Positions 1 through 41,938 of a stretch of DNA of 41,938 nucleotides are shown one piece after another; within the stretch, counting starts at the first letter, position 1, and every line of letters begins with the position of its first letter. A program made the position numbers and the translations under genes. Location of the stretch: assembly GCA_001829155.1 (NCBI GenBank), contig MIAO01000100.1, positions 1 through 41,938 of the forward strand. Direction: 5' to 3'. Below the pieces are notes generated by a model. That model did no database searches, was not told the origin of the DNA, and saw only the letters and a list, made by a program, of their open reading frames with translations. The stretch comes from Spirochaetes bacterium GWB1_36_13 (lineage in GTDB: Bacteria > Spirochaetota > GWB1-36-13).

Positions 1-164
1 TAAAATGATTCGAGTCAAATCAGATTAAATCTTCAAGACAGTTCAAAAAAAAATGTGTTGGAAAAACTTCCATTTTTTACCGGGTTATTGACAAAGAGAA
101 AGAAAATCTTGCGAATTTTCCGCTTCTTTTTTATGATTTGTGAAAGAGGATAAATGGATAGGGA

Positions 165-191
165 CAAGCTGGATTATATTCATCCAGCTTG
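165..191 (-). terminator. Hairpin downstream of the Mbx operon
   Basis: A perfect 10-bp stem (165-174 pairs with 182-191, GC-containing, 7-nt loop) lies 18 bases past the stop of the last gene of the minus-strand operon. The minus-strand sequence after it is pyrimidine-rich but has no clean run of T, so it may act as a terminator or as a 3'-end stabilising hairpin. Bases 1-164 hold no gene I can recognise. Confidence 0.45.
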
Positions 192-208
192 CGGATATAA
201 AAAGCAGT

Positions 209-2209
209 TTATTGATTTAAGTATTCATCGATTGCCTGAGCGGAGCGGTGTCCGTCGGCGATTCCGTGGATAATATCCGGTCCGTGGAGGATGTCTCCGC
301 CGATAAAGAACCAGTCCAGACTGGTTCTGCCTTTTTCATCGGATTTGATTCGTCCCTGTTCAAATTCCAGCTGATCTTTGAAATCTCCCAGATAACTGTA
401 ATCGGCCGATTGTCCGATGGCTTCCACAATCATGTCTCCATAGAAGATTTTTTCTTCGCACAGGTCAAAAACAGGGTGGAATCGTTTATTTTCATCAAAG
501 ACGCTGAGGCATTTCACGGTTTTCAGTCCCCGCACATTGCCTTTCTCATCGAAAATCACTTCCTGAGGTGCACGGCTTGGTTCCAGCATCACCCCTTTGG
601 TCTGTTCCACAGTACAGATATTCATGACAGCGTTTTTCCCGTTTTCCGGGTTTATGACTGTAATACACTCAAGCTTTTCACCCGCTTTCAGTTTCACGGT
701 GTTTCCGAATGGGTCGATTACCAGCTGCTGAGGGTCTTTGGCGGCAATATCCGATTCCAGATTAAGCCCTTCTTCCCGGCTTTCCACCAGTTCTTCCAGA
801 TCGGCAGGAAGTTCTTCTTCTTTCTCCAAACTCGTGATAATCATACTGACCTTGCCGTATTTCTGCCGCTGGAGACGGGAGAGGGTACGGGCAATGTCGA
901 AGGCTACATTTCCGCCGCCGATGATAATAATGTTTTTCCCGACAGGGATTTCTTCGCCTTTTCGGAAACGGTTTAAAAGTTCAATCGCTTTCTCGCTTTT
1001 CCCCTGTATTCCTTTTATATCGATTCCCCGGGCATTTTGAAGTCCTGTGGCGATAAACACGGCATCGGAGTCTTTTTTGATCCGATCCATTGATAGGTCT
1101 TTCCCTATTTTCTGACCGGTTTTGATTTCTACTCCGAGAGAGCGGATGACTTCAATATCTCTATCCAGCGCTTCATCCGGCAGACGGTAGGCAGGGATTC
1201 CGTAGCGCATCACTCCGCCCGCTTTTTTCCCTTCATCGTAAACGGTCACTTTATGCCCCAGGAGGCTTAAATAATAGGCAGCAGAGAGTCCTGACGGTCC
1301 ACCTCCGATTATGGAGATTTTTTTATTTCCGGAGCCTTTCACATATTCTTTGCTGACTTTAATAATTTCCTCGGTCGGCAGGCTGTCCACTGCGTAGCGT
1401 TTCAGCCATCGGATAGCGATCGCTTCACCCCGGTGGGAGATGGCGCAGACACTTTCACATTTATGGGTGCAGACCCGTCCGCAGACATTGGGGAGAGGAT
1501 TGTCTTCGTAAATTTGGCGCACCGATTCTTCCACATCGCCGTCCCAGATGGCGCGGATATATTCAGGAATATTCATATGCGCCGGGCAGGTTTCGGTACA
1601 GACACCGCATTCCACACAGCGGGAGGCTTCTTTTTCAGCCTGTTTCTTGGAATATCCTTTGATAATTTCCAGAAAATTGTCCCATCGTTTTTCCGGGGCG
1701 AGGTGCTCTATTTTTACCCGGTTTAAATCCAGCCAGGAGAGTTCATCAGGGGTCTGATATCCAAGGTTATGAATATATTTATCCCCTGCTACCACCTGAA
1801 GGGTCTTTTTGACATCTTCTACTTCATCATCTCCAAACTTGTCAATCGGAGTGGGGTAGTTGAAAAGATAATCCCGGCTCATGTTGAGAGAACCCGTAGG
1901 GCAGATATCCACACAGAAAGCACAGAAACAGCACCGTCCGTAATCAATCTCCGGCCTTTTGCCCAGCTTTCCTTCGCCTTTGTTCTCTCCTTCCACCATT
2001 TTGATGGCAGCAGTAGGGCAGATATCGGCACAGGTTCCGCAGCCGATACAGATATGGATATCGTTGCTGTGCAGCCCGCGGTAGGTGGGAGCAGCCCCTT
2101 CCTTGCCGAAGGTCGTGATATCTTCTTTCGGATAACGGACAGTGGTCGGTTTTTTAAACAAATTCTTCCAGAATGCCAAGGGAGAGAAAAAACTTTTTTT
2201 AAAACTCAT
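209..2209 (-). CDS. Fusion of Mbx/Mbh N-type ferredoxin subunit with GltD/NfnL-type FAD-NAD(P) oxidoreductase
   Basis: Predicted electron-transfer subunit of the membrane complex encoded just upstream. Residues about 45-115 form a NuoI/MbhN-like domain with two Cx2Cx2Cx3CP motifs (C54-57-60-64 and C93-96-99-103) for two [4Fe-4S] clusters. Residues about 185-275 match the N-terminal Fe-S domain of GltD, NfnL and dihydropyrimidine dehydrogenase (C198-201-204-208 and C243-247-251-255). A Rossmann FAD motif (GGGPSG, 302-307) and a second nucleotide motif (GGGNVAFDIA, 431-440) follow; GGD near 638-640 is the C-terminal FAD contact. In Mbh and Mbs the N subunit is a separate short protein, so the flavoprotein is an added module. 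The arginines usual after the second nucleotide fold are replaced by ITSLEKEEELPAD, and about 60 extra residues lie near 483-555. The ATG at 2209 is chosen over TTG 2233 because AGGAG sits 6 bases before it. It is the last gene of the operon, 13 bases after mbxL. The domains are secure; the donor and acceptor are inferred. Confidence 0.9.
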   Translation of the reverse strand: MSFKKSFFSPLAFWKNLFKKPTTVRYPKEDITTFGKEGAAPTYRGLHSNDIHICIGCGTCADICPTAAIKMVEGENKGEGKLGKRPEIDYGRCCFCAFCVDICPTGSLNMSRDYLFNYPTPIDKFGDDEVEDVKKTLQVVAGDKYIHNLGYQTPDELSWLDLNRVKIEHLAPEKRWDNFLEIIKGYSKKQAEKEASRCVECGVCTETCPAHMNIPEYIRAIWDGDVEESVRQIYEDNPLPNVCGRVCTHKCESVCAISHRGEAIAIRWLKRYAVDSLPTEEIIKVSKEYVKGSGNKKISIIGGGPSGLSAAYYLSLLGHKVTVYDEGKKAGGVMRYGIPAYRLPDEALDRDIEVIRSLGVEIKTGQKIGKDLSMDRIKKDSDAVFIATGLQNARGIDIKGIQGKSEKAIELLNRFRKGEEIPVGKNIIIIGGGNVAFDIARTLSRLQRQKYGKVSMIITSLEKEEELPADLEELVESREEGLNLESDIAAKDPQQLVIDPFGNTVKLKAGEKLECITVINPENGKNAVMNICTVEQTKGVMLEPSRAPQEVIFDEKGNVRGLKTVKCLSVFDENKRFHPVFDLCEEKIFYGDMIVEAIGQSADYSYLGDFKDQLEFEQGRIKSDEKGRTSLDWFFIGGDILHGPDIIHGIADGHRSAQAIDEYLNQ

Positions 2210-2222
2210 AAAAAACTCCTTC

Positions 2223-3368
2223 CTATCTGTCAAAATCCGGCGGACAAACAGCCAGGCTTGCCATCCAGATTGCTACATCGTCAATTAATAAACCGGGAAG
2301 CTGTTCCTGGGAAAGGTACAATCCCGCCGGAAGCGAAGGCCCCCGCACCGATACACGGTAAGGTTTCAAACCTCCGTCGGATACAACATAGTATCCATAC
2401 TCGCCTTTGGAAGACTCCACTTTTGCATAAGTGTCTCCGGCAGGCACTTTAAACTTGAGGGGATTGCCCAGATCAACCCGGATTTTAGTTTCACTGTAAG
2501 GGAACTTATCCAGAATCTGCTCGATCAGATCGAGAGTCATGGCATATTCTTTACGGATCTGAATTGCCCTTGCTAAAGCGTCTCCGCCTTCGGTGACCGG
2601 AATATTGAGTTCCAGTTCGGGGTAGGCTTCATAAGGATCGTCCAGACGGACATCGGCCAGATACCCGGTTGCCCGGAGGTTTGGTCCCACCAGCCCTACA
2701 TTGACAGCGTGCTCAGTGGTGATGGTTCCTATTCCCGAGAGCCTTTTTTGAACCACTGGGTTTTGAAAAAGGAGTTTGTCCCACTCAGGGATATTTCCTT
2801 TCAGATAAGTGATCACTTCCCTGAATTTTTCTACCCAGCCGTTCGGAAGGTCTCTCCTCACTCCGCCGGGAATATTATAGATATGGTAAACTCTTGCTCC
2901 GGTGAGCCATTCAAAAAAATCTAAAATCTTGTCGCGGTCGTCCATCATCCGGTACATGGTGCTGTAAAGCCCCGTCATGGCGGAAAGCGCTCCCATTCCC
3001 ATCAGGAAAGAAGTGGTACGGCTCATTTCCAGGGTCAGAGTCCGAAGGTATTTTACTTTTTTAGGGGTTTCAATACCTGCCAGGCGTTCTATCGCATTGC
3101 AGTAAACCACCTCATTGGGGTCAGGGTCCACAACGCAGATTCTTGGGATCAGACTCATGTTCTGAAACCAGAGTTTCTGCTCCATCAGTTTTTCAAATCC
3201 CCGGTGCAGAAGCCCTGCGCTCGGTCTTGCTGAAATAATGGTGGAACCGATGACATTCAGCACATAGGAAAAATTTCCGTGCATTCCCGGGTGGTTCGGT
3301 CCAAAAAACAGTTCATAAGTGCTGTATTTTTCATTTTCTGCCAGCTTGGTTAATTCTGTGAATGACAT
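2223..3368 (-). CDS. mbxL: Mbx/Mbs L-type subunit (NuoD / [NiFe]-hydrogenase large-subunit homologue) lacking the full Ni site
   Basis: Large catalytic-arm subunit of an Mbh/Mbs-type respiratory complex, 381 aa, facing the cytoplasm. FGPNHPGMHG near the N-terminus and RTTSFLMGMGA are typical of the NuoD/HycE fold. True group 4 hydrogenases carry two CxxC pairs that hold Ni-Fe. Here the first region reads RICVVDPDPN (only Cys78; Asp81 at the second position) and the last reads SLAVCPPDFDR (only Cys375), with no maturation tail after it. Complex I NuoD usually has none of these cysteines, so one Cys at each site resembles the sulfane-reductase subunit MbsL as I recall it. ATG 3368 has AGGAGG 6 bases before it, and the gene overlaps the end of mbxK by 19 bases. 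It is probably not a hydrogenase. Confidence 0.93.
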   Translation of the reverse strand: MSFTELTKLAENEKYSTYELFFGPNHPGMHGNFSYVLNVIGSTIISARPSAGLLHRGFEKLMEQKLWFQNMSLIPRICVVDPDPNEVVYCNAIERLAGIETPKKVKYLRTLTLEMSRTTSFLMGMGALSAMTGLYSTMYRMMDDRDKILDFFEWLTGARVYHIYNIPGGVRRDLPNGWVEKFREVITYLKGNIPEWDKLLFQNPVVQKRLSGIGTITTEHAVNVGLVGPNLRATGYLADVRLDDPYEAYPELELNIPVTEGGDALARAIQIRKEYAMTLDLIEQILDKFPYSETKIRVDLGNPLKFKVPAGDTYAKVESSKGEYGYYVVSDGGLKPYRVSVRGPSLPAGLYLSQEQLPGLLIDDVAIWMASLAVCPPDFDR

Positions 3369-3859
3369 GAAGGTCCTCCTTCATTTTCTTTTACTTCGGC
3401 TCCATAAGCCCTGATCGAATACTCCCGTGTGTCAAAATCTTTTCGAAGCGGCGGGAGGTCTTTCCAGTTATGCAGGAAGAGAGGTTCCAGATTGGGGTTT
3501 CCGATAAAATTGACCCCGAACATCTCGTGAATTTCCTGTTCATAAACCTGAGCCTGAGGCCAGATCCCATGAATGGTAGGAACTTCAGCTTTATTTCTGG
3601 GGAGTGCAACCTTTACGGTCATCTGAATTTTGTATTTGTAAGACCAGAGGTTATAGGTTACATGAAACTCATTTTGATCAATCCAGTCCACACAGGTCAG
3701 GTTGGAAAGGTGTTCAAACCCCTCTGACTTGGCAATGGTTAAAAAACCGTTGATCATCTGGGCGCTCACCCGTGACTCAATCTGATTGTGAAACCGTTCC
3801 TTGATTTCGATATCGGAAAAAAGGCTTTTCAGACGGGCGGTCATTTCTTGATTGGTCAT
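3350..3859 (-). CDS. mbxK: Mbx/Mbh K-type subunit (NuoC-like, 30-kDa subunit family)
   Basis: A 169-aa NuoC/EchD/MbhK-like subunit that packs against the J and L subunits in the cytoplasmic arm. The sequence shows the family pattern of a mixed alpha/beta domain ending in IWPQAQVYEQEIHEMFGV followed by PLFLHNW and PPLRKDF, close to the complex I 30-kDa signature (YEREVYDMFGI...HPDLRRLL). It carries no cofactor motif. The start ATG overlaps the stop of mbxJ as ATGA with a GGAGGG ribosome site before it, and the gene runs 19 bases into mbxL, so these three subunits are probably translationally coupled. Confidence 0.92.
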   Translation of the reverse strand: MTNQEMTARLKSLFSDIEIKERFHNQIESRVSAQMINGFLTIAKSEGFEHLSNLTCVDWIDQNEFHVTYNLWSYKYKIQMTVKVALPRNKAEVPTIHGIWPQAQVYEQEIHEMFGVNFIGNPNLEPLFLHNWKDLPPLRKDFDTREYSIRAYGAEVKENEGGPSCHSQN

Positions 3860-4428
3860 TTCAACCCTCCTGTGTCGAGAACGGGTGCGGTTCTTTCCAG
3901 AACTTCCCGCTGATTTTTTTTATACCACTCGTAGTTCAGCTGATATTTTTTATGACCGACGGCTTCTCCCTTGTCGATCATTTGAATCAGGGTCAAAAGC
4001 CCGTCTAAAACAGCCTGGGGTCTCGGCATGCATCCCGTCAGGCTTAAGTCCACCGGAATATATTTATCCAGATAGTTGATGGTGGCGTAACTGTCCCAGT
4101 AAATTCCGCCGTTGACCGGGCAGGAGCCGAACCCCACTACATATTTCGGATCCGGCATCTGCTCATAGCTTCGGACAATCCGTTTCAGAGTTTTGGCGGA
4201 AACATATCCGGTAATCAGTAAGATATCGGCTTGGCGGGGAGTGGCCATAGGGCCTATCCCAAAGCGTTCCATATCGAATCGGCTGGTCATGGTAGGGGGA
4301 AGCTCAACCGCACCGCAGCCGGTACAATAATAAAGCATCCAAAGGCTTCGCTGACGGAAAAAGTTCAATACCCTTTCCCATTTGTTATCTACAATCTCCT
4401 GTCTGCTGACAGTAATAAAATCACCCAT
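3856..4428 (-). CDS. mbxJ: Mbx/Mbs J-type subunit (NuoB / hydrogenase small-subunit homologue), proximal [4Fe-4S] cluster
   Basis: Small electron-transfer subunit of 190 aa that holds the cluster nearest the active site. The four ligands are visible: Cys35 and Cys38 (YYCTGCGAVE), Cys103 (GSCPVNGG) and Cys133 (GCMPRPQ). The spaced CxxC is the hydrogenase/Mbx type rather than the adjacent CC of complex I NuoB. In the Pyrococcus sulfane reductase this proximal cluster is, from memory, the proposed site of polysulfide reduction, so its presence beside a Ni-less L subunit matters. It lies 33 bases after mbxM with an AGAGG ribosome site and overlaps mbxK by 4 bases. Confidence 0.94.
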   Translation of the reverse strand: MGDFITVSRQEIVDNKWERVLNFFRQRSLWMLYYCTGCGAVELPPTMTSRFDMERFGIGPMATPRQADILLITGYVSAKTLKRIVRSYEQMPDPKYVVGFGSCPVNGGIYWDSYATINYLDKYIPVDLSLTGCMPRPQAVLDGLLTLIQMIDKGEAVGHKKYQLNYEWYKKNQREVLERTAPVLDTGGLK

Positions 4429-4461
4429 TTTGAACCTCTTTTCTTTCTGCCCTGTAAAGGG

Positions 4462-5352
4462 TTATTTCATATACATATTTAAGGCCAGCTGAATCACAGC
4501 AAGTCCGCCTGCATAGATCCATAAAAAGCGGACTGCCTGTTCTACCCGGTAACGGGCGTAAATTTCACTGAATAGAGTCAATACCATATAGACAATGAAC
4601 TGTTTCAGGACAAACTCCCATACCGTAGCTCCTCCGCCCAGAAAGAGGGCAGTGAGGAGGCCGGTTTCTACAAAAACAGCCACCGAGTATTGTAAAAAAG
4701 CCAGTCCGAGAAATTTTCCTGAAAGCTCCACCATGGGACCGGATGCAATCTCTGCCGGAGCAATCATGACATCAAAAGGTTTTTTTCCGGTCATTGCCTC
4801 CAGAGCCAGTAAAGACGCCAGAAATCCGAAAGGCATTTTAATAATGTGCCAGTTTTCAATTCCGCCTGCCTGCGCCTGCATAATGGAGAGGATATTAGTG
4901 GTCCCGTAATTGCTGATAAAAGACATCACAACAATGGCAAAAGGGATTTCATATCCCAGCATCAGGGTCAATGCTCTTCCTATCCCGATACTGGCCAGCG
5001 GGTTTCCTGAAGCGGAAACGCTTACGGCCATTCCCAGATATCCGATCGGCATAAAATACAGGATCAGAATAAGAGGCGAGTCGGAAGGAAAGGGAAGAAT
5101 CCCTCCCATCGGAACATACATGGCAGCGGCAAGGAGTCCTGCCAGTCCCATCAGGGCGCACAGATCCATGATGAAATTGTGGGAAATACTCTTCCGGCTG
5201 AAGGCTTTAATCACATCGATAAAACTCTGCCAGAAAGGAGGTCCGTACCGGCGCTGGAGCCTTGCGGTCAGTTTTCTTGAGATTCCCATAAATAAAAGCC
5301 CGATGGCCATTGCGGCCAATGCCCATAATACAAAATTGAGTGCATACATCAT
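4462..5352 (-). CDS. mbxM: Mbx/Mbh M-type subunit (NuoH / HyfC homologue), membrane anchor of the redox arm
   Basis: A 296-aa integral membrane protein with about eight hydrophobic segments, belonging to the NuoH/HyfC/EchB family. It joins the peripheral redox arm to the ion-pumping subunits. RRYGPPFWQSFIDVIKAF near residues 34-51 is the amphipathic cytoplasmic region conserved in this family, and ALEAMTGKKPFDVMIAPAEIASGP matches the cytoplasmic loop in which NuoH carries a PFDxxEAEsE-like signature; here Glu is kept in PAEIASGP. The start overlaps the stop of the preceding H' gene (ATGA). Two adjacent ATG codons are possible starts. Confidence 0.92.
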   Translation of the reverse strand: MMYALNFVLWALAAMAIGLLFMGISRKLTARLQRRYGPPFWQSFIDVIKAFSRKSISHNFIMDLCALMGLAGLLAAAMYVPMGGILPFPSDSPLILILYFMPIGYLGMAVSVSASGNPLASIGIGRALTLMLGYEIPFAIVVMSFISNYGTTNILSIMQAQAGGIENWHIIKMPFGFLASLLALEAMTGKKPFDVMIAPAEIASGPMVELSGKFLGLAFLQYSVAVFVETGLLTALFLGGGATVWEFVLKQFIVYMVLTLFSEIYARYRVEQAVRFLWIYAGGLAVIQLALNMYMK

Positions 5353-7235
5353 AGCAGTATTCCTATAACAAGAATTATTATCACTGACAGAGTCATAACC
5401 AGTGTCCCCATGTGAGGAGAGGCAAACCAGTTCTTCACTGCATTTGCAAAACGACTGACTTCCAATGTGATTTGGGAAAACCAGCTCTCGGCGTTGATTT
5501 TATCCAGAGCCGGAGCCGTCATTTTTTCAAAAGGTTCATAAAACTTCATGGCGTAATGCAGGTCTTCAGGAGTAAGACCCCAATCCTCAGGAGTTTCTCC
5601 TGCGGTATAATTGTCCATCATCTCTACGAAGCGTCTTTTTTTTCCGATCAGGAATAAGATAAATGCGAAGACAAATGCGCCGAGAAATACGCTTCCGGCT
5701 ATCAGAAGATCCACGCTGCTGGTAAACCCGGAGATTGAAGTCCAGTCAGCTTTGACAGCCTGATTGCTCACGGCCGAGAGGACTTCATTGACAGGACCCA
5801 TAATGATGCCGGGAAAAAATCCCGCCGCAAGCATGACCAGCATGAGAATAATCATGGCCAGAGACTGGAGCGGGGGAGCGTCTTTAATGTCTTTAAAACG
5901 GGGGGATAACTGCCCGAGATAGATGGAGTGGAGTCCCCGGTAGAGGTAAAGGAAGGCTCCAGTGGAAGCCAGAAAAATAGGGATCGCCATAAAAAACATG
6001 TGGCGGTTGAAAAGAGACTGAAAAACCAGCCATTTGGAGGCAAAACCGCTGGTAGGCGGAATTCCTGCGGCAGCGATAATGGAAATCAGAAACCCGAAGA
6101 AAGCGATCGGCATCCGGTAGCCCATTCCGCCCAGACGGTGCATTTCCCGTTCTCCGGTTCTAAACTTGACAGAAGCCATGGAGAGGAATATTCCGCCTTT
6201 AAAAACCATGTGGTTGACAGTATGAAAAAGAGCTGCTGCCAGTCCGAAATAAGTGTTCATAGACAGCGCTGCCAGAATAAACCCAATATTGGAGACGGTG
6301 GAATAAGCCATGAGGCGTTTCATATCGTTTTCCCGGATGGCCAGGAGAGTGCCCCAGAGAGCGGTAAAGGCTCCGATCCAGCCGAGGATAAAAAGAAAAA
6401 CCGGGATACCGAGAATGGCGGCTCCGTGATAGGAAGCCCCAAAAAGAGGCAGAACCATGCTCATCAGCCCGAAAACCCCGTATTTAATCATAACCCCGGA
6501 CAAAAATGCCGAGAAATCATCGGGAGCTTCGGCATGAGCCTTGGCCGGCCACATATAAAATGGGAAAACAGCTGATTTGGCAAAAAAAGTAAGGGTCAGG
6601 AGAACAGCGACCGTCAGGACAAAACTTCCGTCTGCTGTCCAGAGGCTGGAGAGAATCCCGATCCCTTCTTTCAGCATCAGAGTTCCAGTTTTTTGTATGA
6701 TAAGCATAACAGCGGCAAGCAGGGTAGAGGTTCCTATCAGAGAGAGGATAAAATAGTAGAGTCCCGCTTTTGCAGATTTGAGTTTTCCATGGGAAATAAT
6801 AAAATAGGATGTCCATCCCATCAGTTCCCATGCCGCAATGAAAGTGATCCAGTCTGCCGATAAAAACAAGGCAAAATTGGCTCCCATCAAGAGTGTCCAT
6901 AAAGGGGCAATTCCTGTGGCATGTTTTTTGTCGTTGTAGGAAAAAGAAAAAACGGCAAAAATCAGAGTAATCAATACGGAAGCCATTAGAAAGAAATAAC
7001 CGATCTCACTGTTTACCAGTGTCAGTTCAATATTTTCAATCCCTAAAAAAGTAAAAGGGAGTTTAATTTTTTCTACAGTTCCTTTCAAGCTCCATAATTG
7101 AAAAACAGCAAAAAGCTGCCAGGCCGCATTCAGTAAAAACAAACTCCACTGAACTTTTTTCCATTTCGATAAAGCAAAAGAGAGGAGTCCTGCCGCCAAA
7201 GCAATAGAGATGCTGATTGTCATCCAGTGTGTCAT
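5349..7235 (-). CDS. mbxH': Second antiporter-like subunit (H'), NuoL/MrpA-type proton- or Na+-conducting membrane protein
   Basis: A 628-aa polytopic protein of the proton-conducting NuoL/M/N family, the longer of two such subunits here. Conserved polar residues within membrane segments are visible: Glu in FIAAWELMGWTSYF, Lys in FAKSAVFPFYMWPAKAHAEAP, and LMAYSTVSNIGF with HTVNHMVFKGGIFL further on. A hydrophilic stretch followed by one C-terminal hydrophobic segment resembles the lateral-helix tail of NuoL. Mbh has one H-type antiporter subunit while Mbx/Mbs has H and H', so this duplicate helps assign the complex. It starts one base after the stop of mbxH and overlaps mbxM by 4 bases. Confidence 0.9.
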   Translation of the reverse strand: MTHWMTISISIALAAGLLSFALSKWKKVQWSLFLLNAAWQLFAVFQLWSLKGTVEKIKLPFTFLGIENIELTLVNSEIGYFFLMASVLITLIFAVFSFSYNDKKHATGIAPLWTLLMGANFALFLSADWITFIAAWELMGWTSYFIISHGKLKSAKAGLYYFILSLIGTSTLLAAVMLIIQKTGTLMLKEGIGILSSLWTADGSFVLTVAVLLTLTFFAKSAVFPFYMWPAKAHAEAPDDFSAFLSGVMIKYGVFGLMSMVLPLFGASYHGAAILGIPVFLFILGWIGAFTALWGTLLAIRENDMKRLMAYSTVSNIGFILAALSMNTYFGLAAALFHTVNHMVFKGGIFLSMASVKFRTGEREMHRLGGMGYRMPIAFFGFLISIIAAAGIPPTSGFASKWLVFQSLFNRHMFFMAIPIFLASTGAFLYLYRGLHSIYLGQLSPRFKDIKDAPPLQSLAMIILMLVMLAAGFFPGIIMGPVNEVLSAVSNQAVKADWTSISGFTSSVDLLIAGSVFLGAFVFAFILFLIGKKRRFVEMMDNYTAGETPEDWGLTPEDLHYAMKFYEPFEKMTAPALDKINAESWFSQITLEVSRFANAVKNWFASPHMGTLVMTLSVIIILVIGILL

Positions 7236-7236
7236 G

Positions 7237-8718
7237 TTAGATACCCCCGCCCAAAATATTTTTGATATAGACTGCGTTATCCATTAAGTCGGCGGTTACT
7301 TTTTTGAGAACTCCCATGATGGTTTCAGGGCAGATTCCGACCCACAGGATCAAGACGGAAAAAACAATGACTGTAACCGATAAGATCCAGTTTTTACTGC
7401 TTTTCAATTCCCGCTCGGGAGAAATAAAAAAGTGGTGTCCGATCCTCATCAGATAAGCCCCTTCTATCACGACAGCAGTTAAAACTGCAACAGCGCCGGC
7501 AGAAATCAGTCCTGAACCTGAAAAAAGGCTTCTTAAAAGTTCTAATTTCCCCCAGAATCCGGCAAAGAATGGAATTCCCATGAGAGAAAGACTGGCAATG
7601 ATAAAAGCAGCTCCCAGTACCGGGTTTTTCCGTCCTGCTCCCTGCATTTCTTTCCAATTATTACTTCCGGTTATTTCGGCGAACTTTCCGGCAATGAGAA
7701 GAAGAAGCGGTTTAGCCAGAGTATGGGCAAAAAGGATAAAAAGTCCTGCATAAACCGCGTTTTCTACAGGAAGGGCAAAAGCGAGTACAGCCAGCCCCAT
7801 CTGTCCGACAGAAGAAAATCCCAGAAGTTTTTTCAGCTTTTTTTCTCTGAGGGCGGCCAGTTCCCCGAAGAGGACTGATGCGATTCCCACGAGAAGCAGA
7901 ATATTTCCCATTTTTTGAATTGAGCCTTGGAAAACCGCTCCTTGGGCGGTAATGGTTACCCAGAAACGCGCCAGCACCAGTCCGGCCGTCATGCTTCCGA
8001 TTCCGGCAACAGCCGCTGAAAAAGGAGAAGAAGCCCCCTGATAAACTTCGGGAACCCAGGCATTGAAAGGAAAGAGTTCAGCTTCAAAAAAGAAAGCGGT
8101 AAAAATCAGTACCAGTATCAGGAGTCCGAAAGACGCTCCCAATACTCCGCCGGAAGAAAGATGCGCCATATTTAAAGTTCCGGCTGCAGAATAAAGAAGA
8201 CCGATACCGGTCAGCATCAGCATAGAGGTCAGTCCTGCGCTGATTAAGTATTTGAGCGAGCCCCGGCTGCCCCAGGCCTGATTGACGGAAGCAGTCAGGC
8301 TGATAGTGGTAATAGAGGCAATTTCAATCAGGACAAAGAGATTGAAAAGGTCGCCGGTTAAAACCATTCCCACATTGGCAAAGATAAAAAGCTGGAACAA
8401 AAGCTGGTAGTTGGCTTTTCGTTCTTTATTTAAGTCATTCAGGCTGATAAAAAATCCCATGAGATAAATCAGCGTTCCGGCACCTACTGAAAGGGGGCTG
8501 TAATAAAGGTTGATTCCGTAAGGAGCCTTCCATCCTCCCATGAGGAGATTTTTGCTGTTTAAAAGAATATCCGGAAGAATTATGATACCTAAAATCAAAC
8601 CTGCCAGATAAACGGCAGGAGAGAGGAACCGTCCATATTTTTTGCTGAAAATACTCCCCAGAGGAACCGTAAAAGCGGCAATCAGGGGGACAATCAGAAA
8701 GAGTGTTTCTAAAATCAT
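7237..8718 (-). CDS. mbxH: Antiporter-like subunit H (MnhD/MrpD, NuoM/N-type)
   Basis: A 493-aa polytopic subunit of the MrpD/NuoN family, with about 14 membrane segments and a predicted ion-translocation path. Key family features are LFNLFVLIEIASITTISL (intramembrane Glu) and FFEAELFPFNAWVPEVYQGA, where a charged residue interrupts the segment. KKLLGFSSVGQMGL is the usual broken-helix region. The ATG at 8718 is preferred over TTG 8724: it gives an ATGA overlap with the stop of mbxG and puts GAGG 7 bases upstream. With the H' gene directly downstream, the complex has two ion channels of this type. Confidence 0.92.
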   Translation of the reverse strand: MILETLFLIVPLIAAFTVPLGSIFSKKYGRFLSPAVYLAGLILGIIILPDILLNSKNLLMGGWKAPYGINLYYSPLSVGAGTLIYLMGFFISLNDLNKERKANYQLLFQLFIFANVGMVLTGDLFNLFVLIEIASITTISLTASVNQAWGSRGSLKYLISAGLTSMLMLTGIGLLYSAAGTLNMAHLSSGGVLGASFGLLILVLIFTAFFFEAELFPFNAWVPEVYQGASSPFSAAVAGIGSMTAGLVLARFWVTITAQGAVFQGSIQKMGNILLLVGIASVLFGELAALREKKLKKLLGFSSVGQMGLAVLAFALPVENAVYAGLFILFAHTLAKPLLLLIAGKFAEITGSNNWKEMQGAGRKNPVLGAAFIIASLSLMGIPFFAGFWGKLELLRSLFSGSGLISAGAVAVLTAVVIEGAYLMRIGHHFFISPERELKSSKNWILSVTVIVFSVLILWVGICPETIMGVLKKVTADLMDNAVYIKNILGGGI

Positions 8719-9083
8719 TCGCAAACCTCATTCTCTTTTTCATCATCAATATTGACGAAATCGATGGTTTTATGTTTTTGGTGATACCGTAAGGCGACAA
8801 CCAGTCCTAAAGCCGTTGTTCCAAACCCGATAACAATCGAGGTCAGAATGAGAGCCTGAGGCAGGGGATCGACAAAAAGAGACAGATTGGAAGAGCTTTC
8901 AGTAATGATAGGAGCTTTTCCATCTGGAATATATCCCAGTCCTACAATCAGAAGGTTGACCCCGGTCTGAAGGATGTTGATGGACATTAAAATCTTGAAA
9001 ATATTTTTACGGGTCAGGATTCCAAAGATTCCGATTAAAAAGAGGATTCCTGCCTGAAGGAGAAATAAGTCTGTCAAGTTCAT
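8715..9083 (-). CDS. mbxG: Antiporter subunit G (MnhC/MrpC, NuoK-like)
   Basis: A 122-aa membrane subunit with three hydrophobic segments typical of MrpC/NuoK. FKILMSINILQTGVNLLIVG contains the conserved middle helix, and PLPQALILTSIVIGFGTTAL is the third-helix signature of MnhC. The hydrophilic C-terminal tail is rich in Asp and Glu. In the Mrp family this subunit pairs with MrpD, which is the next gene. The start overlaps the stop of the MnhB-type gene and has GAGGAGGA before it; the end overlaps mbxH by 4 bases. Confidence 0.93.
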   Translation of the reverse strand: MNLTDLFLLQAGILFLIGIFGILTRKNIFKILMSINILQTGVNLLIVGLGYIPDGKAPIITESSSNLSLFVDPLPQALILTSIVIGFGTTALGLVVALRYHQKHKTIDFVNIDDEKENEVCE

Positions 9084-9844
9084 GAGTTTGTTTCCTCCTC
9101 TCCAATCATATAAGAAGCAACGGAAGTAAGCTCGCTGGCCACCTTGATGCCTATCAGAAGGTAGAGGAGCATGACGATTCCGCCGCTGAATAACTCTCCG
9201 ATGTTCCCGTTGGGAAGAAAATTAAAGAAAAAATAGCCGTTTTTCAAGGTGCCCCAGAAAGCGGCTCCGATGATTCCCAGTCCGGCAAGAGATTCTACCG
9301 CTAAAAGAATTTTCTTTTTCAGAAAATTTTCTTTAAAGAGGACCAGAAAGACAAATCCTCCAGCAATCAGTGCTCCTCCCGGAAACCCTCCTCCCGGGGT
9401 CAGATGCCCGTGCAGAATAATAAAAATTCCGACTAAAAGAGTGAGCAGGCTCACAATAGGGATAGCAGTTTGAATCACAATACTGGCAGGTACTACTGTT
9501 CTTTTTCTGCGTTTACCCATAAGCAGACCCACACCTGCGATTGAAGCAAAGAGAACCAGTATTTCGCCCAGAGTGTCAAAAGCCCGGTAGCTGACCACAA
9601 TGGATGTCACAATATTGGCAGAGCCTTCTTCATGACCGCTGTCTCCCATTTGAACGGTTTTTACCATATTTTGTTCATTTACATTTTTATAGATATAAGA
9701 TTCTGAAACCTTTTCGCTTTTTGCAATGCTTCGCCAGTTTTTACCCTGTTCCCCGTTGAAAAGGGCTTTGTAAACTACTGCCGAGAATAGTATCAGCATG
9801 AGAAAAACAAAAAGGTTCAGCATGTTTTGATGGCGGGTTTTCAA
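9080..9844 (-). CDS. MbhE-MbhF-type fused subunit (MnhB domain), antiporter module
   Basis: A membrane subunit of about 254 aa with two parts. The N-terminal half has one membrane segment, a periplasmic-type stretch and the MbhE-like pattern TSIVVSYRAFDTLGEI. The C-terminal half is an MnhB/MrpB domain with the signature LHGHLTPGGGFPGGALIAGG. In Mbh these are two genes (E and F). The longest reading frame starts 37 bases inside mbxD, but an excellent ribosome site (GGGGGAGG, 9851-9858) lies 6 bases before a TTG at 9844 that follows the mbxD stop by one base, so I place the start there. ATG 9823 is a later alternative. Confidence 0.88.
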   Translation of the reverse strand: MKTRHQNMLNLFVFLMLILFSAVVYKALFNGEQGKNWRSIAKSEKVSESYIYKNVNEQNMVKTVQMGDSGHEEGSANIVTSIVVSYRAFDTLGEILVLFASIAGVGLLMGKRRKRTVVPASIVIQTAIPIVSLLTLLVGIFIILHGHLTPGGGFPGGALIAGGFVFLVLFKENFLKKKILLAVESLAGLGIIGAAFWGTLKNGYFFFNFLPNGNIGELFSGGIVMLLYLLIGIKVASELTSVASYMIGEEETNS

Positions 9845-9845
9845 T

Positions 9846-10106
9846 TTATTCCTCCCCCGTGAGTTCTTCATTCTGTTCTTCATAGCGTTTAATCGACCAG
9901 AAGTAGAGGGCAGTGGTCAAAACCGCCCCGATAGAAGCTTCGGTGATTGCCACATCATAAGCTTTCATAAAAACAAAAACAACCGAAGCAATCAAGCTTA
10001 CCACGCCCATAATAACGGCAGATTTCTTGACCGATTCTGCAAAGATGACAGCGATACTGCTGGCAACCATAAGAAGACCGCTGATAATTAAAACAGTCTG
10101 CATCAT
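9846..10106 (-). CDS. mbxD: Antiporter subunit D (MbhD / DUF4040 family)
   Basis: A small 86-aa membrane protein with three hydrophobic segments, corresponding to MbhD and to the C-terminal part of MrpA. The motif VAITEASIGAVLTTALYFWSI contains the conserved Glu and matches the DUF4040 signature (..EAslGaal..a). Its start overlaps the end of mbxC by 4 bases and two adjacent ATGs are possible. The gene order MnhE, F, G, MbhD, MnhB, C, D is the order of archaeal mbh and mbx operons and differs from bacterial mrpABCDEFG. Confidence 0.9.
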   Translation of the reverse strand: MMQTVLIISGLLMVASSIAVIFAESVKKSAVIMGVVSLIASVVFVFMKAYDVAITEASIGAVLTTALYFWSIKRYEEQNEELTGEE

Positions 10107-10417
10107 TTTTCACCGCCTTTCTGTTCTTCTCCCAGTTCAAATAAACCGGACTTTTTTGCCGCTCTTGCCAGCGCATGGCTGCCCAGAGGGTTTGTGAGAA
10201 GGAGGATGGCTGCAATTAAAATAATTTTAAACGTCCATTCCGGTTTTACCAGCAAGGCTCCCAGTGCAGCTGAGAGAAATCCCAGAGTAGTTGCTTTGGT
10301 TCCGGCCTGAAGCTTGTTGAATACATCGGGCATCCTGTAAAGCCCCAGCGCTCCTAAAAACAGAAACAGCGAACCCAGGATAATAAAAAATGTTCCAATG
10401 ACTTCTAAGATTCCCAT
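10103..10417 (-). CDS. mbxC: Antiporter subunit C (MnhG/MrpG)
   Basis: A 104-aa membrane subunit with three hydrophobic segments and the MnhG/MrpG signature: GLYRMPDVFNKLQAGTKATTLG after the first segment, then TNPLGSHALARAA near the end. It is part of the cation/proton antiporter module of the complex. The start codon shares one base with the stop of mbxB and a run of AAAGGGGG lies just before it. The end overlaps mbxD by 4 bases. The soluble tail after residue 85 is lysine- and glutamate-rich. Confidence 0.93.
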   Translation of the reverse strand: MGILEVIGTFFIILGSLFLFLGALGLYRMPDVFNKLQAGTKATTLGFLSAALGALLVKPEWTFKIILIAAILLLTNPLGSHALARAAKKSGLFELGEEQKGGEK

Positions 10418-10671
10418 TAAAGCCCCCTTTCCTGATAACGAGCCACTACAAAAACAGCCCCAAAAGACAGCAAAGCATAGACAATGGCAATGTCTAAAAG
10501 AAAAGAACTGTCAAAAATAAGGCTGAATAAGACCAGACCGGCTGAAAATAAAGTGGTAATCACATCCAGAGCAACCATTTTTTCAACCAATGAACGGCTT
10601 TTCACCAGAGACGCGAGAGATAGAACAGCTCCCAGTCCTGTCAAGCCCAGAGCGATATTGTATAACATCAT
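10417..10671 (-). CDS. mbxB: Antiporter subunit B (MnhF/MrpF)
   Basis: A tiny 84-aa membrane protein with three hydrophobic segments. The pattern VEKMVALDVITTLFSAGLVL followed by LLDIAIVYALLSFGAVFVVARY is diagnostic of MnhF/MrpF, in which the intramembrane Asp residues are conserved. The start overlaps the stop of mbxA by 4 bases, and the stop overlaps the start of mbxC by 1 base. In Mrp complexes the small E, F and G subunits sit together next to the antiporter core. Confidence 0.92.
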   Translation of the reverse strand: MMLYNIALGLTGLGAVLSLASLVKSRSLVEKMVALDVITTLFSAGLVLFSLIFDSSFLLDIAIVYALLSFGAVFVVARYQERGL

Positions 10672-11150
10672 TCGGTAATCCTTTTGATGAATTTTTCAAA
10701 AACCTGCATGATTTCTTCCCCGTTTTTATAAACATTCCGGACGCAGTGGATGGCAAATTTGTCTCCATCGACATCAACCGTTAATGTTCCGGGCGTCAGA
10801 GTGATAGAATTGGCCAAAAGAGTTTTACCCAGAGGCGAACTCAGGGTTGTTTTTCCTTTGACAATGATGGGGGAAAGTTTCAGTTTGGGGTTCAGGATAA
10901 TCAAAGCCATCTCAAAATTGGCTTTCATCATAGCCCAGATAAAAACCGGCAGATAGACGATCAGCCAGAAAATTCTGACTGGATTCAAATACCGGGCCTC
11001 CAACTGAAAAAAGGACTGCACTAAAAGTGCAATAACGGCACTGACAAAAGCTCCGGTAATTATTTCCTGCCCGTTCAGGGAACCTGCGAGAATCAGGTAG
11101 ATCAGAAAAGTATAAAGAGCAATGCCAATGACACTCAAAATTTTTTTCAT
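10668..11150 (-). CDS. mbxA: Antiporter subunit A (MnhE/MrpE), first gene of the Mbx-type operon
   Basis: A 160-aa MnhE/MrpE-type subunit. The first 80 residues contain about three hydrophobic segments. The C-terminal part is a small soluble domain with SPLGKTLLANSITLTPGTLT, the strongest family signature, followed by IHCVRN. It is the promoter-proximal gene of a 13-gene minus-strand operon in which every neighbour overlaps or is separated by at most about 33 bases. The ribosome site is weak (GGTG about 7 bases before ATG 11150). A TATAGT at 11193-11188 could be a -10 box, but no good -35 was found. Confidence 0.93.
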   Translation of the reverse strand: MKKILSVIGIALYTFLIYLILAGSLNGQEIITGAFVSAVIALLVQSFFQLEARYLNPVRIFWLIVYLPVFIWAMMKANFEMALIILNPKLKLSPIIVKGKTTLSSPLGKTLLANSITLTPGTLTVDVDGDKFAIHCVRNVYKNGEEIMQVFEKFIKRITE

Positions 11151-11194
11151 ACAGCACCATCCGACTTAAGATTTATTTTGTTAAATGACTATAG

Positions 11195-11240
11195 GCGAGT
11201 TTCAAAAATTAATTTTCCTGTCTATTTTTAGAACTTCCCT
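11195..11240. repeat. Internally deleted copy of the 11542-11669 palindromic element
   Basis: The left part (GCGAGTTTCAAAAATTAA) resembles the left end of the element at 11542-11669. The right part, TCTATTTTTAGAACTTCCCT, is identical over 20 bases to that element's right end at 11650-11669. The palindromic centre is missing. It reads as the two ends of the longer element joined, 46 bases in all. Confidence 0.5.
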
Positions 11241-11541
11241 ATAGCTTCATGTCTTTAATTTTATATATAAATATAGCTCTATCTCTTTAAATTTATATAT
11301 GAGTATTTTATTTAATGATTTGAAATGTAATATTATTTTCTTAAAAAAAGAAATTAAATTCTACTTTTAAGCCATGATTTATTGAAAGAAATAAAAAAAT
11401 ATTATTATTTTCTAAAAAATCAATAATTTAAAATTTTTGAAACAATTTTTTTGATCCATGCCGCCTGAATTAACATTTCAACTAGCTTTAATATTCAATT
11501 TAAGACTTTTGTTTGCAGCTCAGATAATTTATACTGAAGGC

Positions 11542-11669
11542 GGGTTCTGAAAATTAAATTTCCCGTCATTTCGAACAAAGTGAGAAATCTTAGAGTATTG
11601 ATATTAAATAAGATTTCTCTTCGCTTTGCTCATCGAAATGACAATTTTCTCTATTTTTAGAACTTCCCT
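11542..11669. repeat. MITE-like imperfect palindrome, about 128 bp
   Basis: The inner arms are GTCATTTCGAACAAAG... (11565-11592) and its complement (11609-11642, ending ATCGAAATGAC). The outer ends also pair imperfectly: GGGTTCTGAAAAT at the left and, on the complement, GGGAAGTTCTAAAAAT at the right. There is no reading frame inside. The structure suggests a non-autonomous mobile element or a large palindromic intergenic repeat; no target-site duplication could be fixed by eye. Confidence 0.55.
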
Positions 11670-11711
11670 GAAATGAATTTAAATTACAAATATTTTTAAC
11701 CCAAAATTGTC

Positions 11712-11758
11712 ATTGTCCGGCGCTTGTACTGAGCAGAGTCGAAGTATGACCGGACAAT
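11712..11758. repeat. Palindromic repeat with shared GAGC-GAG-CGAAGT core
   Basis: A 9-bp stem ATTGTCCGG / CCGGACAAT (11712-11720 with 11750-11758) encloses ACTGAGCAGAGTCGAAGT (11728-11745). That 18-base core matches 24242-24259 at 16 of 18 positions, so it belongs to a repeat family that occurs at least twice in this window, both times between genes. Confidence 0.55.
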
Positions 11759-11786
11759 CCAGTAAATTGATTATCTTTCTCAATAG

Positions 11787-11809
11787 ATTCCCCGGTCAAG
11801 CCGTGGAAT
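11787..11809. repeat. Short hairpin repeat (ATTCCCCGG ... CCGTGGAAT)
   Basis: Nine-base arms (11787-11795 and 11801-11809) pair with one mismatch around a 5-nt loop, and GAC follows shortly after. It is GC-rich against a strongly AT-rich background and lies 29 bases from the previous repeat. It is not placed as a terminator for either flanking gene, since both flanking genes are transcribed away from it. Confidence 0.4.
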
Positions 11810-11951
11810 GACTTGAATTATATTTCAATTTTTGCAGTTTAAAATCATTTCAGCATAATTTAAATAATAATCGACAGCCTGACTAAAATAAAGATAATTG
11901 AAAAATGAAAAATAGTTTTTTTATTATTTTATGTTAAATTTATTCAGTGAA

Positions 11952-11979
11952 TTGAGTGATTCTGATTTAATATTATAAT
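11952..11979 (+). promoter_or_regulatory. Candidate sigma-70-type promoter for the phosphohexomutase gene
   Basis: TTGAGT (11952-11957) and a perfect TATAAT (11974-11979) are separated by 16 bases. Transcription would start near 11986, giving a leader of about 25 bases that contains the AAGGGGG ribosome site before ATG 12012. Confidence 0.5.
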
Positions 11980-12011
11980 AATACTGAAATGATAAATCAA
12001 AAGGGGGTTAC

Positions 12012-13733
12012 ATGGAAAAAAATATTTTAAAACGAATTGAAGAGTGGACCAAGGAACCTTATGATCAAAAAACAAGAGAAGAAATCCAGAATTTGGCAGA
12101 TCAAAAAGAGGAAAAAATCCTTTTTGACCGTTTTTATAGAGAAATTGAGTTTGGTACAGGCGGAATGAGAGGCGTTATGGAGGCCGGATTAAATAGAATG
12201 AACCGTTATACGGTAGCCAAAGCGACTCAGGGTCTGGCAGATTATCTGGATGAAATCGGGTTCAAAGACAAAGGATTTGCAATTGCCTATGATACCAGAA
12301 ACAATTCCAGATATTTTGCTGAAGTAACGGCAGAAGTTTTAGCCGGAAACCATATCAAGGCGTATCTTTTTCAAAAACCCTATCCGACTCCCTTTCTTTC
12401 TTTTGTAGTCAGAGATCTGAAACTGGCAGGCGGGGTCAATATTACAGCCAGTCATAATCCTCCTGAGTACAACGGTTACAAGGTTTTTTTCAGCGACGGG
12501 GGGCAGGTGCTTCCTCCCCATGATAAAAATATTATTCAAAAAGTGGAATCGATTAATTCATTTACAGAAGTCAAACTGCCTTCTGAAGAGGATAAGAAAA
12601 AATATATTATCCTGATGGATGAAAGTTTGGAAGAAAGCTATCTGAACAAAGTGGAAAAATACCTTGATCTGTCTGTTTTTGAAAAGAATAAAAAAAGTGT
12701 TAAAATTGTTTATACTTCTTTGCATGGTTCTGGAAGAGATCTCATGGTCAAGCTTCTGGACAAACGCTTGTCAGTTGATTTTTTGCTGGTATCCGAGCAG
12801 GCAAGCCTGGATGGAAATTTTCCAACCGTCAAATCTCCTAATCCGGAAGAAAAAGCGGCTTTAGACATGGCTATTCAAAAAGCAAGGGAAACAAAAGCCG
12901 ATCTTGCCATCGGAACAGATCCCGATGCGGATCGAATGGGCGTAGTTGTCAGACATAAAGACGATTATATCCTATTAAACGGAAATCAAATCGGAACCAT
13001 TATCCTTTATTATCTTCTCACTCACCGGAAAATTCAAAAAAATCACTATGCTGTTTCCACAATTGTCAGTTCAGACATCCTTTCTCCGATGGCTGAGAAA
13101 TACAAAATCGATAAGAAAATCACACTTACGGGCTTTAAATACATCGGCGGCGTTATGACCGAGGAAGAAGGGAAAAACGAGTTTTTATTTGGTTATGAAG
13201 AGAGTTTCGGGTTTCTCATCGGCGATCATATCCGGGATAAAGACGGAATTTCATCGGCAGGGCTTCTGGCTGAAATTGCGATTTTTCTGAAAAACGAAAA
13301 AATATCTTTCTGGGATTATCTTTTGAAAATTTACGATGAATTCGGGATTTATGTTGAAAGTCTGGCGTCTTTAACTTTAAAAGGAGTGGAAGGTCAGGAA
13401 AAAATAAAAAAAATAATGGATTTTTTCAGAGAAAAAACAAAGAAAAATCTATTTCAATATCCAATTATAGAAAAACTGGATTTAAAAACTCAAAAATCGT
13501 ATAAAAATGAAAAAGAAACTGATTATAAAGACTTTCCATCGAGTGATGTTTTGGTTTATTACCTGGAACCTTACTTTAAAATGGCAGTCCGTCCATCGGG
13601 AACAGAACCGAAAATCAAGTTTTATACAGCGGTCAATGCGTATGCGAAAAAAGACAAAGATTATAATCTGCTAAAAAAAGAACTCCAAGAATTCGAAAAT
13701 TATATACTGGAGAATTTAAAAGCAATTGAATAA
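12012..13733 (+). CDS. Phosphoglucomutase/phosphomannomutase (alpha-D-phosphohexomutase family, PgcA/PGM2-like)
   Basis: Cytoplasmic enzyme of 573 aa that interconverts hexose 1- and 6-phosphates, feeding glycogen, cell-wall and sugar-nucleotide synthesis. All four family signatures are present in order: the phosphoserine loop [14 protein letters not shown] (Ser147), the Mg-binding loop [10 protein letters not shown] (Asp303, 305, 307), the sugar-binding loop [11 protein letters not shown] (394-404) and the phosphate-binding loop [12 protein letters not shown] (527-538). Length and the opening FGTGGMRG fit the PgcA/PGM2 type rather than ManB/GlmM. Substrate specificity cannot be read by eye. 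A strong AAGGGGG ribosome site precedes it. The next gene begins 23 bases after its stop. Confidence 0.95.
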
Positions 13734-13756
13734 TGGAATCTTGAGGGGGTTCATAA

Positions 13757-14614
13757 ATGAAAAGAACGATGAAAAGGCTATTTTATTTATTTTTAATTTT
13801 CGGTTTCGGGCTGGAAGCACATGCGGACAGTTTCGAAAGTATTATTGGAAAAACCGGCGGCAATTTACAACAGGGGACTTTCCGCTTCGGGCTGGGTTTT
13901 GAAATTAAAAACAGCAAATGGGGAAATGGAGATTATTCCAGTCTGGTGGTGCCTTTTAATCTCAGTTTAGGTCTTTTTCAATATCTGGAGCTTGATACGG
14001 GGATAAAATATAATAAGCCCTATTCATTTGTTGATAATACTGCAATCAATAATAAAGTAAGCTATCATGATTTTTACGCGGGAGTCAAACTTCTTATGAA
14101 TCCTGAAACAGTTTTGGAAAAACCGGCTTACGGATTCTGGTTTGGAGTTTATCTTCCTCTTCATAATTATGAAGTGATTAAGCCTGTCTGCTCATTTTTA
14201 TTGTCTTCAGCGGTCAAAGATCTTTTTTCATGGAATTTTAATCTGGGAATGGGTTATTATATTGGGAAAATTGATTATAAAGACAATCCTCTGGTAAAAA
14301 GCGTTTCTCCGGGAGGAGAAGTGAATGCGTCAATGGAAGTGGGGTATAAGATGAATGATATCTTAAAGCTTTCTTCAGGAATTGACACTAAGGTGCACTT
14401 CTGGACAAAAAAAGAATATTTATCGGGACTTGAAGAAGAGCTGGATGGATATCAAAGCTGGAACTGGATCACTGCGCTTCGGCTCAAACCCGGAGATTTT
14501 CCTTTAGTAGTTGATACTGGTTTTAAAATCGGGTTAAATAAAAAAGCGGAAGACAGTTTTAGCTTTTTTGTTCAAATCCAGATAATTCCGGATGGTGCAA
14601 ATGCAAGTTGGTAA
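13757..14614 (+). CDS. Predicted outer-membrane beta-barrel protein, function unknown
   Basis: A 285-aa protein with an N-terminal signal peptide: Lys/Arg-rich start, hydrophobic core LFYLFLIFGFGL, and AHA-D as a likely cleavage site near residue 23. The mature part is rich in aromatic residues and glycine, in alternating amphipathic strands such as GTFRFGLGFEIKN, YHDFYAGVKLLM and YGFWFGVYLPL, the pattern of outer-membrane barrels of spirochaetes. I do not recognise a named family. It follows the phosphohexomutase gene with a GAGGGGG ribosome site, so the two may be cotranscribed. An AT-rich palindrome (14632-14650) lies just after its stop. Confidence 0.75.
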   Translation: MKRTMKRLFYLFLIFGFGLEAHADSFESIIGKTGGNLQQGTFRFGLGFEIKNSKWGNGDYSSLVVPFNLSLGLFQYLELDTGIKYNKPYSFVDNTAINNKVSYHDFYAGVKLLMNPETVLEKPAYGFWFGVYLPLHNYEVIKPVCSFLLSSAVKDLFSWNFNLGMGYYIGKIDYKDNPLVKSVSPGGEVNASMEVGYKMNDILKLSSGIDTKVHFWTKKEYLSGLEEELDGYQSWNWITALRLKPGDFPLVVDTGFKIGLNKKAEDSFSFFVQIQIIPDGANASW

Positions 14615-14660
14615 AAATTCGATTTGTGAAAAAAAATTTATTAAATTTTTTATAAAACTA

Positions 14661-14701
14661 TTGACATATTGAGAAGAAATTTATTTTCTTTAATGTATGA
14701 T
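14661..14701 (+). promoter_or_regulatory. Possible promoter region of the flaA pair (unresolved)
   Basis: TTGACA (14661-14666) and TATGAT (14696-14701) lie upstream of flaA1, but 29 bases separate them, too far for one sigma-70 promoter. TTGAGA at 14669 with TAATGT at 14691 (16-base spacing) is a weaker alternative. No sigma-28 consensus was found. The region upstream of this strongly initiated gene is the logical place for a promoter, but the exact boxes are uncertain. Confidence 0.3.
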
Positions 14702-14738
14702 ATAAAGTGAAAGTAATAACTTAAAAGGAGTTAAGGAT

Positions 14739-15467
14739 ATGATAAAAAAAATAAAAGCGCTCGTTTTATTCTTCCTATTAACCGGATTAATAGTCGGAAT
14801 ATCTAAAGTCAGCAGCGGTTTCGGAGGAGCAGTTAATATTCAGACTATGGTCATAGAAGGTTTTGAAGAAAAAGACGGCTGGGAAGCAAAATATTCAAAA
14901 TTCAGATGCAGAAACTGGAATAATGAAGACAAAGAAAAACCAGACGAATCAAAATCCTGGATCACTTGGGTTGAATCAAACGGCGAAGATGGACTTTTAC
15001 CAGACGGTCTTCCAAAAGAGCTCAGAGGAAAACAGGAAAAAACAACAATGGGTGTCAAAGGCTGTTTTGATGTCAAAGGTTATAACTGGATCGTTCTTGA
15101 ACCTAAAAAACCGCTTATTTCAAAAGGAATTACCAAAGCAATCGATTTATGGGTATGGGGCTCCGGATATAATTACGACCTTTATATTGTCATAAAAACC
15201 TGGCAGGGTACTTACTATTCTCTTTACATGGGAAATTTAAGTTATTACGGATGGCAGAATCTGAGAGTGGAAATACCTGAGTATATCAGTCAGTTTACAA
15301 GTTATGTTCCAAGAATTAAACCTATTCAGGTTGTGAGACTGAAACTTGTATCCAAACCGGATGAGAAACCGGATGATTTTTATGCTTATTTTGATTATAT
15401 GCAGATTCAGACAGATATTTACGAAGAAAGATATAACGGCGATAATTTAAATAATAACAGATGGTAA
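14739..15467 (+). CDS. flaA: FlaA-family periplasmic flagellar filament outer-layer protein (first copy)
   Basis: A 242-aa secreted protein of the spirochaete FlaA family, the glyco-/sheath layer around the FlaB core of periplasmic flagella. The signal peptide is MIKKIKALVLFFLLTGLIVGI with a likely cut after SSG or nearby. FlaA hallmarks follow: VIEGFEEKDGWEAKYSKF after the signal, GVKGCFDVKGYNWIVLEPKKP, IDLWVWGSGYNYDLYIVIKTWQG, GWQNLRVEIPEYISQ and FYAYFDYMQIQTD. It ends in an Asn-rich tail with NRW. An AAGGAG ribosome site lies upstream and the second copy begins 25 bases after its stop. Family assignment is from these patterns; which FlaA type it represents is not determined. Confidence 0.9.
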   Translation: MIKKIKALVLFFLLTGLIVGISKVSSGFGGAVNIQTMVIEGFEEKDGWEAKYSKFRCRNWNNEDKEKPDESKSWITWVESNGEDGLLPDGLPKELRGKQEKTTMGVKGCFDVKGYNWIVLEPKKPLISKGITKAIDLWVWGSGYNYDLYIVIKTWQGTYYSLYMGNLSYYGWQNLRVEIPEYISQFTSYVPRIKPIQVVRLKLVSKPDEKPDDFYAYFDYMQIQTDIYEERYNGDNLNNNRW

Positions 15468-15492
15468 AAAATATTAAAAAGGAGCAAAACAG

Positions 15493-16314
15493 ATGAAAAA
15501 ACTAAGACTGCTGATTTTATCTTTGGCAATTTTAACGATAGGAATCATGTATGCGCAGCAGGATGGTGGAACTACGACCACAACAACAACAGAAACCACT
15601 CCGAAAGATAAAATTGATTACGGCGGGGTAAAAGACGAAGCTTCTGATGCAAATAAAGGCACTCAGGAACAGAGTTTGTATAAAGTCACAATCGACACCT
15701 TTGAAAGATCAGGCGAGTGGAGAGCAAGTATGCCTCTGGAATATGGTCTTGTGAATGTAAAAGAACTTCCGGGAGCTCCTTATGAATTAGCTCAAATGAA
15801 CTCTGAAAAAGTAAAAACCCCTCCTAAATACGGAATGAGCGGAGCAAAAAACAAGACTTATTTTGAAGAAGAAATGGATAATCATGCTCAGATTATGGGT
15901 GTGAGAATCGATTATATGCAAAGAGGATACGGATGGGCAAGAATCCAGCCTCCTTTCCCAATCAAACTGGAAGGTCTGGTTAAAGGCTTTGAAATGTGGG
16001 TTTGCGGTAGAAATAAAAGACATAAACTTTATGTTGTTTTAAAAGACTACTATGGAGAAGAAAAACTTCTTGAAGTCGGACAGTTGAATTTTATGGGATG
16101 GAAAAAAATGAGTATTCAAATCCCTTACACTATTGTTCAGCAGGATTTTAGATTTTCTACTTCCAGAGGGATTACTTTTGACGGATTTGTCATTAATTTT
16201 AACCCTGAAGAAACAACAGGAAAATTATACATTTATTTTGACAATTTATCAGTTGAGCTTTCTCGATTCCTTGAAGAAAATAGAGACCAAGATGATCCTT
16301 TAGATGTTTGGTAA
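15493..16314 (+). CDS. flaA: FlaA-family periplasmic flagellar filament outer-layer protein (second copy)
   Basis: A 273-aa secreted FlaA-like protein. The signal peptide runs to about AQ at residues 21-22 and is followed by a short Thr tract (residues 27-33) absent from the first copy. It shares the family layout: YKVTIDTFERSGEWRASM, GVRIDYMQRGYGWARIQPPFP, GFEMWVCGRNKRHKLYVVLKDY, GWKKMSIQIPY and LYIYFDNLSVE. Its tail, DDPLDVW, ends in Trp like the first copy. A GGAGC ribosome site precedes it. It is clearly diverged from its neighbour, so the two probably play distinct roles in the sheath. Transcription should stop at the hairpin starting 23 bases downstream. Confidence 0.9.
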   Translation: MKKLRLLILSLAILTIGIMYAQQDGGTTTTTTTETTPKDKIDYGGVKDEASDANKGTQEQSLYKVTIDTFERSGEWRASMPLEYGLVNVKELPGAPYELAQMNSEKVKTPPKYGMSGAKNKTYFEEEMDNHAQIMGVRIDYMQRGYGWARIQPPFPIKLEGLVKGFEMWVCGRNKRHKLYVVLKDYYGEEKLLEVGQLNFMGWKKMSIQIPYTIVQQDFRFSTSRGITFDGFVINFNPEETTGKLYIYFDNLSVELSRFLEENRDQDDPLDVW

Positions 16315-16336
16315 GATTCTAATATAAAAAATAACT

Positions 16337-16381
16337 GAGAGAAAACTTTTCATAATTTAATTATGAAAAGCTTTTTCTCTC
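16337..16381. terminator. Strong bidirectional terminator between flaA and rlmE
   Basis: GAGAGAAAA-CTTTTCATAA pairs with TTATGAAAAG-CTTTTTCTCTC, an almost unbroken stem of about 20 bp around a 5-nt loop. It lies between two converging genes and ends in T-rich sequence on both strands, so it can terminate the flaA pair from the left and the flagellar operon from the right. Confidence 0.8.
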
Positions 16382-16389
16382 TTTTCTGA

Positions 16390-16977
16390 TTATTTCAATT
16401 CCCATCCGATTAAATAAATTTCTTTACTTTGACTTCTGACTGCTTCTGGCTTAAATGATTTTATTTTTTTGAAATATTGTTTTATTTCTGAATAAAACTC
16501 ATCAAACCCTTCTCCCTGAAAAATTTTACAGATAAAAGTACCTTCTTTTTTCATGTATTTTTGAGCTGCCTCTGCCGCCATTAAAGAAAGCTCAAGGGAA
16601 AGCGCGACATCCTGGTCTTTAATTCCGGTTGTATTCGGAGCCATATCGCTGATGACAGCGTTAAAAGGGGCATAGGACGAAAAGTCAAGAGAAGGATCAA
16701 GGATGCTTTGATGAAAAAAAACATAATTTGACCCTAAGTCTAAAGTGATTTTCTGAATATCGATTCCGACAACCAGACCGTTTTTCCCTACTTTTTTAAG
16801 CGCATACTGGCTCCATGATCCCGGGAAAGCCCCGAGATCGAGGATTTTAGCATTCGGTTTGATAATTTGATACTTTTTATCAATTTCTTCAAGTTTATAA
16901 ATACTTCTGGCAGCATAACCCTCTTTTTTTGCCTTATCGGTAAAAAAATCCGGTTTGTGATAATTTGACTTGATCAT
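16390..16977 (-). CDS. rlmE: 23S rRNA (uridine 2'-O) methyltransferase RlmE/FtsJ family
   Basis: A 195-aa SAM-dependent methyltransferase expected to methylate the 2'-O of a uridine in the ribosomal A-loop. The FtsJ/RrmJ catalytic tetrad K-D-K-E is visible: Lys28 (SIYKLEEID), Asp111 (SDMAPNTTG), Lys151 (KIFQGEGFD) and Glu186. The SAM loop is ILDLGAFPGSWSQYAL (45-60). The length is normal for RlmE. Its ATG overlaps the stop of the tautomerase-like gene, so it is probably translated by coupling from the flagellar operon mRNA. Confidence 0.94.
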   Translation of the reverse strand: MIKSNYHKPDFFTDKAKKEGYAARSIYKLEEIDKKYQIIKPNAKILDLGAFPGSWSQYALKKVGKNGLVVGIDIQKITLDLGSNYVFFHQSILDPSLDFSSYAPFNAVISDMAPNTTGIKDQDVALSLELSLMAAEAAQKYMKKEGTFICKIFQGEGFDEFYSEIKQYFKKIKSFKPEAVRSQSKEIYLIGWELK

Positions 16978-17165
16978 CAGGAGCGGTCTGCAAGAAGTTC
17001 TTCACCGACAGCCCAGTTTTCTCTTGAGGCTTCCGTAAAAAGAATATAAGTTGTTTTAGGTTCTTTTCCGGCCACTCTTTTCAGACTGGCGCAAATATCT
17101 TTTGAAATTTCTTTTTTCTGGTCTTTAGTAAGCGGTCCTGCTACTTTTACTTCTACGAAAGGCAT
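16977..17165 (-). CDS. 4-oxalocrotonate tautomerase-like protein
   Basis: A 62-aa protein of the tautomerase superfamily. It begins MPFVEVKVAGPLTKDQK, placing the catalytic Pro immediately after Met, as required for activity once Met is removed. The AKE/GKEP and YILFTEASRENWAVG regions fit the family fold, in which an active-site Arg (here in EASREN) contacts the substrate. The natural substrate is unknown; many such small proteins in anaerobes have no assigned pathway. A clear AGGAG precedes the start. It lies 24 bases after fliG and overlaps rlmE (ATGA). Confidence 0.88.
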   Translation of the reverse strand: MPFVEVKVAGPLTKDQKKEISKDICASLKRVAGKEPKTTYILFTEASRENWAVGEELLADRS

Positions 17166-17188
17166 CCTGTACTCCTTATTTAAAAATA

Positions 17189-18229
17189 TTAAACAATAAT
17201 TTCGTCTTCACCGGATCGTGCAATGACGATTTCACTCTGTTCTTCAAGTTTTCGAATAGTTCCAACTATTTTCTGCTGAGCTTCTTCGACTTCTTTCACT
17301 CTGAGAGGTCCCATGTATTCCATATCTTCTTTCAGAGTCTGGGCAGCCCGTTTACTCATGTTTCGAAATATCTTTTCCTGTACTTCTGGATCAACCGCCT
17401 TTAAGGCTTTGGCAAGGTCCTGATGATCGGTTTCACGAAGAACTCTTTGAATAGATTTATCATCCAGTAAAACAATATCTTCAAAGACAAACATTTTTTT
17501 CTTGATTTCTTCTGCCAATTCAGGATCCATTTCCTCAAGAGATTCCATGATCGATTTTTCAGTGGAACGGTCCACATTGTTTAAGATTTCAACAATAGTA
17601 TCCACGCCTCCCGCCATAGTAAAGTCTTCACTGGCAATAGTGGAAATCTTTCTTTCCAAAACCCGCTCTACTTCCCGAAGGGTATCTGGAGTCGTTCTGT
17701 CCATGGTTGCAATTCTTCTGGAAACATCGGATCTTTTTTCAGGGTCGATGCTGGAAAGAATGAGCGCCGCTTTTTTCGAGTCCAGATAAGAGAGGATCAA
17801 GGCAATGGTTTGAGGGTGTTCCTGCTGGATAAAGTTGATTAAGTGGCTGGGGTCTGTTCGCCTCACAAAGTCAAAAGGGCGGGTTTGAAGAGAAGAAGTC
17901 AGCTTGTTGATAATATCAATCGCTTTTTGAGTTCCAAGAGCTTTTTCAAGAACATCCCGAGCATAGTCAATCCCTCCTGAACTGATAAATTCCTGAGCCA
18001 TCATCAGTTCTTGAAATTCTGATAAAACTTTTTCTTTTTCAGAAGGGTCAATTTTATCCAGACGGGCTATTTCAAAAGTGAGCTGTTCAATTTCTTCTTC
18101 TTTCAGATATTTAAAGATTTCAGAAGAAATATCAGGTCCTGCGGTTACCATAAAGATAGCTGCTTTTGTTTTTCCTGTAAGCTGGCGTTTTCCGCTTTTT
18201 TTCGTTGAATGATCTATTTGTTCAGCCAT
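17189..18229 (-). CDS. fliG: Flagellar motor switch protein FliG
   Basis: A 346-aa rotor protein that binds FliF through its N-terminal domain and interacts with the stator through its C-terminal domain, setting torque and direction. The middle EHPQ motif is present (QQEHPQTIALILSYLD), then the C-terminal torque helix: KKKMFVFEDIVLLDDKSIQRVLRETD with alternating charged residues. The length equals that of functional FliG. Spirochaetes often have two FliG proteins; only this one is in the window. Its start has GGGAGGAAG upstream, and it begins 23 bases after the fliF stop. Confidence 0.96.
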   Translation of the reverse strand: MAEQIDHSTKKSGKRQLTGKTKAAIFMVTAGPDISSEIFKYLKEEEIEQLTFEIARLDKIDPSEKEKVLSEFQELMMAQEFISSGGIDYARDVLEKALGTQKAIDIINKLTSSLQTRPFDFVRRTDPSHLINFIQQEHPQTIALILSYLDSKKAALILSSIDPEKRSDVSRRIATMDRTTPDTLREVERVLERKISTIASEDFTMAGGVDTIVEILNNVDRSTEKSIMESLEEMDPELAEEIKKKMFVFEDIVLLDDKSIQRVLRETDHQDLAKALKAVDPEVQEKIFRNMSKRAAQTLKEDMEYMGPLRVKEVEEAQQKIVGTIRKLEEQSEIVIARSGEDEIIV

Positions 18230-18252
18230 GGTGTCTTCCTCCCTTCAGCCTT

Positions 18253-19971
18253 TTATTCATCGCTGGAAAGCCAGGTACGAATCAATTTTGCGACTTCTTC
18301 CGGTTTTTCTTTTGCTACTTTTAAAGCGTTTTCCTGAAGTTCAAGTCTTGCCCTTTCTTCCGGAGAAAGTTCAGCCGTAATCGAGTCATGTTCAGATGCT
18401 TTTAACGCAGCCATTCGAAGAGCTTCCTGCTGTTTGATCAGTTCTTCTTCCCGTATTCTTCTTCTTCTCGCCATTTCTCTTTCAATTGCTTTGTAGATAA
18501 TGGAGATAACGAAAATACCAACCAGTCCTATCACAATTGCCAGAATCGTTTTTTTAATTCTCTGGCTTTTCCTGATTTCTTCATCTTCTTTTTCAAATTC
18601 GGAACTTCGGTCGAAAGATACTGCCTGAACCGATATCTTATCTCCCCGGGTCATATTATAACCGGTGTAGGCTTTCAAGCTTTCTTCTACCTGCTTAACT
18701 GTTTCAGGAGAGATCGGAACAAATTTTCTTTTAATTCTTCCGTTTGCAATAATCATATCTCCGTCTTCATCCAGTTCTTTTTCCCATTTTCCATCCAGAA
18801 AAACAGTAACCGTCAGTTTTTCAAGATCGTAGGGGTCTTTTCTGACTTCTGTCTCAGCACGGCTGAATTCTTTATTTTCAATCACTTCATTTTTACTGTA
18901 AGTATTATAACGGTCCATTTTTTCTTTCAGTCCTGCCGGAATCTGATCTTCGATTCCTCCAGGTCCTTCTGGAATATATCCTTGCCCCTTAAACTCTTCG
19001 GTTGTATTTTTTTTACTGACAATAACGGAATCCTGAACAATACTGTCATCGTAAGGAGTTTCAGGGTTATCTTCTTTAATAACCACTGGTTTAATTAAAT
19101 TTTCTTTAATTTTCTTGACATCCCAATTGAGCTCGAGGTTGAGTTTTAAATCCAATCTGTCAGGGGTAAAAACTTTTGCCAGCTGATTTCTTAAATCACT
19201 GGTGTATTCCATCCTCAGTTTTTCTTTTACCTGAAGGTGTTGTTTCGCAAGCCGGATATTTTCTTCTTCGTCGGTTTCGACAAGTTTATCCGTCAGAACA
19301 TTTCCCTGATAATCCATAATCACGATATTTTCAGGTTTTAATTGATCGACCCCTTTGGCAATTAAATCACGCAGTCCTTTAATCTTGTTTTTGTTTCCAA
19401 TTATATCGCTTCCCGGCGATGGGGTAATCACGACAGAAGCTGTCAGGGGATTGTTTGCTATATCATCCGCGAAGTATTTTTCTTTTTCCCCGTAAGAAAT
19501 GACCACATCCGCATTTTCTATTTCATCCAGCATTTCAATGTGTTCTTTGATACTGACAGTGATCGCTCTGCGAACATTGATCTGTCTTTCAAAGTCTGTG
19601 GTTGTAAAAGGCTGGTTGTCAAAAAGATCCCATGATTTTAAATCCTGGGGAATAATTCCTTCCAAACCCAGTTCGGTTTTCATTTTCATGGCTGTTTCTT
19701 TATCATTGACAAAAATCTGGTTGTCGGATACTTCAAATTCGACTCCCATGCTTTTTAAAGACTTTACAATTTTATCCAGATCTTTTTCTTTGAGTTTATA
19801 TTTTACTCCGTAGAGCGGGTAGCGTCCTGACTGAGAAGACATTCCCCCGATGACGACAAACAGGATAATCATTAAAAGAATGACCCCGCCGATAATTCCT
19901 TTCTGAACCCCGGTCAGTTTTCCAAATCCTGTTTTTAATTTGTTTAAAATGGACTTAATATCAAAACTCAT
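18253..19971 (-). CDS. fliF: Flagellar MS-ring protein FliF
   Basis: A 572-aa inner-membrane protein that forms the MS ring, the base on which the flagellar rod and motor assemble. Membrane segments lie near residues 25-43 (GIIGGVILLMIILFVVIGG) and about 468-490. Between them are the ring-building domains, including YPLYGVKYKLKEKDLDKIVKSL and VRRAITVSIKEHIEMLDEIENADVVIS. The C-terminal tail, ending in VAKLIRTWLSSDE, matches the FliG-binding end of FliF. A strong AAGGGGAGGGG ribosome site precedes the ATG. It sits 55 bases after fliE and directly before fliG, the usual order. Confidence 0.96.
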   Translation of the reverse strand: MSFDIKSILNKLKTGFGKLTGVQKGIIGGVILLMIILFVVIGGMSSQSGRYPLYGVKYKLKEKDLDKIVKSLKSMGVEFEVSDNQIFVNDKETAMKMKTELGLEGIIPQDLKSWDLFDNQPFTTTDFERQINVRRAITVSIKEHIEMLDEIENADVVISYGEKEKYFADDIANNPLTASVVITPSPGSDIIGNKNKIKGLRDLIAKGVDQLKPENIVIMDYQGNVLTDKLVETDEEENIRLAKQHLQVKEKLRMEYTSDLRNQLAKVFTPDRLDLKLNLELNWDVKKIKENLIKPVVIKEDNPETPYDDSIVQDSVIVSKKNTTEEFKGQGYIPEGPGGIEDQIPAGLKEKMDRYNTYSKNEVIENKEFSRAETEVRKDPYDLEKLTVTVFLDGKWEKELDEDGDMIIANGRIKRKFVPISPETVKQVEESLKAYTGYNMTRGDKISVQAVSFDRSSEFEKEDEEIRKSQRIKKTILAIVIGLVGIFVISIIYKAIEREMARRRRIREEELIKQQEALRMAALKASEHDSITAELSPEERARLELQENALKVAKEKPEEVAKLIRTWLSSDE

Positions 19972-20026
19972 AAAAAACCCCTCCCCTTAAATATGATTTT
20001 TATGATAGTTTTATTTTAACTAAACA

Positions 20027-20356
20027 TTATCTTAAATTTTGAAGATCCTTGAATCCGTTGATAATTCTGGATGTAATGGCATTGGTAAAAGAAAGCGCCA
20101 TCTCCGCTTTGGTTGCCGCGATTGATACCTGGTGAGGATCAATGCTTTCAGGATTCGTAATCATTGCTACCTGAAGCTGTTCTGACTGAAGCTGGAGATT
20201 GTTGACATTGCCGAGAGCTGTATTTAATGCTTCTGTAAAACTTGGAACGACATTATCTGGGTTGCTTGGTTTAAAACCTTCTAAATCAATATGTTTATCA
20301 TTTGTTTTAGACAGAAAGACATCATAAGGCTTAAAATTTGGATTATAAATTGTCAT
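20027..20356 (-). CDS. fliE: Flagellar hook-basal body complex protein FliE
   Basis: A small 109-aa rod-base protein that joins the MS ring to the rod. The C-terminal half shows the FliE pattern: SFTEALNTALGNVNNLQLQSEQL, then IDPHQVSIAATKAEMALSFTNAITSRIINGFKDLQNLR, typical of the helix that contacts FliF. The reading frame extends upstream to 20431, but ATG 20356 is preceded by a strong GGGAGGG (20361-20367), so the shorter form is the real one. In most spirochaetes flgB and flgC precede fliE; here the upstream neighbour is reverse gyrase on the other strand. Confidence 0.94.
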   Translation of the reverse strand: MTIYNPNFKPYDVFLSKTNDKHIDLEGFKPSNPDNVVPSFTEALNTALGNVNNLQLQSEQLQVAMITNPESIDPHQVSIAATKAEMALSFTNAITSRIINGFKDLQNLR

Positions 20357-20370
20357 TTTTCCCTCCCAAG

Positions 20371-20388
20371 GATTATATAAATATAATC
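20371..20388. promoter_or_regulatory. AT-rich palindrome just upstream of fliE
   Basis: GATTATATAAATATAATC is symmetric except at its two central bases (8 of 9 pairs) and lies 14 bases upstream of the fliE start codon, beside the ribosome site. It could be an operator or simply part of an AT-rich promoter. No protein is known to bind it. Confidence 0.3.
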
Positions 20389-20519
20389 GGATTAATTTAA
20401 AATTTGAAAAACTATTTTTGTATTTAATCAAATTATTAGATATTTTTTATTTTATACCTTATAAAAATTATATAAAAAGCTAAAAAAAATTAAAAGATAA
20501 AGTAAACACTGAGGTTAAA

Positions 20520-23500
20520 ATGAACCAATACCACATTCACGGATCTTACGACTATTTCTGCCCGAACTGCGGGAACTCAAATGATGACGGAAGAAATATT
20601 TCCAAGCACCCCTGTCCTGTCTGCATATCCGAATTTCATGAAAATATCCAGGAAGATGAAATTGTAAAAGAACTCAAGAAAAATAAAACACTGAAAAACT
20701 ATTCTTCCATTGTTGAATTGAATATAAAATTAAAAGAATATACAAAAATTTTTTCAAAAATCATTCAGTCTGAACCATGGAGCATTCAAAGAACCTGGTT
20801 TAAAAGAATTGTTCAGGGAAAAAGTTTCACCGCCCTTGCCCCTACCGGGATCGGAAAAACCACTTTCGGCATTATCACAGCTCTTTTTCTCTCTCATGAA
20901 GAAAAAAAGAAAAGCGTTATTTTATGCCCAAACAGTGTTTTGCTCCACGATATTGTGGATAGGCTCAATGAATACAAGACACTGATTAAAGCGAAAACAG
21001 AAGTTTTATATTACACTTCAAAGTTTTCTCCAAAAAAGAAACTTGAGTTTGAAGAACGGGTTAAAAATCAGGATTATGATATTCTTGTGATCACCAATCA
21101 GTTTTTATCCAGAAAATTTGTTCTTCTGGAAGGAACTTTTTACGATTTTCTTTTTGCCGATGATACAGACGCGCTTTTAAAGGCTTCAGGAAATATTGAC
21201 CGGATTTTAAAAATGATCGGATTTTCCCAAGAAGATTTAGGAAAAGCTTTCGAATATATTAAATCATCTTTTAAATACAGTAAAAATTCTTCTGATGAAA
21301 CTTTTGTTCAGGCTCACAAAGTATTGAAAGACGATGTGACAGGAATCAAAAATACAAAAAAAATAGGAACCCTCATTATTTCTACTGCCACTGGAAAGGG
21401 ACGGGGGATGAGACCGAAACTTTTCAAGGCTCTTCTTTCTTTTGATATTGGAGGCAAGGTAGAAGGAGGGGGGAGAATTGCCGATCTGATCGATGAAGAC
21501 GACAGTGAAAAGAATCTTCTTCAATATATTAAAAAAATGGGTCGTGGAGGGCTTGTTTTTATTCCTATTTCCAAAGGTACAGCCTATGCGGAAATTGTTA
21601 CTGCTATGCTGAAAAAGAACAAAATTAAAGCTGTTTTGGCAGAGTCCGGAAAAATGAATAAAATTATCAAGGATCTGAAAGAAGGGGAAATTGAAATTGT
21701 TGTCGGGGTTTCTACCCATTATGGTCTTTTAGTCCGGGGGCTTGATCTTCCGGAGACAATCCGCTACGCTATTTTTCTGGGGGTTCCGAATTTTAAATTC
21801 TCCGTCAATATGCAGGAGCAGGCGAATTCTTTTCAGCTGATCAGAATTCTTGGAGCCTTATCCTATGTTTTGGAAGATAAAGAAAAAGAAAGAGTGGAAA
21901 AACAGCTTCGCACCCTTAAAAAAAATTCCTTTTCTCCAAAAGTCATAGAGCATTCCTATAAAATAGCGCAGGAATACTATACCAAGCCTGAAGTGATTGA
22001 ATCCCTTAAAAAAAGCGATGAAATTGTCTTTAAAGAAGAGGATGGCAACCGTTTTATGCTGGTTCCTGATATTTCAACCTATATACAAGCTTCGGGAAGA
22101 ACTTCCCGCCTTTTTCTGGAAGGCTTTACTCAGGGGATTTCATTAGTCTTGGAAAGTGATAAGAGAATGGCTCACTTTCTTTCCAGAAGAATGAAATGGC
22201 TTCAAGACAGAGCTTTTATACCTTTAAAAGATGCAAATCTGGATGATTTAATTGAAAAAGTCAATATTGACCGTGATAAAGTCAGAAATTTAAAACAGAG
22301 CAAAAGAAGAAAAAAAATCATCGATAAGTCCAAAACAGCACTCATGCTGGTGGAATCTCCAACTAAAGCAGGTTTGATCTCTAACCTTTTGGGAAAACCG
22401 GGTATCCGTTATTATAAGAGTTTTTCCGCCTATGAAGTGGCAATGGGGGAAATTAATCTGATTATTGTTTCAACTATGGGACATGTTTATGACCTGACCA
22501 CAGGCGATGTCGGATTTCACGGGGTACACATCGAAAAAGATTTTTTTATGGGAAGGTATTCGACCATTAAAAGCTGTAAAAGCTGTAAAAAACAGTTTAC
22601 CTATCCTTCCGATGTCTGCCCGAAATGCGGGAACAAAGACTTTTATGATAAAAAGGACATGGTGGAAGACCTAAAAGACTTGGCCAAAGAAGTTGACATT
22701 GTGTTTATTAGTACTGACCCCGACACAGAAGGTGAAAAAATAGGCTGGGACATGGCAAGTCTTTTATCTCCCTATGTTTCTGAAGTAAAACGGATTACTT
22801 TTCACGAGGTGACCAAAAGAGGAATCTTGGAAGCTTTTAAAGGAATCGGCGAGCTGAATGAAAATCTGGTGGAAGCCCAATTGGTCAGAAGAATGCAGGA
22901 CAGATGGGTTGGGTTTGAGTTTTCAGGAATTCTGAAAGAACAGTTTAACGAGTTTAATATTTCGGCAGGAAGAGTGCAGACCCCTGTTTTAGGTTATATT
23001 ATTGAACGAAATAAAGAAAATGAGGAAACCAAGAAAAAATACTATGCGATTTTGACCGAGTTTTTTTATTTAGAAGTTTTAAAAGAACAGGCTGAAGAGG
23101 TTAAAAAGACAAAACAGATCCAGATATCCAGTCTGAAAGAGGAAGATGTTATTTTAAACCCCGCTCCTCCTTTTACAACTGACACCCTTTTGGCAGAAGC
23201 AAACAGAAGATACAGTTTTTCAGTGACTAAAATCATGGAGCTGGCGCAGGAGCTTTTTGAAAATGGACTGATTACTTATCATAGAACTGATTCTCCGCAT
23301 GTTTCAGAGTTTGGGAAAAATCTGGCAAGAGAATTTGTGAAAGAGAATTTTGGAGAAGAACTGACTTATACGAGAAGCTGGGGGGATGAGGGGAGTCATG
23401 AGTGTATCCGTCCTACCCGAGGCATTGCGGTTCAGTCGCTCCGGGAGTTGATTTTTGAAGGGGATCTTTTTGTGGCCACTCCTTTGACTAATCCTCACTT

Positions 23501-24044
23501 TGTCCTTTATGATTTGATTTTTAAACGATTTATTGCTTCCCAGATGAAAGAGACAAAAATCAGGAAACAGAAAGCGGTGATTAAGGCAGGGGACGCGAAA
23601 GTCGAAATGGAGAGAAATATTGCTGTTGTAGAAGAAGGGTTTAGTAAAATAACCCCTCCCTATCTCCAGGAACCGCTGAAAAAATCAAGCAAAATACCGG
23701 TAAAAGAAATAAAATCCGTGACCCGTTCTGATAAAAAACTCTATACTCAGGCGGATGTTATTCAACTCATGAAGGAAAAAGGACTGGGAAGACCCTCTAC
23801 TTACGGTCAGATTATCTCTACCTTGATTTCAAGGGGTTATATTATGGAGGTTAAATTTGGAAGGCTGATTCCAACTAAAAAAGGAATCGGGGTTTATCAG
23901 TTTCTTTCAGAAAAATATAAAGACATTTTTTCAGACGAACGAACCAAGAGTCTGGAACAGATTATGAAAGAAATAGAGGAAGGAAAGACGGACTATCAAA
24001 AAGTTTTAAAAATGATTTATCAGGAAATCAAGCCGGAAAAATAA
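20520..24044 (+). CDS. rgy: Reverse gyrase (helicase-topoisomerase IA fusion)
   Basis: A 1174-aa ATP-dependent enzyme that introduces positive supercoils, normally found in hyperthermophiles and some thermophiles. In order: an N-terminal zinc finger (Cys14, 17, 32, 35), helicase Walker A APTGIGKTT (Lys113), Walker B variant ADDTDA (213-218), SGRTSRLF late in the helicase half, then the topoisomerase half starting with Toprim Glu612 (LVESPTKAG), a second zinc finger (Cys686, 689, 700, 703), the acidic STDPDTEGEK triad (Asp733, Asp735, Glu737) and catalytic Tyr920 (GLITYHRTDS). All essential residues are present and the length is normal, so it should be active. It is transcribed away from fliE. 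ATG 20520 has TGAGGT upstream. It ends before a small GC hairpin. Confidence 0.98.
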   Translation: MNQYHIHGSYDYFCPNCGNSNDDGRNISKHPCPVCISEFHENIQEDEIVKELKKNKTLKNYSSIVELNIKLKEYTKIFSKIIQSEPWSIQRTWFKRIVQGKSFTALAPTGIGKTTFGIITALFLSHEEKKKSVILCPNSVLLHDIVDRLNEYKTLIKAKTEVLYYTSKFSPKKKLEFEERVKNQDYDILVITNQFLSRKFVLLEGTFYDFLFADDTDALLKASGNIDRILKMIGFSQEDLGKAFEYIKSSFKYSKNSSDETFVQAHKVLKDDVTGIKNTKKIGTLIISTATGKGRGMRPKLFKALLSFDIGGKVEGGGRIADLIDEDDSEKNLLQYIKKMGRGGLVFIPISKGTAYAEIVTAMLKKNKIKAVLAESGKMNKIIKDLKEGEIEIVVGVSTHYGLLVRGLDLPETIRYAIFLGVPNFKFSVNMQEQANSFQLIRILGALSYVLEDKEKERVEKQLRTLKKNSFSPKVIEHSYKIAQEYYTKPEVIESLKKSDEIVFKEEDGNRFMLVPDISTYIQASGRTSRLFLEGFTQGISLVLESDKRMAHFLSRRMKWLQDRAFIPLKDANLDDLIEKVNIDRDKVRNLKQSKRRKKIIDKSKTALMLVESPTKAGLISNLLGKPGIRYYKSFSAYEVAMGEINLIIVSTMGHVYDLTTGDVGFHGVHIEKDFFMGRYSTIKSCKSCKKQFTYPSDVCPKCGNKDFYDKKDMVEDLKDLAKEVDIVFISTDPDTEGEKIGWDMASLLSPYVSEVKRITFHEVTKRGILEAFKGIGELNENLVEAQLVRRMQDRWVGFEFSGILKEQFNEFNISAGRVQTPVLGYIIERNKENEETKKKYYAILTEFFYLEVLKEQAEEVKKTKQIQISSLKEEDVILNPAPPFTTDTLLAEANRRYSFSVTKIMELAQELFENGLITYHRTDSPHVSEFGKNLAREFVKENFGEELTYTRSWGDEGSHECIRPTRGIAVQSLRELIFEGDLFVATPLTNPHFVLYDLIFKRFIASQMKETKIRKQKAVIKAGDAKVEMERNIAVVEEGFSKITPPYLQEPLKKSSKIPVKEIKSVTRSDKKLYTQADVIQLMKEKGLGRPSTYGQIISTLISRGYIMEVKFGRLIPTKKGIGVYQFLSEKYKDIFSDERTKSLEQIMKEIEEGKTDYQKVLKMIYQEIKPEK

Positions 24045-24053
24045 AAAGCATAA

Positions 24054-24073
24054 CCGCTGATTTTAATCAGCGG
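24054..24073 (+). terminator. Hairpin after reverse gyrase
   Basis: A perfect 9-bp stem (CCGCTGATT with AATCAGCGG) begins 10 bases after the rgy stop. There is no T run after it, so termination would be weak or factor-dependent. Confidence 0.5.
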
Positions 24074-24207
24074 AATTATTCAGGCTGCGGATTATTGAAA
24101 ACTATTTCCATCAAACATCTTCTTATCATGGATATTGTAAGTTGATCAGAAAATTCAATTGTCTTTTCTGATGTAATCTTTCATAGCTTTGTTTTGGTCA
24201 TTAATCG

Positions 24208-24248
24208 AAGCCAAATGGTCACTGAGCAAAGCCAAATGGTCACTGAGC
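24208..24248. repeat. Tandem 21-bp repeat, two copies
   Basis: AAGCCAAATGGTCACTGAGC occurs at 24208-24227 and again at 24229-24248, a period of 21 bases. The second copy runs into the hairpin repeat at 24241-24281, and the first looks like a decayed version of the same unit. It lies in the 273-base gap between two converging genes. Confidence 0.75.
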
Positions 24249-24281
24249 GGAGCCGAAGTGACACCTCGACTCCGCTCGGTG
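24241..24281. repeat. Palindromic dispersed repeat (CACTGAGCGGAGCCGA ... TCGACTCCGCTCGGTG)
   Basis: Sixteen-base arms (24241-24256 and 24266-24281) pair at 14 positions around a 9-nt loop. The left arm shares a 16-of-18 match with the repeat inside 11712-11758. It is GC-rich in AT-rich surroundings and sits between converging genes, where it may also help transcription stop. Confidence 0.65.
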
Positions 24282-24317
24282 TCCGAATTAATTTAAAATT
24301 AATAATTGACAGCCTGA

Positions 24318-25154
24318 TTATTTTGTAAAAAAATCAGCTACCTGAGTAAAAAATTCCTTAGGCTTTTCCATGTAAATAATATGACCGCATTCTGAACATT
24401 CGCTGTATTGGGAATTGTGAAAAATCTTTTGAGCTTTTTTCTGGACATAAGGCGGCGTTAAGCGGTCATGTTCCCCCGCAATGATTAAAACCTGATTCTC
24501 TACTTTTTTAAACTCAGGATAAAGGTTTTCAATATTCCGCACATATTTGTCTTCTGATTCTAAAAGCCGCATGAGCGAACTGATCCTGTTTTTATAGCGC
24601 TGGTTTAAAGCTTCTTTCAGTTTTGGGATAAAAGGTTCAATAGACCTTAAAAAGTTCTCGCTGAAAAGAGTGGTGTAAAGGCTATCAATCCAAAGGTCAA
24701 TTAAGCCCATTTCAAGAATCTTTTTTCCCGCTTCTGCCTGATATTGATAAATTTTTTCAGGAGAAATGATAACTCCTGAAAGCACTGCCCGGTTGACACA
24801 GGCGCTGTGTTTTCTTAAAAATTCAGCCGCTACAATGGCTCCGAAAGATACCCCAAGGAGATTGACATTTTTTGGATCCAGTTTCAATTTTATCAGAATT
24901 GCTTTGAGATAGTCCGCAAATTCTTCAATACTGTAAGGGTTGTTGTCGGAAGTTGATTTTCCCTGCCCCCTGAAATCCCAAAGAAGAACATCAAATTTTT
25001 GAAGAACCGGCGGTAGAAACTGATACCATGAGGCTGTTTCCATCGCAACGCCATTAAAAAAAACAATAACCGGGCCGTTCTTTTTTCCGAAATATTCATA
25101 ATGAATACTCACATTGTTTATTAAAACTTCGCCTGCTTCATCGTACTGCACCAT
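24318..25154 (-). CDS. Alpha/beta-hydrolase fold protein
   Basis: A 278-aa cytoplasmic hydrolase of unknown substrate. The fold markers are VIVFFNGVAMETASW (oxyanion region), LLWDFRGQGKST, the nucleophile elbow GVSFG (Ser in LLGVSFGAIVAAEF), the acid GEHDRLTPP and the C-terminal catalytic His in CGHIIYMEKP. It resembles 3-oxoadipate enol-lactonase/esterase-like members, but this does not fix the reaction. The ATG at 25154 is chosen because AAGGAG lies 6 bases upstream; a TTG at 25160 directly abuts that site. It is a single gene, facing reverse gyrase. Confidence 0.88.
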   Translation of the reverse strand: MVQYDEAGEVLINNVSIHYEYFGKKNGPVIVFFNGVAMETASWYQFLPPVLQKFDVLLWDFRGQGKSTSDNNPYSIEEFADYLKAILIKLKLDPKNVNLLGVSFGAIVAAEFLRKHSACVNRAVLSGVIISPEKIYQYQAEAGKKILEMGLIDLWIDSLYTTLFSENFLRSIEPFIPKLKEALNQRYKNRISSLMRLLESEDKYVRNIENLYPEFKKVENQVLIIAGEHDRLTPPYVQKKAQKIFHNSQYSECSECGHIIYMEKPKEFFTQVADFFTK

Positions 25155-25352
25155 TTTCAACTCCTTAAAACAAAATGAATGGTTTAAAATTATTAAATTA
25201 AGTTTTTATAATAATAATGAAAAAAAAATTTTTGTCAATATTTTGTTCTTATTTTTTAATTCCATTAAATTTAAGTCTTCATTAATTCAATTGAGACAAA
25301 AACGGATGAATGAAAATTGTTTTGTTAAAAAATATATAGAGAGGAAGAGAAA

Positions 25353-26780
25353 ATGGAGATTTTTTATATTATCATCGGTATTCTGGTTGTTTTAGCAGGG
25401 GGCGTAATCTATCTTTACCTCAAAGAATTAAAAAAAAATATCAATTTATTAAATGATAAAAAAAATTTAGAGCTTGAGTTTTCAAAAATTCATACTCTTT
25501 ATTCAAGTCTTGAAATCAGGTTTAAAGAAAACGATGAAAATTTAAAAAAACAGATAGAAAAAAATCTTTTGCTGGAAAAAACCTGTTCAGGTCTTTCAGC
25601 GGAAAAAGAAAATTTTCAAAAACAGGGCAGTCTTCTCCAGGAAGAAAGAGAAAAATTAATCGAACTTTCTAAAAAACATTCTTTTCTTCAATCGGATTAT
25701 GAAAACCTGAAAAAAAGAGTGGAAGAGGAAAAAAAACAAATTGAAGAGCTTCAGAAAAAATTCAGCGATTCTTTTGAAAATTTGGCCAATCAGATTCTGG
25801 AGCAAAAATCAAGAAAGTTTACTGATCTCAATAAAAACCAGTTGGAAGAAATATTAAATCCTTTAAAAGAAAAAATCAAAGATTTTCAGGAAAAAGTTGA
25901 GAAAAATCACAATGACGGACTTGAAAAAAATGCTGCATTGTCAACAAAATTAGAAGAAATGCAAAAACTGACTTTAACTCTTTCCAAAGAAGCCGATCAC
26001 CTGGCAAAGGCATTAAAAGGCGAGAACAAGGCTCAGGGAGACTGGGGTGAAATGATTCTTGAGCGGATTTTAGAAACATCAGGATTTAAAGAAGGGATTC
26101 ATTATATTTCCCAAGGCAGGGAGCTTTCTTTAAAAGACAGTGATGGAAAAAATCAAAAACCTGACATTATTATTCAGCTTCCCGATCAAAAGCATCTGAT
26201 TGTAGATTCAAAAGTTTCTCTTGTGGCTTATGAAAAATGGGTCAACGCTGAAAATGAAGAAGATCAGAAAAAAGCATCTCAAGAACTTTTAAAATCAGTT
26301 TCAAAGCATATTCAGGATTTATCTTCAAAAGAGTATCAGAAAAACAAGGATTTAAACTCGCCTGATTTTGTTTTTCTTTTTATGCCGATTGAACCGGTTT
26401 TAAATATTGTGCTTTCTGAAAATAAAAAGATTTTGGAAGAAGCCTGGAAAAAAAATATTATGATCCTCACTCCCACAACACTCACCGCTACTCTTTGGAC
26501 CATTAACAATATCTGGAAACAGGAAAACCAAATCCAGAATGTGAAAGAAATTTTTAAAATAGTAGAAGAAATTCATGATAAAATAATTCTTATTTTAGAC
26601 TCTTTTGAAGAGACAGGAAGGGCAATCACGAAAGCGAAAGAAAGTTACGATGAAGTCTTTAGCCGTTCAAAAACAGGAAAAGGGAACCTGATTTCAAAAT
26701 TAACCAAATTAAAAGAAATGGGAGTCAGTTCTCAAAAAACAATTCCAAAGAATTTTATAGGATTTGACTCGGATGAATAA
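25353..26780 (+). CDS. rmuC: RmuC family DNA recombination protein
   Basis: A 475-aa protein of the RmuC family, proposed nuclease-like factors that limit recombination at inverted repeats. One membrane segment (about residues 3-22) anchors the N-terminus. A long Lys/Glu-rich coiled coil covers about residues 25-215. The RmuC domain follows: LAKALKGENKAQGDWGEMILERILETSGF, PDIIIQLPDQKHLIVDSKVSLVAYEKW, and FLFMPIEPVLNIVLSE, with ILTPTTLTATLWTI further on. A GAGAGGAAGAG ribosome site precedes it. The length is normal. Biochemical activity of the family is still not well defined. Confidence 0.94.
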   Translation: MEIFYIIIGILVVLAGGVIYLYLKELKKNINLLNDKKNLELEFSKIHTLYSSLEIRFKENDENLKKQIEKNLLLEKTCSGLSAEKENFQKQGSLLQEEREKLIELSKKHSFLQSDYENLKKRVEEEKKQIEELQKKFSDSFENLANQILEQKSRKFTDLNKNQLEEILNPLKEKIKDFQEKVEKNHNDGLEKNAALSTKLEEMQKLTLTLSKEADHLAKALKGENKAQGDWGEMILERILETSGFKEGIHYISQGRELSLKDSDGKNQKPDIIIQLPDQKHLIVDSKVSLVAYEKWVNAENEEDQKKASQELLKSVSKHIQDLSSKEYQKNKDLNSPDFVFLFMPIEPVLNIVLSENKKILEEAWKKNIMILTPTTLTATLWTINNIWKQENQIQNVKEIFKIVEEIHDKIILILDSFEETGRAITKAKESYDEVFSRSKTGKGNLISKLTKLKEMGVSSQKTIPKNFIGFDSDE

Positions 26781-26786
26781 AAAAAA

Positions 26787-26828
26787 TTGTCAATAACTTC
26801 AAGTCTTTTGAACTGAAATTATTGACAA
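26787..26828 (-). terminator. Terminator between rmuC and the converging beta-barrel gene
   Basis: TTGTCAATAA (26787-26796) pairs with TTATTGACAA (26819-26828), with an additional inner TTCAA/TTGAA pairing. On the minus strand it is followed by an 8-9 base T run, so it is a good terminator for the leftward gene; for rmuC the tail is weaker. Confidence 0.65.
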
Positions 26829-26839
26829 AATAAAAATCC

Positions 26840-27568
26840 TTAGAAATGAAGGTCAATTCCTGCTGAAAAGACAAACTCTCTGGATGCATCTAAAAGGTCT
26901 GTTGAAGCAAAATCAACATTAATCAGATTTTTAAAAAGACCGAGACGAATCCCTGCGCTGAAAATTCCTCTTTGAGTTTCACCAGCGCCTCTGATACTGC
27001 CTTTATGAAGGCGGTATTCGTAGTTGACAAAGTCCAAAATAAGCCCAAAGCTTCCAAATCCTCCAGACCATAAAGTTCTTTCTACACCGATTCCAAAGTC
27101 AATGTTATTTTTTTCAGTAAAATCACCGAAAGTTTTTCCAAACATAACGCTTGTCTTTGCCCATCCTTCCCATGTGAAAGCAAGAAAAAGCTGTCCGTTG
27201 TCCCAAGAAAGATTGGCATTTGAATTGTGTTGATAATCACCTCCGAAAGAAACTCTCAGTCCTCCGCCTTTATCATCATAGAGTTTATATTTTGCATTAA
27301 TGAGCCAAGAAGGATCATTGGGATGCTGAATATCGCCGCCGCCGCCGATTTCAAATCTTCCTTGTAAAATCGAAACTGCAAATCGTGGCAGATAGCCTGT
27401 TTCATTGGCTAAAAGCATCCAGCTTCCTAAATAAACTGTATTGTCTGACAAGGTATCGCCCGATGGAACCGCAATCAGTCCGCTTGATCCTGTCATAGAT
27501 ACAGTTGTTTCTGCCGCCATTGTCCAAACTGGAATCAGCAGAATCAAGGCAAGTAATATTTTTTTCAT
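26840..27568 (-). CDS. Predicted outer-membrane beta-barrel protein, function unknown
   Basis: A 242-aa protein with a signal peptide (MKKILLALILLIPVWTMAAE, cut probably after AMAA-like TMAA). The mature part is glycine- and aromatic-rich with alternating strands such as FAVSILQGRFEIGGGG, QLFLAFTWEGWAKTSVMFG and GIFSAGIRLGLF, and it ends in DLHF, the terminal Phe typical of barrels inserted by BamA. No named family recognised. ATG 27568 has GGAGGGA before it; the frame extends to 27613 but that stretch is not needed. It lies 46 bases downstream of the aminopeptidase gene and could be cotranscribed with it. Confidence 0.75.
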   Translation of the reverse strand: MKKILLALILLIPVWTMAAETTVSMTGSSGLIAVPSGDTLSDNTVYLGSWMLLANETGYLPRFAVSILQGRFEIGGGGDIQHPNDPSWLINAKYKLYDDKGGGLRVSFGGDYQHNSNANLSWDNGQLFLAFTWEGWAKTSVMFGKTFGDFTEKNNIDFGIGVERTLWSGGFGSFGLILDFVNYEYRLHKGSIRGAGETQRGIFSAGIRLGLFKNLINVDFASTDLLDASREFVFSAGIDLHF

Positions 27569-27614
27569 ATTCCCTCCGAAAATTTTAAAGTTAGAAATAT
27601 AAAATATAATCATC

Positions 27615-29009
27615 TTACTGCTTCAAAAAAATTTCTTCCAGATATAAAGCCACCGATTCAAAAGGAATTCCCGTGGCCATAGAGTCAAAAATTCCGATTC
27701 CGTCATCGAAAAAAGGACCGGCAATATCCAGGTGTATCCATTTTTTATTTTCCGGGACAAATTCTTTCAGAAAAAGGGCAGCGGTAATCGACCCTCCCCA
27801 GCGTTTCCCCGTATTTTTTAAATCTGCTATTTTTGATTTAAGCTGATCTTTGTATTTTTCAAAAAGAGGAAGCGCCCAAGCTTTTTCAGATGTTTTTTCA
27901 TTGACAAAAGAAGCAAAATCTATTCCTGTTTTTTCATCATTTGAAAACACTCCGTAAATATCAGTTCCAAGAGCCACCATACAAGCTCCGGTCAAAGTTG
28001 CCAGATCAATCATCAAATCAGATTCAAATTTTTCACTGTAAATCAATGCATCTGCCAGCACCAGTCTGCCTTCTGCATCTGTATTGACCACTTCCACACT
28101 TTTTCCGTTTTTATACTGAATCACATCACTGACTCGATAAGCATTTCCTGAGATCATGTTTTCAGCCAGAGGGATCAATGCGTTGATTTCAATCGGAAGA
28201 TCGATTTTTTCAATAAGGTGAAGGAGTCCTACAACCGTAGCCGCGCCTGCCATATCTCCCTTCATGTCGAGCATGCTGTCAGTCGGTTTTAATGAAAGAC
28301 CTCCGGAATCAAAAGTAATTCCTTTTCCGATAAGAATCAGTTTTTTTATGGGATTTTCAGGAATATAGTGAAGATGAATAAAATAAGGAGCTGCTTGAGA
28401 CCCTTTTCCTACAGAAAGAATACCTTCCATTTTTTCTTTTTCAAGTTTGGCGCTGTCCCAAATTTCTACCTGTATATCAGAATTTTCAAAGACAGCGGCA
28501 ATTTTTTCCGCCATATCATGAGGGCGGAGGAGATTTGCGGGGAGATCTACCAATTCACGGATCAAATTTCTGCTTTCTGAAAATTGAAAAGCTCTCCGAA
28601 CAATTTCTGGGGCAGTGTTTTTAATAATGATTTCTTCCAGAGTTCTTTTTTTTGCTTCTTTTTTAAGGTGAAAAGAATAAAAGATTTCAAGAAAAAGACC
28701 TTCCAGCAAAAAGAAAGAAAGGTTTTGCTCTATCTTTTCGAAATCAAAAGAAATGGATTTTTCTTTTAGTTTTTCGAAATAAGCCCGAACTATTTTTGTT
28801 CCGGTCTGGAGAAGAGAATAGGGGGTTGTTTTATTTTTTTCACCCAGTCCTGCATATATTTTTGTTTCTTTTTCTAAACCATGAAGATAAAATTCATTTT
28901 TTTCACCTTTAAAAATCCCTTTTTCGATTAAAAAAGAGGGTATTTCAGGGTCATTTTCATAAAAGAAATAAACATTTAACCCTGATTCTCCCGAATATTT
29001 TATTGTCAT
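27615..29009 (-). CDS. pepA: Leucyl aminopeptidase (M17 family, PepA-like)
   Basis: A 464-aa cytosolic dinuclear-metal aminopeptidase that removes N-terminal residues from peptides. The M17 metal ligands are all present: Lys229 (LIGKGITFDSGG), Asp234, Asp252 (DMKGDMAGA), and Asp311 and Glu313 in the signature NTDAEGRL, with catalytic Arg315. The N-terminal domain (about 1-150) is the variable regulatory domain and is rather diverged. The total length is slightly below the usual 480-500. AGGAGG lies just before the ATG. It is a single gene or the first of two with the beta-barrel gene. Confidence 0.95.
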   Translation of the reverse strand: MTIKYSGESGLNVYFFYENDPEIPSFLIEKGIFKGEKNEFYLHGLEKETKIYAGLGEKNKTTPYSLLQTGTKIVRAYFEKLKEKSISFDFEKIEQNLSFFLLEGLFLEIFYSFHLKKEAKKRTLEEIIIKNTAPEIVRRAFQFSESRNLIRELVDLPANLLRPHDMAEKIAAVFENSDIQVEIWDSAKLEKEKMEGILSVGKGSQAAPYFIHLHYIPENPIKKLILIGKGITFDSGGLSLKPTDSMLDMKGDMAGAATVVGLLHLIEKIDLPIEINALIPLAENMISGNAYRVSDVIQYKNGKSVEVVNTDAEGRLVLADALIYSEKFESDLMIDLATLTGACMVALGTDIYGVFSNDEKTGIDFASFVNEKTSEKAWALPLFEKYKDQLKSKIADLKNTGKRWGGSITAALFLKEFVPENKKWIHLDIAGPFFDDGIGIFDSMATGIPFESVALYLEEIFLKQ

Positions 29010-29143
29010 ATTTCCTCCTCATGCGTCTTTATTTTCTTCATAAAAATTTAATGGATTGAGAGAGATAAATAAAATCTTTTATTTTGTTTATCCAAAGTTT
29101 CTGTCTAAATTTATAAACGATAAAAAATCTATTGGAGGTTTCT

Positions 29144-29551
29144 ATGCCAAATTTAGAATGGTCTGATAATTTGAAGGTAAATATCTCAGCTATAGATACC
29201 CAGCATCAGAAATTAGTTGAACTGGTCAATAAGCTTTTTGATGCGATGAAGATCGGAAAAGGGAAATCGGTAACCGGTGATATTTTAAAAGAACTGGCAG
29301 ACTATACGGTCTATCATTTTGAAACTGAAGAATCTTTGATGGAAAAATACAATTATCCAGATTCAGATCACCACATCTTGGCGCATAAAAATCTAGTGGA
29401 TCAAGTTCTTGCTTTCCAGCGAAAATTTGCCAAGGGAGAGATTACCGTTACACTCGAACTTTTTAAATTTTTAAATAATTGGCTGATCGATCATATTGTC
29501 GTTGTTGATAAAAAGTTTGGAACTTTTTTAAAAACAAAAAATGTAAAATAA
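29144..29551 (+). CDS. Bacteriohemerythrin
   Basis: A 135-aa non-haem di-iron oxygen-binding protein. All seven iron ligands are in register: His21 (DTQHQKL), His58 and Glu62 (HFETEE), His77 and His81 (HHILAHKNL), His117 and Asp122 (DHIVVVDKKF). Such proteins store, deliver or sense O2 in microaerophiles and anaerobes. It is a single-domain form without an attached sensor module. ATG 29144 follows TTGGAGG closely and is preferred to TTG 29132, which overlaps that ribosome site. It is followed after 13 bases by the rRNA methyltransferase gene. Confidence 0.95.
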   Translation: MPNLEWSDNLKVNISAIDTQHQKLVELVNKLFDAMKIGKGKSVTGDILKELADYTVYHFETEESLMEKYNYPDSDHHILAHKNLVDQVLAFQRKFAKGEITVTLELFKFLNNWLIDHIVVVDKKFGTFLKTKNVK

Positions 29552-29564
29552 TGATTAAGGTTTA

Positions 29565-30725
29565 ATGATGAATGATAAACTCACAGTAAAAATCGATAAA
29601 ATAGTGTCTGGAGGCTATGGGTTTACCATTCACAATGAAAACGCTGTTTTTATTCCCTTTGTCCTTCCCGGAGAAACGGTTGAAGTCGAGATATATAGAA
29701 GAAGGGGAGTTTATTTTGGAAAAATACTGGAAATATTAGAGTCATCCCCCATCAGAAAAGAAGCTTTCTGCCCGCTTTTTGGAAATTGCGGCGGCTGTCA
29801 GTTCCAAATGACTGATTATGAAAATCAATTGCAGATAAAAAAAGAAATTATTGAAGAATCTCTCAGGCGGATCGGGAAAATTGAAATCCCTGTCAATCCG
29901 ATCATTGCTTCAGATAATACCATTCATTACCGGAATAAAGGTTCTTTTCAGGTTTTCGGGAGAGAAGAATCTTTTATCGGCTTTTGCTATCCCGGAACAA
30001 CAAAACCTTTTGCGATTCAGGAATGCCCTCTCATGGAACATCCTATCAATGAAAAAATCAGAGATTTTCTGGATAACCCTTCTGAAAGGCTGAAACTGAA
30101 GGGAATGAAAGCGCTGGTTATCCGGAGTAATGGGGAAGGTCAGACGATTAATTCGACCATTAAAAAAGACAGTTTTTTTGACCGGGTGGCTGATCTTGAT
30201 TTTATGATTGACGCGGATACTTTTTTTCAAATCAACCGGACTATTATTCCTAAATGGCTTGAATATATTAAAAAACTGATTGTCAGCCATAAAGTAGGAA
30301 AAGGTCTTTTGGATCTCTATTCAGGGGTAGGAATTATCGGGCAGTTTCTTTCCCCTCTTTTTGAAAAAGTGGTTGGTCTGGAAGTGAATAAGCGATTGGT
30401 AGAAAACGGAAACAAGGTTCTGGAAAGAAATCATATTCAAAATGCTTCTTTTATTGCAGCCGATGCTTCGAGATTTTACGAATACGGATTTTTATACGAT
30501 ACTGTGATTATCAATCCTCCGAGAGCAGGTATCAGTCCTGAAATGACAGCGACTTTGATTCAGGCAGCTCCGCAAGTTATTATTTATTCATCGTGCAATC
30601 CGGACACTTTTTCCAGAGATATTAAAGAACTGGGCAATGGCGGTTATAAGATTGACGAAATCCAGCCTTTCGATATGTTTCCTCAGACTCAGCATACCGA
30701 AGTAGTAGGTGTCCTTTACCGGTAA
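29565..30725 (+). CDS. rlmD: 23S rRNA (uracil-C5) methyltransferase, RlmD/TrmA family
   Basis: A 386-aa SAM-dependent m5U methyltransferase. An N-terminal TRAM domain (about 1-60) is followed by [4Fe-4S] ligands Cys69, Cys75, Cys78 and Cys154. The SAM loop is LLDLYSGVGIIGQFL. VIINPPRAG and the nucleophile in IYSSCNPDTFSRD follow. The protein is shorter than E. coli RlmD because the central region is reduced. Whether it acts on U1939, U747 or tRNA cannot be told from sequence. Start ATG 29565 (or the next ATG, 29568) has AAGG upstream. Its stop lies 7 bases from the converging gene at 30733. Confidence 0.93.
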   Translation: MMNDKLTVKIDKIVSGGYGFTIHNENAVFIPFVLPGETVEVEIYRRRGVYFGKILEILESSPIRKEAFCPLFGNCGGCQFQMTDYENQLQIKKEIIEESLRRIGKIEIPVNPIIASDNTIHYRNKGSFQVFGREESFIGFCYPGTTKPFAIQECPLMEHPINEKIRDFLDNPSERLKLKGMKALVIRSNGEGQTINSTIKKDSFFDRVADLDFMIDADTFFQINRTIIPKWLEYIKKLIVSHKVGKGLLDLYSGVGIIGQFLSPLFEKVVGLEVNKRLVENGNKVLERNHIQNASFIAADASRFYEYGFLYDTVIINPPRAGISPEMTATLIQAAPQVIIYSSCNPDTFSRDIKELGNGGYKIDEIQPFDMFPQTQHTEVVGVLYR

Positions 30726-30732
30726 ATAAAAA

Positions 30733-31659
30733 TTACTTTATTTTTCTTTTATCAAAAATAATCATAATAGAGTCTGTTATGGTGTTTTTCATCGTTTCCA
30801 TTTTTTCTTTCTGACCGCTTGAAAGTTCATAGGGCCATTTGAAAATAAAAGGAAGAATTCTGGCTAGAAAAAGGTTAAATTCAGGTTCTTTATTTAAAAA
30901 TCCCGGTTTTAATTCAGAAGTCTGTTCTGTAATTTCTGATAAATTAACCAGAAACTTCATTTTGATTTCAGTAAAATCAAGGTCAATAGAAAAATCAAAG
31001 ATATCACTTGTTTTTTCATATTCAAAGTTATTGATATATTCCTGGAAAAATCTAATTCCTTCATTATCAAGAAGAGATTCAATGTCTTTGCCTAAGATGA
31101 CACTTCTTTTGTCGAGTTTTAAAAGATTAAGCGCTTTACTGTTGATATATTTAATTTTAAAATTTGAGTTTAAATTTTTTTTCTCAAGAAGAAGAATCCC
31201 CTGATCAATCATATTTAAAGCAACTTTAAATTTTTCCTGTTCAAAGTTCAGTTTCAGTTTTTTGACATTTGAAAAACGGGCGTAAATCCCAAATATTTCT
31301 TTCAGTTTCCTGCCCATATATCCAAATTCATCAATATCACGCATTTTTTTAAGGATTCCCACAGTTTCCTCTATATTTTCAAAATCTATTTTTTCAAGAA
31401 GCTTAAAGTATTTTTGGCGGCTGTAGAATGAGAGTAGAAAAAATAAAACAAGATTGAGAAGTCCCAGGGCAATTCCTATAATAATAATCATGAAATTAAA
31501 TTCATTCATAAAATTTTTATATTGAATATCAGGAATATAAGGAATAATTGTCTGGTTATTGGTTACAATAAAAAAAGTGCCGACAGCTAAAACCATGATA
31601 TCTAAAAACAAAGTAATTCTCATAAAAATATTAATCAGCGAAAAATTTTCTTTTTTCAT
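30733..31659 (-). CDS. Membrane-anchored protein with PAS-like region, function unknown
   Basis: A 308-aa protein with two membrane segments (about 12-32 and 52-76), a short helical linker (about 80-140) and a soluble domain. Residues about 150-215 (MIDQGILLLEKKN, IKYINSKALNLLKLDKRSVILGKDIESLL) read like a PAS sensor fold, with the GxxLL start, the YINSKA strand-helix step and the GKDIESLL turn. There is no kinase, GGDEF or other output domain after it. It starts 3 bases after the mltG stop, so the two are probably one transcript. It may sense or signal an envelope state, but no function can be assigned. Confidence 0.7.
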   Translation of the reverse strand: MKKENFSLINIFMRITLFLDIMVLAVGTFFIVTNNQTIIPYIPDIQYKNFMNEFNFMIIIIGIALGLLNLVLFFLLSFYSRQKYFKLLEKIDFENIEETVGILKKMRDIDEFGYMGRKLKEIFGIYARFSNVKKLKLNFEQEKFKVALNMIDQGILLLEKKNLNSNFKIKYINSKALNLLKLDKRSVILGKDIESLLDNEGIRFFQEYINNFEYEKTSDIFDFSIDLDFTEIKMKFLVNLSEITEQTSELKPGFLNKEPEFNLFLARILPFIFKWPYELSSGQKEKMETMKNTITDSIMIIFDKRKIK

Positions 31660-31662
31660 TTT

Positions 31663-32697
31663 TTATTTCCTCTGTGTCTGGTATAAAATATATTGACGGT
31701 ACGCAGCCATATGCTCTTTCAAAGTTTTCGTAAAAATGTGTTCTCCATTCCCTTTATAGACAAAATAAAGATAATCCGTTTCTGCTGGATTCATTGCAGC
31801 ATGAAGCGATACGGTTCCAAAGCTTGATATGGGGGAAGGAGGAAGACCGGGGTAAAGATAGGTATTAAAAGGAGATTTGATTTTTAAATCTCTATAAAGA
31901 AGTCTTTTTTTCTGAATTCCTTTTTTTTCAAATGCATAAATAACGGTCGCGCAGGATTCAAGAAGAATTTTTTTTGCCAGTCTGTTTGTAAAAACAGATG
32001 CAATGATTGGGCGCTCTGAGTCTTTTTTTCCTTCTTTTTCAATGATAGAAGCAAGAATCATCACTTCTTTCTGTTTTTCAGGTGAAAGGGTTTTAAAAGA
32101 TTCTCCCGCTTTCTCAAAAAAAGTATCAACCATTTTAACCGCAAGTTCTTTTCCGCTTATTTTTTTATGAAGAAGATAGGTGGAAGGAAAAAGATATCCT
32201 TCGGCGCTGTCAAAGGGAATAAAGTATTTTTTCAGAAAAAGAGGATCGCGGACTGTCTCAAGAAATTCCTGTTTTATTTCTTTAAAATTGGATTTTTCAA
32301 TCACTTCTCCAATTTCTTCAATGCTGAGCCCTTCAGGGATCGTTAATTTTTCTAAAAATTCTTTACCGCTGGCAAAAATATCCAGTATTTTATCCAGGCG
32401 CATAGAAGGCGAAATTTGATAGTAACCGGCTTTGAGATTATAGTTTCGTATTTTCCAGATGATTTTAGCGGCCAAAGGGGAGCGGATGAGTTTTTTATCA
32501 TAAAGTTCATCGGCTGTAGTGAGAAAAGCGCTTCCTTTTTTAATTTCGATCAAAGTAAAATCATGATTTTCTATCTGAACGGGCTTGGAATTTATTTTCA
32601 GCCAGATAAAGAAAGATAAAATAATCAGGAGCAGTATTCCTATCCCAACTGCCAGAAAAATAATTTTAAGTTTTAAAAACTGAATCAATTTTTTCAT
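31663..32697 (-). CDS. mltG: Endolytic peptidoglycan transglycosylase MltG (YceG-like)
   Basis: A 344-aa inner-membrane lytic transglycosylase that cuts nascent glycan strands and so sets their length. One membrane segment (about 10-32) places the rest in the periplasm. The LysM-like and catalytic parts follow: LTIPEGLSIEEIGEVI, then ASIIEKEGKKDSERPIIASVFTNRL with catalytic Glu220, and YNTYLYPGLPP-like SPFNTYLYPGLPPSPI, with NPAETDYLYFV near the end. The length is typical. The ribosome site before ATG 32697 is weak. A CreD-like gene lies 22 bases upstream and an unknown membrane gene 3 bases downstream. Confidence 0.95.
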   Translation of the reverse strand: MKKLIQFLKLKIIFLAVGIGILLLIILSFFIWLKINSKPVQIENHDFTLIEIKKGSAFLTTADELYDKKLIRSPLAAKIIWKIRNYNLKAGYYQISPSMRLDKILDIFASGKEFLEKLTIPEGLSIEEIGEVIEKSNFKEIKQEFLETVRDPLFLKKYFIPFDSAEGYLFPSTYLLHKKISGKELAVKMVDTFFEKAGESFKTLSPEKQKEVMILASIIEKEGKKDSERPIIASVFTNRLAKKILLESCATVIYAFEKKGIQKKRLLYRDLKIKSPFNTYLYPGLPPSPISSFGTVSLHAAMNPAETDYLYFVYKGNGEHIFTKTLKEHMAAYRQYILYQTQRK

Positions 32698-32719
32698 TTG
32701 TTTTCCAAAAATAATCTGT

Positions 32720-34030
32720 TTACCATTTGTTCCATTTGACAGAAGCTGTTTTTTTAATTAAAAGAATAAAAGCCCCTATGCTTCCTAAGGTAATGAAAAG
32801 CCCGGTGTATTCTTCCGCAAAAAATGCTCCGGAGAAAAGCCATTGAAAAAGGGCAAGAGAAAGAATAACGGCTTGAATCAGTTCTTTCCCTTTTTTTAAA
32901 AGAATACTGTAATAAATGACTATTCCGGAAGAAACGGCAAGTGATGTGAAGATTGCGCCGATAACCGGAAGAAAAGTAAGGAGATAGGAATTGAGAAGGT
33001 AAAAAATAAAAAATCCTATAATAAAAAACAAATAGTGCATAATGTGAAGTTCGACTTCTTTCCCCACAGACATAAGAATGAGGAGTCCTATAAAAAGAAT
33101 CAGGGAAAGAGGAGCATAGAAAAAAAGTTTTGCTGCAAGTTCTCCATGATTTTCTTTAATATGAAACTCTAAAGCCAGATTTTGCCCTGAAATCAGATTT
33201 TCAGCTTTCCATTCTATTCTGCTTTTTCCGCTCATTGAGTCTTGAGTCAGAGGAAGCATGGCTTTATCAGGTATTCTGATATCTGCATAATCTGTTTCAA
33301 GCACAGCATGAAAATTTTTTATTTCCAATGATTTTTGAGCCAGAGTATAAATAATTTTTGAAGTCCCCTGAGCGGTATATTCTATTTCAAAAATTTTCAT
33401 TTGCTGCGGTTTTAATTTTCCATTCCATTCGATCCCGTCTGCAAAATTTGAGTCTTCTTCATATTTTTTCCCGTCGCATAAAACATTGACTCCTGTAAGA
33501 TTACCTGCATTGCCGGGAAGTTTTAAGATAAATCTGAAATCTTTTTCGATGTTTTTAAAATTTTTAAGCTGAAACTGAGCTTTGAAAACCAATTTAAATC
33601 CAGGAAATTTTAAAAATCCTTTCTGCCGGATGCTTGAGTCTGCTTTAATGGTTATATCTTGAGATTCAAATCCCATTTCAGGATAAGTATTGACTATTAG
33701 GGTTTCGTATTTATTGGTTTTTGGATTCAGAATCTCGCGGGTTTCTTTTTCCAGGTATCCGAAAAAAGGAGCTTCCTGATAAATTTCTCCGCCCCAAATT
33801 TCATTGACTGATTTTAAGCTTCTGGAATAAGATTCACTGTGCCGGGATGAAATCCGGTATCCGATCACAACAGATGCAACGCTGAAAATAACAATAAATA
33901 AACCGATCACAAGGTATTTTAAAATTTTAATCATAAAATCAGGTTTTGTGGTATAAATCTTAACAGACATGAAAATAAAAGCCATAAGTACAAGACAAAA
34001 ACCAAAAAAAGCCAATCCAAAATCCTGCAT
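32720..34030 (-). CDS. CreD-like inner membrane protein
   Basis: A 436-aa membrane protein. It has two N-terminal membrane segments (about 8-25 and 36-58), a periplasmic, beta-rich domain (about 60-305) and about six C-terminal segments. The C-terminal layout (HYLFFIIGFFIFYLLNSYLL, then YYSILLKKGKELIQAV, LFQWLFSGAFFAEEYTGLFITLGSIGAF) resembles CreD family proteins, which also end in a short hydrophilic tail after a LxxEDYALLLG-like motif. CreD is linked to envelope stress in some bacteria. The N-terminal region is longer here and no creC/creB pair is present. GGAG precedes ATG 34030. It sits upstream of mltG, probably as one operon. Confidence 0.55.
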   Translation of the reverse strand: MQDFGLAFFGFCLVLMAFIFMSVKIYTTKPDFMIKILKYLVIGLFIVIFSVASVVIGYRISSRHSESYSRSLKSVNEIWGGEIYQEAPFFGYLEKETREILNPKTNKYETLIVNTYPEMGFESQDITIKADSSIRQKGFLKFPGFKLVFKAQFQLKNFKNIEKDFRFILKLPGNAGNLTGVNVLCDGKKYEEDSNFADGIEWNGKLKPQQMKIFEIEYTAQGTSKIIYTLAQKSLEIKNFHAVLETDYADIRIPDKAMLPLTQDSMSGKSRIEWKAENLISGQNLALEFHIKENHGELAAKLFFYAPLSLILFIGLLILMSVGKEVELHIMHYLFFIIGFFIFYLLNSYLLTFLPVIGAIFTSLAVSSGIVIYYSILLKKGKELIQAVILSLALFQWLFSGAFFAEEYTGLFITLGSIGAFILLIKKTASVKWNKW

Positions 34031-34147
34031 AGAAAACTCCTTGTTTTATCAGTGTATTTATTTATAAATTTAATGAAATTATGAAATGAATCTTACATTT
34101 TTTAATAAATTTTTATCTGTCAAACTAAAAAATTACCGGGAGTATTT

Positions 34148-34417
34148 ATGTTTCATCCTCTTGTTTTTGGAATTTTTCTAACAATCTTTTTCACTCTGAT
34201 TTCCTGGCTGACTCATGCAAAAGCTTTTAAAATTTTAAATCAGAAGCTTGGAACCAATATTAAAATGGTTTATAAAGATGATAAAGTTGAAATTGCTAAA
34301 ATTTATGCGGAAAATAAAAAATTGATTCCTATTTGGATCCGAATTTTAAATCTTTTATCTCCGGCTCTTATCCTCTCAGGAGGAGGATTGATTTTCTTTT
34401 ATTTATATTATCATTAA
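34148..34417 (+). CDS. Small membrane protein, function unknown
   Basis: An 89-aa protein with two membrane segments (about 4-22 and 65-87) separated by a soluble, lysine-rich stretch. A GGGAG ribosome site lies before the ATG, and the composition matches the neighbours, which supports a real gene. No family recognised. It lies in a 520-base gap between the diverging CreD-like gene and the kinase gene; the 133 bases after it contain only AT-rich DNA. Confidence 0.65.
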   Translation: MFHPLVFGIFLTIFFTLISWLTHAKAFKILNQKLGTNIKMVYKDDKVEIAKIYAENKKLIPIWIRILNLLSPALILSGGGLIFFYLYYH

Positions 34418-34550
34418 GACGGTTTTTGATTCATTTTAGAAAAGAATGTTTATATTCAGGATTTTATTTGATTTATGTTTTTTTTTGATTTATAATAAAT
34501 AATCATTATTTTTTAATTGTTTTACTTATATTTTTTTAAAGGCGTTGCAG

Positions 34551-37500
34551 TTGAATCAGCTTATCTTTTTTATTTTTATTGTAAATGTTCTTTTCTGGCT
34601 GTTTTTTATTTTTTTTAGAAAAAATAGAATTATCCGTTCTTTTGTTAAAAATTTAAACAGTCATTTCTTAGATGATATTTGCGACTGTGTTCTGATTGTG
34701 AATCAAAAAGGCAGAATACTGAAAAAAAACCGGCAGGCAAAGTTATTTTTTACCCAATTTATAGATGAAGACCCAAAATATACTGAGAAAATTTTTAATA
34801 ATTATCATTTTTACAAAAATTATAAAAATAAGCGATTTACTTTAAAAGATTCTTCTAAAGAAATTCTTTTAACTCAAGAACCTCTTTTTTTTCTGGGAAA
34901 AAGAGAATATAAAATTATTTTTTTTAAAAATACAGAAAAGGTTTTTGATAATCAAATTCTTCTTCTTGAAAATGAAGATAGAATAAAAGATTTTCTTCAA
35001 GATGCTTTTTTTTCTGAGGAAAGTTTTAAAGCAGTATTCGATGAGGCGGCGATAGCTATTGCCATGACAGATCTAGAAGGAAAAATAATATTAGCCAATC
35101 AGTCTTTTGCTAGTATTTTGCAAGAAAAAAGGCATGAGCTTCAGTTTAAAAATTTTAAGGATTTTGTTTTTTCAGGGGATCGTCTGATTGATGAAAATTT
35201 TTATAAAGAACTTTTAAGCGGAAAGAAAAAAACTTATCAGATTGAAAAGCGTTTAGTCAATCATTCAGGTAAAATAGTTTGGTGTCATATTACCTATTCT
35301 CTTATTTTTAATTTAAAAAATCAGCCTGAATCCATTATTCTGATGATTGAAGATGCAACTCAGAAAAAGGAAAATGAAGTTTTACTCTGGGAAAATGAAA
35401 AACTTTACAGATCTCTTTTTCAGAATCTGTTTTACGGCGTTGCGTATTTGGAAATTCTGAAAGATGAAAAAGGGATTCCAAATGACATGAGAATGATTGA
35501 TGTCAATCAAGCTTTTGAAAATCTGACTTATACAATGCGTCAGGATGTGATTGGGAAAACTTTGAAAGAAGTTCTTGAATTCGATCCCAAGAAAGATGAA
35601 ATTATCCGTTTTTGGCTTCAAATCTATGAAAATATTAATGAATTAAAAAAAGAAATAGAATTTGAATATTTTGCTGAAATAACGCAGAAAAATTATTACT
35701 GCTCTGCTTTTATTCCTCAGGAAAACCGTATGTTTATTTTAATTTCAGATGTATCTGAAACCAGAAAAAAAGAAAAAGAATTAAGAAGCTTGTCTTCTTT
35801 AATTGAACAGTCTTTTAACACTGTTATTATTACTAATATAAAGTGGAAAATAGAGTACATAAACCCTGCTTTTGAAAAAATTACAGGTTTTTCTAGAAGG
35901 GATTTTATTGGAGATTATTTTTATCATTTTCCGTCTGATAAGAATATAAATATTGATTATGAAGAAGCTGTAAATTTTCTTATGAAGGGAAAGACATGGA
36001 GTGCGGAAGTCCGGAGCTTGAAAAAAGACGGAACTTTTTTTTGGGAGATGATGTATGTGTCTCCTTTATTGGATGCAGATGAAAAAATGATTCAATTTTC
36101 AATTATTAAAAATGATATTACTTATAAAAAATTAGCAGAAGAATCTTTGAGGCAAAGTGAAGAAAAATTAAAAAAAGTTTTTGACACGGCTCCGATTGGA
36201 ATTGCTATTTTAGATAAATTGGGTCAAATTTTAAAAACAAATCATTTTTTCAATAGAATGTTGGGATACCGTTCAGAAGACTTAAAAAATAAATATGTTT
36301 CTGATATTACTCATCCGGAAGATTACCAAAAAGAAGTTGAATTAATCCGGTCTTTAAAAAAAGATAATCTTGTTTTTCAGTTTGAAAAAAGGTATTTAAA
36401 AAAAGACGGTACTTATCTTTCGACTCTTATTTACGCAAATAAGATCATCTATTCTGAATCACTTAAGCCTCTTTATATAGCTTTTATTCAAGATTTAACT
36501 GAAAAGAAAAAACTTTCAATCCGACTGACAAATTATGAAGAAAAATTCAAAGAATTTTCTGAACTTTTTCCTATGGTTGTTTTTGAAATAGATTTTCAAA
36601 ACAATAAAGTCAATTATGTGAATATGAATGGTCAGGAATTTTTTGGTTATTCTTTTGACGATATTGTAAAAATAAAACCTATTCTTTTTGTTTCCGAAGA
36701 AGATCGAAGAAAAATCAGAAAAAAAATTTTAAAAATGTGCAAAGAACATTTTGCTTTTTCAGAAGAAGTGAAAATGATGAGAAAAAATAAAGAAACAGCC
36801 AATATGCTTTTACAAGCGGTTCCTATTTATAAAGAGAGAAAAATACAAGGCATGAGGGGAACTCTGATTGATATCAGCATTCAAAAAGAAAAACAAAGCA
36901 AACTGGAAAACAGGCAGATTATTTTAACTGAAAAAATGATTCATCGGGAAAAAGAACTTTCAAAAACCTCTGAACTTTTAAACCGGTATGAAAATCTTTT
37001 AAAAGGCATAATTGAAGCGGTAGCAGATCTTCTTTCTCCTGATATTCATCGAGATAAAATTACTTCTGCTTTGAAAAAATTGGCTTTTGCTGCGCAGGTA
37101 GATAGAGTTTATATTTTTGAAAATTTTTTTGAAAATGACGAATTGTTTATGACTCAGAGGTTTGAATGGTGTCAGGAAGGAATAGAGCCGCAGATCAACA
37201 ATCCATTGTTAAAAAAATTATCTTATCGAGAGGGATTTTCAAGATGGATCGATTTATTTCAAAAAAATCAGTCGATTCAAGGCATAGTGAAAGATTTTCC
37301 CGAAGAAGAAAGAAAAACCCTTTCTGAACAGGGAATTTCTTCAATTCTGGCAGTACCTATTTATATTGATAATAAAATTTGGGGGTTTATCGGGTTTGAC
37401 GATTGTAAAAATGAAAGACTTTGGCAGCCCGAAGAAGAGCAGATGCTTATTACGGCGGCGTATGCATTTGGTTCTGCTGTAAATAAAAATAGAATTGAAC

Positions 37501-38315
37501 AGGAGCTTCTTTTTTCTTATCAAAAATTGGAAGACAAGGTAGCCAATAGGACGGAAGATCTTTATGAGATGAACCTCTTACTGAAAAAAAAGACTGATGA
37601 ATTAAACCATTCCAATCAGGAACTGACTGAATACGCTTCCATCATATCTCATGACTTAAAGCAGCCGCTTCTGACGATCAGCAATTATCTGCAAATTCTG
37701 AAAAAGAAAATGACTTCGAAACTGGATCCTAAAACTTCCGAATATATTCAAATTATGATTCGTTCTTCAATTCGGATGCAGAATATGATTGAAGATCTTT
37801 TAAAATATTCAAAACTGGATTTCAAGCTGAAAGAATTTAAACTTTTAGATATCGGAAGTATTATTGAAGAAGTGGTCATGGGGATGAAACCCTTTATTTT
37901 AGATAAAAAAGCTTTGATTCATTATGAAAAAATGCCGGTTATTTATGCGGATAGAACTCAAATGATACAACTTTTTCAGAATTTAATCAATAACGGCATT
38001 AAATTTAAAAAAGAAAACACTGATCCTCGAATTGAAATTGAAGCTAAAAAATTGAATCATGAATGGCTTTTTACTGTCAAAGACAATGGTATTGGGATTC
38101 ATGAAAAATATCTTCATGATATTTTTCAAATTTTTAACAGAGGCGACAAAAAAGATGATTTAGAAGGAACAGGAGTAGGGCTTGCGGTTTGTAAAAAGAT
38201 TGTATTATCCCATAAAGGAAAAATCTGGGTTGAGTCTATTTATGGAGAAGGAACAATTTTTCACTTTACTTTATCTGATCAATTAGGAGATGAAAATGAA
38301 AATACTTTCTCGTAA
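34551..38315 (+). CDS. Multi-PAS/GAF sensor histidine kinase
   Basis: A membrane-anchored kinase of about 1254 aa. One hydrophobic segment (residues about 2-23) is followed by about six PAS-type domains (roughly 40-130 degenerate, 155-275, 285-405, 415-535, 543-660 and 668-790), a GAF domain (about 825-1000, DRVYIFENF and ILAVPIYIDNKIWGF) and HisKA with the H-box SHDLKQPLLTISNYL (His at nt 37650-37652). The ATPase domain shows N (NLINNGIKF), G1 (DNGIGIHEKY) and G2 (GTGVGLAV) boxes. The first TTG is at 34545, but AAAGG spaced 8 bases before TTG 34551 supports that start. There is no receiver domain in the protein; two separate receivers follow. The H-box HDLKQP type usually pairs with Rcp1-like receivers, as the next gene is. 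The signal is unknown. Confidence 0.9.
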   Translation: MNQLIFFIFIVNVLFWLFFIFFRKNRIIRSFVKNLNSHFLDDICDCVLIVNQKGRILKKNRQAKLFFTQFIDEDPKYTEKIFNNYHFYKNYKNKRFTLKDSSKEILLTQEPLFFLGKREYKIIFFKNTEKVFDNQILLLENEDRIKDFLQDAFFSEESFKAVFDEAAIAIAMTDLEGKIILANQSFASILQEKRHELQFKNFKDFVFSGDRLIDENFYKELLSGKKKTYQIEKRLVNHSGKIVWCHITYSLIFNLKNQPESIILMIEDATQKKENEVLLWENEKLYRSLFQNLFYGVAYLEILKDEKGIPNDMRMIDVNQAFENLTYTMRQDVIGKTLKEVLEFDPKKDEIIRFWLQIYENINELKKEIEFEYFAEITQKNYYCSAFIPQENRMFILISDVSETRKKEKELRSLSSLIEQSFNTVIITNIKWKIEYINPAFEKITGFSRRDFIGDYFYHFPSDKNINIDYEEAVNFLMKGKTWSAEVRSLKKDGTFFWEMMYVSPLLDADEKMIQFSIIKNDITYKKLAEESLRQSEEKLKKVFDTAPIGIAILDKLGQILKTNHFFNRMLGYRSEDLKNKYVSDITHPEDYQKEVELIRSLKKDNLVFQFEKRYLKKDGTYLSTLIYANKIIYSESLKPLYIAFIQDLTEKKKLSIRLTNYEEKFKEFSELFPMVVFEIDFQNNKVNYVNMNGQEFFGYSFDDIVKIKPILFVSEEDRRKIRKKILKMCKEHFAFSEEVKMMRKNKETANMLLQAVPIYKERKIQGMRGTLIDISIQKEKQSKLENRQIILTEKMIHREKELSKTSELLNRYENLLKGIIEAVADLLSPDIHRDKITSALKKLAFAAQVDRVYIFENFFENDELFMTQRFEWCQEGIEPQINNPLLKKLSYREGFSRWIDLFQKNQSIQGIVKDFPEEERKTLSEQGISSILAVPIYIDNKIWGFIGFDDCKNERLWQPEEEQMLITAAYAFGSAVNKNRIEQELLFSYQKLEDKVANRTEDLYEMNLLLKKKTDELNHSNQELTEYASIISHDLKQPLLTISNYLQILKKKMTSKLDPKTSEYIQIMIRSSIRMQNMIEDLLKYSKLDFKLKEFKLLDIGSIIEEVVMGMKPFILDKKALIHYEKMPVIYADRTQMIQLFQNLINNGIKFKKENTDPRIEIEAKKLNHEWLFTVKDNGIGIHEKYLHDIFQIFNRGDKKDDLEGTGVGLAVCKKIVLSHKGKIWVESIYGEGTIFHFTLSDQLGDENENTFS

Positions 38316-38733
38316 CTATAAAATATTTTTAATAGAAGACAATCCTGGCGATGTCAGGCTGATCGAAGAGAGTTTTAGAGAGCTCAGCAGTAATTTCGAT
38401 TTTTTTTCTCAAAAAGACGGAGAAGCTGCTATTCACTATCTTGAAACTCAGCTTCAAGAAAAAAAAGAATTCCCTGATTTAATTTTATTAGATTTAAATT
38501 TACCGAGAAAAAATGGATTTGAGGTTCTCAAAGTAATTAAAAATACTGAAGAACTTAAGAAAATACCTGTTATTGTTTTAAGTACATCAGAGTCTGAAGA
38601 AGATATTTCTATGGCTTATCATCTTCATGCAAACTGTTATATCAATAAACCTTTGGACTTTGATGATTTTAATAAAATTATCGAGTCAATCGATCTTTTT
38701 TGGCTGAAGACTGTAAAACTTCCGGAAAGATAA
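38296..38733 (+). CDS. Stand-alone receiver, Rcp1-like response regulator
   Basis: A 145-aa single receiver domain without an output domain. IEDNPGDVRLIEESF, DLILLDLNLPRKNGFEVL (phospho-acceptor Asp in LLDL), VIVLSTSES and INKPLDFDDF are the standard receiver positions, with the Rcp1-type insertion between strands 2 and 3. It overlaps the end of the kinase gene by 20 bases, indicating translational coupling. Two ATGs (38290 and 38296) are possible; AGGAG at 38285-38289 has proper 6-base spacing only for 38296. Confidence 0.93.
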   Translation: MKILSRNYKIFLIEDNPGDVRLIEESFRELSSNFDFFSQKDGEAAIHYLETQLQEKKEFPDLILLDLNLPRKNGFEVLKVIKNTEELKKIPVIVLSTSESEEDISMAYHLHANCYINKPLDFDDFNKIIESIDLFWLKTVKLPER

Positions 38734-38761
38734 ACCGAAAAATAAAAAGAGGAGGATAAGG

Positions 38762-39175
38762 ATGCAGAAAAAAACGATTAAACTTCTCCTGATCGAAGAT
38801 AATCCAGGTGACGCTAGAATTGTAGAAGAAAATTTAAAAGATGTTCCAGGCATTGATTTTCTCCTTCAAAAAACAATTCGTTTGGGAGAAGGGATTACGC
38901 TTTTAAAAAAAGAATCATTTGATGTTGTTCTTTTAGATCTTTCCCTTCCTGACAGTCAGGGTCTGAATACTTTTATTAAAATGAAGGAAGCTTTTCCAGA
39001 ACTTCCAATCGTCGTTCTCACAGGATTTGACGATGAAAATCAAGCTTTTGAAGCCTATGGGAAAGGAGTGCAGAATTATCTGATGAAGGGGAAAATTACA
39101 GCTAAACTGCTTGGGCATTCCGTTCAATATGCGATTCAAAAAAAGATGGCAATGTCTGAACTGGAAAAAAAATAA
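38762..39175 (+). CDS. Stand-alone receiver domain protein
   Basis: A 137-aa receiver with LLIEDNPGDARIVEENL, VVLLDLSLPDSQGLNTF (phospho-acceptor Asp), VVLTGFDDENQA and YLMKGKI. The C-terminal helix LGHSVQYAIQKKMAMSELEKK matches the linker seen where such receivers are fused to a kinase or GGDEF module; here the protein stops after the helix. It is the third gene of a kinase-receiver-receiver operon, 28 bases after the first receiver with AGAGGAGG before it. It may carry the phosphate onward or act as a sink. Confidence 0.92.
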   Translation: MQKKTIKLLLIEDNPGDARIVEENLKDVPGIDFLLQKTIRLGEGITLLKKESFDVVLLDLSLPDSQGLNTFIKMKEAFPELPIVVLTGFDDENQAFEAYGKGVQNYLMKGKITAKLLGHSVQYAIQKKMAMSELEKK

Positions 39176-39195
39176 AATAATTTTAGGAGTACAAA

Positions 39196-39354
39196 ATGCA
39201 AAAATTTGTTTGTGGTATCTGCGGTTTTGTTTATGATCCTGCAAAAGGAGATCCTGATTCAGGAATTGCTCCTGGAACGCCGTTTGAACAAATTCCAGAT
39301 AACTGGCTTTGTCCGGTCTGCGGTGTCGGAAAAAGCGAGTTTAGTCCAGTTTAA
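39196..39354 (+). CDS. Rubredoxin
   Basis: A 52-aa iron protein that carries electrons, usually to oxygen- or peroxide-reducing enzymes in anaerobes. The Fe(Cys)4 ligands are Cys6 and Cys9 (CGICG) and Cys39 and Cys42 (CPVCG), with the typical [19 protein letters not shown] and IPDNWLCP between them. TTAGGAG precedes the ATG. It begins 20 bases after the second receiver and ends before a bidirectional terminator, so it may share the kinase operon transcript; a functional link to that operon is not evident. Confidence 0.97.
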
Positions 39355-39364
39355 TTAAAAAATT

Positions 39365-39400
39365 CTCATCCTGATGCAGATTCAGGATGAGGTATTTTTT
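39365..39400. terminator. Bidirectional terminator between rubredoxin and ychF
   Basis: CTCATCCTGA (39365-39374) pairs perfectly with TCAGGATGAG (39382-39391) around a 7-nt loop. T7 follows shortly after on the plus strand, and AATTTTTT follows on the minus strand, so it serves both converging transcripts. Confidence 0.85.
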
Positions 39401-39406
39401 TAGATT

Positions 39407-40510
39407 TTAGACATTAAATCTGAAAACAACAACATCTCCGTCTTGGAAGACATATTCTTTTCCTTCAATTCTAAACTTTCCCATTTCTTTTGATTTACTG
39501 AAACTTCCTTCTGCCTGAATAAAATCATTGTACCCCACAACTTCTGCTTTAATAAAGCCTTTTTCGAAATCGGTATGAATCACGCTGGCTGCTTGGGGCG
39601 CTTTGGTTCCTTTCTGGATTGTCCAGGCTCTGACTTCTTTTTCACCCGCTGTAAAATAAGTAATCAGGTTGAGAATCTTATAACCTTCTCTGATAATTAA
39701 ATTTAATCCCGGTTCTTCCAGCTTGTATTCATGGAGAAGAGATTTTGCCTCTTCATCGGGAAGTTCCTGAAGCTCAACTTCCAATTTGGCACAGAAAGGA
39801 ACTAAAATAGCATGAAGCTCGTCTGCTTTGATTTTGAGTTTTTTATAAATATCGTTTTCCTGATAGTTGGAAACAGTGACCTCATCCATATTCGCAGCAA
39901 TAATCATCGGTTTGAAAGTGAGAGGGCGAAGTTCATTGATAAGAGTATGTTCTTCGCCTTCAAGATTATGAAAAAGCATTTTTCCGGATTCCAAAATCGC
40001 AAGACATTTTAAAATAAAATCCAATTCTTTTTTCGATTCTTTATTACCCGCAAGAGCCATTTTCTCAATTCTGGATTTTCTTTTTTCAAAACTTTCCATA
40101 TCTTTGATAATGAGTTCCGTGATAATATCATCTAAATCGCATAAAGGATCTACTTTGCCATGAACATGGACAATATCCGCATCGTCAAAAAGCCGGATAA
40201 CCTGAAGGATCGCATCTACTTCCCGGATATTGGCTAAAAACTGATTGCCTTTTCCTTTCCCGTCTTTACTGGCGCCCTTGATAATTCCTGCAATATCCAC
40301 GAATTTAATATCTGTAGGAACTGTTCTTTGAGGTTTGACAAATTTTGCCAATTCATCGAGCCTTTTATCAGGAACAGGAACGACTCCGATATTCGGATCA
40401 ATGGTGCAAAAAGGATAATTGGAGCTGGCTGCTCCTGCTCTGGTTAAAGCATTAAAAAGCGTTGATTTCCCAACATTTGGAAGACCGACAATTCCGCAAG
40501 AAAAACCCAT
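39407..40510 (-). CDS. ychF: Redox-regulated ATPase YchF (OBG-type)
   Basis: A 367-aa P-loop NTPase of the Obg family that prefers ATP and binds ribosomes. Features in order: the P-loop GLPNVGKSTLFNAL, the switch FCTIDPNIGVVPVPD, FVDIAGIIKGASKDGKGKGNQFL (G3 region), the NMDE G4 variant typical of ATP-specific YchF, and the C-terminal TGS domain with DFEKGFIKAEVVGYNDF and YVFQDGDVVVFRFNV at the end. The full family length is present. ATG 40510 has GGAGAG upstream and is preferred to an in-frame TTG at 40525. The 211 bases between it and the next gene upstream hold nothing recognisable. Confidence 0.96.
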   Translation of the reverse strand: MGFSCGIVGLPNVGKSTLFNALTRAGAASSNYPFCTIDPNIGVVPVPDKRLDELAKFVKPQRTVPTDIKFVDIAGIIKGASKDGKGKGNQFLANIREVDAILQVIRLFDDADIVHVHGKVDPLCDLDDIITELIIKDMESFEKRKSRIEKMALAGNKESKKELDFILKCLAILESGKMLFHNLEGEEHTLINELRPLTFKPMIIAANMDEVTVSNYQENDIYKKLKIKADELHAILVPFCAKLEVELQELPDEEAKSLLHEYKLEEPGLNLIIREGYKILNLITYFTAGEKEVRAWTIQKGTKAPQAASVIHTDFEKGFIKAEVVGYNDFIQAEGSFSKSKEMGKFRIEGKEYVFQDGDVVVFRFNV

Positions 40511-40721
40511 ATCTTTACTCTCCAATATAAGAAATTGAACTTTAAATTTAATACTAAAGTTTATTTCCTGTTAAGGATTCTTATTTTTTTATTTTTTGGG
40601 AGAGATTTTTTTTGTGGCAGTATTTTTTGTGTTATTTTATTTTCAAGTTTTTCTAACATATCGTTTTCTCATTTGTCTTATTGATCCATTTCTCGTTTTA
40701 AATGAAAATCAAAAAAATAAT

Positions 40722-41675
40722 TTATTTGATAATCAGATAGGTGATATAAGCAATATAGAGACTTAGGAAAACACCTCCCTCCCATCGGTCAATTTTTCTT
40801 CCCTTGCCTGTGAAAACAAAAATAAAAAGGAGAAGACTTGAAAAAATATTAACCAAAATGTCAAAATGAGATTCTGGCTGAAGAGCCAGAGGATTGACCA
40901 AGGCTGAAATTCCTAAAATTAAAAACACATTAAAAATATTAGAACCGACAATATTTCCTACCGCAAGGTCAACATTTTTTTTCCGGGCTGCCATAAATGA
41001 GGTAGCCAGTTCTGGAAGTGAAGTTCCTGCGGATATGATGGTCAAAGCAATAATCCGTTCTGAAATCCCAAGGGTTTTTGCAAATCCAGATGCGCCATAA
41101 ACAATCATTTTGGAACCTGCAACCAGTAAAATAAGTCCTGAGAAGAAAAGAAAAACAGACATAGGAGTTTTATATTCTTTAATTTCAATTTCTTCTTCAA
41201 AATTTCCCTGCTTCATCAAATTGAAAATATAAGCTAAAAAAATGATAAAGAGAAAAAGATAGACTATTCCGTCAATAAATGATATTTCTGAAAAAGAGCG
41301 TTTTTCAAAAAAAGCGTCATTTGCGGTAAAAAAAATGAGAACAGCGGACATCAGAGAAAGAGGAATCTCGATCCATGTTGTATTGGTTTTAACGGTGAGG
41401 GGATAGACAAGGGCAGAGATTCCAAGAATTCCTAAAATATTAAAAATATTGCTTCCTAAAATATTGCCGAGTGCGATTTGCGAAGACCCTTCCACTGAAG
41501 CGAAAAGATTGACAACCAGTTCAGGCGCAGATGTGCCGAAAGCAACAATGGAAAGACCAATCACCATATTTGGAATATTATGGCGTTTGGCAATAGAGGA
41601 TGCACTGTCCACCAAAAAATTCGCCCCATAAATCAAAGGAAAAAATCCTGCGATCAGTATCAAAAAATCGATCAT
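40722..41675 (-). CDS. Sodium/calcium exchanger-family antiporter (CaCA, YrbG-like)
   Basis: A 317-aa polytopic membrane protein with about ten segments and the two inverted alpha-repeats of the CaCA superfamily. The first contains GTSAPELVVNLFAS and GNILGSNIFNILGILG; the second contains GTSLPELATSFMAA and GNIVGSNIFNVFLILG, so both ion-binding Glu residues are present. A charged cytoplasmic loop (about 150-165) lies between the halves. It probably exports Ca2+ in exchange for Na+ or H+, but ion selectivity cannot be read. AAAGGCGG precedes ATG 41675. It is likely a single gene, since a terminator separates it from the ParA-like gene upstream. Confidence 0.95.
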   Translation of the reverse strand: MIDFLILIAGFFPLIYGANFLVDSASSIAKRHNIPNMVIGLSIVAFGTSAPELVVNLFASVEGSSQIALGNILGSNIFNILGILGISALVYPLTVKTNTTWIEIPLSLMSAVLIFFTANDAFFEKRSFSEISFIDGIVYLFLFIIFLAYIFNLMKQGNFEEEIEIKEYKTPMSVFLFFSGLILLVAGSKMIVYGASGFAKTLGISERIIALTIISAGTSLPELATSFMAARKKNVDLAVGNIVGSNIFNVFLILGISALVNPLALQPESHFDILVNIFSSLLLFIFVFTGKGRKIDRWEGGVFLSLYIAYITYLIIK

Positions 41676-41699
41676 TTTTGCCGCCTTTTTATAGTTTTT

Positions 41700-41726
41700 A
41701 AAAAATCAGGATTTATCTGATTTTTT
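41700..41726 (-). terminator. Terminator after the ParA-like gene
   Basis: AAAAAATCAG pairs with CTGATTTTTT around a 7-nt loop. On the minus strand the 3' arm ends in a T run, which would end the transcript of the gene at the right edge before the exchanger gene begins. Confidence 0.55.
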
Positions 41727-41827
41727 AAAAATAAAAAAGAACTTGATTGAAATTTATTGAAATATTTGATTCAAGTCAAATAACCAGTGCTCTTAAAGCT
41801 GCTCTTCCTATGTGGAATGTTGTTGTT

Positions 41828-41938
41828 TCAATTTTTTTCAATGACTTCAATAGCCAGTTTTTGATAGCTTTTGGCGCCGATAGAGTTGGGTTCGTAAGTG
41901 CAGATCGGCTGACCATAGCTGGGGGCTTCACTGAGTTT
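41828..41938 (-). CDS. C-terminal end of a ParA/Soj-like chromosome-partitioning ATPase (partial)
   Basis: Only the last 36 codons are in the window. They read [20 protein letters not shown] followed by [15 protein letters not shown], a close fit to the C-terminus of Soj/ParA (LSEAPSxGxPI...Y...S.GA..Y..LA.E), which binds DNA and helps segregate chromosomes. The catalytic P-loop part is beyond the window edge, so activity and the presence of a parB partner cannot be judged. Its stop at 41828 is followed by a terminator hairpin. Confidence 0.82.

Follow-up and report, generated by a model that had tools for sequence, protein, structure and literature searches.

A spirochaetal Mbx/MBS-type complex with its ferredoxin subunit fused to an NfnL-like flavoprotein as a candidate NADH:sulfane oxidoreductase

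An operon from Spirochaetes bacterium GWB1_36_13, which is probably a heat-loving organism, encodes a membrane complex of the Mbx/MBS type with a ferredoxin subunit (MbxN) that is fused to a flavoprotein with FAD- and NAD-binding domains. The window, by which we mean the whole stretch of DNA analyzed, spans 41,938 nucleotides and is identical with contig MIAO01000100.1 (G000:C100). We estimate a probability of about one in two that this complex is an NADH:sulfane oxidoreductase, which would reduce polysulfide or a disulfide and couple this reaction to the transport of Na+ or H+.

The operon consists of 13 consecutive open reading frames on the minus strand (11150–209) in the order E-F-G-MbhD-MbhE+MnhB-C-H-H'-M-J-K-L-N-fusion (Table 1). 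The family scan (Pfam, NCBIfam) covered 10 of these 13 frames, from MbhD to the N-fusion. A preliminary description of this DNA spoke of thirteen overlapping genes. Number and order stand, but three adjoining pairs do not overlap: J and M lie 33 bases apart, H' and H are separated by 1 base, and 13 bases lie between L and the ATG start of N. The contig ends 208 bases past the fusion. An inverted repeat behind the last stop codon possibly marks the end of the operon, but without a T-run after it this assignment is only suggestive.

Table 1. Features of the mbx operon in the window
Feature	Position	Strand	Basis or remark
MnhE-like subunit, first operon gene	10668..11150	-	sequence and operon position
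MnhF-like subunit	10417..10671	-	named by sequence and operon position
MnhG-like subunit	10103..10417	-	named by sequence and operon position
MbhD-like subunit	9846..10106	-	PF13244
MbhE and MnhB domains, single chain	9080..9883	-	PF20501, PF04039
MnhC/NuoK-like subunit	8715..9083	-	family scan
MbxH (MrpD/NuoN-like; MnhD-like)	7237..8724	-	MbsH K250 position is Met
MbxH' (NuoM-like pump)	5349..7235	-	five compared pump residues intact
MbxM (NuoH-like membrane anchor)	4462..5352	-	family scan
MbxJ (NuoB/MbsJ-like)	3856..4428	-	family scan, alignment
C35xxC38 of MbxJ, spaced like the proximal-cluster pair C25/C28 of MbsJ	4315..4326	-	alignment
MbxK (NuoC-like)	3350..3859	-	family scan
MbxL (NuoD/MbsL-like)	2223..3368	-	C78 and C375 are the only NiFe Cys positions kept (of four)
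N-fusion, 666 aa, MbxN ferredoxin and Fer4_20/FAD/NAD flavoprotein	209..2209	-	ATG start; alternative TTG at 2233
NuoI/MbxN-like domain, residues 3–116	1862..2203	-	C54 C57 C60 C64; C93 C96 C99 C103
Fer4_20 two-cluster domain, NfnL/GltD type	1376..1681	-	domain scan, alignment
FAD- and NAD-binding Rossmann domains, residues 297–666	209..1321	-	domain scan, alignment, model
S460-L461-E462 replacing the YRR 2'-phosphate site	824..832	-	alignment
10-base perfect inverted repeat directly 3' of the fusion stop	165..191	-	repeat search

The fusion is real, as had been claimed. Its reading frame contains no internal stop, whether it starts from TTG (209–2233) or from ATG (209–2209, 666 aa), and full-length copies occur in many independent assemblies, including the complete genome zrk6. 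We can therefore eliminate a frameshift or an assembly join as its origin; a few copies elsewhere are cut at contig ends. A search of 392 genomes from the same phylum returned 22 L genes at E ≤ 1e-60, and in 19 of these cases (the window's included) the fusion is the next recognized gene. This frequency does not reflect chance, and a rarity of the fusion is not supported. The same gene order and fusion recur in several bacterial groups, judging by record titles that name Spirochaetota, Clostridia, Mycoplasmatota, Mcinerneyibacteriota, and others. Twenty-five loci were collected with the fusion as query and are uninformative as to the fusion's share. In 23 of 37 loci, a rubrerythrin-like partner either follows or forms part of a fusion. 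When flanking frames were compared all against all, most matches were antisense noise; the signals that remained for conserved neighbors were a gene of about 300 aa that adjoins clostridial operons and the rubrerythrin-like partner.

The nearest family of the window fusion is NCBIfam NF010590 (PRK13984, "putative oxidoreductase"), with a score of 784 bits that lies below the equivalog cut-off of 946. This cut-off is passed in 1 of 25 named relative genomes and in none of 60 same-phylum genomes. Thermotoga maritima does contain a member above the cut-off, in agreement with the earlier suggestion of a relative in Thermotogales. The family covers both halves of the fusion. The design already had an entry in a family database, with no function assigned. 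For the T. maritima Mbx, PMC9431562 describes a complex of 13 subunits that increases with sulfur; the published model has ferredoxin rather than NAD(P)H as the input. Our literature search, for which many subscription articles including Mbx reviews were out of reach, recognized no description of the fusion, and its unpublished status is unproven. New in the present analysis are the replacement of the NADP motif, a second class of fusions that keeps this motif, the loss of a lysine in H, and the rubrerythrin-like partner.

The N-terminal part of the fusion (residues 11–124 in the 674-aa numbering of the TTG start) is a NuoI-like domain for two [4Fe-4S] clusters and resembles MbsN, MbhN, and NuoI of complex I (6u8y_N, 6cfw_N, 2fug_9). 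Its eight cysteines are invariant in an alignment of 23 rows. In the same numbering, a Fer4_20 domain follows at residues 185–286 (105 bits, cut-off 25.8) and a Pyr_redox_2 domain starts at residue 305 (82 bits, cut-off 26.1). The Fer4_20 cysteines (C198, C201, C204, C208, C243, C247, C251, C255) are also invariant. The position of NfnB Glu117, a ligand of the proximal cluster according to PMC7596348, is occupied by lysine in 23 of 23 fusions (K270 in the window), as it is in the NfnABC chains of the alignment. The equivalent of NfnB Arg187, which is described as hydrogen bonding to flavin N5 (PMC6405883), is R342 and is equally invariant (23/23). A structure model of the fusion (pLDDT 72.6, pTM 0.69) has a poor N-terminus and an unreliable linker between ferredoxin and flavin domains (pLDDT <50). 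The flavoprotein half was modeled like NfnL (5jca, target TM 0.86), followed by NfnABC, StnABC, and GltD. An unbroken electron path that leads from NAD(P)H via flavin and clusters is plausible.

The C-terminal 500 residues share fold and cofactors with NfnL/NfnB, NfnABC, and StnABC. In contrast to these systems, the window protein has no recognized NfnS partner in its operon, lacks YRR, carries lysine in place of Glu117, and is joined to a membrane complex. Dihydropyrimidine dehydrogenase, a soluble enzyme that reduces pyrimidines at FMN, also houses NADPH-FAD and four [4Fe-4S] clusters within a single polypeptide; this Foldseek match to the fusion model is a partial superposition only (TM 0.57, about 14 Å rmsd). 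Another parallel in design is DsrL, in which a Fer4_20-FAD-NAD flavoprotein and a second two-cluster ferredoxin form one chain with the same classes of NAD(H) and NADP(H) motifs (PMC7596348). The ferredoxin of DsrL is C-terminal instead of N-terminal, and its partner is DsrAB instead of a membrane pump.

This parallel also provides a rule for the cofactor. In the DsrL study, NADP(H) enzymes are recognized by YRR and NAD(H) enzymes by replacements of the S/T-L type, an assignment backed by kinetics (PMC7596348). Since the YRR site of the window fusion reads S-L-E, the flavoprotein is predicted from its sequence to use NADH, not NADPH. The NfnL encoded in the same genome retains YRR, as does the second class among the fusions. 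LE-type motifs also occur in seven GltD-like proteins outside Mbx.

By their sequences, subunits J and L belong with the sulfane reductase MBS of archaea. MbxL scores 355 bits against 6u8y_L from MBS, 216 against the highest-scoring chain of complex I, and 131 against Mbh; the corresponding scores of MbxJ are 243 (6u8y_J), 134 (NDH-1), and 115 (MbhJ). The CxGC spacing of MbsJ is found in 20 of 20 J sequences (window and 19/19 relatives), and the MbsJ-type proximal-cluster positions C93 and C123 are likewise conserved in the window and all 19 relatives. Only the two NiFe cysteines that MBS keeps (C85 and C385) are present in the window L. Among the relatives, the first occurs in 26 of 26 rows that contain the region and the second in 27 of 28, the exception being tyrosine in L043 (L086 duplicates L037). 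These hallmarks of the J cluster and the L cysteines are described in PMC7684303, which also reports that MbsJ C25 and MbsL C85 and C385 are dispensable for catalysis in MBS. The conserved cysteines therefore mark kinship more than function. The original assignment to the Mbx/Mbs type is supported. The subunit plan with H and H' antiporters is also that of the Pyrococcus furiosus MBS (6u8y), from which the window differs by the fused N, by methionine at MbsH K250, and, in many relatives, by the rubrerythrin-like partner.

An NADH-fed, energy-conserving [NiFe]-hydrogenase would fit the overall subunit plan, which the operon shares with Mbh. Yet, two of the four Ni-binding cysteines are missing, and the scores of L and J against Mbh lie far below those against MBS; this identity is already contradicted and can be dismissed. 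In the L tree, the window falls within a seven-row clade (support 100/100). The sole hydrogenase-like row of this tree is the divergent Hyf-like L of the same genome on a very long branch, with no hydrogenase reference row, and the placements of MBS and complex I carry a long-branch warning; the hydrogenase question was therefore judged from the scores alone. It is also very improbable that the operon reinvents complex I as an NADH:quinone oxidoreductase with another input module. The equivalent of complex I His38, placed by the Nqo4 numbering, is H30 in the window L and is present in several relatives, but other relatives have Ser, Thr, Ala, Pro, or Glu instead, and the quinone-site Tyr87 equivalent is missing from every L row of the alignment. 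Because neither MenD nor MqnC reaches its cut-off in any of 40 compared genomes, a quinone is an unlikely acceptor. One genome (G017) comes close, with an MqnC score of 415 against 428, and this lineage may hold menaquinone.

The antiporter subunits differ in their central residues. The charged axis of H' is complete in the window, and that of H is incomplete. The central lysine of H (MbsH K250) is missing in 27 of 29 compared complexes, one of which is unfused. This unfused N belongs to locus L118 of a genome from the same phylum (G404), and none of the ORFs in the 20 kb covered at this locus matched the flavoprotein. Among the YRR loci, L121, L123, L125, and L126 have lost the lysine, and L120 and L129 (one family) have kept it. 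Given L118 and these four YRR loci, loss of the lysine does not strictly track with the fusion or with NADH use.

How may this complex work? In the favored explanation, NADH would deliver hydride to FAD in the C-terminal domain. Single electrons would pass over the two Fer4_20 clusters and the two MbxN clusters to the proximal cluster of MbxJ, and sulfane or disulfide, most likely polysulfide, would be reduced in the J/L/M chamber. This reduction would move ions across the Mrp-type arm, where H' would serve as the intact pump and H would have a diminished or changed role. We infer NADH as substrate, the direction of flow, the acceptor, and the coupling. Support comes from J and L, which match MBS best and retain its cysteines, and from the NfnL-like flavoprotein half with S-L-E in place of YRR. 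Under standard conditions, NADH to polysulfide is a small energy step, and pumping would therefore need low sulfide or a disulfide of higher potential. The link to sulfur is supported by the response of related clusters: in T. maritima, where the fusion family is present, mbxA is up 4.36-fold with sulfur (PMC9431562), and a 13-gene MBS cluster in the bacterial strain 3DAC, which may or may not contain the fusion, rises with sulfur (PMC10356935). Several points count against the NADH:sulfane reading: the small energy step, the dispensable MBS cysteines, the LE motifs outside Mbx, the low confidence of the linker, the unfused L118 with its lost lysine, and the near miss of G017. In addition, no sulfur gene was recognized among the larger ORFs of the window, which were read by eye and of which few were family-scanned.

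The preliminary description offered NAD(P)H-driven polysulfide reduction and, as a parallel to Rnf, exchange between ferredoxin and NAD(P)H. The former fits better. In the latter, reduced ferredoxin would dock on the MbxN or Fer4_20 clusters and NAD(P)+ would be reduced at the flavin, with transfer of the energy to the membrane arm; in the opposite direction, NADH would drive the reduction of ferredoxin. We regard this as unlikely, and as less likely than the NADH:sulfane reading. Coupling of the complex I type is thought to require that electrons reach the J/L/M chamber, and the Rnf-like route bypasses this chamber even though J and L keep their MBS-type residues. Furthermore, RnfC is already above cut-off in 34 of 40 compared genomes, including the window's own (G000:C81), and no Rnf subunit (RnfABCDGE) was recognized within the operon. 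Its attractions are the large driving force from ferredoxin to NAD+ (potentials in PMC9304861), ferredoxin electron exchange in NfnL relatives (PMC6405883), an earlier view of P. furiosus Mbx as a ferredoxin:NADP+ oxidoreductase (quoted in PMC6349859), the invariance of the bifurcation-linked R342, and the six genomes in which RnfC is below cut-off or missing. More doubtful still is a complex with two donors that would reduce sulfane sulfur with electrons from ferredoxin, the donor of archaeal MBS, and from NADH; both would enter one set of clusters, possibly through confurcation at the flavin of NfnL type. The resemblance of the MbxN domain to MbsN, MbhN, and NuoI and the retained Arg187 equivalent would suit this mechanism; no NfnS-like partner was recognized among the 13 operon ORFs (ten family-scanned), and lysine replaces Glu117, although the same lysine in NfnABC leaves room for bifurcation.

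No NuoE, NuoF, or NuoG gene was found among the 13 operon ORFs (ten family-scanned). The predicted Mbh-Bfu and Nuo-Bfu complexes also combine an arm of the complex I type with an NAD(H)-linked flavoprotein input of unusual origin (PMC9304861), but they use the HydABC-related BfuABC, which brings subunits of its own, where the window has N fused to an NfnL/DsrL-type chain. More tentatively, bacterial Mbx may form a branch of its own within the complex I superfamily: a sulfane-reducing pump driven by NADH (NADPH in the YRR class), in which an NfnL/DsrL-type input replaces NuoEFG, one of the two antiporter channels is switched off in keeping with the lower driving force that NADH provides relative to ferredoxin, and a rubrerythrin-like protein serves as an extra partner.

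The design occurs in several anaerobic bacterial groups. If electrons do enter at the fused flavoprotein, NADH or NADPH could power growth that depends on sulfur, and the fusion would represent a further route for feeding a pump of the complex I type, next to NuoEFG, docking of ferredoxin, and the predicted BfuABC. With naturally occurring motif classes for NADH and NADPH and with a lost pump lysine, there are direct handles on how ion stoichiometry relates to driving force. The idea that such cells could build an ion gradient from NADH and sulfur is testable.

The preliminary description of this contig had placed a fusion of the MbxN ferredoxin with a flavoprotein at the end of an Mbx/Mbs-type operon (see the table below). 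This fusion operon is genuine: the 666-aa chain is uninterrupted, with no internal stop in its frame, and the same gene order recurs in other genomes. The window is an entire contig (C100) from a 3.04 Mb genome in 151 contigs (93% complete). It ends 208 bases beyond the stop codon of the fusion, and this short stretch contains a perfect 10-base inverted repeat.

Features of the window and of related loci (L plus three digits denotes a locus outside the window)
Feature	Location	Strand	Basis
Mbx operon, 13 ORFs: MnhE, F, G, MbhD, MbhE+MnhB chain, MnhC, H, H', M, J, K, L, 666-aa fusion (NuoI-like two-cluster ferredoxin, Fer4_20, FAD/NAD Rossmann domains)	window 11150 to 209	minus	ORF reading and domain scans; MnhE, F, G named by sequence and operon position
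FlaA-family protein	window 14739-15467	plus	PF04620
Reverse gyrase	window 20520-24044	plus	TIGR01054, 1202 bits (cut-off 471.7)
Second complex-I-related operon, Hyf-like order	L094 (own genome, contig C128) 10520-17717		
Iron-only hydrogenase domain with methyl-accepting chemotaxis signalling domain, 701 aa	L119 12403-14505	minus	
Rubrerythrin-like genes/domains	L119 10777-12384; L037 11898-12380; L036 fusion C-terminus		

One search of genome contigs with the fusion as query recovered 25 loci with 36–52% identity in the best segment. The titles of these records name Spirochaetes, Clostridia, a complete Mycoplasmatota genome (zrk6), Candidatus Mcinerneyibacteriota, "delta proteobacteria" (the tree tool puts one such record in Myxococcota) and others. 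The order E F G D B/E C H H' M J K L N-fusion is repeated on every sufficiently long contig, with the F gene undetected in L047 and L051. We also surveyed 392 genomes of the same phylum (taken as Spirochaetota), drawn from a larger group, for the L protein. With an E-value limit of 1e-60, 22 L genes turned up in 20 of them. Downstream of 19 of these genes, that of the window among them, the first gene recognised is the fusion (some 0.7 kb away in L098 and 0.2 kb in L099). The other three comprise one that ends with its contig (L097), one in a complex-I-like order (L115), and the unfused form in genome G404 (L107/L118), where N is a separate 147-aa protein and none of the ORFs in the 20 kb examined matches the flavoprotein. 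Two divergent fusion copies per genome, as found in G046, G062 and G064, suggest functional specialisation.

The fusion is therefore not rare, and it is neither unique nor unlisted. It is already catalogued: in NCBIfam it scores best, with 784 bits (cut-off 946), against NF010590 (PRK13984, "putative oxidoreductase"). The name PRK13984 was not found in the literature searched. Of 14 named control genomes searched with this family at E 1e-250, one, that of Thermotoga maritima, has a match, and it exceeds the cut-off. The suggestion in the preliminary description that some Thermotogales carry a glutamate-synthase-beta-like gene next to an mbx operon is thereby borne out in part, namely for the presence of the gene in this genome. 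The available sections of PMC9431562 describe T. maritima MBX as a sulfur reductase fed by ferredoxin, with mbxA up 4.36-fold upon sulfur addition; those of PMC10356935 describe a 13-gene MBS in bacterium 3DAC, most of it raised by sulfur.

The assignment to the Mbx/Mbs type proved right. MbxL scores 355 bits against P. furiosus MBS, 216 against the best complex I chain and 131 against Mbh; the values for MbxJ are 243 (MBS), 134 (NDH-1) and 115 (MbhJ). As excerpted, PMC7684303 states that two features set MBS apart from Mbh: the CxxC motif of J is shortened, which creates a three-cysteine proximal cluster that reduces the substrate, and L retains just two of the four Ni-site cysteines. The complex in the window shares both traits. 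The CTGC spacing of J is found in the window and all 19 relatives. Among relative rows with the region visible (L086 duplicates L037), the first kept cysteine of L is found in all 26 and the second in 27 of 28, L043 having tyrosine instead. MbxJ from four Clostridial and Mycoplasmatota loci (L044, L046, L055, L056) reads CTGCC at the proximal cluster, with a second adjacent cysteine as in complex I. The equivalent of complex I His38 is presumably H30 of the window L; other L proteins contain Ser, Thr, Ala, Pro or Glu at this position, and no equivalent of Tyr87 appears in the L alignment. Since MenD and MqnC reach the cut-off in none of 40 genome handles (G017 narrowly misses that of MqnC, scoring 415 against 428 bits), a quinone is an unlikely acceptor for this complex.

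An AlphaFold model of the fusion (23 rows, mean pLDDT 72.6, pTM 0.69) most resembles NfnL (5jca, target TM 0.86), followed by NfnABC, GltD and StnABC; DPD also matches, with poor superposition (~14 Å rmsd). By counting along the structure-chain alignment, R342 corresponds to NfnB Arg187, which hydrogen-bonds the flavin N5 according to the accessible part of PMC6405883, and is invariant in 23 of 23 fusion rows. In all 23 rows Lys270 occupies, by the same count, the position of Glu117, which PMC7596348 (in excerpt) gives as a ligand of the proximal cluster in NfnB; aligned NfnABC chains also have lysine there. The same excerpt reports that YRR binds the 2'-phosphate in NfnB and NADP-specific DsrL-2, and is replaced by triplets like S/T-L-x in NAD-specific DsrL-1, a rule backed by kinetics. 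The window fusion reads S-L-E. Counting distinct segments found by pattern, with identical ones counted once and proteins escaping the pattern uncounted, fusions comprise 26 LE, 9 RR and 3 ARK, and other GltD-like proteins 21 RR, 8 LE and 1 other. One of these eight (L054) is really a truncated fusion; LE is thus not restricted to Mbx. NfnL from the same genome has YRR, and the gene beside it resembles NfnS by eye. These motifs predict NADH as the coenzyme of the complex in the window, and NADPH for a second class in families f17, f31 and f49 of the phylum.

A rubrerythrin-like domain (PF02915) accompanies the fusion at 23 of 37 loci, as a separate following gene at 12 and fused to the C-terminus at 11; the tails of L041 and L047, which have no Pfam match, and similar ones were counted by likeness to that of L036. 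The domain was not found in the other 14, of which nine are titled Clostridia or fall within Clostridia. It is present in three near relatives of the window (L119, L130, L132), also in L037, and absent in L133. The window itself stops too soon after the fusion to show it; a single query of its genome gave no homologue, which is weak evidence. L119 contains three tandem rubrerythrin-like genes, the middle one slightly under the Pfam cut-off, and near its Mbx operon a hydrogenase/chemotaxis protein, a possible H2-sensing chemoreceptor.

To our knowledge, reverse gyrase is unexpected in Spirochaetota; its gene on this contig suggests that the host is probably thermophilic. Record titles of several relatives suggest sulfidic caves and springs, judging by the site names. 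The FlaA-family gene fits a spirochaete with periplasmic flagella, and the adjoining ORF (15493-16314) looks similar by eye. The operon on C128, in which some subunits were scanned, has an L devoid of Ni-site Cys motifs (by eye) and a J with an N-terminal ferredoxin domain; it perhaps encodes an energy-converting hydrogenase-related (Ehr) complex.

Complex-I-type coupling is thought to sit where the last cluster passes electrons to the substrate in the J/L/M chamber. From the observed genes, motifs and conservation we infer substrate, direction, acceptor and coupling as follows: because MBS-type J and L are conserved, the electron path would end in this chamber, on sulfane sulfur, and NADH would feed the opposite end. 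The energy step from NADH to polysulfide is small at standard conditions and larger when sulfide is low. A pure ferredoxin:NAD+ role would offer a large driving force, and PMC6349859, seen in excerpt, quotes an older view in which P. furiosus Mbx is a ferredoxin:NADP+ oxidoreductase. This role is less likely, since it would leave out the chamber and repeat what Rnf does: RnfC exceeds the cut-off in 34 of the 40 handles, the window's own among them (G072 and G329 seem to be one assembly, and G404 carries the unfused form).

In the pump subunits, the central charged axis comprises E138, K250 and H330 in MbsH, and E128, K248 and H336 in MbsH' (PMC7684303, as excerpted). H' of the window retains the MbsH'-type residues, and H has methionine at K250. 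This lysine is kept in two of 28 other loci with H resolved (L120 and L129, one family of the YRR class; L134 and L135 were dropped as repeats of L047 and L036) and lost in 26, or 27 of 29 with the window. A pump with one channel lost would fit a smaller driving force. Because K250 is also lost in the unfused L118 (Asn) and in four YRR loci, the loss does not strictly track fusion or coenzyme. H' too is altered in spirochaetal relatives such as L036, with Glu at K217 and Arg at K248. In four f31 loci (L121, L123, L125, L126), H and H' seemingly form one open frame of ~1160–1210 codons. The chief value of these findings is a concrete model, a sulfane-reducing pump that would be fed by NADH or NADPH, which is testable at the level of motifs.
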